Shown: one piece after another, positions 1-64,000 of the stretch | Layout: each line of letters begins with the position of its first letter | How positions within the stretch are numbered: the stretch's first letter is position 1 | Origin: Fluviicola chungangensis | Lineage (GTDB): Bacteria; Bacteroidota; Bacteroidia; Flavobacteriales_D; Crocinitomicaceae | Reading direction: 5' to 3' | NCBI RefSeq assembly: GCF_007558725.1 | Contig: NZ_VLPL01000008.1 | Coordinates: 1 to 64,000 of the forward strand | DNA: 64,000 bases | Translations under genes and position numbers: made by a program | The notes under the pieces: model-generated | The model's input: only the letters and a program-made list of their open reading frames with translations | What the model was told of the DNA's origin: nothing | Database searches by the model: none

Positions 1-43
1 AAATACTTACAATCTGAGCCTCTGTAAATCTCGATTTTTTCAT
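1..43 (-). CDS. IS3-family transposase OrfA, N-terminal 14 residues only
   Basis: Reading the minus strand from the ATG at 43-41 gives MKKSRFTEAQIVSI, a sequence I recognise as the typical start of IS3-family OrfA, the helix-turn-helix protein that binds the element ends. The frame is open to the window edge. The rest of OrfA and the frameshifted OrfB catalytic part would lie to the left. Family assignment rests on these 14 residues plus the terminal repeat, so it is good but not certain. Confidence 0.7.
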   Translation of the reverse strand, partial: MKKSRFTEAQIVSI

Positions 44-82
44 AATTCTGACAATTTAAATCTATATTTTTAAACTGTCTGA

Positions 83-118
83 TTTTTAGGGAAGTTTACA
101 TTTTTAGGGAAGTTTACA
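83..118. repeat. Exact 18-bp tandem duplication at the IS end
   Basis: TTTTTAGGGAAGTTTACA occupies 83-100 and again 101-118 with no gap and no mismatch. It coincides with the presumed IS terminus. It may be a doubled transposase-binding end, or a local slippage duplication. Confidence 0.85.
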
Positions 119-259
119 AAACGATTATCGAATATTTCAATTTGTTTTTTTAAGTAATAATATTTGCTCATGCAAAATATTTTTCAAAAAGTCAAGTTAT
201 AAATTATAACCTGAAAAAATGTAACAAGAGAATAAAAAAACATTATACTTGTCATCGTT

Positions 260-309
260 AGCTTTAATCACTAGCTCTCAACTTCATAGTTGAAAAAGCT
301 TTAATCACT
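260..309. repeat. Direct repeat AGCTTTAATCACT around a small hairpin
   Basis: The 13-mer occurs at 260-272 and 297-309, spaced 37 bases start to start. Between them is a short inverted repeat, CAACT (279-283) and AGTTG (288-292). It lies about 180-230 bases before the precursor gene and could be a regulator site. A GTTATAA-A-TTATAAC dyad sits further upstream at 196-210. No plus-strand promoter with a good TAnnTTTG box was found in 119-488. Confidence 0.45.
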
Positions 310-333
310 GATGAAATTCAGCGAAAACATATT

Positions 334-363
334 AAAAAAAATGGAGGTGCTGTAACACCTCCA
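334..363 (-). terminator. Intrinsic terminator, minus strand
   Basis: Perfect 8-bp stem TGGAGGTG (342-349) and CACCTCCA (356-363) with a 6-base loop. On the minus strand it is followed by eight T residues (complement of 334-341). On the plus strand there is no T-run, so its direction is leftward. Confidence 0.7.
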
Positions 364-438
364 CTAAACGCATTCGGTTGTTTACAGATGGCTCGACATG
401 CAAAACCTTGCAATTGATGGTTAACCGCCGAAAACGCT
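334..438 (-). ncRNA. Candidate small structured RNA, minus strand
   Basis: A complete Bacteroidota-type promoter (TTTG, 20 bases, TATCTTTG) points leftward and would start RNA near 436-438. About 70 bases on is a strong hairpin followed by eight U residues. The predicted transcript is about 105 nt. It can form a hairpin around TTGCAAGGTTTTGCA and partly pair its 5' end (TTCGG) with CCGAA just before the terminator. There is no credible reading frame in it. I do not recognise an Rfam class. It is divergent from the precursor gene that starts at 489. Confidence 0.42.
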
Positions 439-442
439 TTTG

Positions 443-474
443 CAAAGATATAGAAACAGAGTAGGCGGAACAAA
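443..474 (-). promoter_or_regulatory. Bacteroidota-type promoter, minus strand
   Basis: On the minus strand the -33 box TTTG (471-474) and the -7 box TATCTTTG (443-450) are separated by 20 bases, matching the known TTTG/TAnnTTTG consensus of the phylum. It would drive the short RNA ending at 334. Confidence 0.55.
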
Positions 475-488
475 TAAATCATGCTATT

Positions 489-710
489 ATGGCAACAAAA
501 AAAATCGAGTCATTGAGCTCAAAAAAGTTTGATTCAAAGAATTTAGGAAAAGTTTTAGGAGGGGTTCCTACTTACGGACCTTATTACGGAACAATTAATG
601 GGAAGTACTATCCAGGTGGAACAGATGACGAAGCACGTCATACATACAATCCAGATGGATACCCAGCAGGTACCGAAGGTGATGGTGATGACTTCGCTTG
701 GTGTATCTAA
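489..710 (+). CDS. Double-glycine-leader RiPP precursor peptide
   Basis: This 73-residue peptide is the likely substrate of the downstream modification and export genes. Residues 1-25 form a leader that ends LGKVLGG, the double-glycine site cut by C39 peptidases, and resemble the GG-leader natural product precursors of Bacteroidota. The predicted 48-residue core starts VPTYGPYYG. It is rich in Gly, Tyr, Thr and acidic residues (TDDE, EGDGDD) and ends AWCI. Thr/Lys plus Asp/Glu in the core suit ATP-grasp ring formation (ester or amide), but the actual linkage is inferred. Only one cysteine is present, so it is not a lanthipeptide-like core. A strong hairpin follows immediately. Confidence 0.85.
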   Translation: MATKKIESLSSKKFDSKNLGKVLGGVPTYGPYYGTINGKYYPGGTDDEARHTYNPDGYPAGTEGDGDDFAWCI

Positions 711-723
711 TCTTTGATTAAAC

Positions 724-758
724 AAGGCAATCAAATGAAAGCTTCATTTGGTTGCCTT
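724..758 (+). promoter_or_regulatory. 16-bp hairpin between precursor gene and the rest of the operon
   Basis: AAGGCAATCAAATGAA (724-739) pairs with TTCATTTGGTTGCCTT (743-758) across a 3-base loop, with a single G-U pair. There is no long T-run after it, so it is more likely a partial terminator or mRNA end stabiliser than a full stop. It would let precursor mRNA exceed enzyme mRNA. It overlaps a possible TTG start at 752, which argues for the ATG at 773 as start of the next gene. Confidence 0.7.
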
Positions 759-772
759 TAAACTCTAACGTT

Positions 773-1672
773 ATGAAGTATTTGATTTTGATTTTTGTCG
801 TTTTGGCAAGCCAATGTTCTTTTGGACAATTAATAAACCATATTGAATATAAGAAAGATTGCAATATTGTTTATCTGAGAGTAGATTCTTCCAAATACAA
901 AGCAGCATTGACCACACTTAAAAAATTAGAAAAAAAATATGGAAGTTTATATACAGAAGAGTATATCCTTAGGGCGTTTTGCTATCATAAACTTAACAAT
1001 AATAAAAAGGCATCAATTGCAATGGAAGTTGCGTGGTCTCATCGAATTTGTGATCCAGCGTATCTTAATCAAATCGATGGATTTGACTGGGTTAAGATGG
1101 GAGAATCTTTTAATGAAAAGGAAAAGAAAAGATTAAATCAAGGTTATGAAAACAATCTCAAACTTAGAAGCAAAGATTTCGATTCACTTGCTTTCCTGGT
1201 TAAAGAATTGTCGGATAAAGATCAGAAATACAGAGCTTTTTTATCGCCAAAAAAAATGGAATCATTAGGTGATAGCTTATCAATACTTTCAATAGAGCAA
1301 GACTCTTTGAATATCCTTGAATTCGAAAGAATTTATTCTAAATATGGTTTTCCGGGAGAACAGATCTCATGTCTTTTTTCAACTCGATTATTAGCCTTCC
1401 TTTTACATTCAGCAGATTATAATTGGTTTGTAGATCGAATGAGACCAAAATTTTTAATTGATGTAAAGAATGGTGATATGCCTGCGTCATTATTCCTGAT
1501 TTGGGTTGATAGGAACTCAAATTCCAATGGCAAAAAAGAAGAATTCGCAATGTATGTCAATCCGAAGAGTTTTGAAGCTACACCGCTAGAAATTCAATTA
1601 ATTAAACAGGCAAGGCTTGAATATGGAATCGTAAACTCTTTTCGAGTACCTTATAATTTTACACACCATTAA
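773..1672 (+). CDS. Secreted protein of the RiPP operon, DUF6624-like C-terminal half
   Basis: Starting at the ATG at 773 gives a clean signal peptide (MKYLILIFVVLASQCSFG) and 299 residues. The first third is helical and TPR-like. The C-terminal half has KDQKYR, then YSKYGFPGE, then LHSAD and WVDR, a pattern that resembles DUF6624 proteins common in Bacteroidota, whose function is unknown to me. It stands between the precursor and the ATP-grasp gene, one base before the latter's ATG. It could act on or sense the exported peptide, but nothing shows that. The DUF6624 assignment is by eye. Confidence 0.65.
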   Translation: MKYLILIFVVLASQCSFGQLINHIEYKKDCNIVYLRVDSSKYKAALTTLKKLEKKYGSLYTEEYILRAFCYHKLNNNKKASIAMEVAWSHRICDPAYLNQIDGFDWVKMGESFNEKEKKRLNQGYENNLKLRSKDFDSLAFLVKELSDKDQKYRAFLSPKKMESLGDSLSILSIEQDSLNILEFERIYSKYGFPGEQISCLFSTRLLAFLLHSADYNWFVDRMRPKFLIDVKNGDMPASLFLIWVDRNSNSNGKKEEFAMYVNPKSFEATPLEIQLIKQARLEYGIVNSFRVPYNFTHH

Positions 1673-1673
1673 T

Positions 1674-2645
1674 ATGATTTTTATTTTCTCGGAAAATGTA
1701 AGTTATTCTGCAAGACACGTGGCGAGGTATCTTTTGAAAGAGAAGCAATCTTTTGAGGTTTTTTTGGAAACAGATAAAATTGATTTTTGCTATAACTTGA
1801 ATTCATCAGGTAATCAAATTTCGATTCTTAAAAATGGACAATTTTTATGCTCGTATACTGATTTAAAATCGGTATGGGCACATAGGAGCGAAATTAATAT
1901 TGAAAAAAAACAATATTCTAAACTTGAAAGAAAAGAGCTTAGTTATGTGAAAAGACATGAAGATACACAAGTTAAATCAATTCGAAACTTACTGCATAAA
2001 AAGAAATGTCTCGGTCGTTTTGGAAAATTGAATTTCAATAAGATTATTTTCCTGAATGCTTGTCAAGAATTGGAAATCAGAATTCCCAAAACATTAATTA
2101 CGCGAAAGAAGGATGATTTAATCCCATTTTTTAGTGAACAGAGGAATGGTGTTATCGTTAAATCAATTGCTGAAAATTTTCATCATTGTGTCTCAATTTC
2201 ACAACATGAACAAATTTGGCAACATGGAACCACTAATCTATTAGATGAAGTAAAATTAAAGAAGATTCCTGAAGAATTTGATTTGAGTTTGTTTCAAGAA
2301 AAATTGGATAAAAAATATGAATTGCGTGTTTTTTATTTAGATGGAATTTGCTTTCCTCAGATAATTTTTTCCCAAAAACATTCTTTTTCGGAAGTTGATT
2401 ATAGATTAGGTCTTGGTGAATCTGAAATGCGTCAAGGAAATTTTAATTTGCCGATGAATGTTCAGGGCCAAATAAAAGACTTGATGAATTCACTTGATCT
2501 CAATGTAGGTTGCATAGACATTGTAGTTACTAAGCAAGATGAATATGTCTTTTTAGAAGTCAATCCATCAGGAATTTTTACCGATATGGTAGGTAATTGC
2601 AATTATGACATACACTATGAAATAGCAAAATATTTGATGTTATGA
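1674..2645 (+). CDS. ATP-grasp peptide maturase, grasp-with-spasm type
   Basis: This 323-residue protein resembles the ATP-grasp maturases of the grasp-with-spasm peptide systems. It is related to RimK and to microviridin-type ligases, which activate Asp/Glu side chains with ATP and join them to Ser/Thr/Lys. Visible motifs are SVWAHRSE near residue 67-73, ELRVF at 216-220 (the place of the D-x-R motif in graspetide ligases, here E-L-R), and FLEVNPSG at 293-300, which carries the metal-binding Glu and Asn. It starts at ATG 1674 directly after the previous stop, and its last codons overlap the next gene by 4 bases. The likely substrate is the peptide encoded at 489-710. Confidence 0.83.
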   Translation: MIFIFSENVSYSARHVARYLLKEKQSFEVFLETDKIDFCYNLNSSGNQISILKNGQFLCSYTDLKSVWAHRSEINIEKKQYSKLERKELSYVKRHEDTQVKSIRNLLHKKKCLGRFGKLNFNKIIFLNACQELEIRIPKTLITRKKDDLIPFFSEQRNGVIVKSIAENFHHCVSISQHEQIWQHGTTNLLDEVKLKKIPEEFDLSLFQEKLDKKYELRVFYLDGICFPQIIFSQKHSFSEVDYRLGLGESEMRQGNFNLPMNVQGQIKDLMNSLDLNVGCIDIVVTKQDEYVFLEVNPSGIFTDMVGNCNYDIHYEIAKYLML

Positions 2646-2836
2646 AATCAGAAATTGGAACAATAGATGCATTACTTGCAGAAGAAAAAAGTTATCCGGT
2701 TGAAAATCTTCCAACAACGGAACCAAACGGAATAAAAATTGGAATAATTGGATTTCAAAACGTTCAATATAGAGAAAGACTTCAACGATCAATTTCGAAG
2801 ATTATTAATCCTTCCACTATAATAGATGAAAACTGA
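2642..2836 (+). CDS. Small protein (64 aa) between the two maturases, unknown
   Basis: The frame overlaps the ATP-grasp gene by 4 bases (ATGA) and the SPASM gene by 11, so it is very likely translated by coupling. The product has no signal peptide, no membrane segment and no cysteine, and begins MKSEIGTIDALLAEEKSYPV. It lacks a double glycine, although IGIIGF is present. It could be a leader-binding partner for the maturases, a second precursor, or an immunity factor. I do not recognise a family. Confidence 0.65.
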   Translation: MKSEIGTIDALLAEEKSYPVENLPTTEPNGIKIGIIGFQNVQYRERLQRSISKIINPSTIIDEN

Positions 2837-3959
2837 CTTGAATTACATTACACTGTACCCAAATATAATTCCCGTCCGTGGGTATAGTCGTTCTATTCTA
2901 ATGGATTTGAACATGGGGAAGTTTCTTTTTATTCCGAATTACTTTTGTGACTTTTTAATTGAAAACAAAACTAAAAATCTTCAAAAAGTTGATTTTCTTA
3001 ATTTCGGCAATTCTGAAAACGACGTTGATGAAATTAATAGGTTAGTAGATCTTTTAATTCAGGAAGATTATTTAACCGAAGTTGATTCCAAATTACTAAG
3101 TGGACTTAAAGTTGAAGTTCCATTTATTACAGACGATACGTTAATCAGTGACTGTATAATTGAAATTTCAAACCTATCTAGTTGGAATATATCTGTTTTT
3201 CTGGCTAAAATAAACACCCTTGGAGTTAAATTTTTGGAAATTCGTTTTCTTGACTTTACTTCATTTGAAAAACATTACAAAAAAATTCAATTCGACCTTA
3301 CAGACCATTCTATTGAATTTTTACATTTTATCGTTCCTGGAGATGATAATTTGAATGAAATTATTTCTAATGAAATGATGACATTTCATAGACTAAATCA
3401 ACTAACTATATATAATTCTAAAGGCAAATTTGAAATAGAAGGAGTCCCTTTTATTTTAAGTTTTTCAACGCAAAACAGCATTGACAATTCAAATTGTGGT
3501 TGTATTAACCCTTCTCAGTTTAATTGTAACATTGCCAGCTATTACGCTAATAAAAAAAGCAACAATTGTCTTTCTCAAAAATTGAGCATAGATCAATATG
3601 GAGATATAAAAAATTGTCCTTCAAAGAAAGAATCTTTTGGAAAATTAGAAACCGTTAATTTAGAGCGGACAGTTCAATTAAATGAGTTTAGAAAGGAATG
3701 GCACATTACAAAAGAATCAATATTAGTTTGCTCTGATTGCGAACTTCGCTGGATGTGCTCCGATTGTAGAGTTTTTATTCAGGATGAATCAAATCCATTG
3801 TCCAAACCGTCAAAATGTGGCTATAACCCTTATATCAATAAATGGATTAACGAAGAAGGGTATTTATCAGAATCAGAATGTGGTGTTTCTATTGTGGATA
3901 ACAGGCTCACAATTGACCAAGTAAAATTAAATGAAATTAATTCTGAGTTATGGGGATAA
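2826..3959 (+). CDS. SPASM-domain peptide maturase, grasp-with-spasm type, no radical-SAM motif
   Basis: The 377-residue protein has a C-terminal cysteine-rich region typical of SPASM domains: Cys at about 224, 226, 234, 248, 264, then CSDC-ELRWM-CSDC at 302-314 and C331. Such domains bind auxiliary iron-sulphur clusters in peptide-modifying enzymes. The N-terminal 220 residues hold only two cysteines (41 and 110) and no CxxxCxxC, so it cannot be a conventional radical SAM enzyme. Residues 105-145 look like a decayed barrel strand and helix. It matches the SPASM partner that accompanies the ATP-grasp ligase in grasp-with-spasm loci. Its role may be leader recognition, which is inference. It overlaps the next gene by 10 bases. 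Confidence 0.82.
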   Translation: MKTDLNYITLYPNIIPVRGYSRSILMDLNMGKFLFIPNYFCDFLIENKTKNLQKVDFLNFGNSENDVDEINRLVDLLIQEDYLTEVDSKLLSGLKVEVPFITDDTLISDCIIEISNLSSWNISVFLAKINTLGVKFLEIRFLDFTSFEKHYKKIQFDLTDHSIEFLHFIVPGDDNLNEIISNEMMTFHRLNQLTIYNSKGKFEIEGVPFILSFSTQNSIDNSNCGCINPSQFNCNIASYYANKKSNNCLSQKLSIDQYGDIKNCPSKKESFGKLETVNLERTVQLNEFRKEWHITKESILVCSDCELRWMCSDCRVFIQDESNPLSKPSKCGYNPYINKWINEEGYLSESECGVSIVDNRLTIDQVKLNEINSELWG

Positions 3960-4711
3960 AAAGACTTTTAGTATTTATTACAGTACTTTTTTTGCAAGAA
4001 TCAGATGCTTTTTCGCAAGAGTTTATTCAGACTAAACGCTTGGACTCTTTATCCGTTTTTTTTAAATTTGGTAGTTATGAGGTCCAGAATCCACAAAGAT
4101 TGATTGCCAGATGCAGTAGGATAAAGGCAACTTCTGGAAAGATTAAAATAACTTCGTATACAGATACTATCGGCAGTCAAAAATCAAATCAAAAGCTGGC
4201 CGCTAAAAGATTAAATTCAGTTTCTAAAATTTTAAGATCGACTAGCTTAAGTTCTTTTGCGATAGATAGTATAAACAAAAATGAACAACGGGATTTAAAG
4301 AAGAAACTAAATGACAGTACTTTCAGAAGAGTTGACATTGTCATTTACAGCGTAGAAAATAAGTTTAAACTTAATTCTCCAATTAATCTTGATATTAACT
4401 TCGTATCAGAAACAGATAAAATAGTTCCCGAATCATCAGAAAATTTAAAAATATTATTATCTATCATTCGGGGCGATAGTACGTTAAACGTTCAATTGAA
4501 TGGTCATGTTTGTTGCAGACCAGGACAAGAATTATCCGAAAAACGTGCGTTAGCAGTTAAAAAGTATCTGGTTTCTAATGGGATTAAATCTAACCGAATT
4601 GAATGTAAAGGATTTAGTAATAGTATTCCCTTATTTCCACGTACGGATATTCAGAACGTACATAAAAACATGCGTGTTGAAGTTATTTTCACTAAACCCA
4701 AAACTAACTAA
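3950..4711 (+). CDS. Exported protein with two OmpA-like domains
   Basis: The 253-residue protein has an N-terminal signal peptide (cleavage near DAFSQ, residue 22). Residues about 30-130 and 145-250 each look like an OmpA C-terminal peptidoglycan-binding fold. The first has FKFGSYEV, TSYTDTIGS and RRVDIVIY. The second has LNGHVCCRPGQELSEKRA and MRVEVIF. No beta-barrel domain is attached. It lies inside the RiPP operon just before the exporter, so it may anchor the export machine to the wall or protect the producer. The duplication of the domain in one small protein is unusual. Confidence 0.75.
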   Translation: MGIKRLLVFITVLFLQESDAFSQEFIQTKRLDSLSVFFKFGSYEVQNPQRLIARCSRIKATSGKIKITSYTDTIGSQKSNQKLAAKRLNSVSKILRSTSLSSFAIDSINKNEQRDLKKKLNDSTFRRVDIVIYSVENKFKLNSPINLDINFVSETDKIVPESSENLKILLSIIRGDSTLNVQLNGHVCCRPGQELSEKRALAVKKYLVSNGIKSNRIECKGFSNSIPLFPRTDIQNVHKNMRVEVIFTKPKTN

Positions 4712-6931
4712 TTGAGATCATTCCCAACATATTTACAGCCTGATTCAATGGATTGCGGTCCAACATGCCTACGTATGATTGCAAAACACTACGGAAAATC
4801 AATTTCGCTAGATAAATTGCGTAATCTATGTGAAACAACAAAATTAGGAAGTAGTTTAAAAGGAATAAGTGATGCTGCCGAGACTATTGGTTTTAGAACC
4901 TTAGCGGTGAAAATTGATTTGGAAAGTTTAAAGAAAGAAGCTCCACTACCTTGCATTTGTTTTTGGAACGAACAACATTATGTCGTTGTATATAAAATTA
5001 AAGGTGACAAATTTTATATTGCAGATCCAGGAAAAGGTAAGCTTGTTTATTCTAAAAGCGAGTTTTTGAAAAGCTGGATTGGAATCCATGCGGATGAAAA
5101 TACTGAAGAAGGCATTGTATTACTGCTTGAACCAACACCATTTTTAAACGAAAACGAAGAAGATAATAGCGAAAATAATAAGAATGGATTCAGATTTCTT
5201 TTTAAATATTTGAAAGGCTATCGTAAATTATTAATACAACTTAGTTTTGGCTTACTTGCAGCTAGTCTTTTGCAATTAATATTTCCATTCTTAACTCAAA
5301 GCGTTGTTGACATTGGAATTCAAAATAAGGACATTCATTTTCTTTATTTAATCCTTTTTGGACAATTATTTGTGTTCTTAGGAAAAATGAGTGTTGAGAT
5401 AATTCGGAGTTGGTTATTATTACATTTGAGCGCGAGGGTAAATATCTCATTAGTTTCCAATTTCCTAATCAAGTTAATGAAGTTGCCAATATCCTTTTTT
5501 GACACTAAAAAGATTGGTGATATTATGCAACGAGTTGACGATCATCATCGAATAGAAACTCTTTTGACGAATCAGACATTAAGCGTTCTTTTTTCATTTT
5601 TCAATTTTATTGTATTTAGTGTTGTTTTGATAATATATAGTTTTCCTGTCTTTTTAATCTTCGTAGTGGGCAGTATAATCTATTTCTTATGGGTCCGAAT
5701 CTTTCTCAAAAGAAGAAAAGATTTGGATTACAAACGCTTTTCTCAAGGAGGGGAAGATCGGTCTAAAATTGTCGAACTCATTCAAGGAATGCAAGAGATT
5801 AAGTTGCATAATGCAGAAAGGCAAAAACGATGGGGTTGGGAAAGAATACAAGTTCGTGTGTTCAAATTAAGAATCAAAAGTCTCCGTTTAGAACAACTTC
5901 AGAGTAATGGTGCCTTGTTTATTAATGAGTTTAAGAACATATTAGTAAGTTTTTACACTGCTAAATTGGTGATTGATGGACAATTGACTCTTGGGATGAT
6001 GTTATCGGTATCCTATATAATTGGACAGTTGAACGCACCTATTTCGCAGTTCTTGTCATTTATTTATGCTGTCCAAGATGCCAAAATTTCTCTTGATAGA
6101 CTTTCCGAAATCCATGATAGAGAAGATGAAGAACCTGAAAATTCTAATAGACAGAATGAATTACCGGATAATAAAAATTTGGTTTTAGAAGATGTAACCT
6201 TTAGATATGCCGGAGGTGAAAATTCGGTTCTCAGGGACATCAATTTAACTATAAAATCCAACCAATTAACTGCAATTGTTGGAGCAAGCGGAAGTGGCAA
6301 GACAACTTTAATGAAACTTTTATTGAGGTTTTATGAACCTACCAATGGAAAAATTAAAATTGGTTCTGTGGAACTGGAGAATTTCACACAAAGAAGTTGG
6401 AGGGAAAATTGTGGTTCTGTAATGCAAGACGGTTATCTTTTTAATGATACAATTGCAAATAATATCGCTATCGGAGAAGATCGAATTGATAAAGAAAAAT
6501 TAAAACAAGCCGTTAAAATAGCCAATATTCAAGAATTTATTGAAAGTCTACCATTAGGCTACAATACAAAGATTGGAAATGAAGGAATGGGGATCAGTGG
6601 GGGACAAAAACAACGTATTTTAATTGCCCGGGCTGTCTATAAAAACCCGACTTTTTTGTTCTTTGATGAAGCGACAAGCTCACTTGATTCAAGAAATGAG
6701 AAAGTAATCATGCAAAATCTGGATGAATTTTTTCAAGGCAGAACCGCTGTTGTAATTGCCCACAGACTAAGTACTGTAAAAAATGCTGATCAGATTATTG
6801 TTTTAGACAATGGAACAATGGTAGAAAAAGGAACGCATAAGGAACTTATTGCATTGAACGGGGCTTACTATAATCTTGTTCAAAGTCAGCTTGATTTGGA
6901 GAAAACTGAGAAGATAGAAATCAATTCATAG
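4712..6931 (+). CDS. C39-peptidase ABC exporter for double-glycine peptides
   Basis: This 739-residue inner-membrane exporter cuts the leader after Gly-Gly and exports the core using ATP. Residues 1-140 are a peptidase C39 domain with SMDCGPTCL (catalytic Cys 15), EQHYVV (His) and IADPGKGK (Asp). A membrane domain follows at about 165-460. The nucleotide-binding domain has GASGSGKTT (Walker A), ISGGQKQR (signature), FLFFDEATSSLD (Walker B) and AHRLST. The start is a TTG immediately after the previous stop; it places the C39 cysteine at the normal distance from the N terminus and no ATG fits better. It works with the HlyD and TolC-type genes that follow. Confidence 0.93.
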   Translation: MRSFPTYLQPDSMDCGPTCLRMIAKHYGKSISLDKLRNLCETTKLGSSLKGISDAAETIGFRTLAVKIDLESLKKEAPLPCICFWNEQHYVVVYKIKGDKFYIADPGKGKLVYSKSEFLKSWIGIHADENTEEGIVLLLEPTPFLNENEEDNSENNKNGFRFLFKYLKGYRKLLIQLSFGLLAASLLQLIFPFLTQSVVDIGIQNKDIHFLYLILFGQLFVFLGKMSVEIIRSWLLLHLSARVNISLVSNFLIKLMKLPISFFDTKKIGDIMQRVDDHHRIETLLTNQTLSVLFSFFNFIVFSVVLIIYSFPVFLIFVVGSIIYFLWVRIFLKRRKDLDYKRFSQGGEDRSKIVELIQGMQEIKLHNAERQKRWGWERIQVRVFKLRIKSLRLEQLQSNGALFINEFKNILVSFYTAKLVIDGQLTLGMMLSVSYIIGQLNAPISQFLSFIYAVQDAKISLDRLSEIHDREDEEPENSNRQNELPDNKNLVLEDVTFRYAGGENSVLRDINLTIKSNQLTAIVGASGSGKTTLMKLLLRFYEPTNGKIKIGSVELENFTQRSWRENCGSVMQDGYLFNDTIANNIAIGEDRIDKEKLKQAVKIANIQEFIESLPLGYNTKIGNEGMGISGGQKQRILIARAVYKNPTFLFFDEATSSLDSRNEKVIMQNLDEFFQGRTAVVIAHRLSTVKNADQIIVLDNGTMVEKGTHKELIALNGAYYNLVQSQLDLEKTEKIEINS

Positions 6932-6933
6932 TT

Positions 6934-8223
6934 ATGGAAGAGAAGAGATACATAGATATTGAATTGAAGAGTGAACAAATGAATGAAATGCTATCAAATC
7001 CACCTTCATGGATTGTAAGATCAGGAAATGGAGTATTTCTAATTGTTTTATTGGTAATTATTGGTCTTGCATGGTTTATTCGTTATCCGGATGAAATTGC
7101 AGGTGAAGTACTAGTGACTTCTTCCAAACCACCTATTGAACTTTCAAATCAAGGTTATATTCAATTAAAAACTTTAAATGTTTCAGAAAATGAAGAAGTA
7201 AGAATTGGAGATTTAATAGCTCAATTTGATATTCAAGCAAAATCAGGAGACGTAGAAAAGGCTAGGAATTACTTGGGTCAGTTGGAAGTGTTTAATGGGA
7301 AGTATCAAAAACAAATACCGGTCTTTAGTCAACCGTTGAAACTTGGAACTTTTCAAGAACAATGGACAACCCTTCTTTCAAAAGTGGCGGAATGGAATAG
7401 CGAGCATTCGGAAAATATAACACAACAAGAATTAGCATCCATTCAAAGAGAGATTTCATTTCGAGAGCAATTGCAAATAATTTCAAACAAGAAAATTAAG
7501 TTGTCTGAAGGTGAGTATGAATTGATTCAAGAACAATTGGCAAGCAGTGAACGGTTAGCGGAACAAAACGCCATTTCAAAGCAAACATTAACACAAGATA
7601 AACGAACACAAACGCAAGCCCTGCAATCTGTTCAAAGTCAAAAAGAACAGCATGTACAAAATCTAATCACATTAAATACTTTAAGAAAGGAACGTTTCCG
7701 ATTGGAGCATGATGCAAAATTGAAGGAACTTAAAATGTCCTCGGAAATTCAAATTGGTATTTCTGTACTTATGAATGGTTTTCAGACATGGGAAAAGAAT
7801 GTTGTTTGGATTGCTCCGTGTACTGGAAAAGTAGTCTTTAATAAACTACTTCAAGTTAATCGTTTTTACAAAACCAATGAAGCTTCAATTGTTATTGTTC
7901 CGAAAGGGAGCGGTTATATAGCACTTGCAACAATTGAAAGCGCAGGATCTGGAAAGGTAATGGTTGGACAAAAGACATTCATTGAACTAATTGATTTCCC
8001 TAAAGCTGAATTTGGAATGTTGGAAGGAAATGTAAGTAAGATTACCAGAATAGATAAGGAGGGTAAGTATGAAGTAAAAATACGATTGCCAAAACAAATG
8101 AAAACAACCTATAACAAGGATATTCCATTCAAAGCACAATTGAAAGGGAATGTAAAAATTATTACAAAGGATAAACGTTTGTTAGAGCGATTCTTTGAGC
8201 AATTAACTGATCTTATTAAATGA
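6934..8223 (+). CDS. HlyD-family membrane fusion protein
   Basis: The 429-residue protein links the ABC exporter to an outer-membrane channel. It has one N-terminal membrane segment at about residues 31-50 (FLIVLLVIIGLAWFIRY). It then shows half a lipoyl/barrel-sandwich domain, a long Gln- and Glu-rich coiled coil at about 95-270, and the second barrel half from about residue 285 (WIAPCTGKVVF). It starts 2 bases after the exporter stop and overlaps the next gene by 4 bases, so stoichiometric expression is likely. Confidence 0.9.
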   Translation: MEEKRYIDIELKSEQMNEMLSNPPSWIVRSGNGVFLIVLLVIIGLAWFIRYPDEIAGEVLVTSSKPPIELSNQGYIQLKTLNVSENEEVRIGDLIAQFDIQAKSGDVEKARNYLGQLEVFNGKYQKQIPVFSQPLKLGTFQEQWTTLLSKVAEWNSEHSENITQQELASIQREISFREQLQIISNKKIKLSEGEYELIQEQLASSERLAEQNAISKQTLTQDKRTQTQALQSVQSQKEQHVQNLITLNTLRKERFRLEHDAKLKELKMSSEIQIGISVLMNGFQTWEKNVVWIAPCTGKVVFNKLLQVNRFYKTNEASIVIVPKGSGYIALATIESAGSGKVMVGQKTFIELIDFPKAEFGMLEGNVSKITRIDKEGKYEVKIRLPKQMKTTYNKDIPFKAQLKGNVKIITKDKRLLERFFEQLTDLIK

Positions 8224-9494
8224 GGTTGATATTTTTAATAGGCTCGTTTTTTTTGTTTTCTGCTGTTTCAGGTCAGGAAGTAATTACGCTACAATTCTGT
8301 TTAGATAGGGTAAAGAATAATTCAATCCAAACAGTAACAGAATCCAGCTTATTAAATAGCTCACAGGTAAATAGTCAATATCATTGGTGGAGTTTGCTAC
8401 CGAACCTAAGCGCATACGCTGGGGTTAACACATCCTTTGGACGTAGGCTCGATCCTTTTACGAACACGTTTGCAACCAGTTCCGTTAACTCTCAATCATT
8501 TGGATTGAATTCAAGTGTTACGCTGTTTAACGGGTTTAATTATTTCTATAAGCGAAATATACTTACCGGAACCATAAAACGAAATGAAATCACTTTAACA
8601 GCCAAACTGAATGAATTGAGAATACAGGTGATCGAAACCTATGTTACTTTATGTAAACTTTCCACTCAGACCAAAATGGCTGAATCACGAATTGAAAAAT
8701 ACAAGCAGATTCAAGCCATTCAGCGTTTGCTAATACAAGAAGGCAGAATTAATTCAATTGATACGCTTAAAAGCAATAATTCATTACTGAATGAACAGGA
8801 TTTACTATTAAACTTATCCAATGAATTAAGACTAAATACGATTCAATTAAGTTTTCAAATAGGATTGCCATTATCAGCGAACTACACCTTTGATTTAGCA
8901 TCTATTTCATCAATTAACGATAAACTCACGTTTTCGGAGAAATATAATATTGAATCCCTTGAAATTGAATCTGAAATACTGGAAAGTCAATTAAAATCTG
9001 ACCGTTCCAATATTGTGCCAACTATTGCTCTAAATGGGTTGGTTGGAACAGGGTTCTCAACTAATAACAAAGATTATTTAATTCCTGGAAGTCCTACAAA
9101 ACGTTATGGAGACCAAATCAATCAAAACCTTTATGAAGGAATAGGATTCTATTTGAGTGTTCCAATATTTAATCGCGGTGAATGGCTCAAAACAAAGCGA
9201 TTAAACACTATTAAACAGACTGAAATTGCTAATAAAAAGCAACTAGCGGAATTATCGTTTGAAAAGCAGAAATTGGAGTTAGAACAAAAGTTGCTCAATA
9301 TTAGAGCGAAGCAAGAACAGACTAGAGAAATGACAAATAACTTAGAATTAATCTATAAGAAAAGCTTGTTATTGTATGAAGAAGGGCGCATAACCTATAC
9401 AGAAATTGAAATTTCATTTATGGATTGGCAAATGAAATTATTGGAATATGAATCCTTGAAATTGGATTATGAAAAGTTAAAGATTTATGAGTAA
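8220..9494 (+). CDS. TolC-family outer-membrane efflux protein
   Basis: The 424-residue protein has a signal peptide (cleaved near AVSGQ, residue 19). It has the repeated layout of TolC-type channels: long helices such as 120-200 and 320-420 alternating with barrel-strand regions such as SAYAGVNTSFGRRLD. It should form the outer-membrane exit for the processed peptide. It is a little shorter than E. coli TolC, as usual in Bacteroidota RiPP loci. The stop overlaps the next reading frame by 8 bases. Confidence 0.88.
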   Translation: MRLIFLIGSFFLFSAVSGQEVITLQFCLDRVKNNSIQTVTESSLLNSSQVNSQYHWWSLLPNLSAYAGVNTSFGRRLDPFTNTFATSSVNSQSFGLNSSVTLFNGFNYFYKRNILTGTIKRNEITLTAKLNELRIQVIETYVTLCKLSTQTKMAESRIEKYKQIQAIQRLLIQEGRINSIDTLKSNNSLLNEQDLLLNLSNELRLNTIQLSFQIGLPLSANYTFDLASISSINDKLTFSEKYNIESLEIESEILESQLKSDRSNIVPTIALNGLVGTGFSTNNKDYLIPGSPTKRYGDQINQNLYEGIGFYLSVPIFNRGEWLKTKRLNTIKQTEIANKKQLAELSFEKQKLELEQKLLNIRAKQEQTREMTNNLELIYKKSLLLYEEGRITYTEIEISFMDWQMKLLEYESLKLDYEKLKIYE

Positions 9495-9837
9495 GAATAA
9501 CTCTTTGAATATCTCTTTTGAAGATTTATTCAAATTAATCATTGGTTTTATTATCGATGATCTAAAAGTGCAAAAGCATTACTATAATTTAAGTCTAAGC
9601 GGATTAGATACAACACCCCTCCAATTAAACTTGCATGATGGAATATTTATTTTGGTTGGGTTTAAGGAGATTGATATAACTGAAGAAATTAAACAGTGGT
9701 ATTTTAAGCAAACAGAACGCGTTTTTACTATGGATATAACTAATGACGAAAAAGCACTCCGAAATTTATCTTCTGAAATCCTCGAAGGATTACTAAAAGC
9801 GCGAAATAATTTGTATTCACAAAAAAGGAAACAATAG
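9487..9837 (+). CDS. Unknown cytoplasmic protein (116 aa) at operon end
   Basis: The frame overlaps the TolC-type gene by 8 bases and is the last gene of the operon. The product has no signal peptide and no convincing membrane segment. It is rich in Leu, Ile and charged residues, with a Lys/Arg-rich C terminus. I do not recognise a family. Position suggests a role in the peptide system, for example immunity or regulation, but the sequence itself gives no function. Confidence 0.65.
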   Translation: MSKNNSLNISFEDLFKLIIGFIIDDLKVQKHYYNLSLSGLDTTPLQLNLHDGIFILVGFKEIDITEEIKQWYFKQTERVFTMDITNDEKALRNLSSEILEGLLKARNNLYSQKRKQ

Positions 9838-9959
9838 TTGATCTGAAATTGGTAAGACCAAAATTCAAATAGAATTTTCAAAACAATGTTTACTCTAGTC
9901 TTTCTCTCAATAACGAATGCGAATTTATGTTTTGAGAGAAGTAGTAGAAATCTGTTCCA

Positions 9960-10080
9960 AATCCACCATCAAAAAGTTCGAAATTTCGGTCAACGGGGTC
10001 ACAAAAAGAAAAAGCGAATTACGGTAGTAGTTCGCTTTTCTTTTTGCCCTCAATACTCACTCTCACACTCGCTCTGTCTT
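9960..10080. repeat. Hairpin repeat block, copy A
   Basis: The order is: AATCCACCATCAAAAAGTT, then GGTCACAAAAAGAAAAAG, then a hairpin, then a CT-rich CTCACTCTCACACTCG tail. The same order with many identical bases occurs at 12840-12959. The hairpin (10003-10018 with 10031-10045) ends in TTTTCTTTTT and would serve as terminator of the RiPP operon. Confidence 0.6.
10003..10045. terminator. Likely terminator after the RiPP operon
   Basis: AAAAAGAAAAAGCGAA and TTCGCTTTTCTTTTT pair with one bulged A and a 12-base loop. The T-rich right arm fits an intrinsic terminator; the A-rich left arm would also work on the minus strand. Confidence 0.6.
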
Positions 10081-10542
10081 TCAGAGCTATCCTTCGGCTT
10101 TTCTGTCTTGTGAGACAGAGCCTCAGTCTTCACAAGCTGTGCTTGCTCTTCTTTCAGTGTGAGTTTTGAGTGCGGAATCCGTGTTCGAAGTTTCAATTGA
10201 ACTTCCTCCTTTGAAGGAGGACCGAGGAGGATGGCGAAGCAAAATCTCCCGCAAATCATTGATTTTATTGTGTTTTTCTATCGAATCAAAGTGGTTCGAA
10301 TCCAATTGGGTTTTAGACTTATTTCTTTCCCGGAATTTTTTTTAACAGTGAGTTGGTTTTCAGAATTATTGTTTAGTATTGGGGTAGTAACGAAGATTAT
10401 TCGCAAAAACATCTGAAATTCAGTATAAAATCCGATTTTAATTAGTTGTAAGTAGTTGGAGTTGCGCATATAAATAAGTTATAGGCAATATTGGGCTATT
10501 AAAAGACCGAATGAAAATATCCTTAGTCAAATTGAAGCTTGA

Positions 10543-10902
10543 ATGCGCCACTCACAAACATTTGACGTGAAAAATTTAAAATTAAAAATATTATGTTCAT
10601 TCGCCTTTTTGATTATAATCGTCATAACAACTACGATTTTCAATGCTTATTATGCTAGAAAAGAACTTAGACAAAAAGTTAATTTCATTGTTGCAAGAAT
10701 TCATATCACACCCTCTTTAAGGTGCTATCTGTATGACAAATCAGAAAACCAACTAAAATTAAATAGTTATACATTTTACGAGAGCTCAGGGTTGAAAGTC
10801 GGTGACAGTCTTGTTAAAATTAGCAATTCACCCACCATTGTTTGTTACCGAAAAAATTACAAAGGAAAATATACTGTTATTGAGGAATTTGAACCTAATT
10901 AA
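10543..10902 (+). CDS. Small membrane protein, unknown (putative cassette gene 1)
   Basis: The 119-residue protein has one membrane segment at about residues 15-34 (LCSFAFLIIIVITTTIF), so the rest probably faces the periplasm. The C-terminal part is beta-rich, with GLKVGDSLVKI and YTVIEEFEPN. This resembles short Bacteroidota membrane proteins of unknown role that often sit alone. It is flanked by possible recombination boxes, and a long palindrome lies 15 bases after its stop. Confidence 0.6.
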   Translation: MRHSQTFDVKNLKLKILCSFAFLIIIVITTTIFNAYYARKELRQKVNFIVARIHITPSLRCYLYDKSENQLKLNSYTFYESSGLKVGDSLVKISNSPTIVCYRKNYKGKYTVIEEFEPN

Positions 10903-10917
10903 ATTAACATTACTACT

Positions 10918-11050
10918 GCCTATAACAACAGGTTTAAGTTAAGCCTCGGGCGAAGTGTAAACACAAGAATTTGAAGCTATTTATTTAGATTAGTGCTATA
11001 GGGTTTTGGTGCAAGTAAATTAGGCTCAACTTAAACCTGCAAACCGTTAG
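10918..11050. repeat. attC-like long palindrome 1
   Basis: CAGGTTTAAGTTAAGCCT (10929-10946) and AGGCTCAACTTAAACCTG (11022-11039) pair over 18 positions with one G-U. Outer boxes are GCCTATAAC (10918-10926) and CCGTTAG (11044-11050). Total length about 130 bases fits the known range of attC sites. Confidence 0.55.
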
Positions 11051-11124
11051 TGTAATTACATGTAACATTCAAAAGAATTCGCTTTTATCTAATGAAGTAC
11101 GTAAATTCAACCAAACGACAAGAT

Positions 11125-11592
11125 ATGAAATTACCAATTCCGTATCTTCTGTTTCTAATGATTGTTCTTTTACAATCCGCTTCAACTCAGGCTCAAAAAA
11201 TTTCGGACGAAGAAATTTATTTTAATGTATGGCATATTACTAACATTAGTCTCGATTCTAACACAATTATTAATATGGATACTTTAATCTTAAGACAAGC
11301 ATTAAGATCCGGACATACTCATTATCCTGACAGTACCACCATTTCTCCATATGATACCTGGAATATTAGTTTCGGAGAATATCATGATTTAACAATATAC
11401 TCTGTTCAGCGTCCACCGACCGGAATCGGTATTAATCGCAGCGAATATTATACTGAAATGTATTCCTGTTTAAACACTGTCTGGAGTAGAAATCACAAAG
11501 AGATTATTTTTAAAATAGGCACTCAACCTCCAGTAAAATACTTTATTGATCAATATTCACATCTTGAGTTAATATTGGTGAAATTAGAATGA
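11125..11592 (+). CDS. Secreted protein, unknown (putative cassette gene 2)
   Basis: From the ATG at 11125 the product is 155 residues with a signal peptide (MKLPIPYLLFLMIVLLQSASTQAQ). An earlier ATG at 11092 would add 11 polar residues before it and is less likely. The mature part is rich in Thr, Ser and Tyr and beta-rich, with no motif I recognise. It is followed within a few bases by a long palindrome that may be a recombination site. Confidence 0.6.
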   Translation: MKLPIPYLLFLMIVLLQSASTQAQKISDEEIYFNVWHITNISLDSNTIINMDTLILRQALRSGHTHYPDSTTISPYDTWNISFGEYHDLTIYSVQRPPTGIGINRSEYYTEMYSCLNTVWSRNHKEIIFKIGTQPPVKYFIDQYSHLELILVKLE

Positions 11593-11674
11593 TACCCATA
11601 ACATCAACAAAAATCCACGGGCTAAACAACCACAACCGAGAAGCCCGCGTCTCCTAGTTGAAAACCGTTATAAC
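11593..11674. repeat. attC-like long palindrome 2
   Basis: ATAACATCAAC near 11599 faces GTTGAAAACCGTTAT at 11657-11671, and the inner arms CGGGCT (11618-11623) and AGCCCG (11642-11647) pair. The outer box CCGTTATAAC echoes the end of palindrome 1. Pairing is weaker than in palindrome 1. Confidence 0.45.
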
Positions 11675-11781
11675 TATGCTAGCTCTTAATCTTGATTAAA
11701 GGTGTTCGACTCTAGAGAATGATGAGCTTTAACTGTGGAACAAATCCCACATTTTTCTACCTTCGAACCAAATTACACTCA

Positions 11782-12750
11782 ATGATTTGCAAACAATTAC
11801 TTGTTTTTCTTCTAACAGCAATAGTGCTATCTGCCTGTAACTCCGGAAATTCGAAAAAAGTGAAAACCAAGGTTATACCTGAAGCTCAGAAACAAAAAGC
11901 TGTTCATTCGGATAAGAAGACGAAGCCCGATGCGTCAGGAGATTCGAAGGATAAACCGAATACTGAAAATGTATTTCGACGTTACGATGCCGTTAAAAAA
12001 ATCCTGAAAAAATGGAATGAGGCAATTAGTGAGCACCGGCTGTCTGATCTCGAAAATTTGTATGCAGATGAAGTGTCATATTATTCTAAAAAGAGCAACA
12101 AACAAGCAGTTTTAACCCAAAAATCCGACTGGTTAAAAATACACCCCTCTTACAAACAAGAATTGGGTTATGTGGATGTTTATTATGATGATGAAGATGT
12201 TTTGGGAGTAGAATTTGTGGTGCAATTCACTAAAATATGCATTGAAAACGGGAAGAAAACGGAGATCGAATCGTATTTGTATTTTCGAAAATTCGGGAAT
12301 GAGTGGAAAATAGTTCGGGAAACAGATGCTCCCACAGAAGTGAATGTGGCACGAAAGAAACCGGTGACGAACCTTCCGGAAGGGAATTACAATTATTACA
12401 CCGGGCAATGGTCAGATACACGCGATGTTCAAGGATTTGGACATGATCAGGTACCTTATAGTGTGAACCTGAATTTTACAATTGGAGTCGGCGGAATTAC
12501 CGGAGTTTATCATTATTATAGCGGTACTGCGAGAAGCCGTACCTTTTATTTGATAAAAAGTGGAAAGATAGATAATGGAATTCTGGAGTTACACGTAATT
12601 TACTCGCAAGTGGATGATCCAGAACCTGAAGACTTTGATGAAGACGCAGAAACAGAAACATGGCGCTTCAAGATCCTTGAAAACAAACAGTTGTTTTCCC
12701 TTTCAAAGGATGAGGCTTTTTATTCCCGTGCTTTGAGACCAATCAAATAG
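11782..12750 (+). CDS. Lipoprotein with an NTF2-like (SnoaL/DUF4440-type) domain
   Basis: Choosing ATG 11782 gives a lipoprotein signal MICKQLLVFLLTAIVLSAC with a lipobox and 322 residues. A Lys/Asp-rich linker follows. Then comes an NTF2-like fold (VKKILKKWNEAISEHRLSDLENLYADEVSYY... EWKIVRET), a cone-shaped fold used by many small-molecule binding and secretory proteins. The last 120 residues (PEGNYNYYTGQWSDTRD onward) form a separate beta-rich domain that I cannot name. The function is unknown. A strong terminator-like block follows. Confidence 0.75.
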   Translation: MICKQLLVFLLTAIVLSACNSGNSKKVKTKVIPEAQKQKAVHSDKKTKPDASGDSKDKPNTENVFRRYDAVKKILKKWNEAISEHRLSDLENLYADEVSYYSKKSNKQAVLTQKSDWLKIHPSYKQELGYVDVYYDDEDVLGVEFVVQFTKICIENGKKTEIESYLYFRKFGNEWKIVRETDAPTEVNVARKKPVTNLPEGNYNYYTGQWSDTRDVQGFGHDQVPYSVNLNFTIGVGGITGVYHYYSGTARSRTFYLIKSGKIDNGILELHVIYSQVDDPEPEDFDEDAETETWRFKILENKQLFSLSKDEAFYSRALRPIK

Positions 12751-12839
12751 GGACCCTCGCTAAGCAACAACGTTTTCTTAGTTTTGTTTCTACAAATAAT
12801 AATTTATTTTGAATCTAGCGATTCATGTAATATAAGTTC

Positions 12840-12959
12840 TAAATCTCCAACAAAAAGTTTGATGCATCTCCGCTTGAGATCACAAAAAGAAAAAAGCATC
12901 GCAATAGTGATGCTTTTTTCTTTTTGTCCCTCTTCACTCACACTCCACACTCACACTGA
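12840..12959. repeat. Hairpin repeat block, copy B
   Basis: It is the second copy of the block at 9960-10080: AAATCTCCAACAAAAAGTTT, GATCACAAAAAGAAAAAAG, hairpin, then a CTTCACTCACACTCCACAC tail. Between the copies lie the two putative cassettes and the NTF2-like gene. Confidence 0.6.
12884..12925. terminator. Bidirectional terminator after the NTF2-like lipoprotein gene
   Basis: Perfect 17-bp stem: 12884-12900 with 12909-12925, 8-base loop, left arm starting AAAAAG and right arm ending TTTTTTCTTTTT. Confidence 0.75.
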
Positions 12960-13013
12960 GTTGATGGATCAGGACCAATTCTCGGGGACTAAGTATAAAT
13001 TTGCCTGAATCGG

Positions 13014-13050
13014 AAAAAGCCATGATCCGATGGGAGGATCATGGCTTTTT
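13014..13050. terminator. Strong bidirectional terminator
   Basis: AAAAAGCCATGATCC (13014-13028) pairs with GGATCATGGCTTTTT (13036-13050), 15 bp with a 7-base loop. The surrounding gene-free stretch 12751-13460 also holds hairpin block B and, on the minus strand, a possible promoter (TATTTTTG at 13134-13141). Confidence 0.8.
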
Positions 13051-13396
13051 TCCTAACCTAACAAGAGTTTTTCAGTATCTAAGTTGTAATCCGAAAGGAA
13101 TTTGTTTTACGCTATAAATTTCTTTCAACGCTGCAAAAATAAAGCGATTGGGTTACTTGAAGTACAAAAAAATGCCGAATCAAGGAGAAAATTGAGTGAA
13201 CAGGTTTAATTAACAAGTTAATGATTTCGGCCCTTCGTGTGTCAGGTAAATTACTTTAGTAAAATTTAGTTTAATTCCCTTTGGAAGCTTTTTTAAACGA
13301 AAAATTCCCCTAATTTTAAGAACCCATAAATTGAGTCATTTTCTTAATCGGATAGAGGGAATACAGGCAGATTCTTTTTTTCATGGGGAATGACTA

Positions 13397-13404
13397 TATT
13401 TTTG
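13397..13404 (+). promoter_or_regulatory. Putative -7 promoter box before the 13461 gene
   Basis: TATTTTTG fits TAnnTTTG and lies 56 bases before the ATG at 13461. The expected -33 TTTG is replaced by a T-run near 13375, so the promoter is moderately supported. Confidence 0.4.
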
Positions 13405-13460
13405 CGTAAAAAAACATGTTTTGATTACTTAACTTTTTGTCTAACTAAAAAAAGCGTTTT

Positions 13461-13880
13461 ATGGAAGTCACCATTCAAAATTACACCGTTCAGCCGGTAA
13501 TGTTGCCGCTCACTCCGGTTGGTTCACCCACCTTAGCGGATCCAACTGCAATTGATGCAGTATACAGCACTTCAACTCAGAAGTTAACAGTCGCTATGAC
13601 CTTTATGATTCCCGGAGACCTCAATCCAAACCAGGTATCGATCAAGCAATATTACGATTCTTCCGATTCGTGTAACCTCCAGTTTTATGCTGTTTACAGT
13701 TCGAGTTCAACGGCAACTCCCAAGCCAGTAACCTGTTCGTTTAAAGCGTCAGCTGTGGATGCTGCTGGACATGACATCGATTTGGGAGCCATATTGACTT
13801 TGTTTATTCTGCTTGTTAATACGGTGGGGCCGAAAAGTTCTCGTGGTATAATGAGTACTGTTAGAACGACAGAACAATAA
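13461..13880 (+). CDS. Unknown protein (139 aa) upstream of a histidine kinase
   Basis: The protein has no signal peptide and no obvious membrane segment. It is beta-rich and full of Ser, Thr and Val, beginning MEVTIQNYTVQPVMLPLTPV, with cysteines only in DSCNL and VTCSF. I do not recognise a family. It ends 4 bases before the kinase start, so the two are probably co-transcribed. It could be a ligand or a secreted-like target, but no export signal is visible. Confidence 0.6.
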   Translation: MEVTIQNYTVQPVMLPLTPVGSPTLADPTAIDAVYSTSTQKLTVAMTFMIPGDLNPNQVSIKQYYDSSDSCNLQFYAVYSSSSTATPKPVTCSFKASAVDAAGHDIDLGAILTLFILLVNTVGPKSSRGIMSTVRTTEQ

Positions 13881-13884
13881 AAGT

Positions 13885-15651
13885 ATGTTCTATTCAAGCC
13901 TAGTTATTAATTGGATAAAGGTGTCTCTTTTCGGGGCACTTTTTTTCATTTCATTTTATTCCTTTTCTAAACGAGATGAGAAAAGTAATCGATTGCTTGA
14001 CCAAAAGGCAGAAGCACTTACCAGGAAACACAAGGATCTCATTTTTTTATCTAAAACTGTTGGTTTCGCGCAAAGTGAAAATTGGGATTCAGTGCTGGTA
14101 AATACTCAAAAGTTGTTGCAACAAGTAAAGGGTCCAAAACAGCTTGATTTTGTGCATTATTATCGCGCTGAAGCATTTCACAAAAAAGGAATTTTTAAAT
14201 ATGCCCTGAAAGAATTTAATCTGGTAAGAAATAGTTTTGAGTTTTATGCAATGGTTCGCTTCAACAAGGGATGTATCTTTCTTTCTCAGGAAAAATATAA
14301 CCAAGCTTTAAACCTGTTTAAAAGTATTGACACCAGTAATAAGCAAATCATCCAAACAATTCGAATTGATGCACTATTTCATAATACGGGTGTGTGTTAT
14401 TTTCACTTAGGGAATTTTACAGAGGCAGAAAATTATCTTATTAAAGCAATTCAGAAGATAGAAAAGCTGAAAGATTATACTTCGCTGATTAATGCCTACA
14501 CGGATCTTGGAAGTGTTTATTACGAACAATACCAGGATGAAAAAGCAATTTCCTATTTTGAAAAAGCATACCTTTTATCTAAAAAATACGGATCAAAAGA
14601 ACTGAAATTGAGTTCAGCCAATAATATGGCTGTCGTAGAAGAGAATAGGAAACGCTATGATTTGGCTTTAAAGTACCGGAAAGAATATGAAAGCTGGAAT
14701 GATTCCCTCAGCGATCAAAACAAAATTTACGAAGTAGCCCAAATTGAAAAAAGATTGGCCCTGGCTCATAAACAACGACGTGTAGAGTTGTTGGAATCCG
14801 AAAACAAACTGAAACAGGCCGAATTAAACACCTATCTTTTTGCAGCTCTGTTACTAATGGCAATCATTGTCTTCGGAACTTACTTTTACCGTCAGAATGT
14901 GCTGCGGTCTCGGGTTATTTTGCGCCAAAAACAAGAACTGGACTTGTTGAATGCCACGAAGGACCAGTTATTCTCTATTGTGAGCCACGACCTTCGCTCG
15001 TCTGTTCATGCCTTGAGTGTCAGTAATTCCAAATTAAAGGATAAGGTGCAGAAACAGGAGTACAACAGTCTAGAAAACCAATTGGAAGAAAACAGTGTGA
15101 TTGCAACCAATACTTACAACATGCTGGATAATTTGCTGAACTGGGCGCTCTTGCAAACGGAAGGCGGTTATTTCAGGCAGGAAGAACACCGGTTGAGTAT
15201 GCTGATCGACCAGGTGGCTTATAATTTTAAAGGTGTGCTGAACCAGAAACAAATTACTTTTGAAAATACGATCCCCAAATCCATAAAAGTATTTGCAGAT
15301 GCGGAATCATTGAAGATCGTGTTGCGTAATTTCATGGATAACAGTATCAAGTTTTCCGATCCCGGTTCCGAAATTACCGTGAATTTGCTGCATGAAAATG
15401 AAACGGAGGTATGCTTTGAATGGAAGGATACCGGGAAGGGAATGTCGGAAGAAACCCGGTTGAAATTACTCAGTGATTCACCTCAATTGACTAAAAAGGA
15501 CCATGAAAAAACGATCGGTTCGGGACTTGGAATGAATTTATGTCAGGCAATGCTAGCAAAAAACGATGGGAAATTAGATATTTGGAGTCGACAAAATGAG
15601 GGGACGAAGATGATCGTTACCCTAAAGAAAAGTTCAGATGGAAAAAATTAA
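13885..15651 (+). CDS. TPR-containing sensor histidine kinase
   Basis: The 588-residue inner-membrane kinase has an N-terminal hydrophobic segment (about 7-27), a periplasmic or extracytoplasmic TPR array at about 60-290, and a second membrane segment at about 313-331 (TYLFAALLLMAIIVFGTYF). The kinase core follows, with the phosphoacceptor His 368 in VSHDLRSS, the N box NFMDNSIKF, DTGKGMS and GSGLGMNLCQ. It autophosphorylates and passes phosphate to the regulator encoded just downstream, whose start lies inside this gene (14-base overlap). This TPR-kinase layout is common in Bacteroidota. Confidence 0.93.
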   Translation: MFYSSLVINWIKVSLFGALFFISFYSFSKRDEKSNRLLDQKAEALTRKHKDLIFLSKTVGFAQSENWDSVLVNTQKLLQQVKGPKQLDFVHYYRAEAFHKKGIFKYALKEFNLVRNSFEFYAMVRFNKGCIFLSQEKYNQALNLFKSIDTSNKQIIQTIRIDALFHNTGVCYFHLGNFTEAENYLIKAIQKIEKLKDYTSLINAYTDLGSVYYEQYQDEKAISYFEKAYLLSKKYGSKELKLSSANNMAVVEENRKRYDLALKYRKEYESWNDSLSDQNKIYEVAQIEKRLALAHKQRRVELLESENKLKQAELNTYLFAALLLMAIIVFGTYFYRQNVLRSRVILRQKQELDLLNATKDQLFSIVSHDLRSSVHALSVSNSKLKDKVQKQEYNSLENQLEENSVIATNTYNMLDNLLNWALLQTEGGYFRQEEHRLSMLIDQVAYNFKGVLNQKQITFENTIPKSIKVFADAESLKIVLRNFMDNSIKFSDPGSEITVNLLHENETEVCFEWKDTGKGMSEETRLKLLSDSPQLTKKDHEKTIGSGLGMNLCQAMLAKNDGKLDIWSRQNEGTKMIVTLKKSSDGKN

Positions 15652-16384
15652 GGTCCTGATTGTTGAAGATACGGTAGCAGAAAGTGATAAATTAACAGAT
15701 ACATTGACCGAGAGTCAATTCGAAATCGTAGGCGTGGCGCGATCTCACCAGGAAGCACTAAAGTTATTCTATGGGAACAAAGTAGACATTGTGGTGATCG
15801 ACATATTCCTGAATGGGATCCCGGAAGGAATTACCTTTGCTGAAACCCTGAACAATGTTCCGGAATCTTCCAGGCCTTTTGTATTCCTCACAAGTTCTAC
15901 GGATAGGAGTATCTTTGAACGGGCGAAACTGACTAAACCGTATAGCTTTCTATTGAAACCTTTCAACCCACTGGAGGTGCTTTACGCCCTGGAAATGGCT
16001 ATTGAGAAATTCTACGATCAACCGGATATTTTCCAGAGTGAGGAAGAGGATACAGTAATCAGCTCGGAGTTTTTATTCATCAAGAAAAAAGATGCCCTTA
16101 AAAAAGTGGCTGTTTCCGATATTATCAACATCGAAGTGGAAGAGCGCTATTGCTCCATTTTTACCGCGATGGAGAAGTTTGTAATCCAGATCTCACTGAC
16201 GAAGGTGATTAACCTGCTCGATCCGGCAGTCTTTTACCGTGTACACCGCAATCACATTGTGAATGCCCGGGAAATTGAAGAAATCCAACCGTCTGACGGC
16301 TTACTGACGATGAGCAATAAAGCGGTTATTCCAATCAGTGATCACTACAAGGAAGTTTTGAACCAGTTTAAAATTATTAAATAA
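15638..16384 (+). CDS. LytTR-family response regulator
   Basis: Residues 1-125 are a receiver domain with acidic pair E10-D11, phosphoacceptor Asp 55 in VVIDIF and Lys in LLKPFNP. Residues about 145-248 are a LytTR DNA-binding domain (VSDIINIEVEERYCSIFT, FYRVHRNHIVNAREIEEI). It is the partner of the overlapping kinase. Targets cannot be read from the window. A terminator follows. Confidence 0.94.
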   Translation: MEKIKVLIVEDTVAESDKLTDTLTESQFEIVGVARSHQEALKLFYGNKVDIVVIDIFLNGIPEGITFAETLNNVPESSRPFVFLTSSTDRSIFERAKLTKPYSFLLKPFNPLEVLYALEMAIEKFYDQPDIFQSEEEDTVISSEFLFIKKKDALKKVAVSDIINIEVEERYCSIFTAMEKFVIQISLTKVINLLDPAVFYRVHRNHIVNAREIEEIQPSDGLLTMSNKAVIPISDHYKEVLNQFKIIK

Positions 16385-16418
16385 CCCTGAACGGTTTCCG
16401 TTAAAATAAAGCTAAATG

Positions 16419-16444
16419 AAGTCGCCTGCCCGGTGACTTTTTTT
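16419..16444 (+). terminator. Intrinsic terminator after the LytTR regulator
   Basis: AAGTCGCC (16419-16426) pairs with GGTGACTT (16432-16439), one G-U, 5-base loop, then a run of T to 16444. Confidence 0.75.
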
Positions 16445-16673
16445 ATGCCTTCAATCCGGATGATTCTATCATGTCCGGGAATTTGTATACCCCGGAAAAT
16501 AGAAAAGTACGCTTGGTAACCGGTGTTATTAGTTCGTGCTTCATTTTTTGTTTTTCATGACATCGATTCGGGATTTCATGACATTTTGCTCAAGTCGTGC
16601 CGCAAAGAACCCTATACTTGTTACAGTCAATGGCACAATGCTGATAGTGTTTTGCCGGCTAAAATGAAGAAAA

Positions 16674-17093
16674 ATGGAATTACTTAACGAAATAAGACTT
16701 TCTCCGCTTCCGGAAACCAAAATGGTTCTCGGAGAGATCAAAGATCTAGGGGCTTATTTCGAATTGTATATGCATTTTTCCAAAGGGGAATTATTGCCAT
16801 TCGATTTTCCCCAGAAGCATCTGGATAAGTTTCCTGACAGATCTTACAAACAGCTGCTGATGATGGAGATAACGAATAAAATGAATGTGATCAATACGTA
16901 TATGGCCATTCAAAATGAATATTTGAAGAATTATTATGTATTGTATTTGCACTATGCGAACGGAATGGATATTCCTTTGGATTTTCCCGAAGCGATTATT
17001 GATCAGTTTCCGAACAGAAGCTATATCCATCGGTTGAAAGGAGCTATAACCACGCTGCAACTGGAGATTAACAACGAAAGAGATGCCATATAA
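16674..17093 (+). CDS. Unknown protein with two tandem repeats
   Basis: The 139-residue protein is made of two copies of a ~58-residue unit. Compare YFELYMHFSKGELLPFDFP with YYVLYLHYANGMDIPLDFP, and KFPDRSYKQLL with QFPNRSYIHRL. There is no signal peptide or membrane segment; it should be cytoplasmic and helical. I do not recognise the family. It stands alone between terminators, 290 bases after the LytTR regulator gene. Confidence 0.65.
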   Translation: MELLNEIRLSPLPETKMVLGEIKDLGAYFELYMHFSKGELLPFDFPQKHLDKFPDRSYKQLLMMEITNKMNVINTYMAIQNEYLKNYYVLYLHYANGMDIPLDFPEAIIDQFPNRSYIHRLKGAITTLQLEINNERDAI

Positions 17094-17164
17094 AAAGAAA
17101 TTACCACCGCTATACACTGAAACACATACTACAACGAAACCTAACGTTTAGCTTTCACAGGAAG

Positions 17165-17196
17165 AGTAGAGGTAGTAGCGACCTCTGCTTTTTTTT
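17165..17196 (+). terminator. Terminator hairpin 1 of a series of three
   Basis: AGTAGAGGT (17165-17173) pairs with ACCTCTGCT (17181-17189), followed by a T-run to 17196. It follows the two-repeat protein gene by 70 bases. Confidence 0.7.
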
Positions 17197-17252
17197 AAAG
17201 CCCTGACTGCCCACTGCGTAAGAGTGTAAAAGAGGATGATACTTCTTTTACC

Positions 17253-17297
17253 GAAAGAAAACGGAATTCCTTATTGGTGAATTCCGTTTTTTCTTTC
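17253..17297. terminator. Terminator hairpin 2 of the series
   Basis: GAAAGAAAACGGAATTC (17253-17269) pairs with GAATTCCGTTTTTTCTTTC (17279-17297), with two extra T in the right arm. It would work in both directions. Confidence 0.65.
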
Positions 17298-17321
17298 CGT
17301 TAAACCGGGAGTTTTATGCAT

Positions 17322-17356
17322 GAAAAACCTCCGTCTTTTTCCGGGCGGAGGTTTTC
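17322..17356. terminator. Hairpin 3 of the series
   Basis: GAAAAACCTCCG (17322-17333) pairs with CGGAGGTTTTC (17346-17356). The T-run lies within the stem. No gene separates the three hairpins in this 460-bp gap; 17357-17554 holds only a GC-rich dyad at 17472. Confidence 0.55.
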
Positions 17357-17471
17357 TCTTACGCAATAAGCAGTAGTTGTCGGGTGTTATTGGTTTGTAT
17401 CTCAATGATGTCGGTACGTGCTTTTCTGCATAACAGATTTAGCAAAAGTCAGTCATTTACTTGATTTATGA

Positions 17472-17488
17472 CCTAAGGGGAAACCCTG
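17472..17488 (+). promoter_or_regulatory. GC-rich dyad, possible response-regulator site
   Basis: CCTAAGGGGAAACCCTG lies 67 bases before the kinase start. Close relatives occur on the minus strand at 23318-23335 and 23179-23198, upstream of a T9SS cargo gene. The sharing suggests a common regulator, perhaps the NarL/LuxR protein encoded here. Confidence 0.4.
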
Positions 17489-17554
17489 TTTTTTTGGTGT
17501 GAAAAACGATGAATCCATTTCAAACAGGTATTTTTAAAGCGAAATTCGCTGTTG

Positions 17555-19549
17555 ATGAATAAACGATTGATAAAACTGTGGTGCATCGCTTCATTGTTGC
17601 TGCTTTTCATGAGTGCTTGTGACAAACCCGATACTGCAATCATTTACCGTCAGGAAGTTAGAACAAACCTGGATGATACCTGTATCTGGCTTTCCAGGCG
17701 ATCCCATTTCCACGATCCGGATTTTTATCCTGTTTTCAATGCTTATTACGAAAAGCAAATCAAGCTTAAAGATTTTGAAAAGGCGGCAATTGCGCTTGCG
17801 GAGCTAACCGAACAGGAAATGTATTATTCCCTTTTTAATCCGAATACGATTAACCAGGTCCGGCTGTTTAAAAAACGATTTGAAAAGAACCTTCCCTGGC
17901 ATCAGACTCTTTTCGTAGAATCTTACCTGGGGAATTACGAAGTTATCCAGAATAATTACCGCAAAGCAATCCCTTATTTCCGGGAGCTGGTTAGGTATAC
18001 TCCTTTTGATTACAACACCTGCGTGGAAGTTGGTCACGGTTACGGAGATCTGGCTTTTTGTTACTTTGCCATGGGAGATCATGAAAAAGCGCTTCAATAC
18101 GATTTAAGAGCCCTTTCGTGGTTCAATAAAACCGATAATGAAACCGCTAAAGGCGGGATTTATGATAATCTGGCCATGGTTCACATGTATACCAAAGATT
18201 ACAAAACTTCAGAAAGCTATTTTAAAAAAGCAATGACATCCTTCAGGCTGGTGAAAGATACCAGCAATATGTTCACGTCCTTGCACAATAAAATTATTTT
18301 GTACCAGGAAATGGATAATCCCGCTCAATATGAATTAATTGATTCCGCCTATCATTTTTTCAAAAAAAGCAAGTTCACCGATGAATCAATCGAACTTTCT
18401 TTATCCACGTTTTATATTCATATGCTCCTTTACGAGAACCGGATTGCAGAAGCAGGTGCCATTTTGGGTGAGCTAAAACCCCTGGTGAAAAAGTTGAACT
18501 CAGCAGCCTCCGATGCCGAATATATTGTTGCTTTGGCAGAATATGAAATTAAATCCGGAAAAGGGATCAAAGACATCGGGTTGATCGAAAAGGCATTGGA
18601 AACGGTGGAAGAGCAGGAGGATTATCAGAATCAAGCGGGATTTGCCCTGGTATTGAAGGACAATGCGGTATTAATGAAGGACTATCAAAAGGCCTATCTC
18701 TATTCTGAGAAGTTAAAACTGGCAGAAAACAGGATCAGTGATCAAAAAATGATTAACAAGACAATGGAGTGGAATAAACTTCATGAAACAAAGCGGAAAG
18801 AAGCCCAGATTGCGATCCAAAAAGAAACCATTTCCAACGGAAAAGTAACCATTGCACTGCTATTTTCTCTGGTTATGGGCTTGCTCCTGGTTTTGTTTAT
18901 CGTGTTCTCCAAACAAAAACAGAAAAAAATCAAAACGGAAAATAAACGTGTTCAACAGTATACCAAGCAGTTACTCGATAAAACAGAAGAAGAACGCAGG
19001 CGTATCGCAAGTGATTTACACGACAGTGTGAGCCACGAATTATTGAACCTCAAGCACGCAATCGGGGCCAATATCAACCAATCCGGAGAAAAGATCGATT
19101 CCATTATTAAAGACATCCGGATTATCAGCAGGAACCTGCATCCGGTCATGTTTGAGAAAGTGGGTTTGTCGGCTAGCATCAATCAACTCCTTGATCGTGC
19201 ACAATCGGTGAATCAGCTGATGGTTACTTCCGATATCGTTTACTGTGGAGGTTTATCGGTATCGGATGAATTGCAAGTCTACCGGATTATCCAGGAAGCA
19301 CTCTCCAATATCATCAAATATGCGGAAGCGGTGGCGGCAAAAATCATTATTCGTGAAAGCAAGGATGAGTTGATGGTACAGATCAAAGACAACGGAAAAG
19401 GATTCCATGTGGGTGAAACACTCTCCAAGAAAGATGCATTCGGTTTGCATAACATTATTGAAAGAAGTAAGGCTATTGGAGGCTCTGCCCGAATCCATTC
19501 CGACAGAAACGGAACTATTATTACTATTGATTTAAAGAAAACAACATGA
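17555..19549 (+). CDS. TPR lipoprotein sensor histidine kinase, NarX/HisKA_3 type
   Basis: From the ATG at 17555 (a TTG one codon earlier is less likely) the product has 664 residues with a lipoprotein-like signal MNKRLIKLWCIASLLLLFMSAC. TPR units cover about 60-400, and a membrane segment sits at about 430-452 (VTIALLFSLVMGLLLVLFIVF). The HisKA_3 dimerisation region RRIASDLHDSVSHEL has phosphoacceptor His 489. The ATPase domain has EALSNIIKYA, DNGKGF and FGLHNIIERSKAIGG. It pairs with the NarL-type regulator, whose ATG overlaps its stop by 4 bases. Confidence 0.93.
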   Translation: MNKRLIKLWCIASLLLLFMSACDKPDTAIIYRQEVRTNLDDTCIWLSRRSHFHDPDFYPVFNAYYEKQIKLKDFEKAAIALAELTEQEMYYSLFNPNTINQVRLFKKRFEKNLPWHQTLFVESYLGNYEVIQNNYRKAIPYFRELVRYTPFDYNTCVEVGHGYGDLAFCYFAMGDHEKALQYDLRALSWFNKTDNETAKGGIYDNLAMVHMYTKDYKTSESYFKKAMTSFRLVKDTSNMFTSLHNKIILYQEMDNPAQYELIDSAYHFFKKSKFTDESIELSLSTFYIHMLLYENRIAEAGAILGELKPLVKKLNSAASDAEYIVALAEYEIKSGKGIKDIGLIEKALETVEEQEDYQNQAGFALVLKDNAVLMKDYQKAYLYSEKLKLAENRISDQKMINKTMEWNKLHETKRKEAQIAIQKETISNGKVTIALLFSLVMGLLLVLFIVFSKQKQKKIKTENKRVQQYTKQLLDKTEEERRRIASDLHDSVSHELLNLKHAIGANINQSGEKIDSIIKDIRIISRNLHPVMFEKVGLSASINQLLDRAQSVNQLMVTSDIVYCGGLSVSDELQVYRIIQEALSNIIKYAEAVAAKIIIRESKDELMVQIKDNGKGFHVGETLSKKDAFGLHNIIERSKAIGGSARIHSDRNGTIITIDLKKTT

Positions 19550-20166
19550 CAATCGTAATTGCTGATGATCATCCATTCACCCTCCAGGGAACACAAAGTT
19601 TCGTGGAATCTTACGGATACCAGGTCATTGCCGCCTGTGCGAACGGGGTCTCCGCATTGAACATGATTCAGCTCCGCATACCGGATATTGCCATTTTGGA
19701 TATCAATATGCCTGCGCTGGACGGACTGGATGTTGCTAAGAAGGTACAGGAATTGAAACTCAAGACCAAAATCATCCTTTTGACTATGCACAACGAAATG
19801 ACTATTTACAACAAATCGAAAGAGTATGGCGTTTATGGCTACATTTTGAAGGAACATGCACAGGTTGAATTGAAAAATTGTTTGTCAGAGGTCGCAAAAG
19901 GAAATCAATACGTCAGTGATTCCTTGCTCAATGACCTGGTAAGTGTTCGGGAAACCGGGACCGGCGAGTTGGATAAACTCACTTTTTCCGAACGAAAGAT
20001 TATCGAGCTCATCGCAAAGCAAAAAACAAGTAAGCAAATTGCTGAAATGCTTTTCCTGTCTGAAAAGACCATTGAAGGACATCGTTCGAACATCATTGAA
20101 AAATTAGGCCTGCCCAAGGAAAAGAATATTTTACTAAAATGGGCCATGAAAAACGGCCTGGAATAA
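19546..20166 (+). CDS. NarL/LuxR-family response regulator
   Basis: The 206-residue protein has a receiver domain with DD at 7-8, phosphoacceptor Asp 52 in ILDINMP and Lys in YILKEH. A LuxR-type helix-turn-helix lies at about 145-200 (LTFSERKIIELIAKQKTSKQIAEMLFLSEKTIEGHRSNI). It is the output partner of the upstream kinase. DNA targets may include the GGGGAAACCC-type dyads found upstream of the kinase and of the T9SS cargo gene, which is inference. The 280 bases after it hold no gene. Confidence 0.94.
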   Translation: MTIVIADDHPFTLQGTQSFVESYGYQVIAACANGVSALNMIQLRIPDIAILDINMPALDGLDVAKKVQELKLKTKIILLTMHNEMTIYNKSKEYGVYGYILKEHAQVELKNCLSEVAKGNQYVSDSLLNDLVSVRETGTGELDKLTFSERKIIELIAKQKTSKQIAEMLFLSEKTIEGHRSNIIEKLGLPKEKNILLKWAMKNGLE

Positions 20167-20447
20167 GAGGTGATTTTCAAAATGAAAAATGGGTGTTTCA
20201 TTTTGACACTTTTTTCTAACGACGGTCGTTTTGGAAGAATAATGGAATAACGGTTGGGTTTCCCGGTAGGGTACAAACGGTAAATTCCGTATCTCTCGTA
20301 AATACAAGGACTTCGCTGCTAAATCAGTATGTTCCGGAATACCTTTGTTCCCGATTTTTTTCTTGAAAATGAAAATTCTTTTGGCATGGTATAGTTGTTG
20401 ACTAGTGAAAAATACCAAACTGAAACAGTTCATTAAATTCAAGGAGT

Positions 20448-20843
20448 ATGGGACGTTTTATTTCAATCAGTTTAGTCGCAATCATCATCAGTAACACAGT
20501 TGTTTTTGCTCAAAAGCATGAACCTGTTCCGATGAGAATGTTGCTCCAGGAAACCGTATTGTTTGCTATTCCGTTCAGTTCTGAGGAAATGGTAAGAACG
20601 GATGTAGATCAGCTTTCTGCGGTAACAATAAATATATATAACAATGTGAACTCCAATTACCTGACCTTGGAGGTGCTGGGAGCATCGAAAGTAATGACCT
20701 TCCAGCTGTTGAATGCTGAGGGGCAGGAAATGTATGCGGGAGAAATACTGGGTACACAGTTGGTAGAAACTCAATCGTGGCCAGCAGGAACCTATTATTT
20801 GTTGTGCGGAACGAAACGCGAAACAATAGACCTGATCAAATGA
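20448..20843 (+). CDS. Mini secreted protein resembling a bare T9SS sorting domain
   Basis: The 131-residue protein has a signal peptide (MGRFISISLVAIIISNTVVFA). Its last 70 residues (TFQLLNAEGQEMYAGEIL... WPAGTYYLLCGTKRETIDLIK) look like a type A T9SS C-terminal sorting domain, the tag recognised by the type IX machine. There is almost no cargo in front of it. It converges with a full-size T9SS cargo gene and shares its terminator. An AAGGAG lies just before the ATG. It could be a decoy, a regulator of sorting, or a remnant of a larger cargo gene. Confidence 0.65.
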   Translation: MGRFISISLVAIIISNTVVFAQKHEPVPMRMLLQETVLFAIPFSSEEMVRTDVDQLSAVTINIYNNVNSNYLTLEVLGASKVMTFQLLNAEGQEMYAGEILGTQLVETQSWPAGTYYLLCGTKRETIDLIK

Positions 20844-20882
20844 TTTAAACAAAATTGGAATTGACCCGATAATTTGATACAC

Positions 20883-20916
20883 AAAAGGCCGGTTTGAATT
20901 TTCAAACCGGCCTTTT
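20883..20916. terminator. Shared bidirectional terminator
   Basis: AAAAGGCCGGTTTGAA (20883-20898) pairs with TTCAAACCGGCCTTTT (20901-20916) around a very tight loop. It serves the converging genes on both sides. Confidence 0.85.
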
Positions 20917-20934
20917 ATTATTTTCAGTAGTTCG

Positions 20935-23118
20935 TTATTGAATACTGATGGCACGTTGCAAGGTCTCTGTTTCAGAAACCAAACGAACGAAGTAAATTCC
21001 CGGCTGAACGTTTAGATTCAGATCAACCGTTGTTTCACCCTGTTTCACCACCCTGTTTTCAATGTGTTTTCCCTGTGTATCTACAATACTCATCTGAGCT
21101 TCGGAGGCGAATGCGTTAAAGGAAACCTGGAATGTACCGTTATTGGGAACCGGATAAGCCTGCATGGAAGCCTCGCCCAATAATTCAGTTATTCCATTGG
21201 TACACGCTGTGATCGTTACATTCACACTATCCGTAAGCGTACAATTTGCCTCATCCACAACAGATAACACTACTTCGCCGGAAGTTTGAACTGCATAGGA
21301 ATTAAAGTTGTTGTTTACTCCATTCCAGGTATAGGAATTGTAACCGAAACCTCCGGGAATAATATACAATCCATCTTCGGAACAAACAGTTGTATCGGCT
21401 CCTAAATCAATTGAATTGAATGTAAACGTGATCTTAGTCGGACAACCATAGTTCGCTGCTGTTGCTGCCAATCTGGAAGCAGTATCCGAAATCTGGAAGT
21501 AAAACAAACTTTCATTATTACCACCAAAAGTCGTCGTGCTTCCTTCATAATGTCCGTAAAAACGATGATTTATGGGGTGAGCAATAAAACTGGCCATGTC
21601 TGAAAAATCAGAAATTGATAAGATAGTTATCGTTGTGTCAACAGAGAAATTGTAATCGACAAGCGAATCATTGCTGTCTCTGAAGTATCCGTGACGGTTC
21701 GTACCGTCGAATCCGCTCATACCCCAATCAGCCCAATTTTCAGAACCTTGAACTTCCAAATCATGTTGTCCCATTGGCGTAACCAATCCGTTTAAAATAG
21801 AAATGTGGTAAAAATCATAATTTCCGTTAGCTGTTCCAACGATTAATTCATTGTACCCTGCAAGGATAAGAGCCTGATCAGCGGTACCAATTGTAATAGG
21901 TTGAGACAATAGGATGATTTCATTCCCGTAGCTTAGATCCTCGTTCAGTGAGCGCAGCGCATTCATTGTAAAATAATCGAAATTATCACTGTCTGGTACA
22001 AAAGGAGACGTAGTACTATAAAGTGTATAGAGTTTCAATTGTGCCAGGTCTGTAAAGATTCCGTCGCGTATCGGAAGATCAATTCCATTTTGAAGATCCA
22101 GGTCAAATCGCCCGGTGGCATCATCACCTACGATGTAAACATAGTTTGCTGTTACTGCAATTCCTCCGCGGTCATCACCGGTAATCGGGTCATGATCAAT
22201 GATCTGATGATTCGTTGTATCAAGGGAATTTATTTGATAATAGAACGGACTGGATACAACAGCGGAAAATATTTCGGTTGGTGAAGAAGTAATCGGATTT
22301 AAAGTGACATTGGTCCCGCTTCCGATCAAGCTACTGAGACTTTCATTGCTTGCGTATACGGTAGCAATATTTCCGGTGTTCAATACAGGAACCGTGTTTT
22401 CACATACTGTAAAGGACTGGTCTATTGGGTTTTCAATGATCATGAACGTAGTGGAATCTTCCGTGTAACATCCGGTTGCTTCAGTGAATCGGTACGTAAC
22501 TGTGTGTATTCCTGAAGGCAAAGCCGACACGTCCAATACATTACCGCTAATGCCGTTTCCGTAAAAAGATCCTCCTGCCGGTATTCCAGCCAGGTTGAAC
22601 GGACCTTCCGACTGACAAAAAAGGCTGTCAGTAGTAAAAGCGAAATAAGCCTGTTGAGTCGGTACACCTGTTGTACAGTAATTGTATTGAAGTTTAGCGC
22701 GTAATCTATTCGCATTACAATAAGGATAAACATTTCCCTGTTTTACAAATTTAAAGATCACACTTGTTCCATAAGTATTAATATCTGCGAGAGGGATAGT
22801 GACTGTCGTAGTAAAATTACCACAGGTATTAAAATCGGCTCTCGTGAAATTACCCACCAAAACTGATCCCGGTCCATAAATGTTGTACGAACTTCCTGGT
22901 TGAAAATAGCCATTTCCGTCAATAGTTAAGATTGCGTCTTCGTAAGCCCCGTTGGAAAGGGAATTGAAGGTGTAATACATCGTATCGTTTGAATTATCGA
23001 TGTAGTTGTAGTTATCGTTTGATGGAGTGGTCCCATACGCGGAATAGCTTTGAGAGTAACCAGTGAATGTGATCAGCATACCGGCAAGCATGCTGAAAAT
23101 CAAGTAATTTTTTTTCAT
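20935..23118 (-). CDS. T9SS type A cargo protein, secreted
   Basis: The 727-residue protein starts with a signal peptide (MKKNYLIFSMLAGMLITFTGYSQ) and ends with a classical type A sorting domain: AYPVPNNGTFQVSF, MSIVDTQGKHI and PGIYFVRLVSETETLQRAISIQ. It should be exported by Sec, then by the type IX system, and attached at or released from the cell surface. The body is beta-rich with several Ig-like segments (for example GSFYGNGISGNVLDVSALPSGIHTVTYRF) and no catalytic motif I recognise; a structural or adhesive role is plausible. Two GC-rich dyads lie within 220 bases upstream of its start. Confidence 0.88.
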   Translation of the reverse strand: MKKNYLIFSMLAGMLITFTGYSQSYSAYGTTPSNDNYNYIDNSNDTMYYTFNSLSNGAYEDAILTIDGNGYFQPGSSYNIYGPGSVLVGNFTRADFNTCGNFTTTVTIPLADINTYGTSVIFKFVKQGNVYPYCNANRLRAKLQYNYCTTGVPTQQAYFAFTTDSLFCQSEGPFNLAGIPAGGSFYGNGISGNVLDVSALPSGIHTVTYRFTEATGCYTEDSTTFMIIENPIDQSFTVCENTVPVLNTGNIATVYASNESLSSLIGSGTNVTLNPITSSPTEIFSAVVSSPFYYQINSLDTTNHQIIDHDPITGDDRGGIAVTANYVYIVGDDATGRFDLDLQNGIDLPIRDGIFTDLAQLKLYTLYSTTSPFVPDSDNFDYFTMNALRSLNEDLSYGNEIILLSQPITIGTADQALILAGYNELIVGTANGNYDFYHISILNGLVTPMGQHDLEVQGSENWADWGMSGFDGTNRHGYFRDSNDSLVDYNFSVDTTITILSISDFSDMASFIAHPINHRFYGHYEGSTTTFGGNNESLFYFQISDTASRLAATAANYGCPTKITFTFNSIDLGADTTVCSEDGLYIIPGGFGYNSYTWNGVNNNFNSYAVQTSGEVVLSVVDEANCTLTDSVNVTITACTNGITELLGEASMQAYPVPNNGTFQVSFNAFASEAQMSIVDTQGKHIENRVVKQGETTVDLNLNVQPGIYFVRLVSETETLQRAISIQ

Positions 23119-23178
23119 ATATAGATTTTTGGTAAAGCTAGGTGCTTTTACAGGGGAATATGTCCGAAGGTCAAGGAA

Positions 23179-23198
23179 TCAGGGGGTAACCCCTGGGG
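23179..23198 (-). promoter_or_regulatory. GC-rich dyad copy 2
   Basis: Read on the minus strand it is CCCAGGGGTTACCCCCTGAT, about 60 bases before the cargo start. It resembles copies at 17472 and 23318. Confidence 0.35.
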
Positions 23199-23317
23199 GC
23201 AGGAAAGCCATAAATCAGGTACATAAACGTAGTAAGCCTTGTTCTTTTGATGAAGGTGTCTGACTACCAGTTGATTGGTTTTGCAGTTGAACCCAATGGA
23301 TCCTTCCTTAATAGGGG

Positions 23318-23335
23318 ATCAGGGTTTCCCCTAGG
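23318..23335 (-). promoter_or_regulatory. GC-rich dyad copy 3
   Basis: Read on the minus strand it is CCTAGGGGAAACCCTGAT, almost identical to the dyad before the TPR kinase at 17472-17488 (CCTAAGGGGAAACCCTG). Confidence 0.4.
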
Positions 23336-23568
23336 TTTTGGAATTGCATTCGTTCAGGAACGAAAATGAAGCATAAATAGCATTCAGCAGGTGGGAAAAG
23401 TTCTGTTTTCTGTTCATTTCACTGATTCAAAAAATTGAACGAATCTTATGACCGACGAAATCCCACCGTTCGCCGATTTTTTAAAATTTAAAGCAAACCG
23501 ATAGGTGATAATTCGTAATTTTAAGTGTCTTTTTGAATGAAGAGACGGCTAATCTGTTTTAAGGTTTT

Positions 23569-24483
23569 ATGGAACAACAAACCATTATCAAGGTACGGGA
23601 TTTGTCCAAAAAATTCGGTTCTTTCGAAGCAGTCAAAGATGTTTCTTTTACAGTTCATAAAGGAGATGTTTTCGGTTTTTTGGGACCGAACGGAGCAGGG
23701 AAAAGTACTACCATCCGATGTCTGTTATCACTCATTAGTCCGGATAACGGGACCATTGAATTGTTTGGCAAATCGTTGCATAAGAACCGTTCGGAGATCC
23801 TGGCAAATATCGGGAGCATTATTGAGAAACCCGATTTTTATAAATACCTGTCGGCTCAAAAGAACCTGGAAATTTTTGCACGCATCTCGGGCGCAAATGT
23901 ATCTAAGAAGGAGATCCTGAAAATGCTCGATTTTGTTGGGTTGGGAAACCGGGCAAAACACAAGGTGAAGGGGTTTTCTCACGGAATGAAACAGCGTTTG
24001 GGAATCGCACAGACTTTATTGCATCAACCGGAACTGATCATCCTTGATGAACCGACTACGGGTTTGGACCCGCAGGGAATTATTGAAATCCGCAACTTGA
24101 TCCTGCGCCTGAAGAATGAACAGAACAAAACGATTTTGTTGTCTTCGCATCAATTATCGGAAATTGAACTGATAGCAAATCGCATGGTAATTATCAACCA
24201 GGGGAAATCCATCGTGGAAGGTTCCGTGGAAGAGTTGCTGAACAGTGAGGAAACCATTGTCCGTGTTGAAATAGATGGAATCGAGCCAGCAATGGACCTG
24301 ATCCGGTCGAAATTTAATCCGAAAGAACTGACTCAAACCTCTTCAAAAGAGGCGGAAGTACTCCTTTCAAAAAGCCGGGTACCTGATTTGACCAAAGAAT
24401 TGGTATTGGCCGGTTTTACAATTCATGCAATTGAACCCAAACGCAAGCTGGAAGATTATTTCATTAAAACCATTCAATCCTGA
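23569..24483 (+). CDS. ABC transporter ATP-binding protein
   Basis: The 304-residue protein carries GPNGAGKST (Walker A), FSHGMKQRLGIAQ (signature), LIILDEPTTGLDP (Walker B) and a switch His in LLSSHQL. The extra C-terminal part is usual for ABC-2 type ATPases of the DrrA/NatA/CcmA kind. It powers the membrane protein encoded next; its stop and the next start share a base (TGATG). The substrate is unknown. Confidence 0.92.
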   Translation: MEQQTIIKVRDLSKKFGSFEAVKDVSFTVHKGDVFGFLGPNGAGKSTTIRCLLSLISPDNGTIELFGKSLHKNRSEILANIGSIIEKPDFYKYLSAQKNLEIFARISGANVSKKEILKMLDFVGLGNRAKHKVKGFSHGMKQRLGIAQTLLHQPELIILDEPTTGLDPQGIIEIRNLILRLKNEQNKTILLSSHQLSEIELIANRMVIINQGKSIVEGSVEELLNSEETIVRVEIDGIEPAMDLIRSKFNPKELTQTSSKEAEVLLSKSRVPDLTKELVLAGFTIHAIEPKRKLEDYFIKTIQS

Positions 24484-25325
24484 TGCTTTTCAAAAACACA
24501 ACCAACGAGTTCATTAAGATCGTGTCGAAGCCGCGAAGCTATCTAGGTCTGGGCGCTTTAACCTTATTGATCGGTTTAATCATCTTTGCCATGAAAGCAG
24601 ATGGCGAATCCATGGTTTCTTTTGTAACGGCTACTTTTGAACAAACCCTTTCGTTCAATGGAAAACTGGTAAACGGTAACCTGATAGCCTTCATAATTTT
24701 GCAAATGCTGGTGGTTCATATTCCCTTGCTGATTGCATTGGTAACCGGAGATTTGATTTCGGGAGAGGCAGCAATGGGAACGATCCGCATGTTGGCGAGT
24801 AAACCGATCTCCAGAACACAGATCGTTCTTTCAAAGTTTATCGCCGGGGCAATTTATACACTGGTTATCACGCTTTGGCTGGGAATCTTGTCTTTGGTGG
24901 TTTCTCATCTCGTATTCGGGGCTGGGGACTTGATGGTTTTAAACAGTGATGGATTGGTCATCCTGCCTGAAGCAGATATTTTGTGGCGCTTCGGATTGGC
25001 TTTCTGTGTGGCTTATTTGTCCCTGTTAACCGTAGCAACACTTTCTATCTGTTTGTCTGCATTTGCAGAGAATTCAATCGGACCGATCGTTGCTACCATG
25101 GCGATTATCATCGTTTTCACCATCATCGGAAGTTTGGATGTAACTGTTTTTGATACGATCAAACCTTATTTATTTACCACACACATGGCTTCCTGGCGCA
25201 GTTTCTTTGAAGATCCCGTACCATTTGATGACATCCTGAATTCAATTGTTATCCTGCTGGCACATATCGTTCTGTTAGTCGGAATTACCTTGTTTAAGTT
25301 TAATCGAAAAGATATCACATCGTAA
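24483..25325 (+). CDS. ABC-2 type transporter permease
   Basis: The 280-residue protein has about six membrane segments, including LGALTLLIGLIIFA, AFIILQMLVVHIPLLIALV, YTLVITLWLGILSLVV and IGPIVATMAIIIVFTIIG. The motif TGDLISGEAAMGTIRMLASKPISR is characteristic of ABC-2 permeases of the GldF/NosY kind. It forms the channel for the ATPase encoded upstream. A LolA-like periplasmic protein follows, with its ATG sharing a base with this stop (TAATG). Confidence 0.9.
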   Translation: MLFKNTTNEFIKIVSKPRSYLGLGALTLLIGLIIFAMKADGESMVSFVTATFEQTLSFNGKLVNGNLIAFIILQMLVVHIPLLIALVTGDLISGEAAMGTIRMLASKPISRTQIVLSKFIAGAIYTLVITLWLGILSLVVSHLVFGAGDLMVLNSDGLVILPEADILWRFGLAFCVAYLSLLTVATLSICLSAFAENSIGPIVATMAIIIVFTIIGSLDVTVFDTIKPYLFTTHMASWRSFFEDPVPFDDILNSIVILLAHIVLLVGITLFKFNRKDITS

Positions 25326-26026
25326 TGAAAAAAGGAATATTAACCGGTCTCTTGTTACTGACATTCAGTGCATTCGGACAAGACGCAGAAAAGGTCATCG
25401 AAAAGATCAATACCAAGTTGGCAACCGTAAAGGATTATACCGTAAATGCGCACATTGACGCAGATATTCCGATGATTAAGATCATGCCTTCCAATGCAAA
25501 GATTTATTTCAAGCAAAAGGACCAGGTGAAAATCGAGTCTAAAGGAATTACCATTCTACCCAAGCAGGGGTTTACGGAATTGAACAACTTTTTGTCGGAT
25601 AAATCCAAATACACAGCTGTTTTCGGAGATTCGCTCAAGATCCGTGATATAGATACGCGGCTGATCAATATCATTCCGAATTCGAGTTCCGGAGAAATTG
25701 TATTGGCGAAGATTTGGGTCGATCAAAAGAATTCGGTCATTATACGTTCCCAGGTAACCACTCAGACCAATGGAACCGTTAAAACGGATTACAAATACGG
25801 ATCGCAATTGAGTTATGGCTTACCCAGTGAATTGAAGTTTGAAATTGATGTGAAGAAATTCAAGATGCCTAAAAGTGTAGCGGCTGATATCAATAAAACG
25901 TCAACGGATAAGAAAAATACCAAAACCAAGCAACGCACCAAAGGAAATATCACGATTACCTTAACTGATTACAAGGTCAACAGTGGCTTGAGCGACAGTA
26001 TCTTCAAAGACAAGAAGAAGAAATAA
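25325..26026 (+). CDS. LolA/MucB-like periplasmic protein
   Basis: The 233-residue protein has a signal peptide (cleaved near SAFGQ, residue 19) and the fold pattern of outer-membrane lipoprotein carrier-like proteins: an N-terminal helix AEKVIEKINTKLATVKDYTV followed by strands such as AKIYFKQKDQVKIESKG. The C terminus is lysine-rich. Being the third gene of a translationally coupled ABC operon, it may receive or deliver the transported lipid or lipoprotein. It is longer than E. coli LolA, and I would not call it lolA. Confidence 0.7.
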   Translation: MKKGILTGLLLLTFSAFGQDAEKVIEKINTKLATVKDYTVNAHIDADIPMIKIMPSNAKIYFKQKDQVKIESKGITILPKQGFTELNNFLSDKSKYTAVFGDSLKIRDIDTRLINIIPNSSSGEIVLAKIWVDQKNSVIIRSQVTTQTNGTVKTDYKYGSQLSYGLPSELKFEIDVKKFKMPKSVAADINKTSTDKKNTKTKQRTKGNITITLTDYKVNSGLSDSIFKDKKKK

Positions 26027-26098
26027 GCTTTGCTTGTTTATTCGGCACTGATTGGTAACCAATGAAGATAATTCCTGTTCTTATAAAAAAAACGAAGG

Positions 26099-26842
26099 GT
26101 GTATTTAAAATTGACAATAGCCGGAATTTTAATCGTAATGGGTTCGTTCACCCGGGCGCAGATCGCATCCGACAGCTTCCTTTTTCCGGAGCCGTTAAAT
26201 AAGGGAAAAGACTTATCACTTTGGGCAACCCGGTATTACATTCATGAGTTCCAATCTTCGGGAAATATCCCGATCGTTTATGCAAATGCAGGACCATCCG
26301 GTTTGTATGCGGATACCTGTGATTTTTGTACTGCTTCCCTGGAAGGAACTGCTTACGTTAGAGATTCTTCGGGAACTGTTCATGTGATCAATTTTGCACG
26401 AACAGGGGAGGAGACAGGAGTAGATTGCAGGAAATGCAAGAAATATACTTCCAGTAAATTAAACGTGGAAAGCTGGGGAAAGACACTTTGGACTAAATCG
26501 GAAGGCTTTGGAGATGGTGTGCGGAATTACCGGTTGGTACCTTTTCGGACAGTTGCAGTAGATCCGGCGATGATTCCTTATGGAACGGTGATTTATATTC
26601 CGGCTGCAAGAGGCAAATTGGTCAGTTTGCCAAATGGCAAACAGGAAATTCACGATGGTTATTTCTTTGCCGGAGATACCGGAGGAGCAATCAAAAAAAA
26701 TCACATTGATGTCTTTACGGGGATTTATTCCGGAAATCCTTTTCCTGCCGTTATCCAATCCAATGAAAACAAGCTTTTTGAAGCCGTCATTGTGACGGAT
26801 GCGGATATTGTCAATGCATTGAGATCCCTGCACGAGAAATAA
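26099..26842 (+). CDS. 3D-domain (double-psi barrel) secreted protein
   Basis: A GTG start at 26099 gives a full signal peptide (MYLKLTIAGILIVMGSFTRAQ); no better ATG exists. The C-terminal half has FRTVAVDPAMIPYGTVIYIPAARG and DGYFFAGDTGGAIKKNHIDVFTG, the three-Asp pattern of 3D domains found in MltA-like and Rpf-type wall enzymes. Three cysteine pairs (CDFC, CRKC) occur upstream and may bind metal or form disulphides. Likely role is cell wall remodelling; the exact activity is not shown. Confidence 0.78.
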   Translation: MYLKLTIAGILIVMGSFTRAQIASDSFLFPEPLNKGKDLSLWATRYYIHEFQSSGNIPIVYANAGPSGLYADTCDFCTASLEGTAYVRDSSGTVHVINFARTGEETGVDCRKCKKYTSSKLNVESWGKTLWTKSEGFGDGVRNYRLVPFRTVAVDPAMIPYGTVIYIPAARGKLVSLPNGKQEIHDGYFFAGDTGGAIKKNHIDVFTGIYSGNPFPAVIQSNENKLFEAVIVTDADIVNALRSLHEK

Positions 26843-26933
26843 GTTCCGGATTTTGACCGCTTCATTCTGAAAATTTAACAATCCTGAATCGCTTTACCAC
26901 ATTTAAGGTATTGAGGGAGCAAGTTCCTATGTG

Positions 26934-26941
26934 TACATTTG
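26934..26941 (+). promoter_or_regulatory. -7 promoter box before the hemerythrin-like gene
   Basis: TACATTTG matches TAnnTTTG and lies 33 bases before the ATG at 26974. TATTG at 26909-26913 may be the -33 element. Confidence 0.45.
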
Positions 26942-26973
26942 TTTTGTAGTGATTATTACCATTCACAATCAAT

Positions 26974-27645
26974 ATGAAAGAAGAACAAAAAGTGAAATTG
27001 GAAGCAGGTTTGACAGACCGTTTGTTGGAAGAACGGCTGAATAACATGCCCGTTTCCGGTTCTTCCGATTATGCATTGAATCAGCTAATAGACCTGGCGA
27101 AAGAAGGTTTTACGGAATTTCCGAAAGCATTGATCCAGGAGGTAGTAATCCAGGATTTGTTACAGGCGCTTAAAAAATCACACGGAAATTACCTGAACAT
27201 CAAGTTGCCGGAAATAGAACAATCCATTTATAATTTATACAGTAAACAAACGCATTCGGACAACGTACTTCTGATGCTGTGTGGATTCTTTATTTCTTAC
27301 CAAAAGAAACTGGTGGCGCATATCCAGTATGAAGAAGTCTTTCTGTTCCCATACATTGAGTCTTTACTGGAATACCAGAAATCAGGAACCCCGATAGACA
27401 GGGAACGCTTCGGCAAGTTCACGCTGAAGCAATTTTTCGAAAACCATTCCAACCTGGAAGAAGACCTGAATGAAGTCCGAAATAAAATCACCGCGAATAT
27501 TGATGGATTGAAAGCACCTTTGGCTTTTCGTATTTTCATGACACAATTGGAGCATTTTGAAAAAGATTTGGCGATTCATGCTGTTCTGGAAGACGATGTG
27601 CTTTTGCCGCGTTTGGTGGAGCTGGAAGTTCATTTGTTGGGATGA
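26974..27645 (+). CDS. Hemerythrin-like / YtfE-RIC-type protein
   Basis: The 223-residue helical protein has a spaced set of possible iron ligands: KKSHGNYL, VAHIQYEEVFLFP, FFENHSNLEEDL and AIHAVLEDDVLLPR. This is the H...HxxxE...H...HxxxxD pattern of hemerythrin-like domains. Relatives such as YtfE/RIC store or release iron and help repair iron-sulphur clusters after nitric oxide or oxidative stress. No signal peptide, so cytoplasmic. It is monocistronic with its own promoter box. Confidence 0.8.
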   Translation: MKEEQKVKLEAGLTDRLLEERLNNMPVSGSSDYALNQLIDLAKEGFTEFPKALIQEVVIQDLLQALKKSHGNYLNIKLPEIEQSIYNLYSKQTHSDNVLLMLCGFFISYQKKLVAHIQYEEVFLFPYIESLLEYQKSGTPIDRERFGKFTLKQFFENHSNLEEDLNEVRNKITANIDGLKAPLAFRIFMTQLEHFEKDLAIHAVLEDDVLLPRLVELEVHLLG

Positions 27646-27799
27646 AAAATTCAAATTCCAATAGTCATTGGAATCGACAGGTCAAAAAAGCCCAACAGGT
27701 ATCTGGTTTATCCATCGAATAATTTTTAAAGCGGTTCATTTTCTAATTTGTTTGGCCTGATATTTGTCTTTTCGTAACTTCAACAAAAATATCATCAAA

Positions 27800-28648
27800 A
27801 TGAAACTGACATTCCTTGCCTTGATAGCGTTAGTAAGTACTTGCTCATTTGGTCAGATTACCTTTGAACACGGAACGCTGGAAGAAGCCTTAAAAAAGGC
27901 AAAACAAGCCAAAAAGCCATTGTTTGTAGACGTATATGCAACCTGGTGCGGACCATGTAAACAAATGGCGGCAACGTCTTTCATTGATCCGGAAGTAACG
28001 GCTTATTACAACGACCATTTTATTTCCTTAAAATTGGATGGGGAAAAGAACGACGGGCCGGGTGTGATGCAAAAATATGGGATCACTGCTTATCCTACGC
28101 TGTTGTATTTTAATGCAAACGGTGATTTGGTAGGAAAAGTGGTTGGAGGTCAGCAGGCCAAGCAATTGCTTGCAAAAGGAAAAGAGATTGTTAATCCGGA
28201 AGGGAATCCGGTTTTCCAGGCAAATAAAACGTACCAAAAATCTAAGAAGAAGCGGGAAGATCTGAAAGCTTACGTTAAAGTCTTGGCAGATAATGAGCAC
28301 GATTCATTGAGTAAATATGCCGCAGAATATTATCAGAAATACCCGGATTTGAATTTAAAAGATCCGGTTGAATTCGAGGTGTTCAAAAGTGCTGTACACG
28401 ATTACAAATCACCTTTAACGAAAGAATTTCTCAACAACGAAGAGAATGTAAAAGATAAAGATGCTTATTTGGGTAAAATCAACGATTTTTTCATGACCAC
28501 TTACCAGGAAGCTAAACTGGCAAACAACTTTGAAATTATGGAGAAAATGGTCAACGAGCTCTATCCGTATATTCAAAAATGTGATGTTCCCGATCTCCCT
28601 TCTCAGTCCGAATACCTGGAATATGCAAAAAGTCAATTTGGGAAGTAA
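27800..28648 (+). CDS. Secreted thioredoxin-family protein
   Basis: Starting at ATG 27800, rather than an upstream ATG at 27764, gives 282 residues with a signal peptide (MKLTFLALIALVSTCSFGQ). A thioredoxin domain covers about 24-130, with VDVYATWCGPCKQM (Cys 50 and 53) and the cis-Pro loop in GITAYPTLLYF. The remaining 150 residues are helical and unnamed. It should act as an envelope dithiol-disulphide protein. It stands alone. Confidence 0.87.
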   Translation: MKLTFLALIALVSTCSFGQITFEHGTLEEALKKAKQAKKPLFVDVYATWCGPCKQMAATSFIDPEVTAYYNDHFISLKLDGEKNDGPGVMQKYGITAYPTLLYFNANGDLVGKVVGGQQAKQLLAKGKEIVNPEGNPVFQANKTYQKSKKKREDLKAYVKVLADNEHDSLSKYAAEYYQKYPDLNLKDPVEFEVFKSAVHDYKSPLTKEFLNNEENVKDKDAYLGKINDFFMTTYQEAKLANNFEIMEKMVNELYPYIQKCDVPDLPSQSEYLEYAKSQFGK

Positions 28649-28763
28649 CCTCCTGATAGTGAGAAATATGTAATTATCCGGGATCATTTTGTAATGACAT
28701 ACAGCTGGTGATAAAAGATCTTTGCAAAAAGAGCAAAGGTTTTATCATTAAAATAGTAGAGTT

Positions 28764-29198
28764 ATGTCAGCAGAAGAAAGAAATCAGGACCAAAAAACAA
28801 ACCAGGGGAATCAGTGGCAGAATCAGGGTGAAAACCAGGACCGGGATCAGGGAAACCAATGGCAGGATAAAGAAAATCAGGGACAGAATCCGCAGGCCGG
28901 AACAGAAAAAACCGGAGCCAATATGCATGCCAACCAGGATTCACACCTGAATTCGGGTACAGGAAAGAATACAGCGCCCTTTCAAATTACCGGCAATTGG
29001 GGGAAACAATCCAGTCAATTAAAAGAACAATACAGTCAATTGACAGATTCCGATTTGAATTTCCAACCAGGACAGGAAAACCAATTACTGGATAAACTCG
29101 GCACGAAACTGAACAAGTCACGCGATGAGGTTATCAATATCCTCAATCAGTCCGGTGAATCTGATGAATCAAATCAACCTGACCGGTTCAATTTATAG
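28764..29198 (+). CDS. CsbD-like stress protein with a Gln/Asn/Gly-rich N-terminal tail
   Basis: Residues about 1-75 are low complexity, rich in Gln, Asn, Gly and Asp. Residues about 78-135 (FQITGNWGKQSSQLKEQYSQLTDSDLNF... LDKLGTKLNKSRDEVINIL) match the CsbD family pattern. CsbD proteins are small general-stress proteins of unknown mechanism. The long disordered tail is unusual next to typical 60-70-residue relatives. It heads a group of genes with a stress flavour (29423, 30023, 30449, 31147). Confidence 0.8.
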   Translation: MSAEERNQDQKTNQGNQWQNQGENQDRDQGNQWQDKENQGQNPQAGTEKTGANMHANQDSHLNSGTGKNTAPFQITGNWGKQSSQLKEQYSQLTDSDLNFQPGQENQLLDKLGTKLNKSRDEVINILNQSGESDESNQPDRFNL

Positions 29199-29302
29199 TT
29201 TTTTAGGTGTGAAAACTATCAGCTACTATTATACGACTAATAGTAACTGTTAGGTTCTATCTAGAGAAAGGCGTCAATCGTATGATTGGCGCTTTTTTTT
29301 TT
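29195..29302 (+). terminator. Two AT-rich hairpins followed by an intrinsic terminator
   Basis: First stem ATAGTTTT/AAAACTAT (29195-29219), second TACTATTA/TAATAGTA (29224-29245), third GCGTCAATC/GATTGGCGC (29271-29292) followed by ten T residues. The third is the terminator of the CsbD-like gene; the first two may be a 3' regulatory or stability structure. Confidence 0.7.
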
Positions 29303-29422
29303 GACGGGCACTAGGTTCTGTAAAATATGCAACAATTGGGGCTAAAGGTGTAATGCTTTCAAATGCGTTGAATTGCATATTTGTAAGAAGTGAAAACACA
29401 TTCACAGTTAATCTGGATAGAC

Positions 29423-29860
29423 ATGAAGAAAATAATAATCCGCCTGGGACTGTCTCTTTTAGTTGTCATTCTGGCAAGTTGCACCGAAACACAATCGGAA
29501 AAAGTCGATAAGGCAGCAGACGGGGTACAGGATGCGAAAGAAGATTTGAATCAGGCTCAGAAAGAGTACGAAGAAGAAGTTGCGGAGTATCGTCGGTCGG
29601 TACAGGCAGATATCGATAATAACAAACTTGAGATCGAGCGCTTAAGGTCCGAACGGGTCAACGCACGGGCAGATGTCATTCGGGAAAGGAACGAACGGAT
29701 CGATGCGCTTAAAAAACGCAACGATGAAATGGAAGCCCGGATGAAAGAAATGAAAAACACGACCAGGGAAAACTGGCAGGAATTTAAAAGAGAGTTCAAC
29801 AACGACATGGACGAACTGGGCAGAGCTTTTAAAGACCTGGGAAAAGACAATGTAAAGTAA
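29423..29860 (+). CDS. Coiled-coil lipoprotein
   Basis: ATG 29423 gives a lipoprotein signal MKKIIIRLGLSLLVVILASC and 145 residues. The mature part is almost entirely a charged coiled coil (QADIDNNKLEIERLRSER, NERIDALKKRNDEM) with no other domain. Such lipoproteins are frequent in Bacteroidota near CsbD-like and lmo0937-like genes. It should be membrane anchored, perhaps as a spacer or stress buffer; no function is known to me. Confidence 0.78.
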   Translation: MKKIIIRLGLSLLVVILASCTETQSEKVDKAADGVQDAKEDLNQAQKEYEEEVAEYRRSVQADIDNNKLEIERLRSERVNARADVIRERNERIDALKKRNDEMEARMKEMKNTTRENWQEFKREFNNDMDELGRAFKDLGKDNVK

Positions 29861-29898
29861 TACAAATAAACAGTTGATAAATTAGAATTGGTTTTGAG

Positions 29899-29927
29899 AA
29901 GGAGTTCTCCCAGGAGGCTCCTTTTTT
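29899..29927 (+). terminator. Probable intrinsic terminator
   Basis: AAGGAG (29899-29904) can pair with CTCCTT (29918-29923) ahead of a T-run. An alternative stem GAGAA/TTCTC overlaps it, so the fold may switch. Confidence 0.5.
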
Positions 29928-30022
29928 ATCAAACGAAAACCGGGTCAATTGTTAAACTAACATACAGGTTCCTTTCGGCAGCGCAGATCGGAATAAATAT
30001 TCACCATTTAATACAATGAGTC

Positions 30023-30175
30023 ATGAGAGCAGTTTTGAGCACCATAGCAATCCTTGTAGTCATCGGTTGGGCCATCGGGTACTTTGGTTACCATACAGGA
30101 GGTTTGTTTCATTTAATATTAGTCATAGCACTAATAGCATTGGTATTGCAGTTAATTCCGGGTAGGAGAGATTAA
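30023..30175 (+). CDS. lmo0937-family small membrane protein (50 aa)
   Basis: The frame encodes 50 residues beginning MRAVLSTIAILVVIGWAIGY and ending QLIPGRRD, with two hydrophobic segments separated by FGYHTGGLFH. This matches the small lmo0937-family membrane proteins found in many bacteria, often with stress genes. The function is unknown. A strong terminator follows 25 bases later, which supports it as a real gene. Confidence 0.75.
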   Translation: MRAVLSTIAILVVIGWAIGYFGYHTGGLFHLILVIALIALVLQLIPGRRD

Positions 30176-30199
30176 ATAGCAAGTTGATTATCAGGGAAG

Positions 30200-30239
30200 G
30201 ACCATTCGGCAATATATCTTGTCGAATGGTCTTTTTTTT
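30200..30239 (+). terminator. Intrinsic terminator after the 50-aa membrane protein gene
   Basis: GACCATTCGGCAA (30200-30212) pairs with TTGTCGAATGGTC (30219-30231), 6-base loop, then eight T residues. Confidence 0.85.
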
Positions 30240-30448
30240 GTTTAAACGGCAAGTAATTGAAATGTGAAATAATTATAAAACATAACCAAGAGTTTTGCAG
30301 TGAGATTAATTCGTTTTATCTTAGAATTATAACACACACGTTACGAAGTATATAGCAGACTACATTTCTAAGGAATTATACCAAAATTTTACTGATACCT
30401 GAATAACTAAATAGACCGAATTAGTTTTTAATTTAAAAATTAAGCAGT

Positions 30449-31006
30449 ATGAAGTTATTTATTAAATACATGGTGAGTCTTCGTTGTAAGATGGTTGTGA
30501 GGGAGGAACTGGCAAATCTGGGGCTGCGGCCTTATAAAGTAGATTTGGGAGTAGTAGAGGTGAAAGATCATGTATCGGATGAGCTTCGTGAAAAGATCCG
30601 GGTCAATTTATCCAAATGCGGATTGGAGCTGCTGGAAGATCGTACAAGTATCCTGATAGAACAAATTAAAGGAGTAGTCATTGAAATGATCCACTATTCG
30701 GATGAGGCACCAAAAGTAAACTACTCGGATTACATCAGCAAGAAATTGAATTACGATTATACCTATCTCTCAAATGTTTTCTCGAAGGTGAAGGGAATTA
30801 CGATTCAGCAGTTCATAATTATGAATAAGATTGAACGCGTAAAAGAACTCCTGATGTACGACGAAATGAATCTCACGGAGATTTCATATAAACTGAATTA
30901 CAGCAGTGTGGCACATTTGTCCAACCAGTTCAAAAAAATCACGGGACTTTCCCCGTCATTCTTTAAACAAACCAGACATGAAAGAAGCAGTTTGGAAACA
31001 TTCTGA
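30449..31006 (+). CDS. AraC-family transcription regulator
   Basis: The 185-residue protein has a C-terminal AraC-type DNA-binding domain: VNYSDYISKKLNYDYTYLSNVFSKVKGITIQQF as first helix-turn-helix and MNLTEISYKLNYSSVAHLSNQFKKITGLSPSFFK as second. The N-terminal 80 residues are too short for the usual sugar-binding domain, so signal input is unclear. This short form is common in Bacteroidota. Its place after stress-type genes suggests a related role, by position only. Confidence 0.85.
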   Translation: MKLFIKYMVSLRCKMVVREELANLGLRPYKVDLGVVEVKDHVSDELREKIRVNLSKCGLELLEDRTSILIEQIKGVVIEMIHYSDEAPKVNYSDYISKKLNYDYTYLSNVFSKVKGITIQQFIIMNKIERVKELLMYDEMNLTEISYKLNYSSVAHLSNQFKKITGLSPSFFKQTRHERSSLETF

Positions 31007-31146
31007 TCCGAACTTGCAGAATTACAACCCTATCCAAAAAACTACTTTAACCACTGACACACCCTACCGGGACTTTCTCCAAACTTCGTTTGTGCTATGG
31101 GAAAGTCCTGAAATCACCTCCAATCTACTGCATCTTGAATTTTAAA

Positions 31147-31443
31147 TCATTGATCGTCTTCATCCAGATTGGAATGATTGTCACCACCTAAGCTGTAATA
31201 ATTATTCTCCTCATCTTCACTTCCGATGTCCTCCTGGTCATCATCTAATTCGGAACCCGGTACGTCCAGGTTTTTGTCGATGGAAGGCTTGTTGATGGAT
31301 TTCTTCCTGGTGATATCTTCCGGATCCAGGTCTTCTTCTTCCTTATCCGTACGATAAATGTCTTCACTTGCAGGATAAATCGGATACCCCGGGAATTCTT
31401 CCTTGGACTTTTTCTCCGCTTTTGTTGATTTTTTCGCACTCAT
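31147..31443 (-). CDS. Small acidic, probably disordered protein
   Basis: The 98-residue protein begins with a Lys/Ser-rich tail (MSAKKSTKAEKKSKEE) and continues as a strongly acidic region with DLDPEDITRKK and a C terminus full of Asp and Glu. There is no signal peptide or membrane segment. It resembles small uncharacterised Bacteroidota proteins near stress genes. It is convergent with the AraC regulator; no terminator is obvious in the 140 bases between. Confidence 0.65.
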   Translation of the reverse strand: MSAKKSTKAEKKSKEEFPGYPIYPASEDIYRTDKEEEDLDPEDITRKKSINKPSIDKNLDVPGSELDDDQEDIGSEDEENNYYSLGGDNHSNLDEDDQ

Positions 31444-31551
31444 AATCCATTGTTTTAAGGTCCGTATCCAGAAAGGTAACTTATTTTTGGGAAAATATGT
31501 TACAGGAATCCGGAAGTTCTTTTATAACATTTACAGGTTAACTGTTCGGAT

Positions 31552-32916
31552 TTAGCTGATTCCCATGAATCGCCTGATCCATTGCAGTTTTTTTTCCGAA
31601 TAAGGAGAATACTTGAGTTTGGTTTCAAACCAGGTCGCTTTTTCCAGGATGCTTTTGTAGTGCGAAAATGTCCGGAATCCGGCTTCTCCGTGGTAAGAAC
31701 CTACTCCGCTTTGTCCCACACCGCCAAAAGGCAAGCGACTGTTGGAGATATGCATAATCGCTTCGTTGACTGCTCCACCTCCGAATGAAAGTTCGCTGAG
31801 CAGTTTGTTCTTGACTGCGGAATCCCCTGTGAAAATGTAACAGGATAAAGGCTTTTCACGTTTTTTGATTTCTGAAATGATTTCGTCCAATGACTCGTAT
31901 GTAATTATGGGAAGGATGGGACCGAAGATTTCTTCTTGCATGACGGCATCGTCAAAGGTTACGTCTTGCATCAAAATGGGGTGAATGATCCGTTTCTCTT
32001 CCATAATCTCACCACCGAAATAAACCTTGTTTTGATCAATGAGGCTTTTGAGGCGCTCCACATTTTTGTCATTGATAATCCGGACGTAATTCCCGTTTTC
32101 GATCGAGTAAGAAGCTTGTTCGATTTCCTTTTTTGCCAGCTGCAGGAATTCATCCTTCATAGAAAGGGGCAGCAATACATAATCCGGTGCAATACACGTC
32201 TGACCGGCATTCAGGAATTTGGCCCAGATCAGGCGTTTGATTCCTATTGAAAGCTTGGCATTTTCTGTAAAGATAGCCGGACTTTTTCCGCCTAGTTCCA
32301 GTGTAACTGGAGTGAGGTGTTTCGCCGCGGCCTGGTATACAATTCGTCCTACATTCGTACTTCCGGTAAAGAAGATCTTGTCAAAGCGTTGGGCCAGAAG
32401 TGCTGTTGTTTGATCGATTCCACCTTCTACCACGTGGAAAAATCCGGGATCAAACGAATTATTGATGAGTTCAGCCAATAGTTTGCTGGTATTGGACGGT
32501 AATTCACTAGGTTTCAGGATGACTGTGTTTCCGGCGGCAATGGCTGCTACCGAAGGAGCAAGAGACAATTGGTACGGATAATTCCAGGCACCGATGACCA
32601 ATGAAACACCCAATGGTTCGGGAATAATATAGCTTTTAGCCGGGAAATTGATCCAATTGGTACGTACGCGTTTCCGTTTTGCCCACTGTTTCAACTTGCT
32701 GCACGCTTCATCGATATCCAGGAAAACCAATCCGAACTCATTGGTGAAAGTCTCGAAAGGAGATTTGCCAAAGTCGGCATAAATGGCTTCGTTCAAACGG
32801 TTTTGGTTCGATAACAACAGGGTTTTCAACCGCTGTAATTGCTTTATGCGAAAGCTCAGGTCTTTTGTTTGATTGGAATTGAAAAATACGCGCTGTTTTT
32901 CCGAGAGTTCTTTCAT
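31552..32916 (-). CDS. Aldehyde dehydrogenase, NAD(P)-dependent
   Basis: The 454-residue enzyme oxidises aldehydes to acids. Class motifs are visible: PWNYPYQL-type loop as GAWNYPYQL, FFTGSTNVGR for nucleotide binding, LELGGKSPAIF with general base Glu 207, and NAGQTCIAPDY with catalytic Cys 241. Length and the missing extra N-terminal part match class 3 aldehyde dehydrogenases, which act on fatty or aromatic aldehydes. It is alone on the minus strand, 49 bases before the next gene downstream. Confidence 0.93.
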   Translation of the reverse strand: MKELSEKQRVFFNSNQTKDLSFRIKQLQRLKTLLLSNQNRLNEAIYADFGKSPFETFTNEFGLVFLDIDEACSKLKQWAKRKRVRTNWINFPAKSYIIPEPLGVSLVIGAWNYPYQLSLAPSVAAIAAGNTVILKPSELPSNTSKLLAELINNSFDPGFFHVVEGGIDQTTALLAQRFDKIFFTGSTNVGRIVYQAAAKHLTPVTLELGGKSPAIFTENAKLSIGIKRLIWAKFLNAGQTCIAPDYVLLPLSMKDEFLQLAKKEIEQASYSIENGNYVRIINDKNVERLKSLIDQNKVYFGGEIMEEKRIIHPILMQDVTFDDAVMQEEIFGPILPIITYESLDEIISEIKKREKPLSCYIFTGDSAVKNKLLSELSFGGGAVNEAIMHISNSRLPFGGVGQSGVGSYHGEAGFRTFSHYKSILEKATWFETKLKYSPYSEKKLQWIRRFMGIS

Positions 32917-32965
32917 GACTTTAATTTAACTGAAAATCAATAAAGTTCAAGTTATTTCTGCCGAA

Positions 32966-33967
32966 TCATTTCGGAAGTCCCCGGGTATCTGCCTCAAATA
33001 TTTTTCCTTGTCTGTAAAAGAAAGGATCTTTTGTGATCTTGTATAGTTGATATAACTGTCCGACCACAATGCGGTGGTAATCCATGATTTTCATCTGATC
33101 TACCTGGCAGTAATAACTTGCTTCGTTTTTGTTCCGGTATTTATAAAGGTTATTTTTGACCGTCGTCAGAGTTGCCTGCAGGATTCTTCTGGCTTGCGGG
33201 TTTTCAGTGATCCGGTAATAATCGTAAACTCCATATATTCCGAAAATCATCCCGTTTAATGTGAAACAGGGCTTTTCCGAGGGATATTCTTCGATCCACA
33301 AATACTTGTTTTGATCAGAACATACAACCCATGGAGTGTATTTTTTACCTTTCAAAAGAGTAAGCGACCGAAAAATTTCATGGCAGAAGGTCAAATACTG
33401 CTTTCGTCGGGTGATCTCGTACAAACGTGAAAATACGGAAAGAACTTGTCCTTGTGCCATCCCCGAATACCACGGTGCTTCATGGTAGTGAAAGTGATTT
33501 GGATGATTTTGGTAGTTGATCGAATAAGGAAAGAACCGTGCGTTGTACTTACAAGTCGATAAGGAAATCAATTTGGCGGCAATGATTTCTATCTGCTTTA
33601 AAACAGTACGATCTTTTGTTGTTTGGAAAACATCAATTAATCGAAGAGTATATTGTGAAATGTATACAGGATGATATATGGATTTGTTGTTCATAGTAAG
33701 AAGCGGAATCGAGTCTTTATCATACTGTTCGTTTCTGCTGTACGCTGTTTGATGAGTGACGTACGGCAGGTCCGAAGCACTTAGATGATGAATCTGAAAG
33801 GAATCAATGCGATAATCGGTTTGATTGCAGGGATCGTTATTCCGCATCGAAATGGTTTTTACCCAATAGTCGATTTCTTGCCTGAAACTGTAAGCCACAA
33901 TTCCAATGATTCCGATTAGCAGTAATAATTTGATTTTCTTAGGTGTTTTTTTAATTCGTCGCGACAT
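32966..33967 (-). CDS. D-glucuronyl C5-epimerase-like membrane-anchored protein
   Basis: The 333-residue protein has one N-terminal membrane segment at about 14-28 (LLLLIGIIGIVAYSF). Residues about 130-325 resemble the C-terminal catalytic domain of glucuronyl C5-epimerases: APWYSGMAQGQVLSVFSRLYEITRRKQYL, EEYPSEKPCFTLNGMIFGIYGVYDYYRIT and MDYHRIVVGQLYQLY. Those enzymes convert glucuronate to iduronate in polysaccharides. It should face the periplasm. The substrate is unknown, and no polysaccharide cluster is next to it. Confidence 0.8.
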   Translation of the reverse strand: MSRRIKKTPKKIKLLLLIGIIGIVAYSFRQEIDYWVKTISMRNNDPCNQTDYRIDSFQIHHLSASDLPYVTHQTAYSRNEQYDKDSIPLLTMNNKSIYHPVYISQYTLRLIDVFQTTKDRTVLKQIEIIAAKLISLSTCKYNARFFPYSINYQNHPNHFHYHEAPWYSGMAQGQVLSVFSRLYEITRRKQYLTFCHEIFRSLTLLKGKKYTPWVVCSDQNKYLWIEEYPSEKPCFTLNGMIFGIYGVYDYYRITENPQARRILQATLTTVKNNLYKYRNKNEASYYCQVDQMKIMDYHRIVVGQLYQLYKITKDPFFYRQGKIFEADTRGLPK

Positions 33968-34077
33968 ATGATTTATGGGGTTGATGGAAAATGTGAGAAG
34001 AATGATCAGGTGAAAAGAAGGATTCCGAAAATAAAATACAGGTTTACAGGCTATATCATACGAATAGATGATTTATT

Positions 34078-34560
34078 CTATTTCGTTTTCTCGTTCACCT
34101 CGTGGATTTCATGCTTGATATCGCGCAGTTCATCCAATACCGAATCTTGTGTCTGAGCAGGTTTCCGGAAGCTTTCGTCCATTAAATCGTTGAATTCTTT
34201 GCCCCAATCGATTTCCTTAACGGCTTTTCCGGTAATCTTGTCTTTACTGCTTAAATAGGTTTTCGATTTTCCGGGAATCACATAGATCGCGTGACTGAAA
34301 ATTCCGTCTTTCCCTATAATGAATTTGGAATCGCGTGGCAAGCGGTTGATCTCTTCCAGGTGGATGTGTACAGCCATTTGGTATTCATCACTGAATTCGA
34401 TTTTGGTTACCTTCCCGATTTCCCGCTTTTTGAGAATCACATCATCACCTTCATCCAGTCCGTTGGTCTCTTCAAACAAAATTACCAGGTCACGTTTAGG
34501 ATCGTTACTGCAGGAGAAAAGAATCAGTGTGAAAAAAAAGAAGAAAAACAGGTATTTCAT
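34078..34560 (-). CDS. MCE/MlaD-domain lipoprotein
   Basis: The 160-residue protein has a lipobox (LILFSC) and a single MCE domain at about 24-110: LVILFEETNGLDEGDDVILKKREIGKVTKIEF, then YVIPGKSKTYL. MlaD-type proteins bind lipids between the membranes. There is no ABC partner next to it, which is unusual, and the C-terminal part is a short charged helix. A lipid-shuttling role is possible but not shown. Confidence 0.77.
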   Translation of the reverse strand: MKYLFFFFFFTLILFSCSNDPKRDLVILFEETNGLDEGDDVILKKREIGKVTKIEFSDEYQMAVHIHLEEINRLPRDSKFIIGKDGIFSHAIYVIPGKSKTYLSSKDKITGKAVKEIDWGKEFNDLMDESFRKPAQTQDSVLDELRDIKHEIHEVNEKTK

Positions 34561-34770
34561 TTCATCGGTATTTGACTGTAAAGATAACCGATTTGTGGTT
34601 TATTTCGTGTTCCTACAAGCTGCACAAATGAAACTTGTGGTGTCCCGTATGGTTTTCCGAATTGTTCACATTCCGGACTGTACTGAGAAATGGGATGATG
34701 CAGGATGGCTTTGGGGACCGTTCTGACACCGGTTAGGTAATTTAAAATGTAAAAGCGTTTCAATTTTCAA

Positions 34771-34983
34771 TTAATTGGGGCATTCCCCCTTTACATATTT
34801 CGTAATTCCATGGCATTCAGCGGAACAGGCGTTGGAATATGTTTTGTTATTACATCCGCAAACAGGATCGTATTCCATCGTGCAAATACAATCTTCTTTG
34901 ATGTTTTCCTTACAATCTTGCTTATTGCAACTTTTGGCAGATACACCGACTGCCAGGACCGAAACGAACACTAGTATTTTCAT
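34771..34983 (-). CDS. Secreted Kazal-type serine protease inhibitor-like peptide
   Basis: This 70-residue protein has a short signal-like N terminus (MKILVFVSVLAVGVSAKS) and a Kazal-type domain: CICTMEYDPVCGCNNKTYSNACSAECHGITKYVKGEC, with VCGxNxxTYxNxCxA spacing. Kazal domains block serine proteases by presenting a loop. In bacteria they are rare and mostly uncharacterised. It lies just downstream of an M28 peptidase gene, with 11 bases between. Confidence 0.82.
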   Translation of the reverse strand: MKILVFVSVLAVGVSAKSCNKQDCKENIKEDCICTMEYDPVCGCNNKTYSNACSAECHGITKYVKGECPN

Positions 34984-34994
34984 AATCCGTGAAT

Positions 34995-35897
34995 TTAAGC
35001 TAAGATACTGAAAAATATGCCGTCAATAACGAGTGCCATTTTGGAAATGTTCAGGGTGCCCATTTCGTCCGTTTTTTGATGATAATTTTTATTCCTGTAA
35101 AAAGCTGTATCCGTTACCATGCAAGCACTGAAACCCATTTTCCAATAGTTTAAATGATCGGAAAAATCAATTCCCGTGAGTGATTTCGGTCCGTTGAATT
35201 TCTTTACCGGCAACCTGGCAAAACGGTCCATCCGTTTGGTGAATTGACGGGCACCTTTTCCTTTACTGTATTTATTGACAACGGTGATGTAATTTGCGCG
35301 GGAACCATAGAACAGCTTCAAAAATCCAATCGGGTACTCTTGTGTGTGTTTGGCTTCATTGAAATAACCGATCATTTCCAGGCAGATCATCCCGATGACA
35401 TCCGCATGTGAATCCCGCAGTGATTTGGCATGAATGTAGCTTCCCATATAATCCGTTCGGAAAAAAGGTGGCTCTTCCAGGGTATAAGCAACCAGTTCGA
35501 TACATTTGTCCGGGGACTTTCCTCTTAAAAGTCTTGCCAGTTCCAGTAAGCCGATAATTCCCGAGGCATTGTCATCTGCTCCTTCCTGGTTTCCGCATAC
35601 ATCGTAATGCGCTCCGATCACCAGCTTTTTGGAAATTCCGGGGTTAAAGCGGGCAATGACATTTCCATAAGCGATTCCATCCACAGCATACGTTTGGTAG
35701 AAAACAGTATCCGCATATTGCCTGAAGTAGCTATAAATGAATGCGGCAGTCTCGTTGAGCTGATCGATATGCTGATAATTGCGCGGTTCGGGTGTTTTGG
35801 TGAGTTCAATCAACAATTCTTTGATGCGAAGGGTGTCCGACTGACCGTAAGTGATTTTACCAATGAGGCAAAGGACGAAAAAAAAGCTAATCTTCAT
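34995..35897 (-). CDS. M28-family zinc peptidase, secreted
   Basis: The 300-residue protein has a signal peptide (MKISFFFVLCLIGKITYGQ). M28 metal ligands are visible in order: GAHYDVC (His, Asp), GADDNASGI (Asp), YTLEEPPF (Glu pair) and NYHQKTDEMGTLN (His). It is an aminopeptidase or glutaminyl-cyclase relative; the exact activity is not certain. It likely works in the periplasm or outside. The Kazal-like gene follows downstream on the same strand and may be co-transcribed. Confidence 0.85.
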   Translation of the reverse strand: MKISFFFVLCLIGKITYGQSDTLRIKELLIELTKTPEPRNYQHIDQLNETAAFIYSYFRQYADTVFYQTYAVDGIAYGNVIARFNPGISKKLVIGAHYDVCGNQEGADDNASGIIGLLELARLLRGKSPDKCIELVAYTLEEPPFFRTDYMGSYIHAKSLRDSHADVIGMICLEMIGYFNEAKHTQEYPIGFLKLFYGSRANYITVVNKYSKGKGARQFTKRMDRFARLPVKKFNGPKSLTGIDFSDHLNYWKMGFSACMVTDTAFYRNKNYHQKTDEMGTLNISKMALVIDGIFFSILA

Positions 35898-36071
35898 GGG
35901 GTTATTGATTGGAGTAAGCTGTACAATCGGAAATGTAAAAAGTTTAAAGATTTGAGCAGTATAAATAACCTGAAGTTAGGGTTTCATTGAGCGAGCGGTC
36001 AGATCTGGCAACTGTTTTTCATTCCGTGACGTAATATTGCGTTTTACGTCAAAATTTTTGCAGCATAAAAA

Positions 36072-36100
36072 ATCCCGACTTCGCAAAGCGAAGTCGGGAT
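36072..36100 (-). terminator. Terminator of rplS
   Basis: ATCCCGACTTCGC (36072-36084) pairs with GCGAAGTCGGGAT (36088-36100), 13 bp with a 3-base loop; on the minus strand it is followed by TTTTTT. An 8-bp inverted repeat TGACGTAA/TTACGTCA at 36027-36051 lies beyond it. Confidence 0.88.
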
Positions 36101-36124
36101 CGTATATGGAGAATAATCTTCGAC

Positions 36125-36481
36125 TTAGTGAGAGAAGCTTCTTTTTTCTTTGATACGCGCTGCTTTACCAGTAAGACCGCGGAAGTAGAAGATACGTGCA
36201 CGACGTACAGCTCCACGCTTGTTTACTGTAATGGTATCGATGAAAGGAGATGAAATAGGGAAGATACGTTCTACTCCTATGTTTCCTGACATTTTGCGAA
36301 CAGTAAACGTTTCAGTTGTACCTTGTCCGCGACGTTGTAAAACAACACCCTGGAATTGCTGAATACGCTCTTTGTTTCCTTCTTTAATTTTGTAAGATAC
36401 AGTTACTGTATCTCCAGCTCCGAATGCTGGGAATTCTTTCAATTCTACTAGTTCTTTTTGAAGCTCTCTGATAAAATCCAT
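36125..36481 (-). CDS. rplS: Large ribosomal subunit protein L19
   Basis: The 118-residue protein is ribosomal protein L19, at the 30S-50S interface. The family sequence is obvious: [36 protein letters not shown] and [39 protein letters not shown]. Length matches other L19 proteins. Here it is not next to trmD and rpsP as in many bacteria, but stands alone with its own terminator and a possible promoter about 160 bases upstream. Confidence 0.98.
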
Positions 36482-36641
36482 GACTCTAATTTTCTTTCAC
36501 TATCCCGTAATTGGGGCTGCAATATTAGGAATAATTTTTCAATTTGTTATTTATTCCCTGAACTTTTTTTTATTTGAAGCCATTTTTCTCATCTCAATTG
36601 CTTTTTTTCTAATTTCGATTACCGAATAACAAACTTCTTTA

Positions 36642-36649
36642 CAAAGATA
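36642..36649 (-). promoter_or_regulatory. -7 promoter box for rplS
   Basis: The minus strand reads TATCTTTG, a good TAnnTTTG. RNA would start near 36636, leaving a leader of about 155 bases before the rplS ATG. The -33 TTTG is not clear. Confidence 0.45.
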
Positions 36650-36655
36650 GGGAAT

Positions 36656-37102
36656 ATGGAGGTAGTGAATAAGAAAATAATCGGGCGTAAGGATTTGGTT
36701 TCCTTTCCGGAATTTGAGTTGACGAATGTACCGGTGAAAATTGACTCGGGGGCTTACTCCAGTTCCATGCATTGTCAATCCATTGAAATAATTGAATTCG
36801 GTGACAAAGAACAGCTTCGCGTAGTTTTCCTGGATTCGGGAATATCCGGGTATACGGGGAAAGAAGTGATTTTTGATGAGTTTAAAACCAAGATCGTGAA
36901 GAGTTCCAACGGAGTTGCCCAGGAACGGTTTTTTGTTAAAGGAACGGTACGCTTGTTCGGGGAAACGTATGAAACTGTATTTTCGCTAACGGAAAGAACC
37001 GGCTTAAGAAATCCCATTTTATTAGGTCGCAGGTTGTTGAATAAACGTTTTTTGATCGATACGTCCAAAACAAATTGTTCTTACAAATACGAGAATAAGT
37101 AA
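36656..37102 (+). CDS. RimB-like retropepsin-type zinc protease
   Basis: The 148-residue protein matches the 'ATP-dependent zinc protease' family found next to rim[14 protein letters not shown], then [16 protein letters not shown] with the aspartate of an aspartic-protease-like D-S/T-G site, then [11 protein letters not shown] near the end. In pseudomonads the homologue RimB acts with RimK on S6 glutamylation. The gene is followed 47 bases later by rimK, so a joint role in modifying S6 tails is likely. Confidence 0.85.
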
Positions 37103-37149
37103 CTAAATTAGTTGATCGAAGGAAAGGGATGAGCCTTTCAATAAAAAGA

Positions 37150-38028
37150 ATGAAAATAGCCATTTTATCACGCAATCCGCAATTGTATTCTACAAGACGC
37201 CTGGTTGAAGCAGCAGAAAAGCACGGACACGAAGCGCATGTAATAGATCATTTGCGCTGCAATATCGAAATCGAACAAAAAGGACCGTCCCTGTTTTACG
37301 GATCGGAATACCTGGAGGGGTTTGATGCCGTAATTCCTCGTGTGGGAGCATCGGTTACGTTTTATGGTACAGCCGTTGTTCGGCAGTTTGAAATGATGAA
37401 TGTGTTTTCGGTAAACAGCTCTCGGGGGATCGTTCATTCACGCGATAAACTGCGGTGTCTGCAGGTGCTTTCAAAGGAAGGTATCGGACTGCCGAAAACG
37501 GTATTCACAAATTATTCGCGCAATGTGGAACACGTGGTGGAATCTGCAGGTGGTGCTCCTGTCGTATTGAAATTGTTGGAAGGAACTCAAGGACTCGGTG
37601 TTGTTTTGGCAGAGAACCAAAATGCCGCTCAATCTGTTTTGGAAGCTTTCAACGGATTAAAAGCCCGTGTAATTGTCCAGGAATTCATTAAAGAAGCCGG
37701 TGGTGCGGATATTCGAGCGTTTGTGGTTGATGGCGAAGTGGTGGGAGCGATGAAGCGTCAGGGAAAAGAAGGGGAATTCCGGTCGAATCTGCATCGTGGA
37801 GGAACGGCAATGATCCTGGAATTGACCGAAGAGGAAAAAATGACGGCGATCAAAGCTGCAGATGCTGTCGGTTTGGGCGTTGCGGGAGTGGATTTACTTC
37901 AGTCTTCCCGCGGACCTCTGGTGTTGGAGGTGAATTCCTCTCCGGGACTGGAAGGAATAGAACGTGCTACCGGTGTTGATATAGCCGGAAAGATCATCGC
38001 TTTTATTGAGAAGAATGTAAAAAGATAA
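37150..38028 (+). CDS. rimK: RimK-type ATP-grasp glutamate ligase
   Basis: ATG 37150 gives [18 protein letters not shown], the usual RimK start; a start at 37129 would add seven residues. The 292-residue ATP-grasp enzyme adds glutamates to the C terminus of ribosomal protein S6 in E. coli. Motifs: [36 protein letters not shown] (ATP loop), [17 protein letters not shown] and [13 protein letters not shown] (metal ligands). Three bases separate it from the next gene. The true substrate here is inferred. Confidence 0.92.
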
Positions 38029-38030
38029 AA

Positions 38031-39008
38031 ATGGCCCGAAAGTTCTGCATACTTGGAAAAGAAATTCTGCCTGGTCAGAGTGTTGAATTGAGCATGGATG
38101 TAGCGAAGTTGCATACCCATACACCGGTTCAGGTCCCGGTTTTTGTTGAAAGATCTCTCAAGGATGGTCCGATCCTGCTATTGATGGCCGGAATGCACGG
38201 TGACGAGATCAACGGGATGGAAATTATCCGCAGGGTGATTCGCAAAAAATGGAATAAACCCATTGCAGGAACAATCGTTTGTTTACCGGTCTTTAATATT
38301 TTCGGGTATTTGAACCTGAAACGGGAGTTGCCCGACGGAAGAGATCTCAACAGGAGCTTCCCCGGATCGAAGAACGGCTCGTTGGCAAGTCAGTTTGCTT
38401 ATCAGTTTATGAGCCAGATCGCTCCGAATGTAGATATCGTGATAGACTTTCATACCGGGTCTGCCCAGCGCTCCAATATTGCCCAGATCCGGTGTCTTCT
38501 GTCTGATCCGGTGAGTATGGAATTGGCGGAGGTTTTCAGTCCTCCGTTTATTGTGCATTCAGGATATATCTCGAAGTCGGTTCGTGAGGCCCTGAATAAA
38601 ATGGGGAAGAAAATCCTCCTTTTTGAAGGTGGAAAAACAAATTCCATTGATGAAACCATTGTGGAGGAAGGATTGATGGGAATTCAGCGTATTCTGAACC
38701 ACTTCCACATGAAGAGTTTCAAATTGGAACCGGTAGAGAACGATCCGATTATCATTAAATCTTCCAAATGGCTGCGTGCTCCCTTGTCAGGTGTGTTCCA
38801 TTCCGAGGTGAAAAATGGCCAATACGTAGAAAAAGGTGATTTACTGGGATTTGTGAGTGATCCGTATGGCTCTTCCGAACGCAAGATCAAATCCAATTCG
38901 AATGGCTACATCATTTGTACCAACGAAGCACCCTTGGTCAATAAAGGGGACGCGATTTTTCACATTGGAAGCGCCTTGAATACAGATAAAATCAAAGAAA
39001 CAGAATAA
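38031..39008 (+). CDS. Succinylglutamate desuccinylase/aspartoacylase-family zinc hydrolase
   Basis: The 325-residue protein has the zinc site of the M14-like aspartoacylase family: GMHGDEINGMEIIRR (His, Glu), RDLNRSFPG, and DFHTGSAQRSN (His). These enzymes cleave N-acyl amino acids or related amides. It is commonly found next to rimK; an action on glutamylated products is a reasonable guess but not shown. It shares bases with the next gene (TAATG). Confidence 0.87.
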   Translation: MARKFCILGKEILPGQSVELSMDVAKLHTHTPVQVPVFVERSLKDGPILLLMAGMHGDEINGMEIIRRVIRKKWNKPIAGTIVCLPVFNIFGYLNLKRELPDGRDLNRSFPGSKNGSLASQFAYQFMSQIAPNVDIVIDFHTGSAQRSNIAQIRCLLSDPVSMELAEVFSPPFIVHSGYISKSVREALNKMGKKILLFEGGKTNSIDETIVEEGLMGIQRILNHFHMKSFKLEPVENDPIIIKSSKWLRAPLSGVFHSEVKNGQYVEKGDLLGFVSDPYGSSERKIKSNSNGYIICTNEAPLVNKGDAIFHIGSALNTDKIKETE

Positions 39009-39484
39009 TGAGAACGTCCAATATTCAGGGGTACTGTGCGATAGGAGTATTCAATGCAAAAACCGATCACAATATCGGTACCTTGTGGAGATCAGCCTAT
39101 ATTTTGGGAGCTTCTTACATTTTTACTGTCGGGAAACGTTACAAGAAACAAACGTCGGACGTAACACGGACTTGGGCACGAATCCCTTATTTTCACTACG
39201 ATTCATTAGAAGATCTGTGCGAAAATATTCCGTATGATTGCCACCTGATTGCCATTGAATTGACCGACGATGCCGAATTCCTTCATGATTTTGAACATCC
39301 GAAACGCGCAATTTACCTGCTTGGTTCGGAAGATCAGGGACTTCCTGAGTCTGTTCTGTCCAAATGCCGGAAAGTCATTAAGCTTCCGGGGAATTCTTCT
39401 CTGAATGTAGCTGTAACAGGAAGCATTGTGTTGCACGATCGCGCTGCCAAACTCAAACCGGAACTTCCTCCAAATCATCGATGA
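39008..39484 (+). CDS. SpoU/TrmH-family RNA 2'-O-methyltransferase
   Basis: The 158-residue protein has the SPOUT knot motifs: HNIGTLWRSAYILGASYIFTVG (motif 1), IYLLGSEDQGLPESVL (motif 2) and KLPGNSSLNVAVTGSIVLHDR (motif 3, with SLNVAVxxSI). Such enzymes methylate a ribose in tRNA or rRNA using SAM. There is no N-terminal RNA-binding extension. It ends the rim operon, linking it to translation. Confidence 0.88.
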   Translation: MRTSNIQGYCAIGVFNAKTDHNIGTLWRSAYILGASYIFTVGKRYKKQTSDVTRTWARIPYFHYDSLEDLCENIPYDCHLIAIELTDDAEFLHDFEHPKRAIYLLGSEDQGLPESVLSKCRKVIKLPGNSSLNVAVTGSIVLHDRAAKLKPELPPNHR

Positions 39485-39643
39485 GTCTTAGTTTTAACTA
39501 GTTAAATAGTTGGTTTATTTCGACGATTTTAAAAAGGTGTTAAATTCGTAACTAACTGATTTTTATTTTTAAACTCAGGATTTGGTTGTGTGAATGGCTT
39601 GTTTCGCTTTCTTAATTTTAGTTAAAAATAATGCTGTATCAAC

Positions 39644-39651
39644 TATCTTTG
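39644..39651 (+). promoter_or_regulatory. -7 promoter box of the T9SS surface locus
   Basis: TATCTTTG fits TAnnTTTG; the -33 element may be TTAG near 39619. RNA would start near 39657, so the GTG at 39653 cannot be used and translation starts at ATG 39680. Confidence 0.5.
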
Positions 39652-39679
39652 CGTGCTCAAAACTGAGATAGTCCTAAAT

Positions 39680-42600
39680 ATGTTCAGATTTATACAACTT
39701 TTCCTGCTTGCGTTTTTACTTACTGCTGCTGTAAATGCTAATGCACAGAGAGATACCGTTTTTTGGTTCGCAGCTCCCGATGTTTCTGCCGGAGTTGGAG
39801 ATACACCCGTTAAACTTCGTTTTCAAACCTACGATCAGCCTGCAACGATCACGGTGACGCAGCCGGCCAATGGTGCTTTCGTGCCCCTGACACTGACCAT
39901 GCCTGCTTTTTCAAGTGACAGCTTGGACTTGAGTACTGTTGTGGCTCAAATAGAAAGTCCTGCGGGAAATGTGGTTTCGAATAACGGAATTAAGATCAGC
40001 GCTACAGCTTTCATCAATTCAGTTTACGAAGTCATTGCTCCGAATAACAAAGAAAGCTTCAGTTTAAAGGGAGGAAAGGCATTAGGAACAAATTTTTATA
40101 CGCCGTTCCAGAAATTTTGGGACAATTCGGTGACGGCTCCGGCAACGTATTCGGGGATCGAGATCGTAGCTTCCATGAACAATACCACCGTACTGATCAC
40201 TCCGAGAACAGCGATTACCGGTCATTTGGCCAATGCAACATTTTCGGTTGTGCTAAATGCGGGACAAACATACAGTGCCAGGGATGTGAATGTTTCTGCG
40301 GTAACCAGCCTTGCAGGATCCATTGTCTCTGCAAATAATCCCATTGCGGTTACTCTATTCGACGGGCAGTTGGCCCAGTCTTCCTGCGGGGATATGATCG
40401 GTGATCAGTTGATCCCGACTCCTTCGATCGGAACGGACTATTCCATTTACAAAGGAACTTCAACTACCGACCGGATTTATGTCCTGGCAACACAGAATGC
40501 TTCATCGATTGAGTTTACCGGTGCAAGTACAACTACCACGCTGATTAATTCTTCTGAAACGCTGGAGATCCCGATGACTGATGAGATTCTTTACATCAAA
40601 GCAAGTAAACCGGTGTATGTTTACCATGTTTCCGGATTCGGCTGCGAATTGAGTGCGGCTGTTGTTCCCAGTTTAAATTGCAAAGGGAATAACAATGCCG
40701 CGTTTTCCCGGTCAAGCTCTGATTCACTCGGGGTAGTCCTGGTGACGCGAAGTGGATTTGAAGGAAATTTTTTGCTGAACGGAAACTCCGGTTTTATTAC
40801 TGCCGGGATGTTCCAAACGGTTCCTGGAACAAGCGGACAATATAAAACGGCCCGTGTTTTCTTTAATACAACCGATATTCCGGTAAACAGCCACAATATG
40901 GTCGAGAACCTGTCAGATATTTTCACCATGGCAACAATCAGTGGGGGAGGAACAAATACAGGTGCTTCGTATGCTTATAATACGGATTTTTACGCTACGG
41001 CATTTTCAGAGGCCGGACCCGATGATACGGTTTGTGCCAATGTGAATTATACCTTAAATGGAAATGTGGGAGGCGGAGCTGTAACAGGAGCTTGGTCAAG
41101 TAACGGATACGGATCTTTCCAAAACGGATTGAATTCGGTTCCGAATACCTATATCCCAAGTCCCCTGGACACTTTAATCAGCCCGATCAGGATCATCCTG
41201 TCCACTACCGGGTTCTGTCCTGTTTCAAGGGATACCATGTATCTTGAAATCACACCGGCACCACTGGTAAACGCCAATACCGATCAATCCATTTGTAAAA
41301 ATAATGCCTTGGTTCAGTTGAATGGAATCATCGGAGGTGGAGCTGTCACCGGAATTTGGACATCGAATGGTTCGGGAGCCTTTTTACCGAATGCGACAAC
41401 TTTAAACGCCGAATATGTTCCATCTGCGGCAGATCTTACCGCCGGAGGAGTTCAGTTCGTGTTAACGTCTACCAATGCTGTTTCCTGTGCCATGGTTTCG
41501 GATACCATGGAGGTGAATTTTACAGATGCGGCAACGGTTGATGCGGGTGCCGATACCCTGGTTGTTTGCGCCAATAACGCAAACATAACACTATCCGGAA
41601 CAGTTAGCGGTCCAACGACTACCGGGAAATGGTTGACAAGCGGAACGGGAATTTTTTCACCGAATAACAGTTCGCTCAATTGTACCTATGTTCCGAGCGT
41701 TGCAGATACGACGGCTGGTTTCGTCTGGTTGTACCTGGAATCTACTTCAAACGGAAACTGTAACCCGGTCCAGGATAGTATCTACGTGTCTATCAACAAT
41801 GCTCCGAAAGTGGATGCTGGCCCGAATCAATTGAAGTGTTCCAATGCCGCACAGGTTCAGTTGAATGGAAGTATCATCGGCGGCCCGTTCGGTGGTGTCT
41901 GGAGTGGCGGAACCGGAACCTTTACTCCGTCAAATTCAACCTTGAATGCAGTTTATGTTCCGTCCGCAACAGAAATAGCAAACGGTAGTGTGGTGTTGAC
42001 TCTGACATCGACCAATAACGGAACATGTACGGCAGTTACTGACGGAATCCAGATTAACTTTGCTGCACCGCCATTTGCAAACTTCAGTGCGACCAATGTG
42101 TGTGAAGGACTTGCCAATGTATTCACGGATTTTTCACTTCCCGGTTCAGGGACCCTGACAAACTGGTCCTGGAAATTTCTTGCCGGTCAAACCTCTTCCG
42201 GCCAGAATCCCACATATAACTTTGGAACTGCCGGTTCTTACCCGGTTGAGCTGATCGTAACAAACTCGAACGGATGTAAAGATACAGTGTCTGTTTCAGT
42301 TTCTGTTTTTGATAAACCGGTCGCAGGTTTCAATTCTGCCAATTCGTGTCCGAATAATCAGGTAACAGTTGCGTTTACGGATGCTTCTGCAAGCTCCGAA
42401 ACCATTAATTACTGGTTTTACGATTTCGGTGGGCAGGGATCTGCTGCGATGGCAGACGTAAATCAACAGTTTGCAAGTGGAGGAACATATACGATTACTC
42501 ACATTGTTTCTACAGTAAACGGATGTTCCGATACGATCATTCAACCGATTACAATCGATCCGTTGCCGGATGCAGGATTCTACTATAATTCAAACGGGGG

Positions 42601-43102
42601 AATGAATATCGGAGCGGTATTCAATTTTATCGACACCTCCGAGTATGCAGTAAGCTATTCATGGACTTTCGGTGACGGCGTTGCTTCCACACAAATGAAT
42701 CCGAGCCATACCTATTATGGAAACGGAAACTATTACATTATTCTTGAGGTAGCCAATGCATTAGGATGCATTGACAGTGCAATCCGGTTTATCGCTATTA
42801 ATACAGTTACTACTGAAATCAACACCTTGATTCCGACGATTATTTCTCCGAATGGGGACAGCTCGAATGATGTTTGGAAACTGGAGTTTTTACAGTTGGC
42901 CTATCCGAATGCTCACATCGAGATCTACAATGAATGGGGACAAACCGTTTTCACTTCGGATGGTTACGAGACTCCATGGGATGGGACCTATAAAGGTGAA
43001 CCGGTGCCGGACGGAAATTACATGTATGTGATCCAGTTGAATGCAAATGCAGATCCGGATATTTACAAAGGAGTGTTAATGGTGTTACGAAAACGAGATT
43101 AA
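39680..43102 (+). CDS. Giant T9SS type B cargo protein, IgGFc-binding-like and PKD domains
   Basis: From ATG 39680 the product is 1140 residues with a signal peptide (MFRFIQLFLLAFLLTAAVNANAQ). Residues about 100-400 resemble the IgGFc-binding N-terminal domain. Four tandem modules of about 88 residues (41010-42069) repeat the layout AGADxxxC...LNG...GxWxSxGxGxFxPxxxxLNAxYVPS. Three PKD-like domains follow, then a gliding-motility-associated C-terminal domain (IISPNGDSSNDVWKLEFL, IEIYNEWGQTVFTSD, WDGTYKGEPVPDGNYMYVI), the type B T9SS sorting signal. It should be a cell-surface adhesin. A PorP/SprF-like gene follows 1 base later. Confidence 0.9.
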   Translation: MFRFIQLFLLAFLLTAAVNANAQRDTVFWFAAPDVSAGVGDTPVKLRFQTYDQPATITVTQPANGAFVPLTLTMPAFSSDSLDLSTVVAQIESPAGNVVSNNGIKISATAFINSVYEVIAPNNKESFSLKGGKALGTNFYTPFQKFWDNSVTAPATYSGIEIVASMNNTTVLITPRTAITGHLANATFSVVLNAGQTYSARDVNVSAVTSLAGSIVSANNPIAVTLFDGQLAQSSCGDMIGDQLIPTPSIGTDYSIYKGTSTTDRIYVLATQNASSIEFTGASTTTTLINSSETLEIPMTDEILYIKASKPVYVYHVSGFGCELSAAVVPSLNCKGNNNAAFSRSSSDSLGVVLVTRSGFEGNFLLNGNSGFITAGMFQTVPGTSGQYKTARVFFNTTDIPVNSHNMVENLSDIFTMATISGGGTNTGASYAYNTDFYATAFSEAGPDDTVCANVNYTLNGNVGGGAVTGAWSSNGYGSFQNGLNSVPNTYIPSPLDTLISPIRIILSTTGFCPVSRDTMYLEITPAPLVNANTDQSICKNNALVQLNGIIGGGAVTGIWTSNGSGAFLPNATTLNAEYVPSAADLTAGGVQFVLTSTNAVSCAMVSDTMEVNFTDAATVDAGADTLVVCANNANITLSGTVSGPTTTGKWLTSGTGIFSPNNSSLNCTYVPSVADTTAGFVWLYLESTSNGNCNPVQDSIYVSINNAPKVDAGPNQLKCSNAAQVQLNGSIIGGPFGGVWSGGTGTFTPSNSTLNAVYVPSATEIANGSVVLTLTSTNNGTCTAVTDGIQINFAAPPFANFSATNVCEGLANVFTDFSLPGSGTLTNWSWKFLAGQTSSGQNPTYNFGTAGSYPVELIVTNSNGCKDTVSVSVSVFDKPVAGFNSANSCPNNQVTVAFTDASASSETINYWFYDFGGQGSAAMADVNQQFASGGTYTITHIVSTVNGCSDTIIQPITIDPLPDAGFYYNSNGGMNIGAVFNFIDTSEYAVSYSWTFGDGVASTQMNPSHTYYGNGNYYIILEVANALGCIDSAIRFIAINTVTTEINTLIPTIISPNGDSSNDVWKLEFLQLAYPNAHIEIYNEWGQTVFTSDGYETPWDGTYKGEPVPDGNYMYVIQLNANADPDIYKGVLMVLRKRD
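41010..42069 (+). repeat. Four tandem ~265-bp coding modules
   Basis: Modules begin near 41010, 41267, 41536 and 41811. Each encodes an Ig-like unit with the pattern DAGxDxxxC, LNGxxxGG, GxWxSxGxGxF and LNAxYVPS. Divergence between modules shows an old duplication. Confidence 0.75.
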
Positions 43103-43103
43103 G

Positions 43104-44066
43104 ATGAACAGGAAGAATTTAATTACCGGATTAGTTGTTGCTCTGTTCTTTGTTTCTTATGGACAACAGCAAAGCTTATTTACAAATGTGCTTGCAAATC
43201 CCTTGCAGTATTCTCCGGCATATGTAGGAAGTACCAATTACCACGAAGTAAGCTTTTACAACCGGAATCAATGGGTTGGGTTTAAAGATGCTCCCCGGAA
43301 CTTCTATTTGAATTTTCATGGATCATTTAAAAATAGAGCAAAGCATGGCTATGGAGTGCAGTTATTGACCGAACAAACAGGACTATTGGGAAAAACGGGG
43401 ATTTACCTGAATTACGGTTACCAAATCAAAATGAGCAGTAAATGGAAAATGGGACTGGGAGTTCGACCTGGTTTTGTTCAATACCGGGTTCGTCTCTATG
43501 ATGCCGTAATTGCAGATGAAGGAGATCCGATTTTTACCGGGAACAGTTATTCCGGAAATGCATTCGATGTGAATGCAGGTTTTAGGTTATACAGTAACCA
43601 ATTTGAATTTAGCGGAACGGTTGATCACCTGGTGAAGGGGAAAAGTTTTAATTCATACAATCAAAACCTGCAGTTCCATTATACCCTGATGAGTTCCTAT
43701 AAATTCCTGTTCAAAAAGAACTGGGAATTAAGACCGGCTGTTTTATTCCGCTACACCAAACCCGTTCCGGCCCAGTTATCCATCTTGGCGCAATTGACCT
43801 ATAAGGATAAGTTCTTTGGAGGATTGAACTTCAGAACAAATGACGCAATGGGTATTTTCCTGGGAGTCAGGCTGAAAAACCGGTTGGCAATTACTTACGG
43901 GTATGATTACAGCTACACGAAGTTGCGAAAGTACAGTGCGGGTTCTCATGAGATCGGGATCTCATTTATAATTACGAAAAACAGACCTTCTCTGGAGGAG
44001 GAAGATGATAAATTGAATAATAGTATTCTGGAAGATATCCAAAAGGAAATCGATAAGAATAAATAG
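43104..44066 (+). CDS. PorP/SprF-family outer-membrane protein
   Basis: The 320-residue protein has a signal peptide (MNRKNLITGLVVALFFVSYGQ) and the family signature LFTNVLANPLQYSPAYVGSTNYHEVSFYNRNQWVGFKDAPRNFYLNFHGSF. It shows repeated beta-strands such as KWKMGLGVRPGFVQYRVRLYD. SprF/PorP proteins sit in the outer membrane and help type B cargo reach or stay on the surface. Its position directly after a type B cargo gene makes that pairing likely. Confidence 0.9.
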   Translation: MNRKNLITGLVVALFFVSYGQQQSLFTNVLANPLQYSPAYVGSTNYHEVSFYNRNQWVGFKDAPRNFYLNFHGSFKNRAKHGYGVQLLTEQTGLLGKTGIYLNYGYQIKMSSKWKMGLGVRPGFVQYRVRLYDAVIADEGDPIFTGNSYSGNAFDVNAGFRLYSNQFEFSGTVDHLVKGKSFNSYNQNLQFHYTLMSSYKFLFKKNWELRPAVLFRYTKPVPAQLSILAQLTYKDKFFGGLNFRTNDAMGIFLGVRLKNRLAITYGYDYSYTKLRKYSAGSHEIGISFIITKNRPSLEEEDDKLNNSILEDIQKEIDKNK

Positions 44067-44085
44067 TAGGATGAATTTAGAGCTT

Positions 44086-47000
44086 ATGAAATTACGTCGG
44101 ATAATACTGCTGCTAGCTTTGATTTTTACAGTCGGGTCATTCGAAAGTAAAGGTCAGATTGACTCGGTCTTTTGGTTTGCTGCACCTTGGGTTACGCCCA
44201 GTCATGCCGGGAACACACCAATTGCATTGCGCATATCAACATTTAATTCCCCGACAACGGTCCGGGTTTATCAACCAGCTGGAACTTACGACTCTACGTT
44301 TACCGTTCCTGCAAATTCATTGAATTCTCACTTTTTGGATGCTATCGTAAATACATTGGAATCGAAACCTGCGGATAATGTATTGAATTACGGAATTAAA
44401 ATCGAGGCTGATACATTGATTACGGTTGTTTATGAAGTTGTTACCGTCGTAAATAATCCGGAAACCTATTCACTGAAAGGACAAAATGCACTCGGAACGG
44501 AGTTTGTTTGTCCATTTCAAACGACGTGGGCAAACGGAAATTATGCACCGATTCAACCGAAATCCATGATTTGTATTGTTGCAACGGAGGACAACACAAC
44601 CGTTTGGATAACTCCTAAAGCAACAGTAGTTGGCCATCCGGTTGGAGTAACATATTCCATTGTGCTGAACAAAGGACAAACATATACCGTAGAAAATGTG
44701 TCACAAGCAACCAATACGCCCGGAAATAACCTGGGAGGTACGATTGTGGTTTCTGATAAACCGATAGCGGTCACTGTTTCGGATGATTCAGTGACGAACT
44801 CCGGTGGTGGCTGTCGGGATTTAATGGGGGATCAAATTGTTCCCGTTGATGTAGTTGGAACAAATTATATCGTGAACAGGGGAAATATGTTTTCAAATTC
44901 CGAAGAAGGAGTTTTTATTGTGGCAACCGAGAACTTTACTTCAGTAAGCGTAACTACTTCATTGGGAACATTCTCACAGCTTTTAAATCAGGGAGATACC
45001 TGGAAATATGTGCTTACCGCAGCTGAAATGCTTGCTTATGTAGACGCGGATAAAAATGTATATGTACTTCAGGCCAGCGGATTTGGATGTGAGGTGGGAG
45101 AAGCTTTGCTTCCTCCTGTCAACTGCGCAGGATCCGATCAGGTCAGTTTTACCCGCACAAATGCGCAAACATTCATTTTGAATATTTTGTGCCCGACTAC
45201 TGCAATTAACAACTTTTTATTGAATGGTAGTTCAACACTGGTTCCTGGAAGCGCCTTTAATCCGGTTCCCGGAACTGCCGGTTTTTGGAGCGGAGCACAA
45301 ATTACATTTAATACAACCGATATTCCGGCGGGCTCTTCCAATTTGCTCACCAACTCATCCGATTATTTTGGGTTGGGAGTAATTAATGGTGGATCTAGTT
45401 CCGGATGTTATTATCACTACATGTCGGCATTTAATCGAAAGGTTTACGTGAAAGCCGGGAATGACACTATCCTCTGTAACGGAGATCCTGCTGTTTTACT
45501 GAATGGTTCCGTAACGGGCGGTTCGATTACGGGGCAATGGTCGGTCGTTAACGGTGCCGGTTCTTTTGTCAATGCAACCGATCTGTCAACTTCTTACGTT
45601 CCGTCCTCTTCGGATTATACACAAGGTACGTTGACTTTCGTTCTGGCTTCTACCGGAAATTGTGATCCGGTAAGGGATACGATGGTCGTTAGCTTCATTC
45701 AATCACCGGAAGCAAATGCCGGAGCGGATGATTCGTATTGTAAGAATAACGTGGGGGCAGTTCCGATTACGGGAGCATTTTCTTATTCTGCCGCTGCGAC
45801 CTGGAGCGGTGGGAATGGTGGAGCTTTCGGGAACAGTGGGGCCGCGTCAACAACCTATACACCATCTCCGGCAGACTTGACGGCAGACAGTGTGGTGCTT
45901 TTCTATACTACTACAGGAAGTTTCTTTTCATGCCCGAATACGCAGGATACGGTAGTTATTTACTTTACCGAAGCACCTTTTATCGATGCCGGTGGAGATC
46001 AATTGGTCTGCTCCAATACAACGGATGTTGCCTTGAACGGAATCATAACCGGGATCACAAGCACAGGAATTTGGTCTGCCAACGGAACCGGTGGTTTTTC
46101 ACCCTCCCAGACCAACCTCAATGCAAATTATGTCTTGTCTACGACTGATATTTCCAATGGCCTGGTGACTTTGTACCTGCAATCAACCAATAACGGGAAC
46201 TGCCTGGCAGTTATGGACAGTCTTGAAATTCAGATCATCGACTTCCCGACTGTGACCATTACTTCCATGGATTCAATTTGTTCTAATAATGCCACCTTGA
46301 GTTTAACAGGAACTGTTACTTCGGGATTTGCTACTCAATGGACAACTTCCGGTTTCGGAACCATTTCAAATCCGTCTAACTTAAATACCCTTTATACCAT
46401 TTCTCCGGTTGATATCACAAACGGTTTCATAGACATCATTTTATCAACAACCGGTATTTGTCCGATCGCGCATGATTCCCTGAGAGTGACCTTTGTTTCT
46501 CCGCCACAGGTAAATGCCGGAACGGACCAAACGTATTGTCAAAATCAGCTGGTTCAGTTAAATGGCCAGATTGTTGGGGCAGACACTACCGGTACCTGGT
46601 CAACTTTGGGAACCGGAACTTTCATTCCGGGGCCTTCCTACCTGAATGGATTGTATAATCCGTCGATCGGTGATGTTTCCGGTGGACCGATCAGCCTCAT
46701 CCTCACTTCCACATCCAATTTTGGTTGTCCGCCCGACAAAGACACAGTTATGATCACGTTCAACAAGATTCCGACGGCCGATTTCACTTTCACAAATGTG
46801 TGTCAGGCCAGCAATATGAGTTTTGTTGATGCTTCGGTCGCCAACACGGGAACACTTACTTCCTGGGCCTGGTCATTTGGTGATAATGCAAGCTCCATTG
46901 CGCAAAATCCGCAGCACGCTTATATGGGGCCTGGAAATTTCAATGTTCAAATGATCGTGACTTCCAGTAACGGTTGTACGGATACGGTTGTGAAACAGGT

Positions 47001-47772
47001 GACGGTTTATCCTTTGCCGCTTCCGTCATTCAATGCTTCCATTGCCTGCGAATCATATCCGACCGACTTCACAAATACATCGTTTATCCCTTCCGGATCA
47101 ATTACAGGATATACATACGATTTCAACGGAATCGGTTCAAGTACACAGTCTGATCCTTCCTTCGTGTTCCCATCGAGCGGAATATACAATGTGAGTCTAA
47201 CGGCCGTTTCCAATTTTGGATGTACCAATACAGTGATTCAGCAGATTGACGTACATGCGATCCCGACCGCTGCATTTATCGCCGGTCCGAACCCGGCTTT
47301 GGTGGAGCAGGACATTACTTTCACGGATGTAACGGCAGGAAATATCGTTTCCTGGCAATGGGATTTTGGTGACGGAGAAGGAGACAATGCATCGATCACG
47401 CAACACAGTTACGACGGTGGAGGCGTATATGTGGTTACATTGACCATTACAGATAACATCGGGTGTATTGACACCGTTTCAAAAGAGATTTCCATTGCTC
47501 TCTTACCGGTCCTGCCAAGTGGATTCACACCGAATGGAGACGGAGAGAATGATGTATTCATTATCCGGGGCGGACCATTTAGAAATGTAGACTTTAAAGT
47601 ATACAACAATTGGGGGCAAGTGATTTTCGAATCGGACGACTCCAATATAGGTTGGGACGGAACATACAAAGGAGAACCCGTACCTTTGGGCGTTTATACC
47701 TGGACTTTTGTAGTGGATATGGGAAGTGATTTTGTTGTCAGGGAATCCGGCGACGTAACTTTAATTCGATAA
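44086..47772 (+). CDS. Giant T9SS type B cargo protein, paralogue of the 39680 gene
   Basis: From ATG 44086 the product is 1228 residues with a signal peptide (MKLRRIILLLALIFTVGSFESKGQ). The order of parts matches the 39680 protein: IgGFc-binding-like N-terminal region, five Ig-like modules, three PKD-like domains (for example WQWDFGDGEGDNASITQHSY), and a type B sorting domain (LPSGFTPNGDGENDVFIIRGGP, FKVYNNWGQVIFESD, WDGTYKGEPVPLGVYTW). It is a probable surface adhesin. Start 44071 is possible but would put five polar residues before the signal. Confidence 0.9.
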   Translation: MKLRRIILLLALIFTVGSFESKGQIDSVFWFAAPWVTPSHAGNTPIALRISTFNSPTTVRVYQPAGTYDSTFTVPANSLNSHFLDAIVNTLESKPADNVLNYGIKIEADTLITVVYEVVTVVNNPETYSLKGQNALGTEFVCPFQTTWANGNYAPIQPKSMICIVATEDNTTVWITPKATVVGHPVGVTYSIVLNKGQTYTVENVSQATNTPGNNLGGTIVVSDKPIAVTVSDDSVTNSGGGCRDLMGDQIVPVDVVGTNYIVNRGNMFSNSEEGVFIVATENFTSVSVTTSLGTFSQLLNQGDTWKYVLTAAEMLAYVDADKNVYVLQASGFGCEVGEALLPPVNCAGSDQVSFTRTNAQTFILNILCPTTAINNFLLNGSSTLVPGSAFNPVPGTAGFWSGAQITFNTTDIPAGSSNLLTNSSDYFGLGVINGGSSSGCYYHYMSAFNRKVYVKAGNDTILCNGDPAVLLNGSVTGGSITGQWSVVNGAGSFVNATDLSTSYVPSSSDYTQGTLTFVLASTGNCDPVRDTMVVSFIQSPEANAGADDSYCKNNVGAVPITGAFSYSAAATWSGGNGGAFGNSGAASTTYTPSPADLTADSVVLFYTTTGSFFSCPNTQDTVVIYFTEAPFIDAGGDQLVCSNTTDVALNGIITGITSTGIWSANGTGGFSPSQTNLNANYVLSTTDISNGLVTLYLQSTNNGNCLAVMDSLEIQIIDFPTVTITSMDSICSNNATLSLTGTVTSGFATQWTTSGFGTISNPSNLNTLYTISPVDITNGFIDIILSTTGICPIAHDSLRVTFVSPPQVNAGTDQTYCQNQLVQLNGQIVGADTTGTWSTLGTGTFIPGPSYLNGLYNPSIGDVSGGPISLILTSTSNFGCPPDKDTVMITFNKIPTADFTFTNVCQASNMSFVDASVANTGTLTSWAWSFGDNASSIAQNPQHAYMGPGNFNVQMIVTSSNGCTDTVVKQVTVYPLPLPSFNASIACESYPTDFTNTSFIPSGSITGYTYDFNGIGSSTQSDPSFVFPSSGIYNVSLTAVSNFGCTNTVIQQIDVHAIPTAAFIAGPNPALVEQDITFTDVTAGNIVSWQWDFGDGEGDNASITQHSYDGGGVYVVTLTITDNIGCIDTVSKEISIALLPVLPSGFTPNGDGENDVFIIRGGPFRNVDFKVYNNWGQVIFESDDSNIGWDGTYKGEPVPLGVYTWTFVVDMGSDFVVRESGDVTLIR
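45448..46762 (+). repeat. Five tandem ~265-bp coding modules
   Basis: Modules begin near 45448, 45712, 45983, 46252 and 46510. They encode the same Ig-like unit as the modules at 41010-42069, one more copy than in that paralogue. Confidence 0.7.
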
Positions 47773-47775
47773 GTC

Positions 47776-48762
47776 GTGAAATTTAGAATTTGTTTTTTAG
47801 CCATTTTCTTGAATGGATTGTCTTACGGACAGGATGCGCATTTGTCTATGTACGATGCAGCACCTTTATTCTTGAATCCGGCCCTTACCGGAGTAGTGGA
47901 AGGAGATTTCAGAATCCACGGTCAATACCGTACGCAATGGAAATCGGTGAACTATAAACCGTATACTTCGGCTTTGATCAGTTTTGATATGCCGATAAAG
48001 AAATGGGGTTTCGGGGTTCAGATCAACAACTTCCGGGCAGGAGCCGGAAACTTTAATGTGTTACAGGGGTTGCTTTCGGCAGCGTATTATGTTCCCTTAA
48101 ATAAAAATAAAACACATGTTCTGAACTTTGGACTTCAGGGTGGAGTTACGCAAAAATCACTGGAATACCAGTTATTGTCGTTCAATAACCAATATACCCT
48201 GAATAACGGAGGTGAGTTTGATCAGACACTGGTATCGGGAGAAGATTTCGGGGCACAGTCCAAGTTTATTCCCATGCTGAACGCAAGTGCTTTGTATTAT
48301 TATTCCAAATCACAAGCACGTTTGAATCCCTTCATTGGTGTGTCCGTGTTTAATCTGACTCAGCCGAATGAATCTTTTTTCGGAAGGGAAAGCAAATTAC
48401 CTTTACGCATGTATACGCATTTAGGAACTCGTGTCAATATCACCGAATTGTTTTACTTGATCCCGAAGGTATTGATTATGAACCAAAAGAAATTTCATGA
48501 ACAAACATACGCTTTGGAAGCCGGTTATTTCTTGAAAGGAAGCGGTGCCTATGTGCTTGGAGGAGTGATTTTCAGAGCAAAAGACGCCATGATCGCAACC
48601 CTGGGGATGAAAAAAGATGCTTACACCGTGAAATTGGCTTATGATTTCAACGTATCGTCACTTACATCGACATCCAAAAGCAGGGGAGGGTTTGAACTGT
48701 CCTTTACCTATGTACATAAAAAGAAGAAACCAACCGATTACAAAATCTGTCCACGACTATAA
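47776..48762 (+). CDS. PorP/SprF-family outer-membrane protein
   Basis: A GTG start at 47776, 3 bases after the cargo gene, gives 328 residues with a signal peptide (MKFRICFLAIFLNGLSYGQ). The family pattern is clear: DAHLSMYDAAPLFLNPALTGVVEGDFRIHGQYRTQWKSV and KKWGFGVQINNFRAGAGNFN. It is the second member of this family in the locus and is probably dedicated to the 44086 cargo. Confidence 0.9.
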   Translation: MKFRICFLAIFLNGLSYGQDAHLSMYDAAPLFLNPALTGVVEGDFRIHGQYRTQWKSVNYKPYTSALISFDMPIKKWGFGVQINNFRAGAGNFNVLQGLLSAAYYVPLNKNKTHVLNFGLQGGVTQKSLEYQLLSFNNQYTLNNGGEFDQTLVSGEDFGAQSKFIPMLNASALYYYSKSQARLNPFIGVSVFNLTQPNESFFGRESKLPLRMYTHLGTRVNITELFYLIPKVLIMNQKKFHEQTYALEAGYFLKGSGAYVLGGVIFRAKDAMIATLGMKKDAYTVKLAYDFNVSSLTSTSKSRGGFELSFTYVHKKKKPTDYKICPRL

Positions 48763-48774
48763 TACGCATTCTTA

Positions 48775-50862
48775 ATGATGAAATCGAAGATCATTTGCTT
48801 GTTGTTTTTGATGATATCCGGTATGTCACTGGCACAATCAAAAAAAATGTATATCTATTTGGGTAATGAGTATTTCAGTAAACTGGATTACGCAAATGCA
48901 GTTGAACAATACAAACTGGCCCTTTCCGACTCTGTGTCCAGATCAACAATGACTTATCCATACGAAATACAGGTCACCAACCAAAAACTTTCCAAATCAA
49001 AAGTAGAAGTTGATACGAGTCTCAAAGTAACGATGGAAGAATACCTCCATCACCACATTGCCTGGTGTTATTTCCGCTTGCATGATTATCCGAATGCTGA
49101 AAAACACCTGAAAAATACCGTGGAAGAAAAAGCATATCCGCACGACAGTTATTTCCTGGCTCAAAGCTACATGAATAACAGCAAGTACGATGAAGCGATT
49201 TCCCAGTTTGAAGATTACATTCGCTCTCCACAGGCGGATGACGAACTGCTGCATGCGGCACAGGTAGCGATGACGGGGTGTTACCTGGCAAAAGAAGAAA
49301 TTGAAAAAACGCGAGAAATTAGTGTCAAGATGGCAGATACAGCTGTCTTTAACAGGGGGACGGCGAACTTTGCTACCATGTATTTTGACAAAGATCAAAA
49401 GCTCATGTTTACTTCTGCACGAACCGGTGGTGTTATCCTGAATGAAAAACAACAGTCCGAATACCTGTGTGATCTTTACTGGGTTTCGCTCAATGAAGAC
49501 AGCACGTGGTCCGCACCGACGAATTTCGGGAGACCTTTGAACAGTGCACAAAACGATGGTGCCGGATCGTTCAATAACAACAATGTCATTTTCTACACCC
49601 GCTGGAGCGAAGAAAAGAAAACGGAACAGAATATTTACCTGGCGCGAATGATGGACATGAAGTTCTTCGAGGCTTACAAACTCGATTCATCGGTTAATTA
49701 CCCTGGATACAAAAGTATCCAGCCTTATGTTTCAATGGATGGAAGGACCTTGTATTTTTCATCCAATCGCCCGGGCGGACTGGGAGGAATGGATATCTGG
49801 AAAATTGCCATTGATTCGGCAGGAAATACACACGGACAACCGGAAAACCTGGGCTCATTGATCAATTCGGATCAGGACGAAGTAACACCGTTTTTTCATG
49901 AAGTTTCGTCTACTTTGTTCTTTTCCTCGAACGGACATGGAAGTATCGGAGGATTGGACATTTTCAAATCTCATTACGACAGGGAAACAGAAGCATTTAG
50001 TGTGCCCTCAAACCTGGGAATGCCGATCAATTCCAGCAGAGATGATGCATACATGATGTGGGACTCCCGTTTGTCAAAAGGATTCTTCTCCAGCGACAGA
50101 GAACCTTGCAATGGCGGAAGCTGTTACGATATCTATGAAGTGGTAAATGAACCGATCCACATCTACCTGAGCGGATATTCTTACAATAAAGAAACTGAAG
50201 AGATCCTGCCGAATGTGAAATTGACTTTTAAAGACGTGCGTGGAGTATTCCCGCCTTACAATATCGTAACAGATTCAAACGGATACTATGAAAGAGAATT
50301 GAATTACGGGGTAGAGCTGTTTATCAAAGGCCAGAAAATCAATTACTTCGCCGATGCAACGAGTGTCAATACCAATTCCATTACGCAAACTACAAGTATC
50401 ACACGTGATTTCTATTTGAAACCGATTCCGCAGGAAGAAATTGAGATCGAAGGAATTGAGTACGACTTTAACTCGGATAAACTGAGGCCAGCTTCTCAGG
50501 CGGTACTTGATAAATTATTCGATTTCCTGGAATTGAACAACAACATCATTGTAGAGATCAATTCACACACGGATGCCCGCGGAAAAGATGCATACAACCT
50601 GGACCTGTCTCAAAGACGGGCAAAATCCTGCGTGGATTACCTGGTTTCCAAAGGAATCGATCCGTCGCGTTTGATCCCGAAAGGATACGGGGAAACCCAG
50701 CCGAACCAGTTGTATGGACCGGATAAGAAACCGGTGTTGGATGCCGAAGGAAACCCGGTATTGCTGGTAGAATCTTATATCAATACCTTCAAGGTAAAAG
50801 CGGAGCGTGAAGTATTGCACCAAAAGAACAGGAGAACATCGTTTAAGGTGATTAACCAATAG
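48775..50862 (+). CDS. OmpA-family protein with TPR and PD40 repeats
   Basis: The 695-residue protein has a signal peptide (MMKSKIICLLFLMISGMSLAQ). TPR-like units cover about 25-180, PD40 beta-propeller-like repeats about 200-450 (GRTLYFSSNRPGGLGGMDIW, SSTLFFSSNGHGSIGGLDIF), then a carboxypeptidase-like beta domain, then an OmpA peptidoglycan-binding domain at about 560-690 (IEYDFNSDKLRPAS, VEINSHTDARGKDAYNLDLSQRRA). This layout matches the PorE/SprE-adjacent OmpA proteins of gliding and T9SS loci. It closes the operon that began at 39644. Confidence 0.9.
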   Translation: MMKSKIICLLFLMISGMSLAQSKKMYIYLGNEYFSKLDYANAVEQYKLALSDSVSRSTMTYPYEIQVTNQKLSKSKVEVDTSLKVTMEEYLHHHIAWCYFRLHDYPNAEKHLKNTVEEKAYPHDSYFLAQSYMNNSKYDEAISQFEDYIRSPQADDELLHAAQVAMTGCYLAKEEIEKTREISVKMADTAVFNRGTANFATMYFDKDQKLMFTSARTGGVILNEKQQSEYLCDLYWVSLNEDSTWSAPTNFGRPLNSAQNDGAGSFNNNNVIFYTRWSEEKKTEQNIYLARMMDMKFFEAYKLDSSVNYPGYKSIQPYVSMDGRTLYFSSNRPGGLGGMDIWKIAIDSAGNTHGQPENLGSLINSDQDEVTPFFHEVSSTLFFSSNGHGSIGGLDIFKSHYDRETEAFSVPSNLGMPINSSRDDAYMMWDSRLSKGFFSSDREPCNGGSCYDIYEVVNEPIHIYLSGYSYNKETEEILPNVKLTFKDVRGVFPPYNIVTDSNGYYERELNYGVELFIKGQKINYFADATSVNTNSITQTTSITRDFYLKPIPQEEIEIEGIEYDFNSDKLRPASQAVLDKLFDFLELNNNIIVEINSHTDARGKDAYNLDLSQRRAKSCVDYLVSKGIDPSRLIPKGYGETQPNQLYGPDKKPVLDAEGNPVLLVESYINTFKVKAEREVLHQKNRRTSFKVINQ

Positions 50863-50939
50863 GTAGAATTGAAAATTGATAATGGTTTAATTGAAAAGTA
50901 GGGCAAGCGAAGCTCTTTTCAATAGTCAATCATACATTT

Positions 50940-51251
50940 TCAATTGGCGTAGCGTGTCCACGATATTCCATTCTTAAAAACGGTTTCGTGTTCTTTCTGC
51001 GCATTCATGTATGATGTAGCCTGTTGTGCGCTTTCTCCGGATTCACAAACAAAGATTACCGTGTCGTATTGCAGTAATTCCTGCTTGTGTTTTTCCAGCT
51101 CGGGTAGGGGAATATTCACTCCGGTGCGCGCATGTCCTTGTCTCCAGATGCCTTCAGGCCGCACATCCACAAGGAGTGTTTTACCATTGGTTGATTTCCC
51201 GCTGCAAGCGATTAGGCCTAAGAATAAAATAAAACCTGCTATTGTTTTCAT
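50940..51251 (-). CDS. Rhodanese-like lipoprotein
   Basis: The 103-residue protein has a lipobox (LGLIAC, Cys 16) and a rhodanese domain: LLVDVRPEGIWRQGHARTGVNIPLPELE and TVIFVCESGESAQQATSYM, with the active Cys at 69. Rhodaneses transfer sulphane sulphur. Being lipid-anchored places it in the envelope. It lies downstream of the OmpA/PD40 gene, separated by a perfect palindromic terminator. Confidence 0.85.
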   Translation of the reverse strand: MKTIAGFILFLGLIACSGKSTNGKTLLVDVRPEGIWRQGHARTGVNIPLPELEKHKQELLQYDTVIFVCESGESAQQATSYMNAQKEHETVFKNGISWTRYAN

Positions 51252-51266
51252 GGTATTAATAGTGAT

Positions 51267-51306
51267 AAAAAGGTAGAGGCGAAAAATTTTTCGCCTCTAC
51301 CTTTTT
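51267..51306. terminator. Perfect 40-bp palindrome, terminator
   Basis: AAAAAGGTAGAGGCGAAAAA (51267-51286) is exactly repeated in reverse complement at 51287-51306. It lies just after the stop of the OmpA/PD40 gene on the minus strand and ends with five T in both directions. Confidence 0.85.
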
Positions 51307-51314
51307 GAATTCAA

Positions 51315-53369
51315 TCACATTCCCTGGATCAAAAACTCTGTTCTACGATTCTTCGCTTTATTCTCCGGAGTATCATTCGCCACTTTTGGTTTTGCCTCTC
51401 CAAATCCTTTTGCTTCGAGGCGGTCATCTTCGATTCCGAGCGAGACCAGGTAGCTTTTTACCCCTTTGGCACGTCGGTCGGAAAGATCTAAGTTCTTCGC
51501 GTCATCGCCATCACTATCCGTGTGACCCTGGATCATGATTTTGATCGTTGGATTGCTCTTTAAGAAACGGGAAAATTCGCGCAAAATGAATTTCGATTTG
51601 CTCGAAAGTACATCCGAGTTATAATCGTATAAAATGTCATTGATCGTGTACGCTTCCCCGACTTTCAATTCCTTCACTTCGAGCTTGTTGTTTAAACGGT
51701 TTTCTTTCTTGACGATCTCTTCTTTGGTAATCAGTTTCGAATCAAATGCAGCTCCGTCCTTTTTCACGGAGACCATGATATCCTGCGGTTTTTCCGTTTT
51801 TACCACCACGGCAAATTTTCCGTCGTTTCCGTTTACACGAACCTGTTCCACTTTGTCCGAATTTTCGTATGCAACTTCGATAGTTGCGTTTTCAATAGGT
51901 TTCCCGTTCGGGTCCTTCAAATCTCCCTTGATGATCGTTACGGGCTTCGGACGAGCCTCTTCATACAGGTCAAAGCCGTAAATATCCCATTTACCCTGTT
52001 GCTGAGAAGAAAAATAGGCAAGTTTTCCATCGGTGGAAACAAAGATTCCAACTTCATCACCTTTGGAGTTGATCGGGTAACCGATGTTTTTGGGTTTGCT
52101 CCACACACCGTTTTCTTCGCGCATATAGAAAATATCCAGGCCGCCAACTCCCTTGCGTTCGTCGGAAACAGAAGAAACAAAATACAGGGTTTCACTGTCT
52201 TGATGCAGGAACGGACTTTTGTCTTTACCCGCTGTATTGATCTCGTCAAAAGGTCTTGGAGCTCCCCAGGTACCGTCTGCATTTCTTTTTACCACAAAGA
52301 CGTCGTTGTCTTTTGTTGTTCTGCGGTTTGCTGTGTAGAATAAGGTATTCCCGTCTGCAGACATGGAAGGCTGTGCTTCCCAACCGTCAGGAGTATTGAT
52401 CTTTGGACCCAGATTCACCAATTCCGTCCATTGATAATCCGATGGATTTGGTCCCGTTTTCTGGTAGGTGGTAGAATACAGATCACAGTTCATGTATGGT
52501 TGACCGTTTACTTCCGTTTTCTTACAGGCGCAAATGATCATTTCTTTGTTATCGACAGAAACAGTTGCACCGCCATAACTTTGGAAGTCCCCTTTATTAA
52601 ATGGTTTAGGGAATGCTTTTCCGCCGTCAAATGCAAGTGCATCATCTGTTCGACTGGAGTAGGTGTAAACTTCCTGGATGTTGGAAACGACATCCCCCAG
52701 GTTTTTCAGGTCCTGTTTTCGGGTGTAAAACATCAGCAAGTTATCTGGTGAGATCATCGGTAAATACTCATCGTCTTTTTCAGTACTGACGTTCGGAATT
52801 TTTTTCGGATTGAAAGGAACTTCTTTGCTCAGCATTTCGGTTTCTTCCTTTTGAGAAGCAAGCAGCTTTTTCACATCGGCAAGCTGTTTGGTATATTCGG
52901 CAGCATAGCGCGAGTTGTCATTGTTCTTGAATGCAACGAACTTTTCGAACCACGCGGTTGCCGCTTCCTTTTGGTCCTGGGTATAATTAATAACCCCGAG
53001 GTAATAATAAATATTGGAATGATAATCCGGGCACAGTTCGGCCGCTTTTTCAAATAATCCTTCCGCTTTTAGAAAACTGCGGTCACCCTGAGATGGATTC
53101 GGATTGGTCTCATAAGCCTTGGTACCGGATTCGTAAGCATACATAGCGAATTCGTAGTATGGACCTGCGTTATCCGGCTCTGCTTCAATGGCTTTGGCGA
53201 AATTCGCTGCCGCCGACTGGAGGTCCGGAGAATTTTTTCCCGCATCGATCAATTTTTGTGTCTTTTTAGAAGGCGCCAAACAGGAGGGATCTTCTTCCTG
53301 GGCGTAAAATGAGTTGACAAAAGCAAGAGAAATTCCTGCAACCAATAAGTAGTTCTTCCACATATGCAT
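51315..53369 (-). CDS. OmpA-family protein with TPR and PD40 repeats (second copy)
   Basis: The 684-residue protein has a signal peptide (MHMWKNYLLVAGISLAFVNSFYA). TPR units sit at about 45-180. PD40 repeats follow (DGNTLFYTANRRTTKDNDVFVV, SETLYFVSSVSDERKGVGGLDIFYM, DGKLAYFSSQQQGKWDIYGF). An OmpA domain ends the protein (DILYDYNSDVLSSKSKFIL, IMIQGHTDSDGDDAKNLDLSDRRAKGVKSYL). The layout equals the 48775 protein, but the sequence differs, and it is transcribed toward it. It probably also anchors surface machinery to the wall. Confidence 0.9.
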   Translation of the reverse strand: MHMWKNYLLVAGISLAFVNSFYAQEEDPSCLAPSKKTQKLIDAGKNSPDLQSAAANFAKAIEAEPDNAGPYYEFAMYAYESGTKAYETNPNPSQGDRSFLKAEGLFEKAAELCPDYHSNIYYYLGVINYTQDQKEAATAWFEKFVAFKNNDNSRYAAEYTKQLADVKKLLASQKEETEMLSKEVPFNPKKIPNVSTEKDDEYLPMISPDNLLMFYTRKQDLKNLGDVVSNIQEVYTYSSRTDDALAFDGGKAFPKPFNKGDFQSYGGATVSVDNKEMIICACKKTEVNGQPYMNCDLYSTTYQKTGPNPSDYQWTELVNLGPKINTPDGWEAQPSMSADGNTLFYTANRRTTKDNDVFVVKRNADGTWGAPRPFDEINTAGKDKSPFLHQDSETLYFVSSVSDERKGVGGLDIFYMREENGVWSKPKNIGYPINSKGDEVGIFVSTDGKLAYFSSQQQGKWDIYGFDLYEEARPKPVTIIKGDLKDPNGKPIENATIEVAYENSDKVEQVRVNGNDGKFAVVVKTEKPQDIMVSVKKDGAAFDSKLITKEEIVKKENRLNNKLEVKELKVGEAYTINDILYDYNSDVLSSKSKFILREFSRFLKSNPTIKIMIQGHTDSDGDDAKNLDLSDRRAKGVKSYLVSLGIEDDRLEAKGFGEAKPKVANDTPENKAKNRRTEFLIQGM

Positions 53370-53657
53370 TTAAATACAATTCGAATAGGCAATAATGATG
53401 CCCGATTTACTATATCGTAATTTCGACCAAAAGGTTACTCATTTTCAAAGAAAATTTCAAGCGATACGTGAAAAAGTAGAATTGAAAAGACGAAGCACTT
53501 AGAAAGAGAATGACGCGAGTTGTTTTTTACCGTTCTCTTGCAAGGATCCAGTCTTTTCAATTGTCAATTATTCCTGATCAATTTTTGTTTTTTTGGCACA
53601 ATTTTTTCATGTCATTCGGCGTGAAAATTCATATTTTAGTGAATTAAATTGAAATGA

Positions 53658-54158
53658 ATGAAAACGAACCGTCTCCTCTATAGTTTAAGCTTTTTGCTGC
53701 TTACTTTTCTTATTCCCCATAAACTCCTGGCACAATCCGGTTGTACCGAGCAAAAAGTTGGACGAAGCTATTTCAGTATTTGCTCCGATAACATTGTAAC
53801 GGAAAAAAAGAAACTGTTCCTGACCACGAAAGCAATTCCGAAGAGAATTGACAGTAAAAATACCTTCAAGGTGGTTCATTATTATGTTTCAAACCGGAAA
53901 ACCACTGAAACAGATGAAATATTCCTGGAATACAGCAAGTTTTTAAACAACCTGGAAACGCACGACTTCTTCATTAATGGGAAGGAATTCACAGGGATAT
54001 TGAAGATCGCACTTCCATTTAAGAACGCCGGAGTGAGCACCAATTATGATGGATACGACCTGCTGACTTATGAGTTCAAAGAAGGACGCTTTGTTTCCAA
54101 AAGCAAGCTCACCGATGTGGAGCTGGAAAAGGAAAAAGCAGTGATTCGTCCGCAATAA
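53658..54158 (+). CDS. Secreted protein, unknown, upstream of ankyrin gene
   Basis: The 166-residue protein has a signal peptide (MKTNRLLYSLSFLLLTFLIPHKLLAQ) and no recognised domain. It has two cysteines in CTEQKVGRSYFSIC that could form a loop. It is followed 42 bases later by the ankyrin gene, with no terminator between, so the two may be a unit. Ankyrin proteins are often paired with a partner they bind or neutralise; here that is only a possibility. Confidence 0.7.
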   Translation: MKTNRLLYSLSFLLLTFLIPHKLLAQSGCTEQKVGRSYFSICSDNIVTEKKKLFLTTKAIPKRIDSKNTFKVVHYYVSNRKTTETDEIFLEYSKFLNNLETHDFFINGKEFTGILKIALPFKNAGVSTNYDGYDLLTYEFKEGRFVSKSKLTDVELEKEKAVIRPQ

Positions 54159-54200
54159 ATAATCAACCCGTTACGTCTTTTATCCCATTACTGAGATTGT

Positions 54201-56306
54201 ATGAAATACCTATTACTCTGCTTCGTGCTCCTGGCATCATTCTCCACGTTTACACAAGAAGAAGAAGCTCTGCCGGAAATTACAGATAAACAACAGGTTG
54301 ATTCACCTTTAATGAAGGCAGTGAGGAGCAAGAACCTGGCAGAAGTAAAACGCTTGGTTAATGCTGGTTCTCCGGTCAATGAAAGAGGTCGTTTTGATTA
54401 CAGCCCGGATCCGATCGACGTCGCAATTCAAAACAATTCACAGGAAATTGCACTTTTTTTGCTCGCTCAGGGTGCTACTTCCAGAAGTGGCTTATGCGAT
54501 GCCATTGAATCGGGCGATGTTGCCTGGGTACAAAAATTGATTGGCTACGGCTTCAAGTGTTCGGATGGCGTGTTGAATGCGGTGGAAGCAAATAAACCTG
54601 AAATGGTTTCTTACCTGGTTTCCAAAGGTTTTAGGGTCGACTTTTCTCAAAAGAGAAGAACCGGATTGTTCCGGAAGCACTACGTTTCTCCGCTTGGGGC
54701 CGCCATTGGCCTGAATTCGGATGAAATGGTATATACCCTTGTAAAAGGCGGAGCAAACGTGGAGGAAGCTTTTGCGTATGCCTTGAATGATGGTCGTATC
54801 AAATTGGGACAACAATTGATCGATTTGAATGTGAGTCGGGATAAAATGTTTTTTGGTTGTTTTCAGTACAAATCCCTGGTACTTGCCAAATATTGTATCC
54901 AAAAAGGTGTCGATAAGAATGTGGTGGATAAAGATGGGTTGAATGCTTACCATTATTCCGTTAAATTCGGTTATAAGGAAGGCATGGATTATTGTTTGCA
55001 GGAATTAAAACTCGACCCGGATAAACGGACTGCTTCAAATGAAACTCCTTTGATGCTAGCATGTTCCTCCGGAAGTTTGTTGGTGTTTAATGAGGTATTT
55101 GCAACGCAGAAAGCGTCGCTGGAAGCCGTGGACGTAGATGGAGAGACAGCTCTTTTTTACGCCATGCGAGCGGGGAACCTGGCAATGATCGAATACCTGA
55201 TTACAGCAGGAGCGAATGTCAATCATCAAAACACGCTGGGGAATACGGTTTTCATGGAATCCGCGACCCGGAATAACAGCGATGCCTACGATTTCCTGAA
55301 ACAAGTGAAACCGGATCTGAAACTCAAAAATAATAAAGGACAAAATATCATCAGCTTCCTGATGAATTCACCGCAGAATTCAAAAGAAATCCTGGAATTA
55401 AATGATCAGGGAGCTTCCCTGGATGTGAAATCAGTGAACGGAGAAACCATAGCATTCTATGCCATGAGCAGTTCGAATATGGAACTCCTGGTTCGTGCAA
55501 AGAACACAGGGGCCAATATGGATGCTTATGATTCCAGGGGTTATCGGCCTGGCACTGCAAATGCTGAAATTATTCGCTTTGCAGTGGAGAACGGATGTAA
55601 CCCGAACCGGGAAGATACTTGGGGCGATTCGTACCTGACACAGGCCTTAAAAAACAACCAAATGGACCTGGCGCTGTTCTTAATTCGCAGCGGAGCAGAT
55701 GTGAACTGGAAAAAACGTGGAGAAGAACCTTTGGTATTCCAGGTGGTAAAAGACCATCATTTACCGGCTCTCCAATTGCTGGTCGATAACGGGGCAAAAT
55801 TGAATACAATCAGCCGAACGGGTGAAAGTGTTATGGATATTGCGATAGAGCAGGGAGATGCAGGAATCATAACTTATTTGAAAGGCAAAGGAGCACTGAC
55901 CAAAAAAGAATTGGCGGAATTGGAAATCATCCGCTCAAAGGAAATCCTGAAACTCGACCAATGGATTGCAGACAAGAATTTGACGGAAGCACTTGCTGTT
56001 CTTAATAAGTACCCGGATCTCACGCTTTCGAAAACACAGGTGAGTAACTTGGCTGTTTTGAGCGTGGAAAAGATCAATTTACCCTTGCTGCAGCGCCTGA
56101 TTGAGAAAGAAGGAATGAATATTAATCAATCACTGAATTTCCAGGACCAAAATCTGCTGCACATTGCTGCGGGGACAGGAAACTTGGATTTGGTGCGGCT
56201 TTTGGTCAACAAAGGAGCCGATTCCAAAAAGAAAGATGCCTACGACAAACTACCGGTAGATTACGCAAAATCGAAAGAAGTGAAGAAATACTTAAAGTCC
56301 CTTTAA
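54201..56306 (+). CDS. Secreted ankyrin-repeat protein
   Basis: The 701-residue protein has a signal peptide (MKYLLLCFVLLASFSTFTQ), then about 15-18 ankyrin-like repeats from residue 35 to the end, such as DSPLMKAVRSKNLAEVKRLVNAGSPVNERG, GETALFYAMRAGNLAMIEYLITAGANVNHQN and QNLLHIAAGTGNLDLVRLLVNKGADSKKKD. Ankyrin arrays bind proteins. With an export signal it must work in the periplasm or outside. There is no catalytic domain. Confidence 0.9.
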   Translation: MKYLLLCFVLLASFSTFTQEEEALPEITDKQQVDSPLMKAVRSKNLAEVKRLVNAGSPVNERGRFDYSPDPIDVAIQNNSQEIALFLLAQGATSRSGLCDAIESGDVAWVQKLIGYGFKCSDGVLNAVEANKPEMVSYLVSKGFRVDFSQKRRTGLFRKHYVSPLGAAIGLNSDEMVYTLVKGGANVEEAFAYALNDGRIKLGQQLIDLNVSRDKMFFGCFQYKSLVLAKYCIQKGVDKNVVDKDGLNAYHYSVKFGYKEGMDYCLQELKLDPDKRTASNETPLMLACSSGSLLVFNEVFATQKASLEAVDVDGETALFYAMRAGNLAMIEYLITAGANVNHQNTLGNTVFMESATRNNSDAYDFLKQVKPDLKLKNNKGQNIISFLMNSPQNSKEILELNDQGASLDVKSVNGETIAFYAMSSSNMELLVRAKNTGANMDAYDSRGYRPGTANAEIIRFAVENGCNPNREDTWGDSYLTQALKNNQMDLALFLIRSGADVNWKKRGEEPLVFQVVKDHHLPALQLLVDNGAKLNTISRTGESVMDIAIEQGDAGIITYLKGKGALTKKELAELEIIRSKEILKLDQWIADKNLTEALAVLNKYPDLTLSKTQVSNLAVLSVEKINLPLLQRLIEKEGMNINQSLNFQDQNLLHIAAGTGNLDLVRLLVNKGADSKKKDAYDKLPVDYAKSKEVKKYLKSL

Positions 56307-56339
56307 GTATTTCTTCAGTAATAATTTAGAAAAAATGGC

Positions 56340-56981
56340 TCATTTTTTCCGGGCGATCATAATCCCGTCCCGGATCGGAAGTAAAATATTCTCTACCCGT
56401 GTATCATGCTGGATCAGTTCATTGAACGCTTTCAGCAACTGGGTATCTTTATCGATCTTTCCTTCGGTTTGTAAGACTTTCCCGGACCACAATACATTAT
56501 CGGAGAAAATATATCCTCCGGGTTTTACTTTATCGAAAACCAGGTTATAGTAATGGATATAGTTCATTTTGTCCGCATCAATAAATACCAGGTCGAATTG
56601 CTCGTTCATCGTTGGGATTTCTTCCATGGCATTGCAAATGCGGTAATCTATTTTAGAACCGTATTCGCTTTCGGCAATATAGGAACGCACGAAATCTTCC
56701 AATTGTGCATTGATGTCCAGCGTAATGATTTTGCCGTTTTCGGTCAATCCTTCGGCCATACAAAGTGCCGAATAACCGGTGTATGTTCCGATTTCCAGGA
56801 TGCGTTCCGGACGGATCATCTTTGACAGCATACTCAGTAAACGTCCCTGGAAATGCCCGCTCAGCATACGTGGCTGTAAAATGTTTACATGTGTGTCCCG
56901 GTTCAGCTTTGCCAGTAAAGCCGATTCTGCTGTGGTGTGGGCACAACAATAATCATCCAGTGCCTGATCGATAAATTCCAT
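56340..56981 (-). CDS. SAM-dependent O-methyltransferase
   Basis: The ATG at 56981 (MEFIDQALDDYCCAHTTAE) fits the family; an upstream start would read 30 unrelated residues and overlap the neighbour. The 213-residue enzyme has RILEIGTYTGYSALCMAEGL (SAM-binding glycine loop), KIITLDIN, FDLVFIDADKMNY and GGYIFSDNVLW, typical of caffeoyl-CoA/catechol-type O-methyltransferases. The substrate is unknown. Its start lies 1 base after the stop of the upstream DUF1569-like gene, so they are co-transcribed. Confidence 0.88.
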   Translation of the reverse strand: MEFIDQALDDYCCAHTTAESALLAKLNRDTHVNILQPRMLSGHFQGRLLSMLSKMIRPERILEIGTYTGYSALCMAEGLTENGKIITLDINAQLEDFVRSYIAESEYGSKIDYRICNAMEEIPTMNEQFDLVFIDADKMNYIHYYNLVFDKVKPGGYIFSDNVLWSGKVLQTEGKIDKDTQLLKAFNELIQHDTRVENILLPIRDGIMIARKK

Positions 56982-56982
56982 A

Positions 56983-57432
56983 TTATACTCCGAATTGCTG
57001 TAAATGATGGTCGAGGTGCTTGTACATTCCCAATCCCCATTGTTCTTTGGTGATCTTCCCGAAGAAAGCATGCGGTGCGGAAGTACATTTTTCCATTCCG
57101 CCTTCCTGGAAAGCTACCAAATGATCAATCAACTCCTGCTTTGCTTTTTCAAAATCGGATGTGTTGGTAATGATAAAATCTTTGTGGGTAGGACCGTTCT
57201 TGGGGATGGGCTTCTCGTTGTAGAAGGATTTTTTCATCAGGCTTCCCAATACATAACTCAGGAAAATGCGTTTCAGTTCCTTTTGACCACGTGCCACTTT
57301 CATGGTTTCGCTGCAATGGTCCAGCATTTGTGTCGCATTCATTTTTCCCCAAAGCGGTTGCTTATCTGCCTGGATTTGATTGATTCGTTCAATGCTTTTA
57401 TCCAAAGCCTGTTTCGAAAAAAGAGTTTTCAT
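56983..57432 (-). CDS. DinB/DUF1569-like protein
   Basis: ATG 57432 gives 149 residues beginning MKTLFSKQALDKSIERINQI; a second ATG two codons earlier is possible. The helical pattern with WGKMNATQMLDHCSETM and YKHLDHHLQQFGV looks like DUF1569 in the DinB superfamily, where three histidines hold a metal ion. Activity is unknown; relatives include thiol-dependent transferases. It sits between a methyltransferase-like gene upstream and an O-methyltransferase downstream. Confidence 0.78.
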   Translation of the reverse strand: MKTLFSKQALDKSIERINQIQADKQPLWGKMNATQMLDHCSETMKVARGQKELKRIFLSYVLGSLMKKSFYNEKPIPKNGPTHKDFIITNTSDFEKAKQELIDHLVAFQEGGMEKCTSAPHAFFGKITKEQWGLGMYKHLDHHLQQFGV

Positions 57433-57441
57433 AATCATAAC

Positions 57442-58296
57442 TTAACCTTTCATGTATTCCCAATCTTTAATTTCACGAAACTTTGCAAAGTCCGCTTTTG
57501 CTTTCGGATGCCACAAAGTTGATTCAGGTGAAACGGAGGGAACTTCATCCAAAAGTAAATCTTTTCGGATATAAATCTGGTTCATTCCCAAATCATTTGC
57601 TCCCACAAGGCGGTAACCTTTCTTTTCGGCCAGGTTATTCATTGCAATAACACTTGCCCCGTGGTAGATCGGATGTTTTCCCGGATACATATAATGCGGG
57701 TCGTAGGGAACGACAATATTTTCCAAACCAAACTCGGTATGGGTTTCAATTACAACCACTTTGGGCTGAACAACCGTCAGTGCATCCCAAACCCAGTAGT
57801 CGTTTCCGTCAATGTCAATGGAAAGTAATTCAATTTCTCCGGAAAGTCCTGCTTTTGAAATCAGTTCATTGATGTTTTCCCGTTGAATGATCGCTTGAAT
57901 ATACGTTGGTTTTGGATGATAGGGAGTTGGAATGTTAGAATAGAACTTTTCTCCGCGACGGATCAGTTTCGGATCACCTTCAAAAAACAATCCGGACCAC
58001 CCGAAATGGATCGCCAGGTTACTGCAGTTGCTGTTGATTCCGTCGTTGGAACCGATCTCAATAAAGGTCTTACTTCCTTCTCCGATCAGTGAAAACAGGA
58101 AAAGTAAGAGTCCGTCTTCCTCGAATTGAGAAAAAACCTTGAACCCGGTCGTGTGAAATGCAGGAACCTGTTTATTCTTTTGCGCAAGCTGATACTGCTG
58201 CATTAACGCGCGTTGTCCGATCCCCACGGAAGGATGCAGTTTATCGCGATGTATGCGTTTGCTGAAATAATACTTAACCAGGTTCTTGAGCCACAT
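57442..58296 (-). CDS. FkbM-type methyltransferase-like protein
   Basis: The 284-residue protein has a SAM-binding-type loop FIEIGSNDGINSNCSNLAIHFGWSGLFFEGDP and an acidic motif ELLSIDIDGNDYWVWDAL, as in FkbM-family methyltransferases. It has no membrane segment. FkbM proteins methylate sugars or other small molecules. Nine bases separate it from the DUF1569-like gene, so the three genes form a small operon. The substrate is not known. Confidence 0.72.
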   Translation of the reverse strand: MWLKNLVKYYFSKRIHRDKLHPSVGIGQRALMQQYQLAQKNKQVPAFHTTGFKVFSQFEEDGLLLFLFSLIGEGSKTFIEIGSNDGINSNCSNLAIHFGWSGLFFEGDPKLIRRGEKFYSNIPTPYHPKPTYIQAIIQRENINELISKAGLSGEIELLSIDIDGNDYWVWDALTVVQPKVVVIETHTEFGLENIVVPYDPHYMYPGKHPIYHGASVIAMNNLAEKKGYRLVGANDLGMNQIYIRKDLLLDEVPSVSPESTLWHPKAKADFAKFREIKDWEYMKG

Positions 58297-58395
58297 GCCA
58301 CGAAGTTAATTGATTTTTTGAAAGACTTAAGACCATAGGCAGAAGACTATAGACGGAATTTGTCTTTAGTCTCTTGTCTTGGGGTCCTTAGTCCT

Positions 58396-58731
58396 CTAGT
58401 ACATGAGTTGCTTCTTACTGTTGTTTTTCCATCCTGCCTGACTTTCATAATCTACAAAAAAGATTTTCAAATCTGCCTGGCTCTCATACTGTACGAAAAA
58501 GATGGATTTTTTCGCCTGGCTTTCGTAATCCACAAAAAACCATTTTCCATCATTGTCTCCCGCCTGTGAAGCATATTTTACTTTGTAAACTTTCAGGTCC
58601 GCCTGGGATTCATAATTCACGACAAATACTTTTACATCTGCCTGCGATTCGTAATTAACCGAATAAACTGTTTGTGAAAATGCCTGGCTGGCGCCAAAGA
58701 ATAAGATACCAAATAGGAGTAGTGCTTTCAT
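58396..58731 (-). CDS. Secreted YESQA-repeat protein (DUF6150-like)
   Basis: The 111-residue protein has a signal peptide (MKALLLFGILFFGASQAFSQ). The mature part is six copies of a ~14-residue unit with Y-E/A-S-Q-A: NYESQAD, NYESQAD, KYASQAG, DYESQAK, QYESQAD, DYESQAG, alternating with beta-forming VKVFVV- and KIFFV-type segments. It resembles DUF6150 proteins, whose function is unknown. The regular strand pattern suggests a small solenoid or a fibre-forming protein. Confidence 0.8.
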   Translation of the reverse strand: MKALLLFGILFFGASQAFSQTVYSVNYESQADVKVFVVNYESQADLKVYKVKYASQAGDNDGKWFFVDYESQAKKSIFFVQYESQADLKIFFVDYESQAGWKNNSKKQLMY

Positions 58732-58743
58732 AATTGTTTTTAT

Positions 58744-58812
58744 AAATAGTTCAAAATGCTCAATGTGTTCAAAAATAGCTTAATAGTTTGAACTATTTGA
58801 GCCTTTTTGAAC
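58744..58812. repeat. Nested inverted repeats built on GTTCAAA
   Basis: AAATAGTTCAAA (58744-58755) faces TTTGAACTATTT (58787-58798), and GTTCAAAAA (58768-58776) faces TTTTTGAAC (58804-58812). The two stems interlock, so they exclude each other. The stretch lies between the ABC-F stop and the YESQA-repeat gene on the minus strand and may act as a switchable terminator. Confidence 0.5.
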
Positions 58813-60399
58813 TTACAAATTGATCCTTTGATCAATTTGGATTTGTTCCAGAAAAATTTCATCGTGCGAAACTACAAGGATTGTGCCGTGATACTGATTG
58901 ATCGCAGCCGTAAGTATTTCACTGTTTTGGATGTCAAGGTTATTTGTTGGTTCGTCCAATATCAGCATATCAGGGGCTGCTGTTGAAATTGTCAGGCAGC
59001 ACAAAAGCAAACGCATGCGTTCTCCGCCGCTCAGGTTGCTGCACGATTTATCCCAGGTTTCCTGACCGAAAAGAAAACGGTTCAAACGGATTTTTACTTC
59101 GTGTTCCAGTAAAGAAGTCGTATTGAATTCCAGGGCCTGCTCATAAACTGTTTTTGAAGGATCAATCAGGGAATAATCCTGGTCGATGTAAACAATAGTA
59201 CTTCCTGTTCGTTGAATGCTGCCGCTTTCGGGTTGAAGTTCGCCCAAAATGACTTTCAACAGGCTTGTTTTCCCGGAGCCATTTGATCCATGAATTGCAA
59301 TTCGTTCACCGCTGTTGATTTGGATACTTAAAGGCCTTTCCCATAAGTTGGTTTTTCCATAACTAACATTCAGATCATTCGCTTTGAATAACACTTTCCC
59401 TTTGTGAAGACCGGATTCCTGGAAACCAAACTGCATCTGATCCAGTCCTGATAATTTGGAACGCACTTGTTGCAGATCACCTGAAAGCCCTTCAATCTTA
59501 TCGGAATGCATGCTTTTAACCTTCGCTGTACTATTCTCAGCGTTGTTTCTCATTGTGTTCATCATGATACGAGCCACACCGGCTTTATCTTGTTTCTTTT
59601 TCCCGCGCGAATCCAGCTTCTGCTGTCGTTCCAGGGTTTCGCGCTCTTTTTCTTTGGCTTTTTTTAAACTTTTTTCCGCGTGCTGTAATTCACTCTGAAG
59701 GGCTTGTTGTTCGATGGCTTTCTGTTCGGTGTAGAATTCGTAATTGCCCCCATAAGTCCTGATTCCGGATTGTGACAGTTCGTACATGGTGTCCAGTAAC
59801 TGAAGCAGTTTTCGGTCGTGGCTCACAACAAGAAGGGTGGAAGACGTAGTTCGAATAAAGTCATACAGCAATGATCTGCCTGCCAGGTCCAAATGATTGG
59901 TCGGCTCGTCCATCAGGATTAATTCCGGTTGATGGATCGATATTCCTGCCAGGAAAACCTTCGTTTTTTGCCCGCCGCTGAGTGATTCCAGTTTTTGCTC
60001 CAAATCCAGCTCAAGCAGCTGCCATTGTCGTAGTGCAGATTCACAGCGCTCTTCGATGGCCCAGTCGTCGTTGAGTATTTCCAGGTTTTCATCGGAAACA
60101 TTTCCCTGCAGTATTTGGTTGAGCGCTCTCAGTTTTTCGGCGATCTGTAATGCTTCAGCAATTGTAAGATCATTGTATTGCCCGAATTGCTGGGGGACAT
60201 AATACGGTTCCGACTCCACAGACAATTGTCCGGAAGCCGGTCGGAGTTTCCCTGCGATTAATTTTAACAGGGTAGATTTGCCCGATCCATTATTTCCAAT
60301 GATGGCAGTTTTGTAATGAGTTTGGACAGCCAGGTTGAGATTTTCAAACAACCGGTCCTTATTGGGATGTTGATAAGCTATTTGTTGAAGAAGAACCAT
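58813..60399 (-). CDS. ABC-F family ATPase
   Basis: The 528-residue soluble protein has two ATPase domains and no membrane part. Domain 1: GNNGSGKST, LSGGQKTKVFLA, LILMDEPTNHLD. Domain 2: GSNGSGKTS, LSGGERMRLLL, MLILDEPTNNLD. A charged linker lies between them (about 235-320). ABC-F proteins act on the ribosome, in translation control or antibiotic protection. The linker is of medium length, which does not decide between an EttA/Uup-like house-keeping type and a resistance type. Confidence 0.92.
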   Translation of the reverse strand: MVLLQQIAYQHPNKDRLFENLNLAVQTHYKTAIIGNNGSGKSTLLKLIAGKLRPASGQLSVESEPYYVPQQFGQYNDLTIAEALQIAEKLRALNQILQGNVSDENLEILNDDWAIEERCESALRQWQLLELDLEQKLESLSGGQKTKVFLAGISIHQPELILMDEPTNHLDLAGRSLLYDFIRTTSSTLLVVSHDRKLLQLLDTMYELSQSGIRTYGGNYEFYTEQKAIEQQALQSELQHAEKSLKKAKEKERETLERQQKLDSRGKKKQDKAGVARIMMNTMRNNAENSTAKVKSMHSDKIEGLSGDLQQVRSKLSGLDQMQFGFQESGLHKGKVLFKANDLNVSYGKTNLWERPLSIQINSGERIAIHGSNGSGKTSLLKVILGELQPESGSIQRTGSTIVYIDQDYSLIDPSKTVYEQALEFNTTSLLEHEVKIRLNRFLFGQETWDKSCSNLSGGERMRLLLCCLTISTAAPDMLILDEPTNNLDIQNSEILTAAINQYHGTILVVSHDEIFLEQIQIDQRINL

Positions 60400-60427
60400 G
60401 ATTTCTTTCTGTTAGATGAACAAATCG

Positions 60428-60449
60428 GGTAAACAGCTCTTGGTTTACC
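60428..60449 (-). promoter_or_regulatory. Inverted repeat in the leader of the ABC-F gene
   Basis: GGTAAAC (60428-60434) and GTTTACC (60443-60449) with an 8-base spacer lie about 30-50 bases upstream of the ABC-F start. It could be an operator or a leader hairpin controlling it. Confidence 0.4.
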
Positions 60450-60546
60450 ATCCTGTTTAGAAAGAAATTGTTTTTTACATGGAGGAATTTTTAATTCAAC
60501 ACAAAATTAATTATCAAGTATTAATTATCAAAATCATCATTGATAA

Positions 60547-62079
60547 TTACTCCCTCCGTTTCTTCTTCTTCAAATCATAAATATCTGTTCTTCGATCCTT
60601 GAGATTTCGCACTGACCCGAATTGGTTCAACTCGCGCAAAAGCGTGATATCCACATCGGCGATCAGGATCATTTCCGTATTCGGTGTTGCTTCCGCTTTA
60701 ATGCCGTTGGAAGGAAAAGCGAAATCACACGGTGTAAACACGATCGATTGGGAATATTGAATATCCATATTATGCACATTCGGCAGGTTTCCCACACTTC
60801 CCGCAATGGCTACATAGCATTCGTTCTCAATTGCTCGCGCCTGCGCGCAGTTACGCACGCGGGAATACCCGTTTTGTGTATCCGTCAGGAAAGGAACAAA
60901 TAAGATATCCATTCCGTCAGCGGCCAATAAACGGCTCAATTCCGGGAATTCCACATCGTAACAGATCAAAATTCCGATTTTCCCGCAATCCGTGTCAAAG
61001 ACCTGCAAATGATTTCCACCTTCCATTCCCCATATTTTCACTTCGTCGGGAGTCACATGGATCTTCTCAAAACTTTCAATCCGTCCATCGCGATGACACA
61101 AATAACCGACATTGAACAGGCGGTCATTCTGCATTTCAGGCATACTTCCGGTAATGATATTGATGTTGTAGCTAATGGCCAGTTTGGAAAATTGCTGAAC
61201 AACTTCGTGGGTGTATTTCGCCAATTCACGAATCGCCTGCGGCTCCGATAAATGGTTGTTCTCAGCCATTAAAGGGGCATTAAAGAACTCAGGGAAAAGA
61301 GCAAAATCAGAGCGGTAACCCGAAACAGCATCCACGAAATATTCTGCCTGCTGCATCAGTTCGTCCAGGTTGGAGTAAGGGCGCATTTGCCATTGGATCA
61401 ACCCCAAACGGACGACTGTTTTAATGGCACTTGGTGCTTCGCTTTTTACTTCGTAATACAAATTATCCCATTCCAGCAATACTGCATAATCTTTTGACAG
61501 CGAATCGCCTTCCAGGTAGTTCTTCAGGATTTTGGACGGGTGAAAATCATTCGACATCTGGAAATCCAGCACCGGATCGTGAATCTCCTTGCGTTTCACC
61601 TTTTCAATGTACTCACGTGGAGTCATTTCCTTCGCATAATGATGGTAGTTCGGGATCCGCCCACCGAAAGCAATACCTTTGAGATTCAATTTTTCACACA
61701 ATTCCTTGCGGTAATCATACAAACGCCTTCCGAGTCTTAACCCGCGAAATTCCTTTTTAATGAATACATCAATCCCATAAAGGATATTCCCGTCCGGGCG
61801 ATGCGTTTTGAACGTATAATTTCCCGTGATCTGTTTATACGTATGCAAATGCTCGTATTTCGAGGATTCTACGATAATGGAAAGTGCTACTCCTGCGATC
61901 TGGCCGTTGACCTTAATGGCAACCTGGCCCTCAGGAAACTGATTAATCAGCGTTTCCACCTGTTTCCTGGTCCAGTAAGGATTCGCCAAGCCGGTATAGG
62001 ATTCTACCATCGCCTCTTTCAGCGCCTCATAATCAGAAATACTGAGATACGTGAGTTCAATATTGTCAACATCTTCCAT
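60547..62079 (-). CDS. GNAT acetyltransferase fused to a carbon-nitrogen hydrolase
   Basis: The 510-residue protein has a GNAT domain at about 1-215 (VFIKKEFRGLRLGRRLYDYRKELCEKLNLKGIAFG, the acetyl-CoA loop). A nitrilase-superfamily domain follows at about 222-495, with the catalytic Glu in ALFPEFF, Lys in FEKIHVTPDE and Cys in ILICYDVEFPE. The nitrilase half cleaves amides or nitriles through a cysteine; the GNAT half may acylate the same or a related amine. This fusion is widespread in Bacteroidota; its substrate is unknown to me. Confidence 0.92.
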   Translation of the reverse strand: MEDVDNIELTYLSISDYEALKEAMVESYTGLANPYWTRKQVETLINQFPEGQVAIKVNGQIAGVALSIIVESSKYEHLHTYKQITGNYTFKTHRPDGNILYGIDVFIKKEFRGLRLGRRLYDYRKELCEKLNLKGIAFGGRIPNYHHYAKEMTPREYIEKVKRKEIHDPVLDFQMSNDFHPSKILKNYLEGDSLSKDYAVLLEWDNLYYEVKSEAPSAIKTVVRLGLIQWQMRPYSNLDELMQQAEYFVDAVSGYRSDFALFPEFFNAPLMAENNHLSEPQAIRELAKYTHEVVQQFSKLAISYNINIITGSMPEMQNDRLFNVGYLCHRDGRIESFEKIHVTPDEVKIWGMEGGNHLQVFDTDCGKIGILICYDVEFPELSRLLAADGMDILFVPFLTDTQNGYSRVRNCAQARAIENECYVAIAGSVGNLPNVHNMDIQYSQSIVFTPCDFAFPSNGIKAEATPNTEMILIADVDITLLRELNQFGSVRNLKDRRTDIYDLKKKKRRE

Positions 62080-62198
62080 TCAGTCAGTTTTTTTTGAAGA
62101 TACCTAAAAATAGAAGATTCCGAGCGTTCGTTGGGAGAGAATTAAGGAAATTTTAGGATTTTAAGACTTTAAGATGTTAGGACCTCAAGATTGAGAAT

Positions 62199-62771
62199 CT
62201 ATTTAATTAATTCCAGTTCCTTCAGGCGGTTTTGTTCTGTGGTTCTCATAAATTCTGAGATAGAATAATTATTCTGATACCAGTATCGCAGTATTTTTTT
62301 TAGATGGTTCATTTGTTCCTCGTTTGAAATAAGAACTTTGAACTTTTGGTTGTTTATTATAATTTCGCTGATTCCGCTTCTGGCAAAATCTTTTCTAATA
62401 AAATGAAATCCTTTACCACGAATACTGTTGTAATTTAGTGTTAGAGCAATTTCCGGGAATCCCATTTGTTCTATTTGATCGTTTCTTTCAATTCGGATTT
62501 GATCTTTGTCAAGGATAAAACTTCCAATGTTTAGGTAATCATACTTGAAATAATATTTTACAATTATAATCATATAGGAAATTAGACTTAATGCCATGAG
62601 ACAAACGAAATAAAGGAAAAACCATTGATTGGTTTTCGCTTTGAAAAAAGGTAAAATGAAAAAGGTGGGAATGGCAAGGAGTAAAAAAGTAAATCCGAAC
62701 ACTTTAGCATAGGTAAAGTGATTGAGAAAAGAACTTTTTTCTTCGACTAGTTCAAGTGTCAATTGACTCAT
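62199..62771 (-). CDS. Membrane protein with a PH-like region, unknown
   Basis: The 190-residue protein has two membrane segments at about 27-45 and 52-72 (FTFLLLAIPTFFILPFF and FFLYFVCLMALSLISYMIIIV). The rest (GSFILDKDQIRIERNDQIEQMG onward) is beta-rich like bacterial PH domains. Its start overlaps the stop of the upstream gene by 4 bases. No function is recognised. Confidence 0.65.
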   Translation of the reverse strand: MSQLTLELVEEKSSFLNHFTYAKVFGFTFLLLAIPTFFILPFFKAKTNQWFFLYFVCLMALSLISYMIIIVKYYFKYDYLNIGSFILDKDQIRIERNDQIEQMGFPEIALTLNYNSIRGKGFHFIRKDFARSGISEIIINNQKFKVLISNEEQMNHLKKILRYWYQNNYSISEFMRTTEQNRLKELELIK

Positions 62772-63265
62772 TTGTCTAAAATATCTGAATTGTCTTCTTT
62801 CGCAACTTTAGTACGGTACTTCAAAACCATCCATACCAACATAAATACAAAAGAATACCTCATTCCGGTAATGAAAAATTTGAAATTTAGAATTTTGGAG
62901 GTGATGATTTTAGGATTATCATTTACGATGAAAACGAAATAGAATATGAATTGATAAATTATAGAAAGTAGAATATAGAAGGAGGAAAATAAAATGACTC
63001 TTATGATAACTGTTTTGAATCTGAAATCAGGTATTTTGGAAGTTGAAAGCCCTGTTCCTACTGCGCATAAGAAAATAATCAGACCTTCTGATCCTATATT
63101 AAAAGGCACGTATTCCCAATCAAAAATAATGGATAAGGATCTCGTTTTGAAATTTGTGATGATCAAATCTGCAACCGCATTTAGAATAAGTATGAAACCT
63201 ACTGAAACAAAAGCTAATTTATACCAGGAAACGTAGTTGTAGGGTTGGGAGTTCATAGAATTCAT
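62768..63265 (-). CDS. Four-helix membrane protein, unknown
   Basis: I place the start at ATG 63265 (or 63256) because the longer frame would need a TTG. The product has 165 residues with about four hydrophobic segments: YKLAFVSVGFILILNAVADLII, LIIFLCAVGTGL, VIIRVILFSSFYILLSIIYQFIFYFVFIV and YSFVFMLVWMVL. It is translationally coupled to the next gene. The family is unknown to me. Confidence 0.62.
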   Translation of the reverse strand: MNSMNSQPYNYVSWYKLAFVSVGFILILNAVADLIITNFKTRSLSIIFDWEYVPFNIGSEGLIIFLCAVGTGLSTSKIPDFRFKTVIIRVILFSSFYILLSIIYQFIFYFVFIVNDNPKIITSKILNFKFFITGMRYSFVFMLVWMVLKYRTKVAKEDNSDILDK

Positions 63266-63462
63266 TTGATACTGAGTTGTTTGACTGAATATTGTTTCCA
63301 AAAATAAGTAATCAATCCATATTAGCTGTCATCCCCATAAATCATCAGGTAGGTACAATCTCAACTTCTTAATTTTCTATTTTCAATTTTTCGTCGGAAA
63401 ATTTTGGGTTATTCATAGATGTTTTTAAGGATTAAGTAAGTTCTTTTTTTGCTGACATATTT

Positions 63463-63861
63463 TTACCGAATGAATATATAGAAGATCGCAGCAACCGGAA
63501 AAACAAATATACTGATGAGTTTATTGCTTAGCGTGTCTTTATTATTCAAAACACCCACAATCAGAATAATGTAACTCAGAACCAATCCATAGAATAAGTA
63601 AAGGGTGGACCAGGCAAAACCTTCACTGTCATGGATTCCGCCGGAGTAATTTCGGATCAGGTAATCATTGAGAATAATCCCAACTATGATTGCGGTACTT
63701 TTTAGGATCAAATTCAATTTCGAACCAAATACAATGATGATGGAAATCACAGCTAAAATTAAAGGAGTAAGCGTAATTCCGTTAGGAGGAAAATAATGCC
63801 CGATACATCCATTTATAAGAACGACCGCTCCGGCAGCTACTAATAAAATATTGTCTTTCAA
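63463..63861 (-). CDS. Small membrane protein, unknown
   Basis: The frame encodes 132 residues with about four hydrophobic segments (ILLVAAGAVVLINGCIGHYF, LTPLILAVISIIIVFGS, LYLFYGLVLSYIILIVGVL and LISIFVFPVAAIFYIFI). The only available start is a TTG at 63861; there is no in-frame ATG upstream before a stop. It is probably an inner-membrane protein. I do not recognise the family. The last 139 bases of the window hold no gene. Confidence 0.55.
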   Translation of the reverse strand: MKDNILLVAAGAVVLINGCIGHYFPPNGITLTPLILAVISIIIVFGSKLNLILKSTAIIVGIILNDYLIRNYSGGIHDSEGFAWSTLYLFYGLVLSYIILIVGVLNNKDTLSNKLISIFVFPVAAIFYIFIR

Positions 63862-64000
63862 GTTAATGGTGTTCGGGATTCAGAACTAAATTAACCAACC
63901 TGCCAAAACAAGTTCTCCTTTTAGTATTTATTAAGAATATAATTAGGAGAAAATGGTCTTTGTTATTCCAAGAATCATTGCGTGAGGGGAGAAGGTCTTC

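Follow-up and report, generated by a model that had tools for sequence, protein, structure and literature searches.

A graspetide-type operon of Fluviicola chungangensis with a structured leader RNA and a SPASM protein that lacks the radical-SAM motif

The closest described relatives of the system analyzed here are the branch 5 graspetide loci of Bacteroidetes, which comprise 190 loci in Makarova 2022 (PMC8939145). In the available part of that account, these loci combine an ATP-grasp ligase with a SPASM protein, sequence-diverse GG precursors, a C39-ABC exporter and a HlyD protein, and harbor a small LPL-type protein encoded directly before the SPASM gene as well as a cluster 23 protein. The same part of the paper calls the SPASM protein a radical SAM enzyme and mentions neither an RNA element nor an OmpA-like gene. 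Carter 2026 (PMC13097080), in its available part, mentions graspetide group 14 solely in connection with a SPASM partner and describes no product for it, and reports partner-protein-dependent ligases in groups 15 and 21. Structured RNAs with short peptide genes behind them also have a precedent in the Downstream-peptide RNA (RF01704; PMC2864571), which the available part of its description places in Cyanobacteria and marine samples.

The window, a 64,000-nucleotide stretch of DNA, spans positions 1 to 64,000 of contig NZ_VLPL01000008.1 from the freshwater bacterium Fluviicola chungangensis and contains a forward-strand operon at 489–9837 (Table 1). The window system shares the listed branch 5 components, with a 64-aa protein in the position of the LPL-type one, and belongs to that branch as the available part of Makarova 2022 (PMC8939145) defines it, so its kind is already known; its SPASM partner, taken by itself, makes it probably also group 14 of Carter 2026 (PMC13097080). 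A first-pass annotation, made from the sequence alone, had stated that no characterized product is known for this type, in agreement with the available parts of both papers. Unlike the published branch 5 description, the window locus has an RNA element and an OmpA-like gene, and its SPASM protein family lacks the radical-SAM motif. The genes for the precursor, ATP-grasp ligase, SPASM protein, C39-ABC exporter, HlyD and TolC all lie at the place and on the strand where the first-pass annotation had put them, and homology backs the export line that it proposed. That annotation had also called the system complete and the operon tightly overlapping. Several genes do overlap, but the precursor gene and the next gene are 62 nt apart with a strong hairpin between them, and the list of parts lacked this hairpin, the upstream RNA and four genes (those of the DUF6624-like, 64-aa, OmpA-like and 116-aa proteins).

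Table 1. Features of the graspetide-type locus (window positions)
Feature	Position	Strand	Basis or remark
Structured leader RNA element	328..488	+	End = precursor ATG; covariation, held-out sequences, R1/R2 model searches
Precursor peptide, 73 aa	489..710	+	Leader to GG25, 48-aa core; homologues in 8 loci
Hairpin 3' of precursor gene	724..758	+	z −6.3
Secreted DUF6624-like protein	773..1672	+	Family = cluster 23 of Makarova 2022 (assigned by position and TPR/DUF6624-like features)
ATP-grasp graspetide-type ligase	1674..2645	+	TIGR04192 190.5 bits; profile match to 5ig9, 7m4s, 5ig8, 7mgv
64-aa protein	2642..2836	+	Immediately 5' of SPASM gene, the LPL family's position
SPASM protein without radical-SAM motif	2826..3959	+	RRE-like domain about residues 6–93, rSAM/SPASM-like fold about 100–350
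OmpA-like protein, signal peptide	3950..4711	+	PF00691 E 2.2e-20
C39 peptidase ABC exporter	4712..6931	+	PF03412, PF00664, PF00005
HlyD-type adaptor	6934..8223	+	TIGR01843 E 2.9e-24, under that model's cut-off
TolC-type outer membrane protein	8220..9494	+	PF02321 E 1.5e-19
116-aa protein	9487..9837	+	Overlaps TolC gene

Among the additional genes, that of the OmpA-like protein is kept in all seven further loci of the window's clade except L051. The 116-aa protein gave no match in a search of Pfam and NCBIfam profiles, and in L005, L049, L051 and L054 a homologue closes the operon. Relatives of the DUF6624-like protein make up 19 of 30 collected proteins; the DUF6624 profile matches three of the 19 (best E 1.5e-6), and the window protein itself gives no match. 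Its model is all-helical (pLDDT 85.8), and Foldseek found no PDB structure matching it at E ≤ 0.001.

The precursor frame is a real gene, because comparison with the closest homologue gives dN 0.23 and dS 0.92 (dN/dS about 0.25) and because all eight strong matches lie within the same operon type. These comprise two in the same genome and six in five genomes of the genus, one of which contributes two; one weaker match, in G106 (E 0.006), stands outside this count. Precursor homologues apart from maturases, which the first-pass annotation had named as evidence that would speak against it, were thus not found among the eight. The leader/core junction reads KVLGG/VPTYG, and the core offers Ser/Thr/Lys donors and Asp/Glu acceptors, as a graspetide precursor should. 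In an alignment of eight precursors read by eye, T/S28, T35, D47, T52 and D67 are common to all, whereas the acidic stretches TDDE and EGDGDD that had been singled out earlier are variable among relatives.

The proposal of a graspetide-type ATP-grasp ligase is supported by homology and by the residues kept. TIGR04192 is the best family of the ligase and matches it over full length, with a score under the curated cut-off of 230 bits; another locus of the same genome reaches 239.9 bits. In a profile search of the PDB, the ligase matched 5ig9 (E 1.4e-51) and CdnC (7mgv, E 3.2e-44), placing it with ligases of the MdnC/MvdD/CdnC kind, and the matches to the microviridin/CdnC ligases extend over the full profile. 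Judged by sequence, the ligase family keeps the residues expected of an active ATP-grasp enzyme, with K123 and K163 present in 35/35 and D282, E295 and N297 in 33/35. In the microviridin/CdnC ligases, among which we take 5ig9 to be MdnC and 5ig8 to be MdnB, the leader is bound by the ligase itself. In contrast, an RRE-bearing partner is predicted to bind the leader here.

The first-pass annotation envisaged a signal or an antimicrobial as the product. That the product is instead a protease inhibitor is a serious contender, at somewhat less than even odds: graspetides characterized until Makarova 2022 (PMC8939145) were, according to the available part of that paper, protease inhibitors. However, this statement concerns branches of the ligase other than this one, the locus encodes no target, and the cores of the RNA-linked peptide group are highly diverse.

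The RNA element of about 160 nt that ends at the precursor start codon has a fold resting on strong covariation. It contains helix P1 (343–349/356–362), a pseudoknot PK1 (350–355 with 382–387) that joins two hairpin regions, helix P3 (about 407–413/440–447) and a short pairing, P4 (427–429 with 464–466). In 27 sequences, both-sided changes occur at 18 of the 29 pairs, and the covariation score was reached by 0 of 500 shuffles. The model used (R2) combines the eight initial sequences with 19 of 23 places read among the hits of its predecessor R1, leaving out L112 and L114 (truncated) and L107 and L108 (weak). In 29 sequences held out of the model, PK1 forms in 25–28 and P4 in just 13–16. A UUCGGC/GCCGAA pairing suggested by the first eight sequences was dropped, as the wider set prefers GCC/GGC, which holds in about half of the held-out sequences; P3 had been missed by RNAalifold on the first alignment because it was misaligned there. 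Folded as a single strand, the window's RNA is modest (z −1.7, with 9 of 200 shuffles equally good), and its paralogue at L005 folds better (z −3.8). A short GG peptide at about 311–418 was considered as a frameshifted second precursor and rejected, because its "NGGAVTPP" arises from the hairpin of the RNA, in a frame other than that of its ATG.

Searches of the tested loci against 4227 Rfam families (E ≤ 5, ≤ 1 and ≤ 10) returned no credible match, and the gathering score was never reached. The overlaps, all far below that score, were Ref66 at L104 (21.5 of 92 bits), BTnc231 at L103 (17.8 of 80.4) and, on the opposite strand, mir-184 at L092 (23.7 of 54.1). The element, though like the Downstream-peptide RNA a structured RNA with short peptide genes behind it, is apparently undescribed in the literature searched and in Rfam.

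Rather than a regulator, this RNA could be a passive 5' clamp that stabilizes the precursor message or keeps the start region open, a reading to which we grant a little less than an even chance. Its end within about 10 nt of the start codon, its pairing with a hairpin behind the gene and the several kinds of genes that follow it are consistent with a clamp. However, the long conserved stretches GCCGAAAA and AGAGTAGGC lie outside the helices and, in our judgement, exceed a clamp's needs.

The RNA was read at 58 places, namely 55 of 68 within the family (E ≤ 1e-4) and three of 13 outside it (G676, G481 and G626); several weaker places beyond these are probably chance matches. At 40 of the 58 it lies directly 5' of a small GG-type peptide gene (an ORF of up to 110 aa with GG or GA at residues 13–45), unrelated cores included. 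The others are followed by a long ORF (seven), a short ORF without GG (six), no ORF (three) or the contig end (two). Among the 23 R1 places, from which G024:C47:9208 was kept apart, a GG peptide follows in 17 and is absent at L098, L101, L107, L108, L112 and L114. Once the RNA precedes a class I lanthipeptide operon of another family, and in G325, from another family of the same order, no peptide but a TPR-like frame 183 nt on stands behind it. The RNA is not obligatory for ATP-grasp/SPASM loci, since R2, taken at E ≤ 0.01, misses 13 of 36. In upstream promoter scans, TAnnTTTG is only weakly enriched (20 of 55 regions vs. 10.1 after shuffling, sd 3.2); it is combined with a −33 box in three of 55 (1.2 shuffled) and lies close to P1 in 10 of 57 (3.5 shuffled).

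Hairpins with z < −2 stand behind 32 of the 40 RNA-linked peptide genes and in 2 of 39 controls. In the seven other loci of the window's clade the hairpin has the same position and a different sequence; that of the window is possibly an attenuator or the point where a short precursor transcript ends. In 10 loci of two genomes, the RNA is 87% identical on average and the peptide cores are 16% identical, as after shuffling (16%). This pattern would suit a DNA-level recombination or capture module for new peptide genes, with hairpins acting in single-stranded DNA. Such a module is nonetheless improbable, as the pseudoknot between two hairpin regions covaries, orientation is fixed, the ATG stays at −10 to +6 nt from the end of the RNA model, and the hairpins behind the peptide genes share no sequence.

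The SPASM protein scores 202.5 bits against TIGR04193, above the curated cut-off of 175. C302, C305, C311 and C331 are present in 40/40 homologues, as expected of SPASM-domain ligands, and C248, C264 and C314 occur together in 26/40, the window protein included; we take these sets to be the AuxII and AuxI ligands, respectively. The first-pass annotation was right about the SPASM gene, but the protein is a SPASM partner without the radical-SAM motif: CxxxCxxC was found in 0/40 homologues, and their barrel part contains neither a near variant nor three close cysteines. In the model (pLDDT 92.2), residues 102–352 resemble PqqE (Z 13.6), and the region of about 100–350 folds like that of PqqE and other SPASM enzymes (6c8v, 5v1q and 5why), which differ from the window protein in their CxxxCxxC. 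Residues of about 3–88 align over 82 positions with both 5v1v (Z 8.8, rmsd 3.4) and 8t19 (Z 8.7, rmsd 2.8), Z values that barely exceed what the comparison tool rates ordinary. A sequence search of the PDB with the RRE part gave no match, and the Foldseek TM-scores of the whole model are low (0.29–0.37 in its top rows). The model places a PqqD-like RRE fold at the N terminus, with predicted leader binding. The missing motif and the RRE-like/rSAM-like model together make a radical-SAM role unlikely and suggest that the protein is the leader-binding partner of the ligase. That it is a true radical-SAM maturase forming thioether or C–C bonds, with ATP-grasp as one of two ring-forming steps, would fit the rSAM/SPASM-like fold, the label in the available part of Makarova 2022 (PMC8939145) and the cysteines in 24 of 40 RNA-linked cores (16 have none), but is highly improbable given the absent motif and the lack of Cys in four of the eight precursors of the window's clade.

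The 64-aa protein is encoded directly before the SPASM gene, as are members of the LPL family, but it reads YPV/NLPT and does not carry the LPL motif letter for letter. In G042:C338, a 431-aa frame was considered a candidate for a natural fusion between the small and the SPASM protein, but proved not to be one.

Our preferred reading, with a probability of roughly 0.6, is a graspetide operon of the Bacteroidetes ATP-grasp-with-SPASM type, equipped with a leader RNA, a SPASM partner and an export line. The precursor message would open with the conserved pseudoknotted RNA and be closed by the hairpin, and the two may let the cell produce more precursor than maturation enzyme and control the precursor separately. 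The SPASM protein, devoid of a radical-SAM cluster, would hold the leader with its RRE-like domain and act as partner of the ATP-grasp ligase, and the 64-aa protein may be a further small subunit. The ligase would then link Thr side chains in the core to those of Asp/Glu through ester or amide bonds, and the C39-ABC/HlyD/TolC line would cleave after GG and export the product.

A further-reaching proposal, which we regard as doubtful, joins two claims. The RNA would be a new pseudoknotted cis-regulatory sensor switch that places unrelated exported peptides (graspetides, a class I lanthipeptide and others) and some secreted surface proteins under one signal in Crocinitomicaceae and a few other Bacteroidota; and the RRE of the radical-free SPASM protein, together with the small protein giving a microviridin-leader-like motif in trans, would replace leader binding by the ligase.

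The absence of the radical-SAM motif from all 40 SPASM homologues indicates that another chemistry is to be sought in these clusters. The RNA is the apparently new part of the system. It persists while the peptides that follow turn unrelated and therefore flags precursor genes that escape similarity searches, and it may provide one handle on when such bacteria make these peptides.

The first-pass annotation had placed a precursor, ATP-grasp, SPASM, C39-ABC, HlyD and TolC gene in one graspetide-type operon, and all six are present where it put them, on the forward strand of the window, which forms the initial 64 kb of contig C18 in a 4.27-Mb genome. The peptide system is of a known kind. TIGR04193 matches occur in 30 of 240 family genomes, and among named genomes the ATP-grasp ligase has relatives in Fluviicola, in Flavobacteriales MAGs and in a single record with Glaciecola in its title. 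That record, CP034120.1 (Glaciecola amylolytica THG-3.7), carries two such operons (L076 and L080), and its title is probably wrong. Fluviicola is a member of the Crocinitomicaceae, and the ligase matches suggest that the window genome is of the Fluviicola group. The window genome has two further ATP-grasp/SPASM loci (L004 and L005); each of the three has its own C39-ABC, HlyD and TolC set, and two of the three have OmpA-like genes. In the OmpA-like protein of the window two OmpA stretches were matched, the second reading GHVC at the position of the usual GHTD motif. Two intergenic palindromes were also seen, at 10004-10045 (19-nt arms, 84% complementary, around 4 nt) and 12882-12927 (perfect 19-nt arms around 8 nt).

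Features of the operon and its leader (window coordinates, forward strand)
Feature	Position
RNA element	328-488
Precursor	489-710
Hairpin	724-758
DUF6624-like secreted protein	773-1672
ATP-grasp	1674-2645
64-aa protein	2642-2836
SPASM protein	2826-3959
OmpA-like protein	3950-4711
C39-ABC	4712-6931
HlyD	6934-8223
TolC	8220-9494
116-aa protein	9487-9837

A homologous precursor is found at eight loci, two in its own genome and six in five genomes of the same genus, and lies within the same operon in all eight. Between the window precursor and that of locus L051, dN is 0.23 and dS 0.92 (dN 0.18 and dS 0.74 for the leader, dN 0.26 and dS 1.02 for the core). The eight aligned precursors, two of them identical, keep T/S28-Y-G, T35, D47-x-A, T52-Y-N and D67; four of the eight (3/7 distinct sequences) are Cys-free.

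Upstream of all eight precursors a noncoding stretch is conserved. Its first-hairpin pattern occurs at two places in the window genome, both preceding precursors, with none in the control. A model built from the eight starting regions (R1), searched at E<=0.1 without gene knowledge, hit 19 of 240 family genomes, with 32 places in total, and a GG peptide stands directly behind the element at 17 of the 23 places read outside the starting set. In alignment A6 (27 sequences), a structure of helices P1, P3 and P4 and pseudoknot PK1 (350-355 with 382-387) has 86.4% of cells paired, and 18 of its 29 pairs are changed on both sides. The covariation score is 0.328, compared with 0.162 (sd 0.012) for shuffles, none of 500 reaching it, and 0.084-0.128 for slid versions of the structure. 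One PK1 pair is GC 18, UA 7, AU 1 and GU 1 times, another UA 18, CG 8 and GC 1. Among 29 sequences found by the 27-sequence model R2 and absent from its building, some closely related to each other, each of the six base pairs of PK1 is formed in 25 to 28, CUGGAA/UUCCAG and CUGACA/UGUCAG being two of the variants, and P4 is formed in 13 to 16; these sequences were fitted to a model containing P1 and P3 but not PK1 or P4.

At E<=0.01, R2 finds 68 places in 40 of 240 family genomes and matches 16 of 395 class genomes, 13 of them outside the family; at E<=1e-4 it matches 29 of 399 order genomes, among which only G325 belongs to another family. A small GG-type peptide follows at 40 of 58 places read, its ATG lying within -10 to +6 nt of the model end, and at 27 of the 28 places scoring at least 100 bits; most of those 28 belong to the model, but all were located without regard to gene position. 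The third ATP-grasp locus of the window genome, not in the model, has the element at 39 bits directly before its precursor. At E<=0.01, R2 matches 23 of 36 ATP-grasp/SPASM loci and misses the other 13; at L045 and L047 weak matches (E about 0.7) nonetheless end immediately ahead of the precursor start. In the 45 pairwise comparisons among 10 loci drawn from two genomes, mean identity is 87% for the RNA, 33% for leaders, 16% for cores and 16% for shuffled cores.

Only one of the 13 extra-family genomes, G676, has a strong match (109 bits). Behind its peptide gene come genes for an erythromycin-esterase-like and a LanC-like protein, a LanB-type dehydratase and a C39-ABC, and this is a class I lanthipeptide operon (L163, from another family; element 4604-4769, operon 4765-14100). 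Five places (L179, L173, L174, L176 and L177) precede secreted proteins of ~300 aa or longer with GNVGIGT that look tail-fibre-like; the one scanned has no Pfam match, and the stretch read at these loci showed no RiPP gene. Two more precede ORFs judged by look to be lipoprotein-like. At L187 (G016:C268), the RNA-linked precursor has five DGNFLTA repeats after GG and looks, from its sequence, like a multi-core peptide; a C39-ABC gene adjoins.

A fold of z<-2 lies within 75 nt 3' of 32 of 40 RNA-linked peptide genes (z<-3 in 27), compared with 2 of 39 in a control 300 nt further downstream; the hairpins of the window clade's eight loci share no sequence. The arrangement suggests that the precursor message is short and bounded, opening with a structured leader and closing with a hairpin, and that read-through past the hairpin into the maturation genes is weaker. 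Because the element extends to the start codon, leaving no room for a terminator in between, it is more likely to act on translation or message stability than by transcription attenuation; a sensing role is putative.

With E values between 1.4e-51 and 3.2e-44, the ATP-grasp profile (35 sequences) matches 5ig9, 7m4s, 5ig8 and 7mgv. Residues K123, K163, Q208, K213, E216, R218 and D242 are present in 35/35, and D282, E295 and N297 in 33/35. The window ligase scores 190.5 bits against TIGR04192, under the cut-off of 230, and its SPASM protein 202.5 bits against TIGR04193, above the cut-off of 175. CxxxCxxC is absent from all 40 SPASM proteins, which share C302, C305, C311 and C331 (40/40) and, in 26/40, jointly C248, C264 and C314. 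The AlphaFold2 model (alignment A1; pLDDT 92.2) gave 5why and SuiB as top Foldseek rows (E 3.3e-5 and weaker, low TM-scores); in VIA-align, residues 102-352 matched PqqE (Z 13.6) and residues ~3-88 the RRE structures 5v1v (Z 8.8) and 8t19 (Z 8.7). We infer that the SPASM protein may be a leader-binding partner without radical chemistry. Partner-dependent ligases are reported for two other graspetide groups in Carter 2026 (PMC13097080). At the place of the 64-aa protein, 24 of 29 collected ORFs have an IS/PIS-type motif near the C terminus by a loose rule. PFFARFL is the leader motif of other graspetide ligases. The 64-aa protein occupies the place of the LPL family of Makarova 2022 (PMC8939145), a paper that mentions PFFARFL and likens LPL to the leader motif of other ligases, a remark from which comes the idea that the 64-aa protein might be a leader in trans.

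The loci tested gave no credible Rfam match to the RNA element, and literature searches that covered few subscription papers found no paper on it, so an earlier description may exist. The interest of the system rests less on the operon alone than on the RNA element and the reading of the SPASM protein as a partner.
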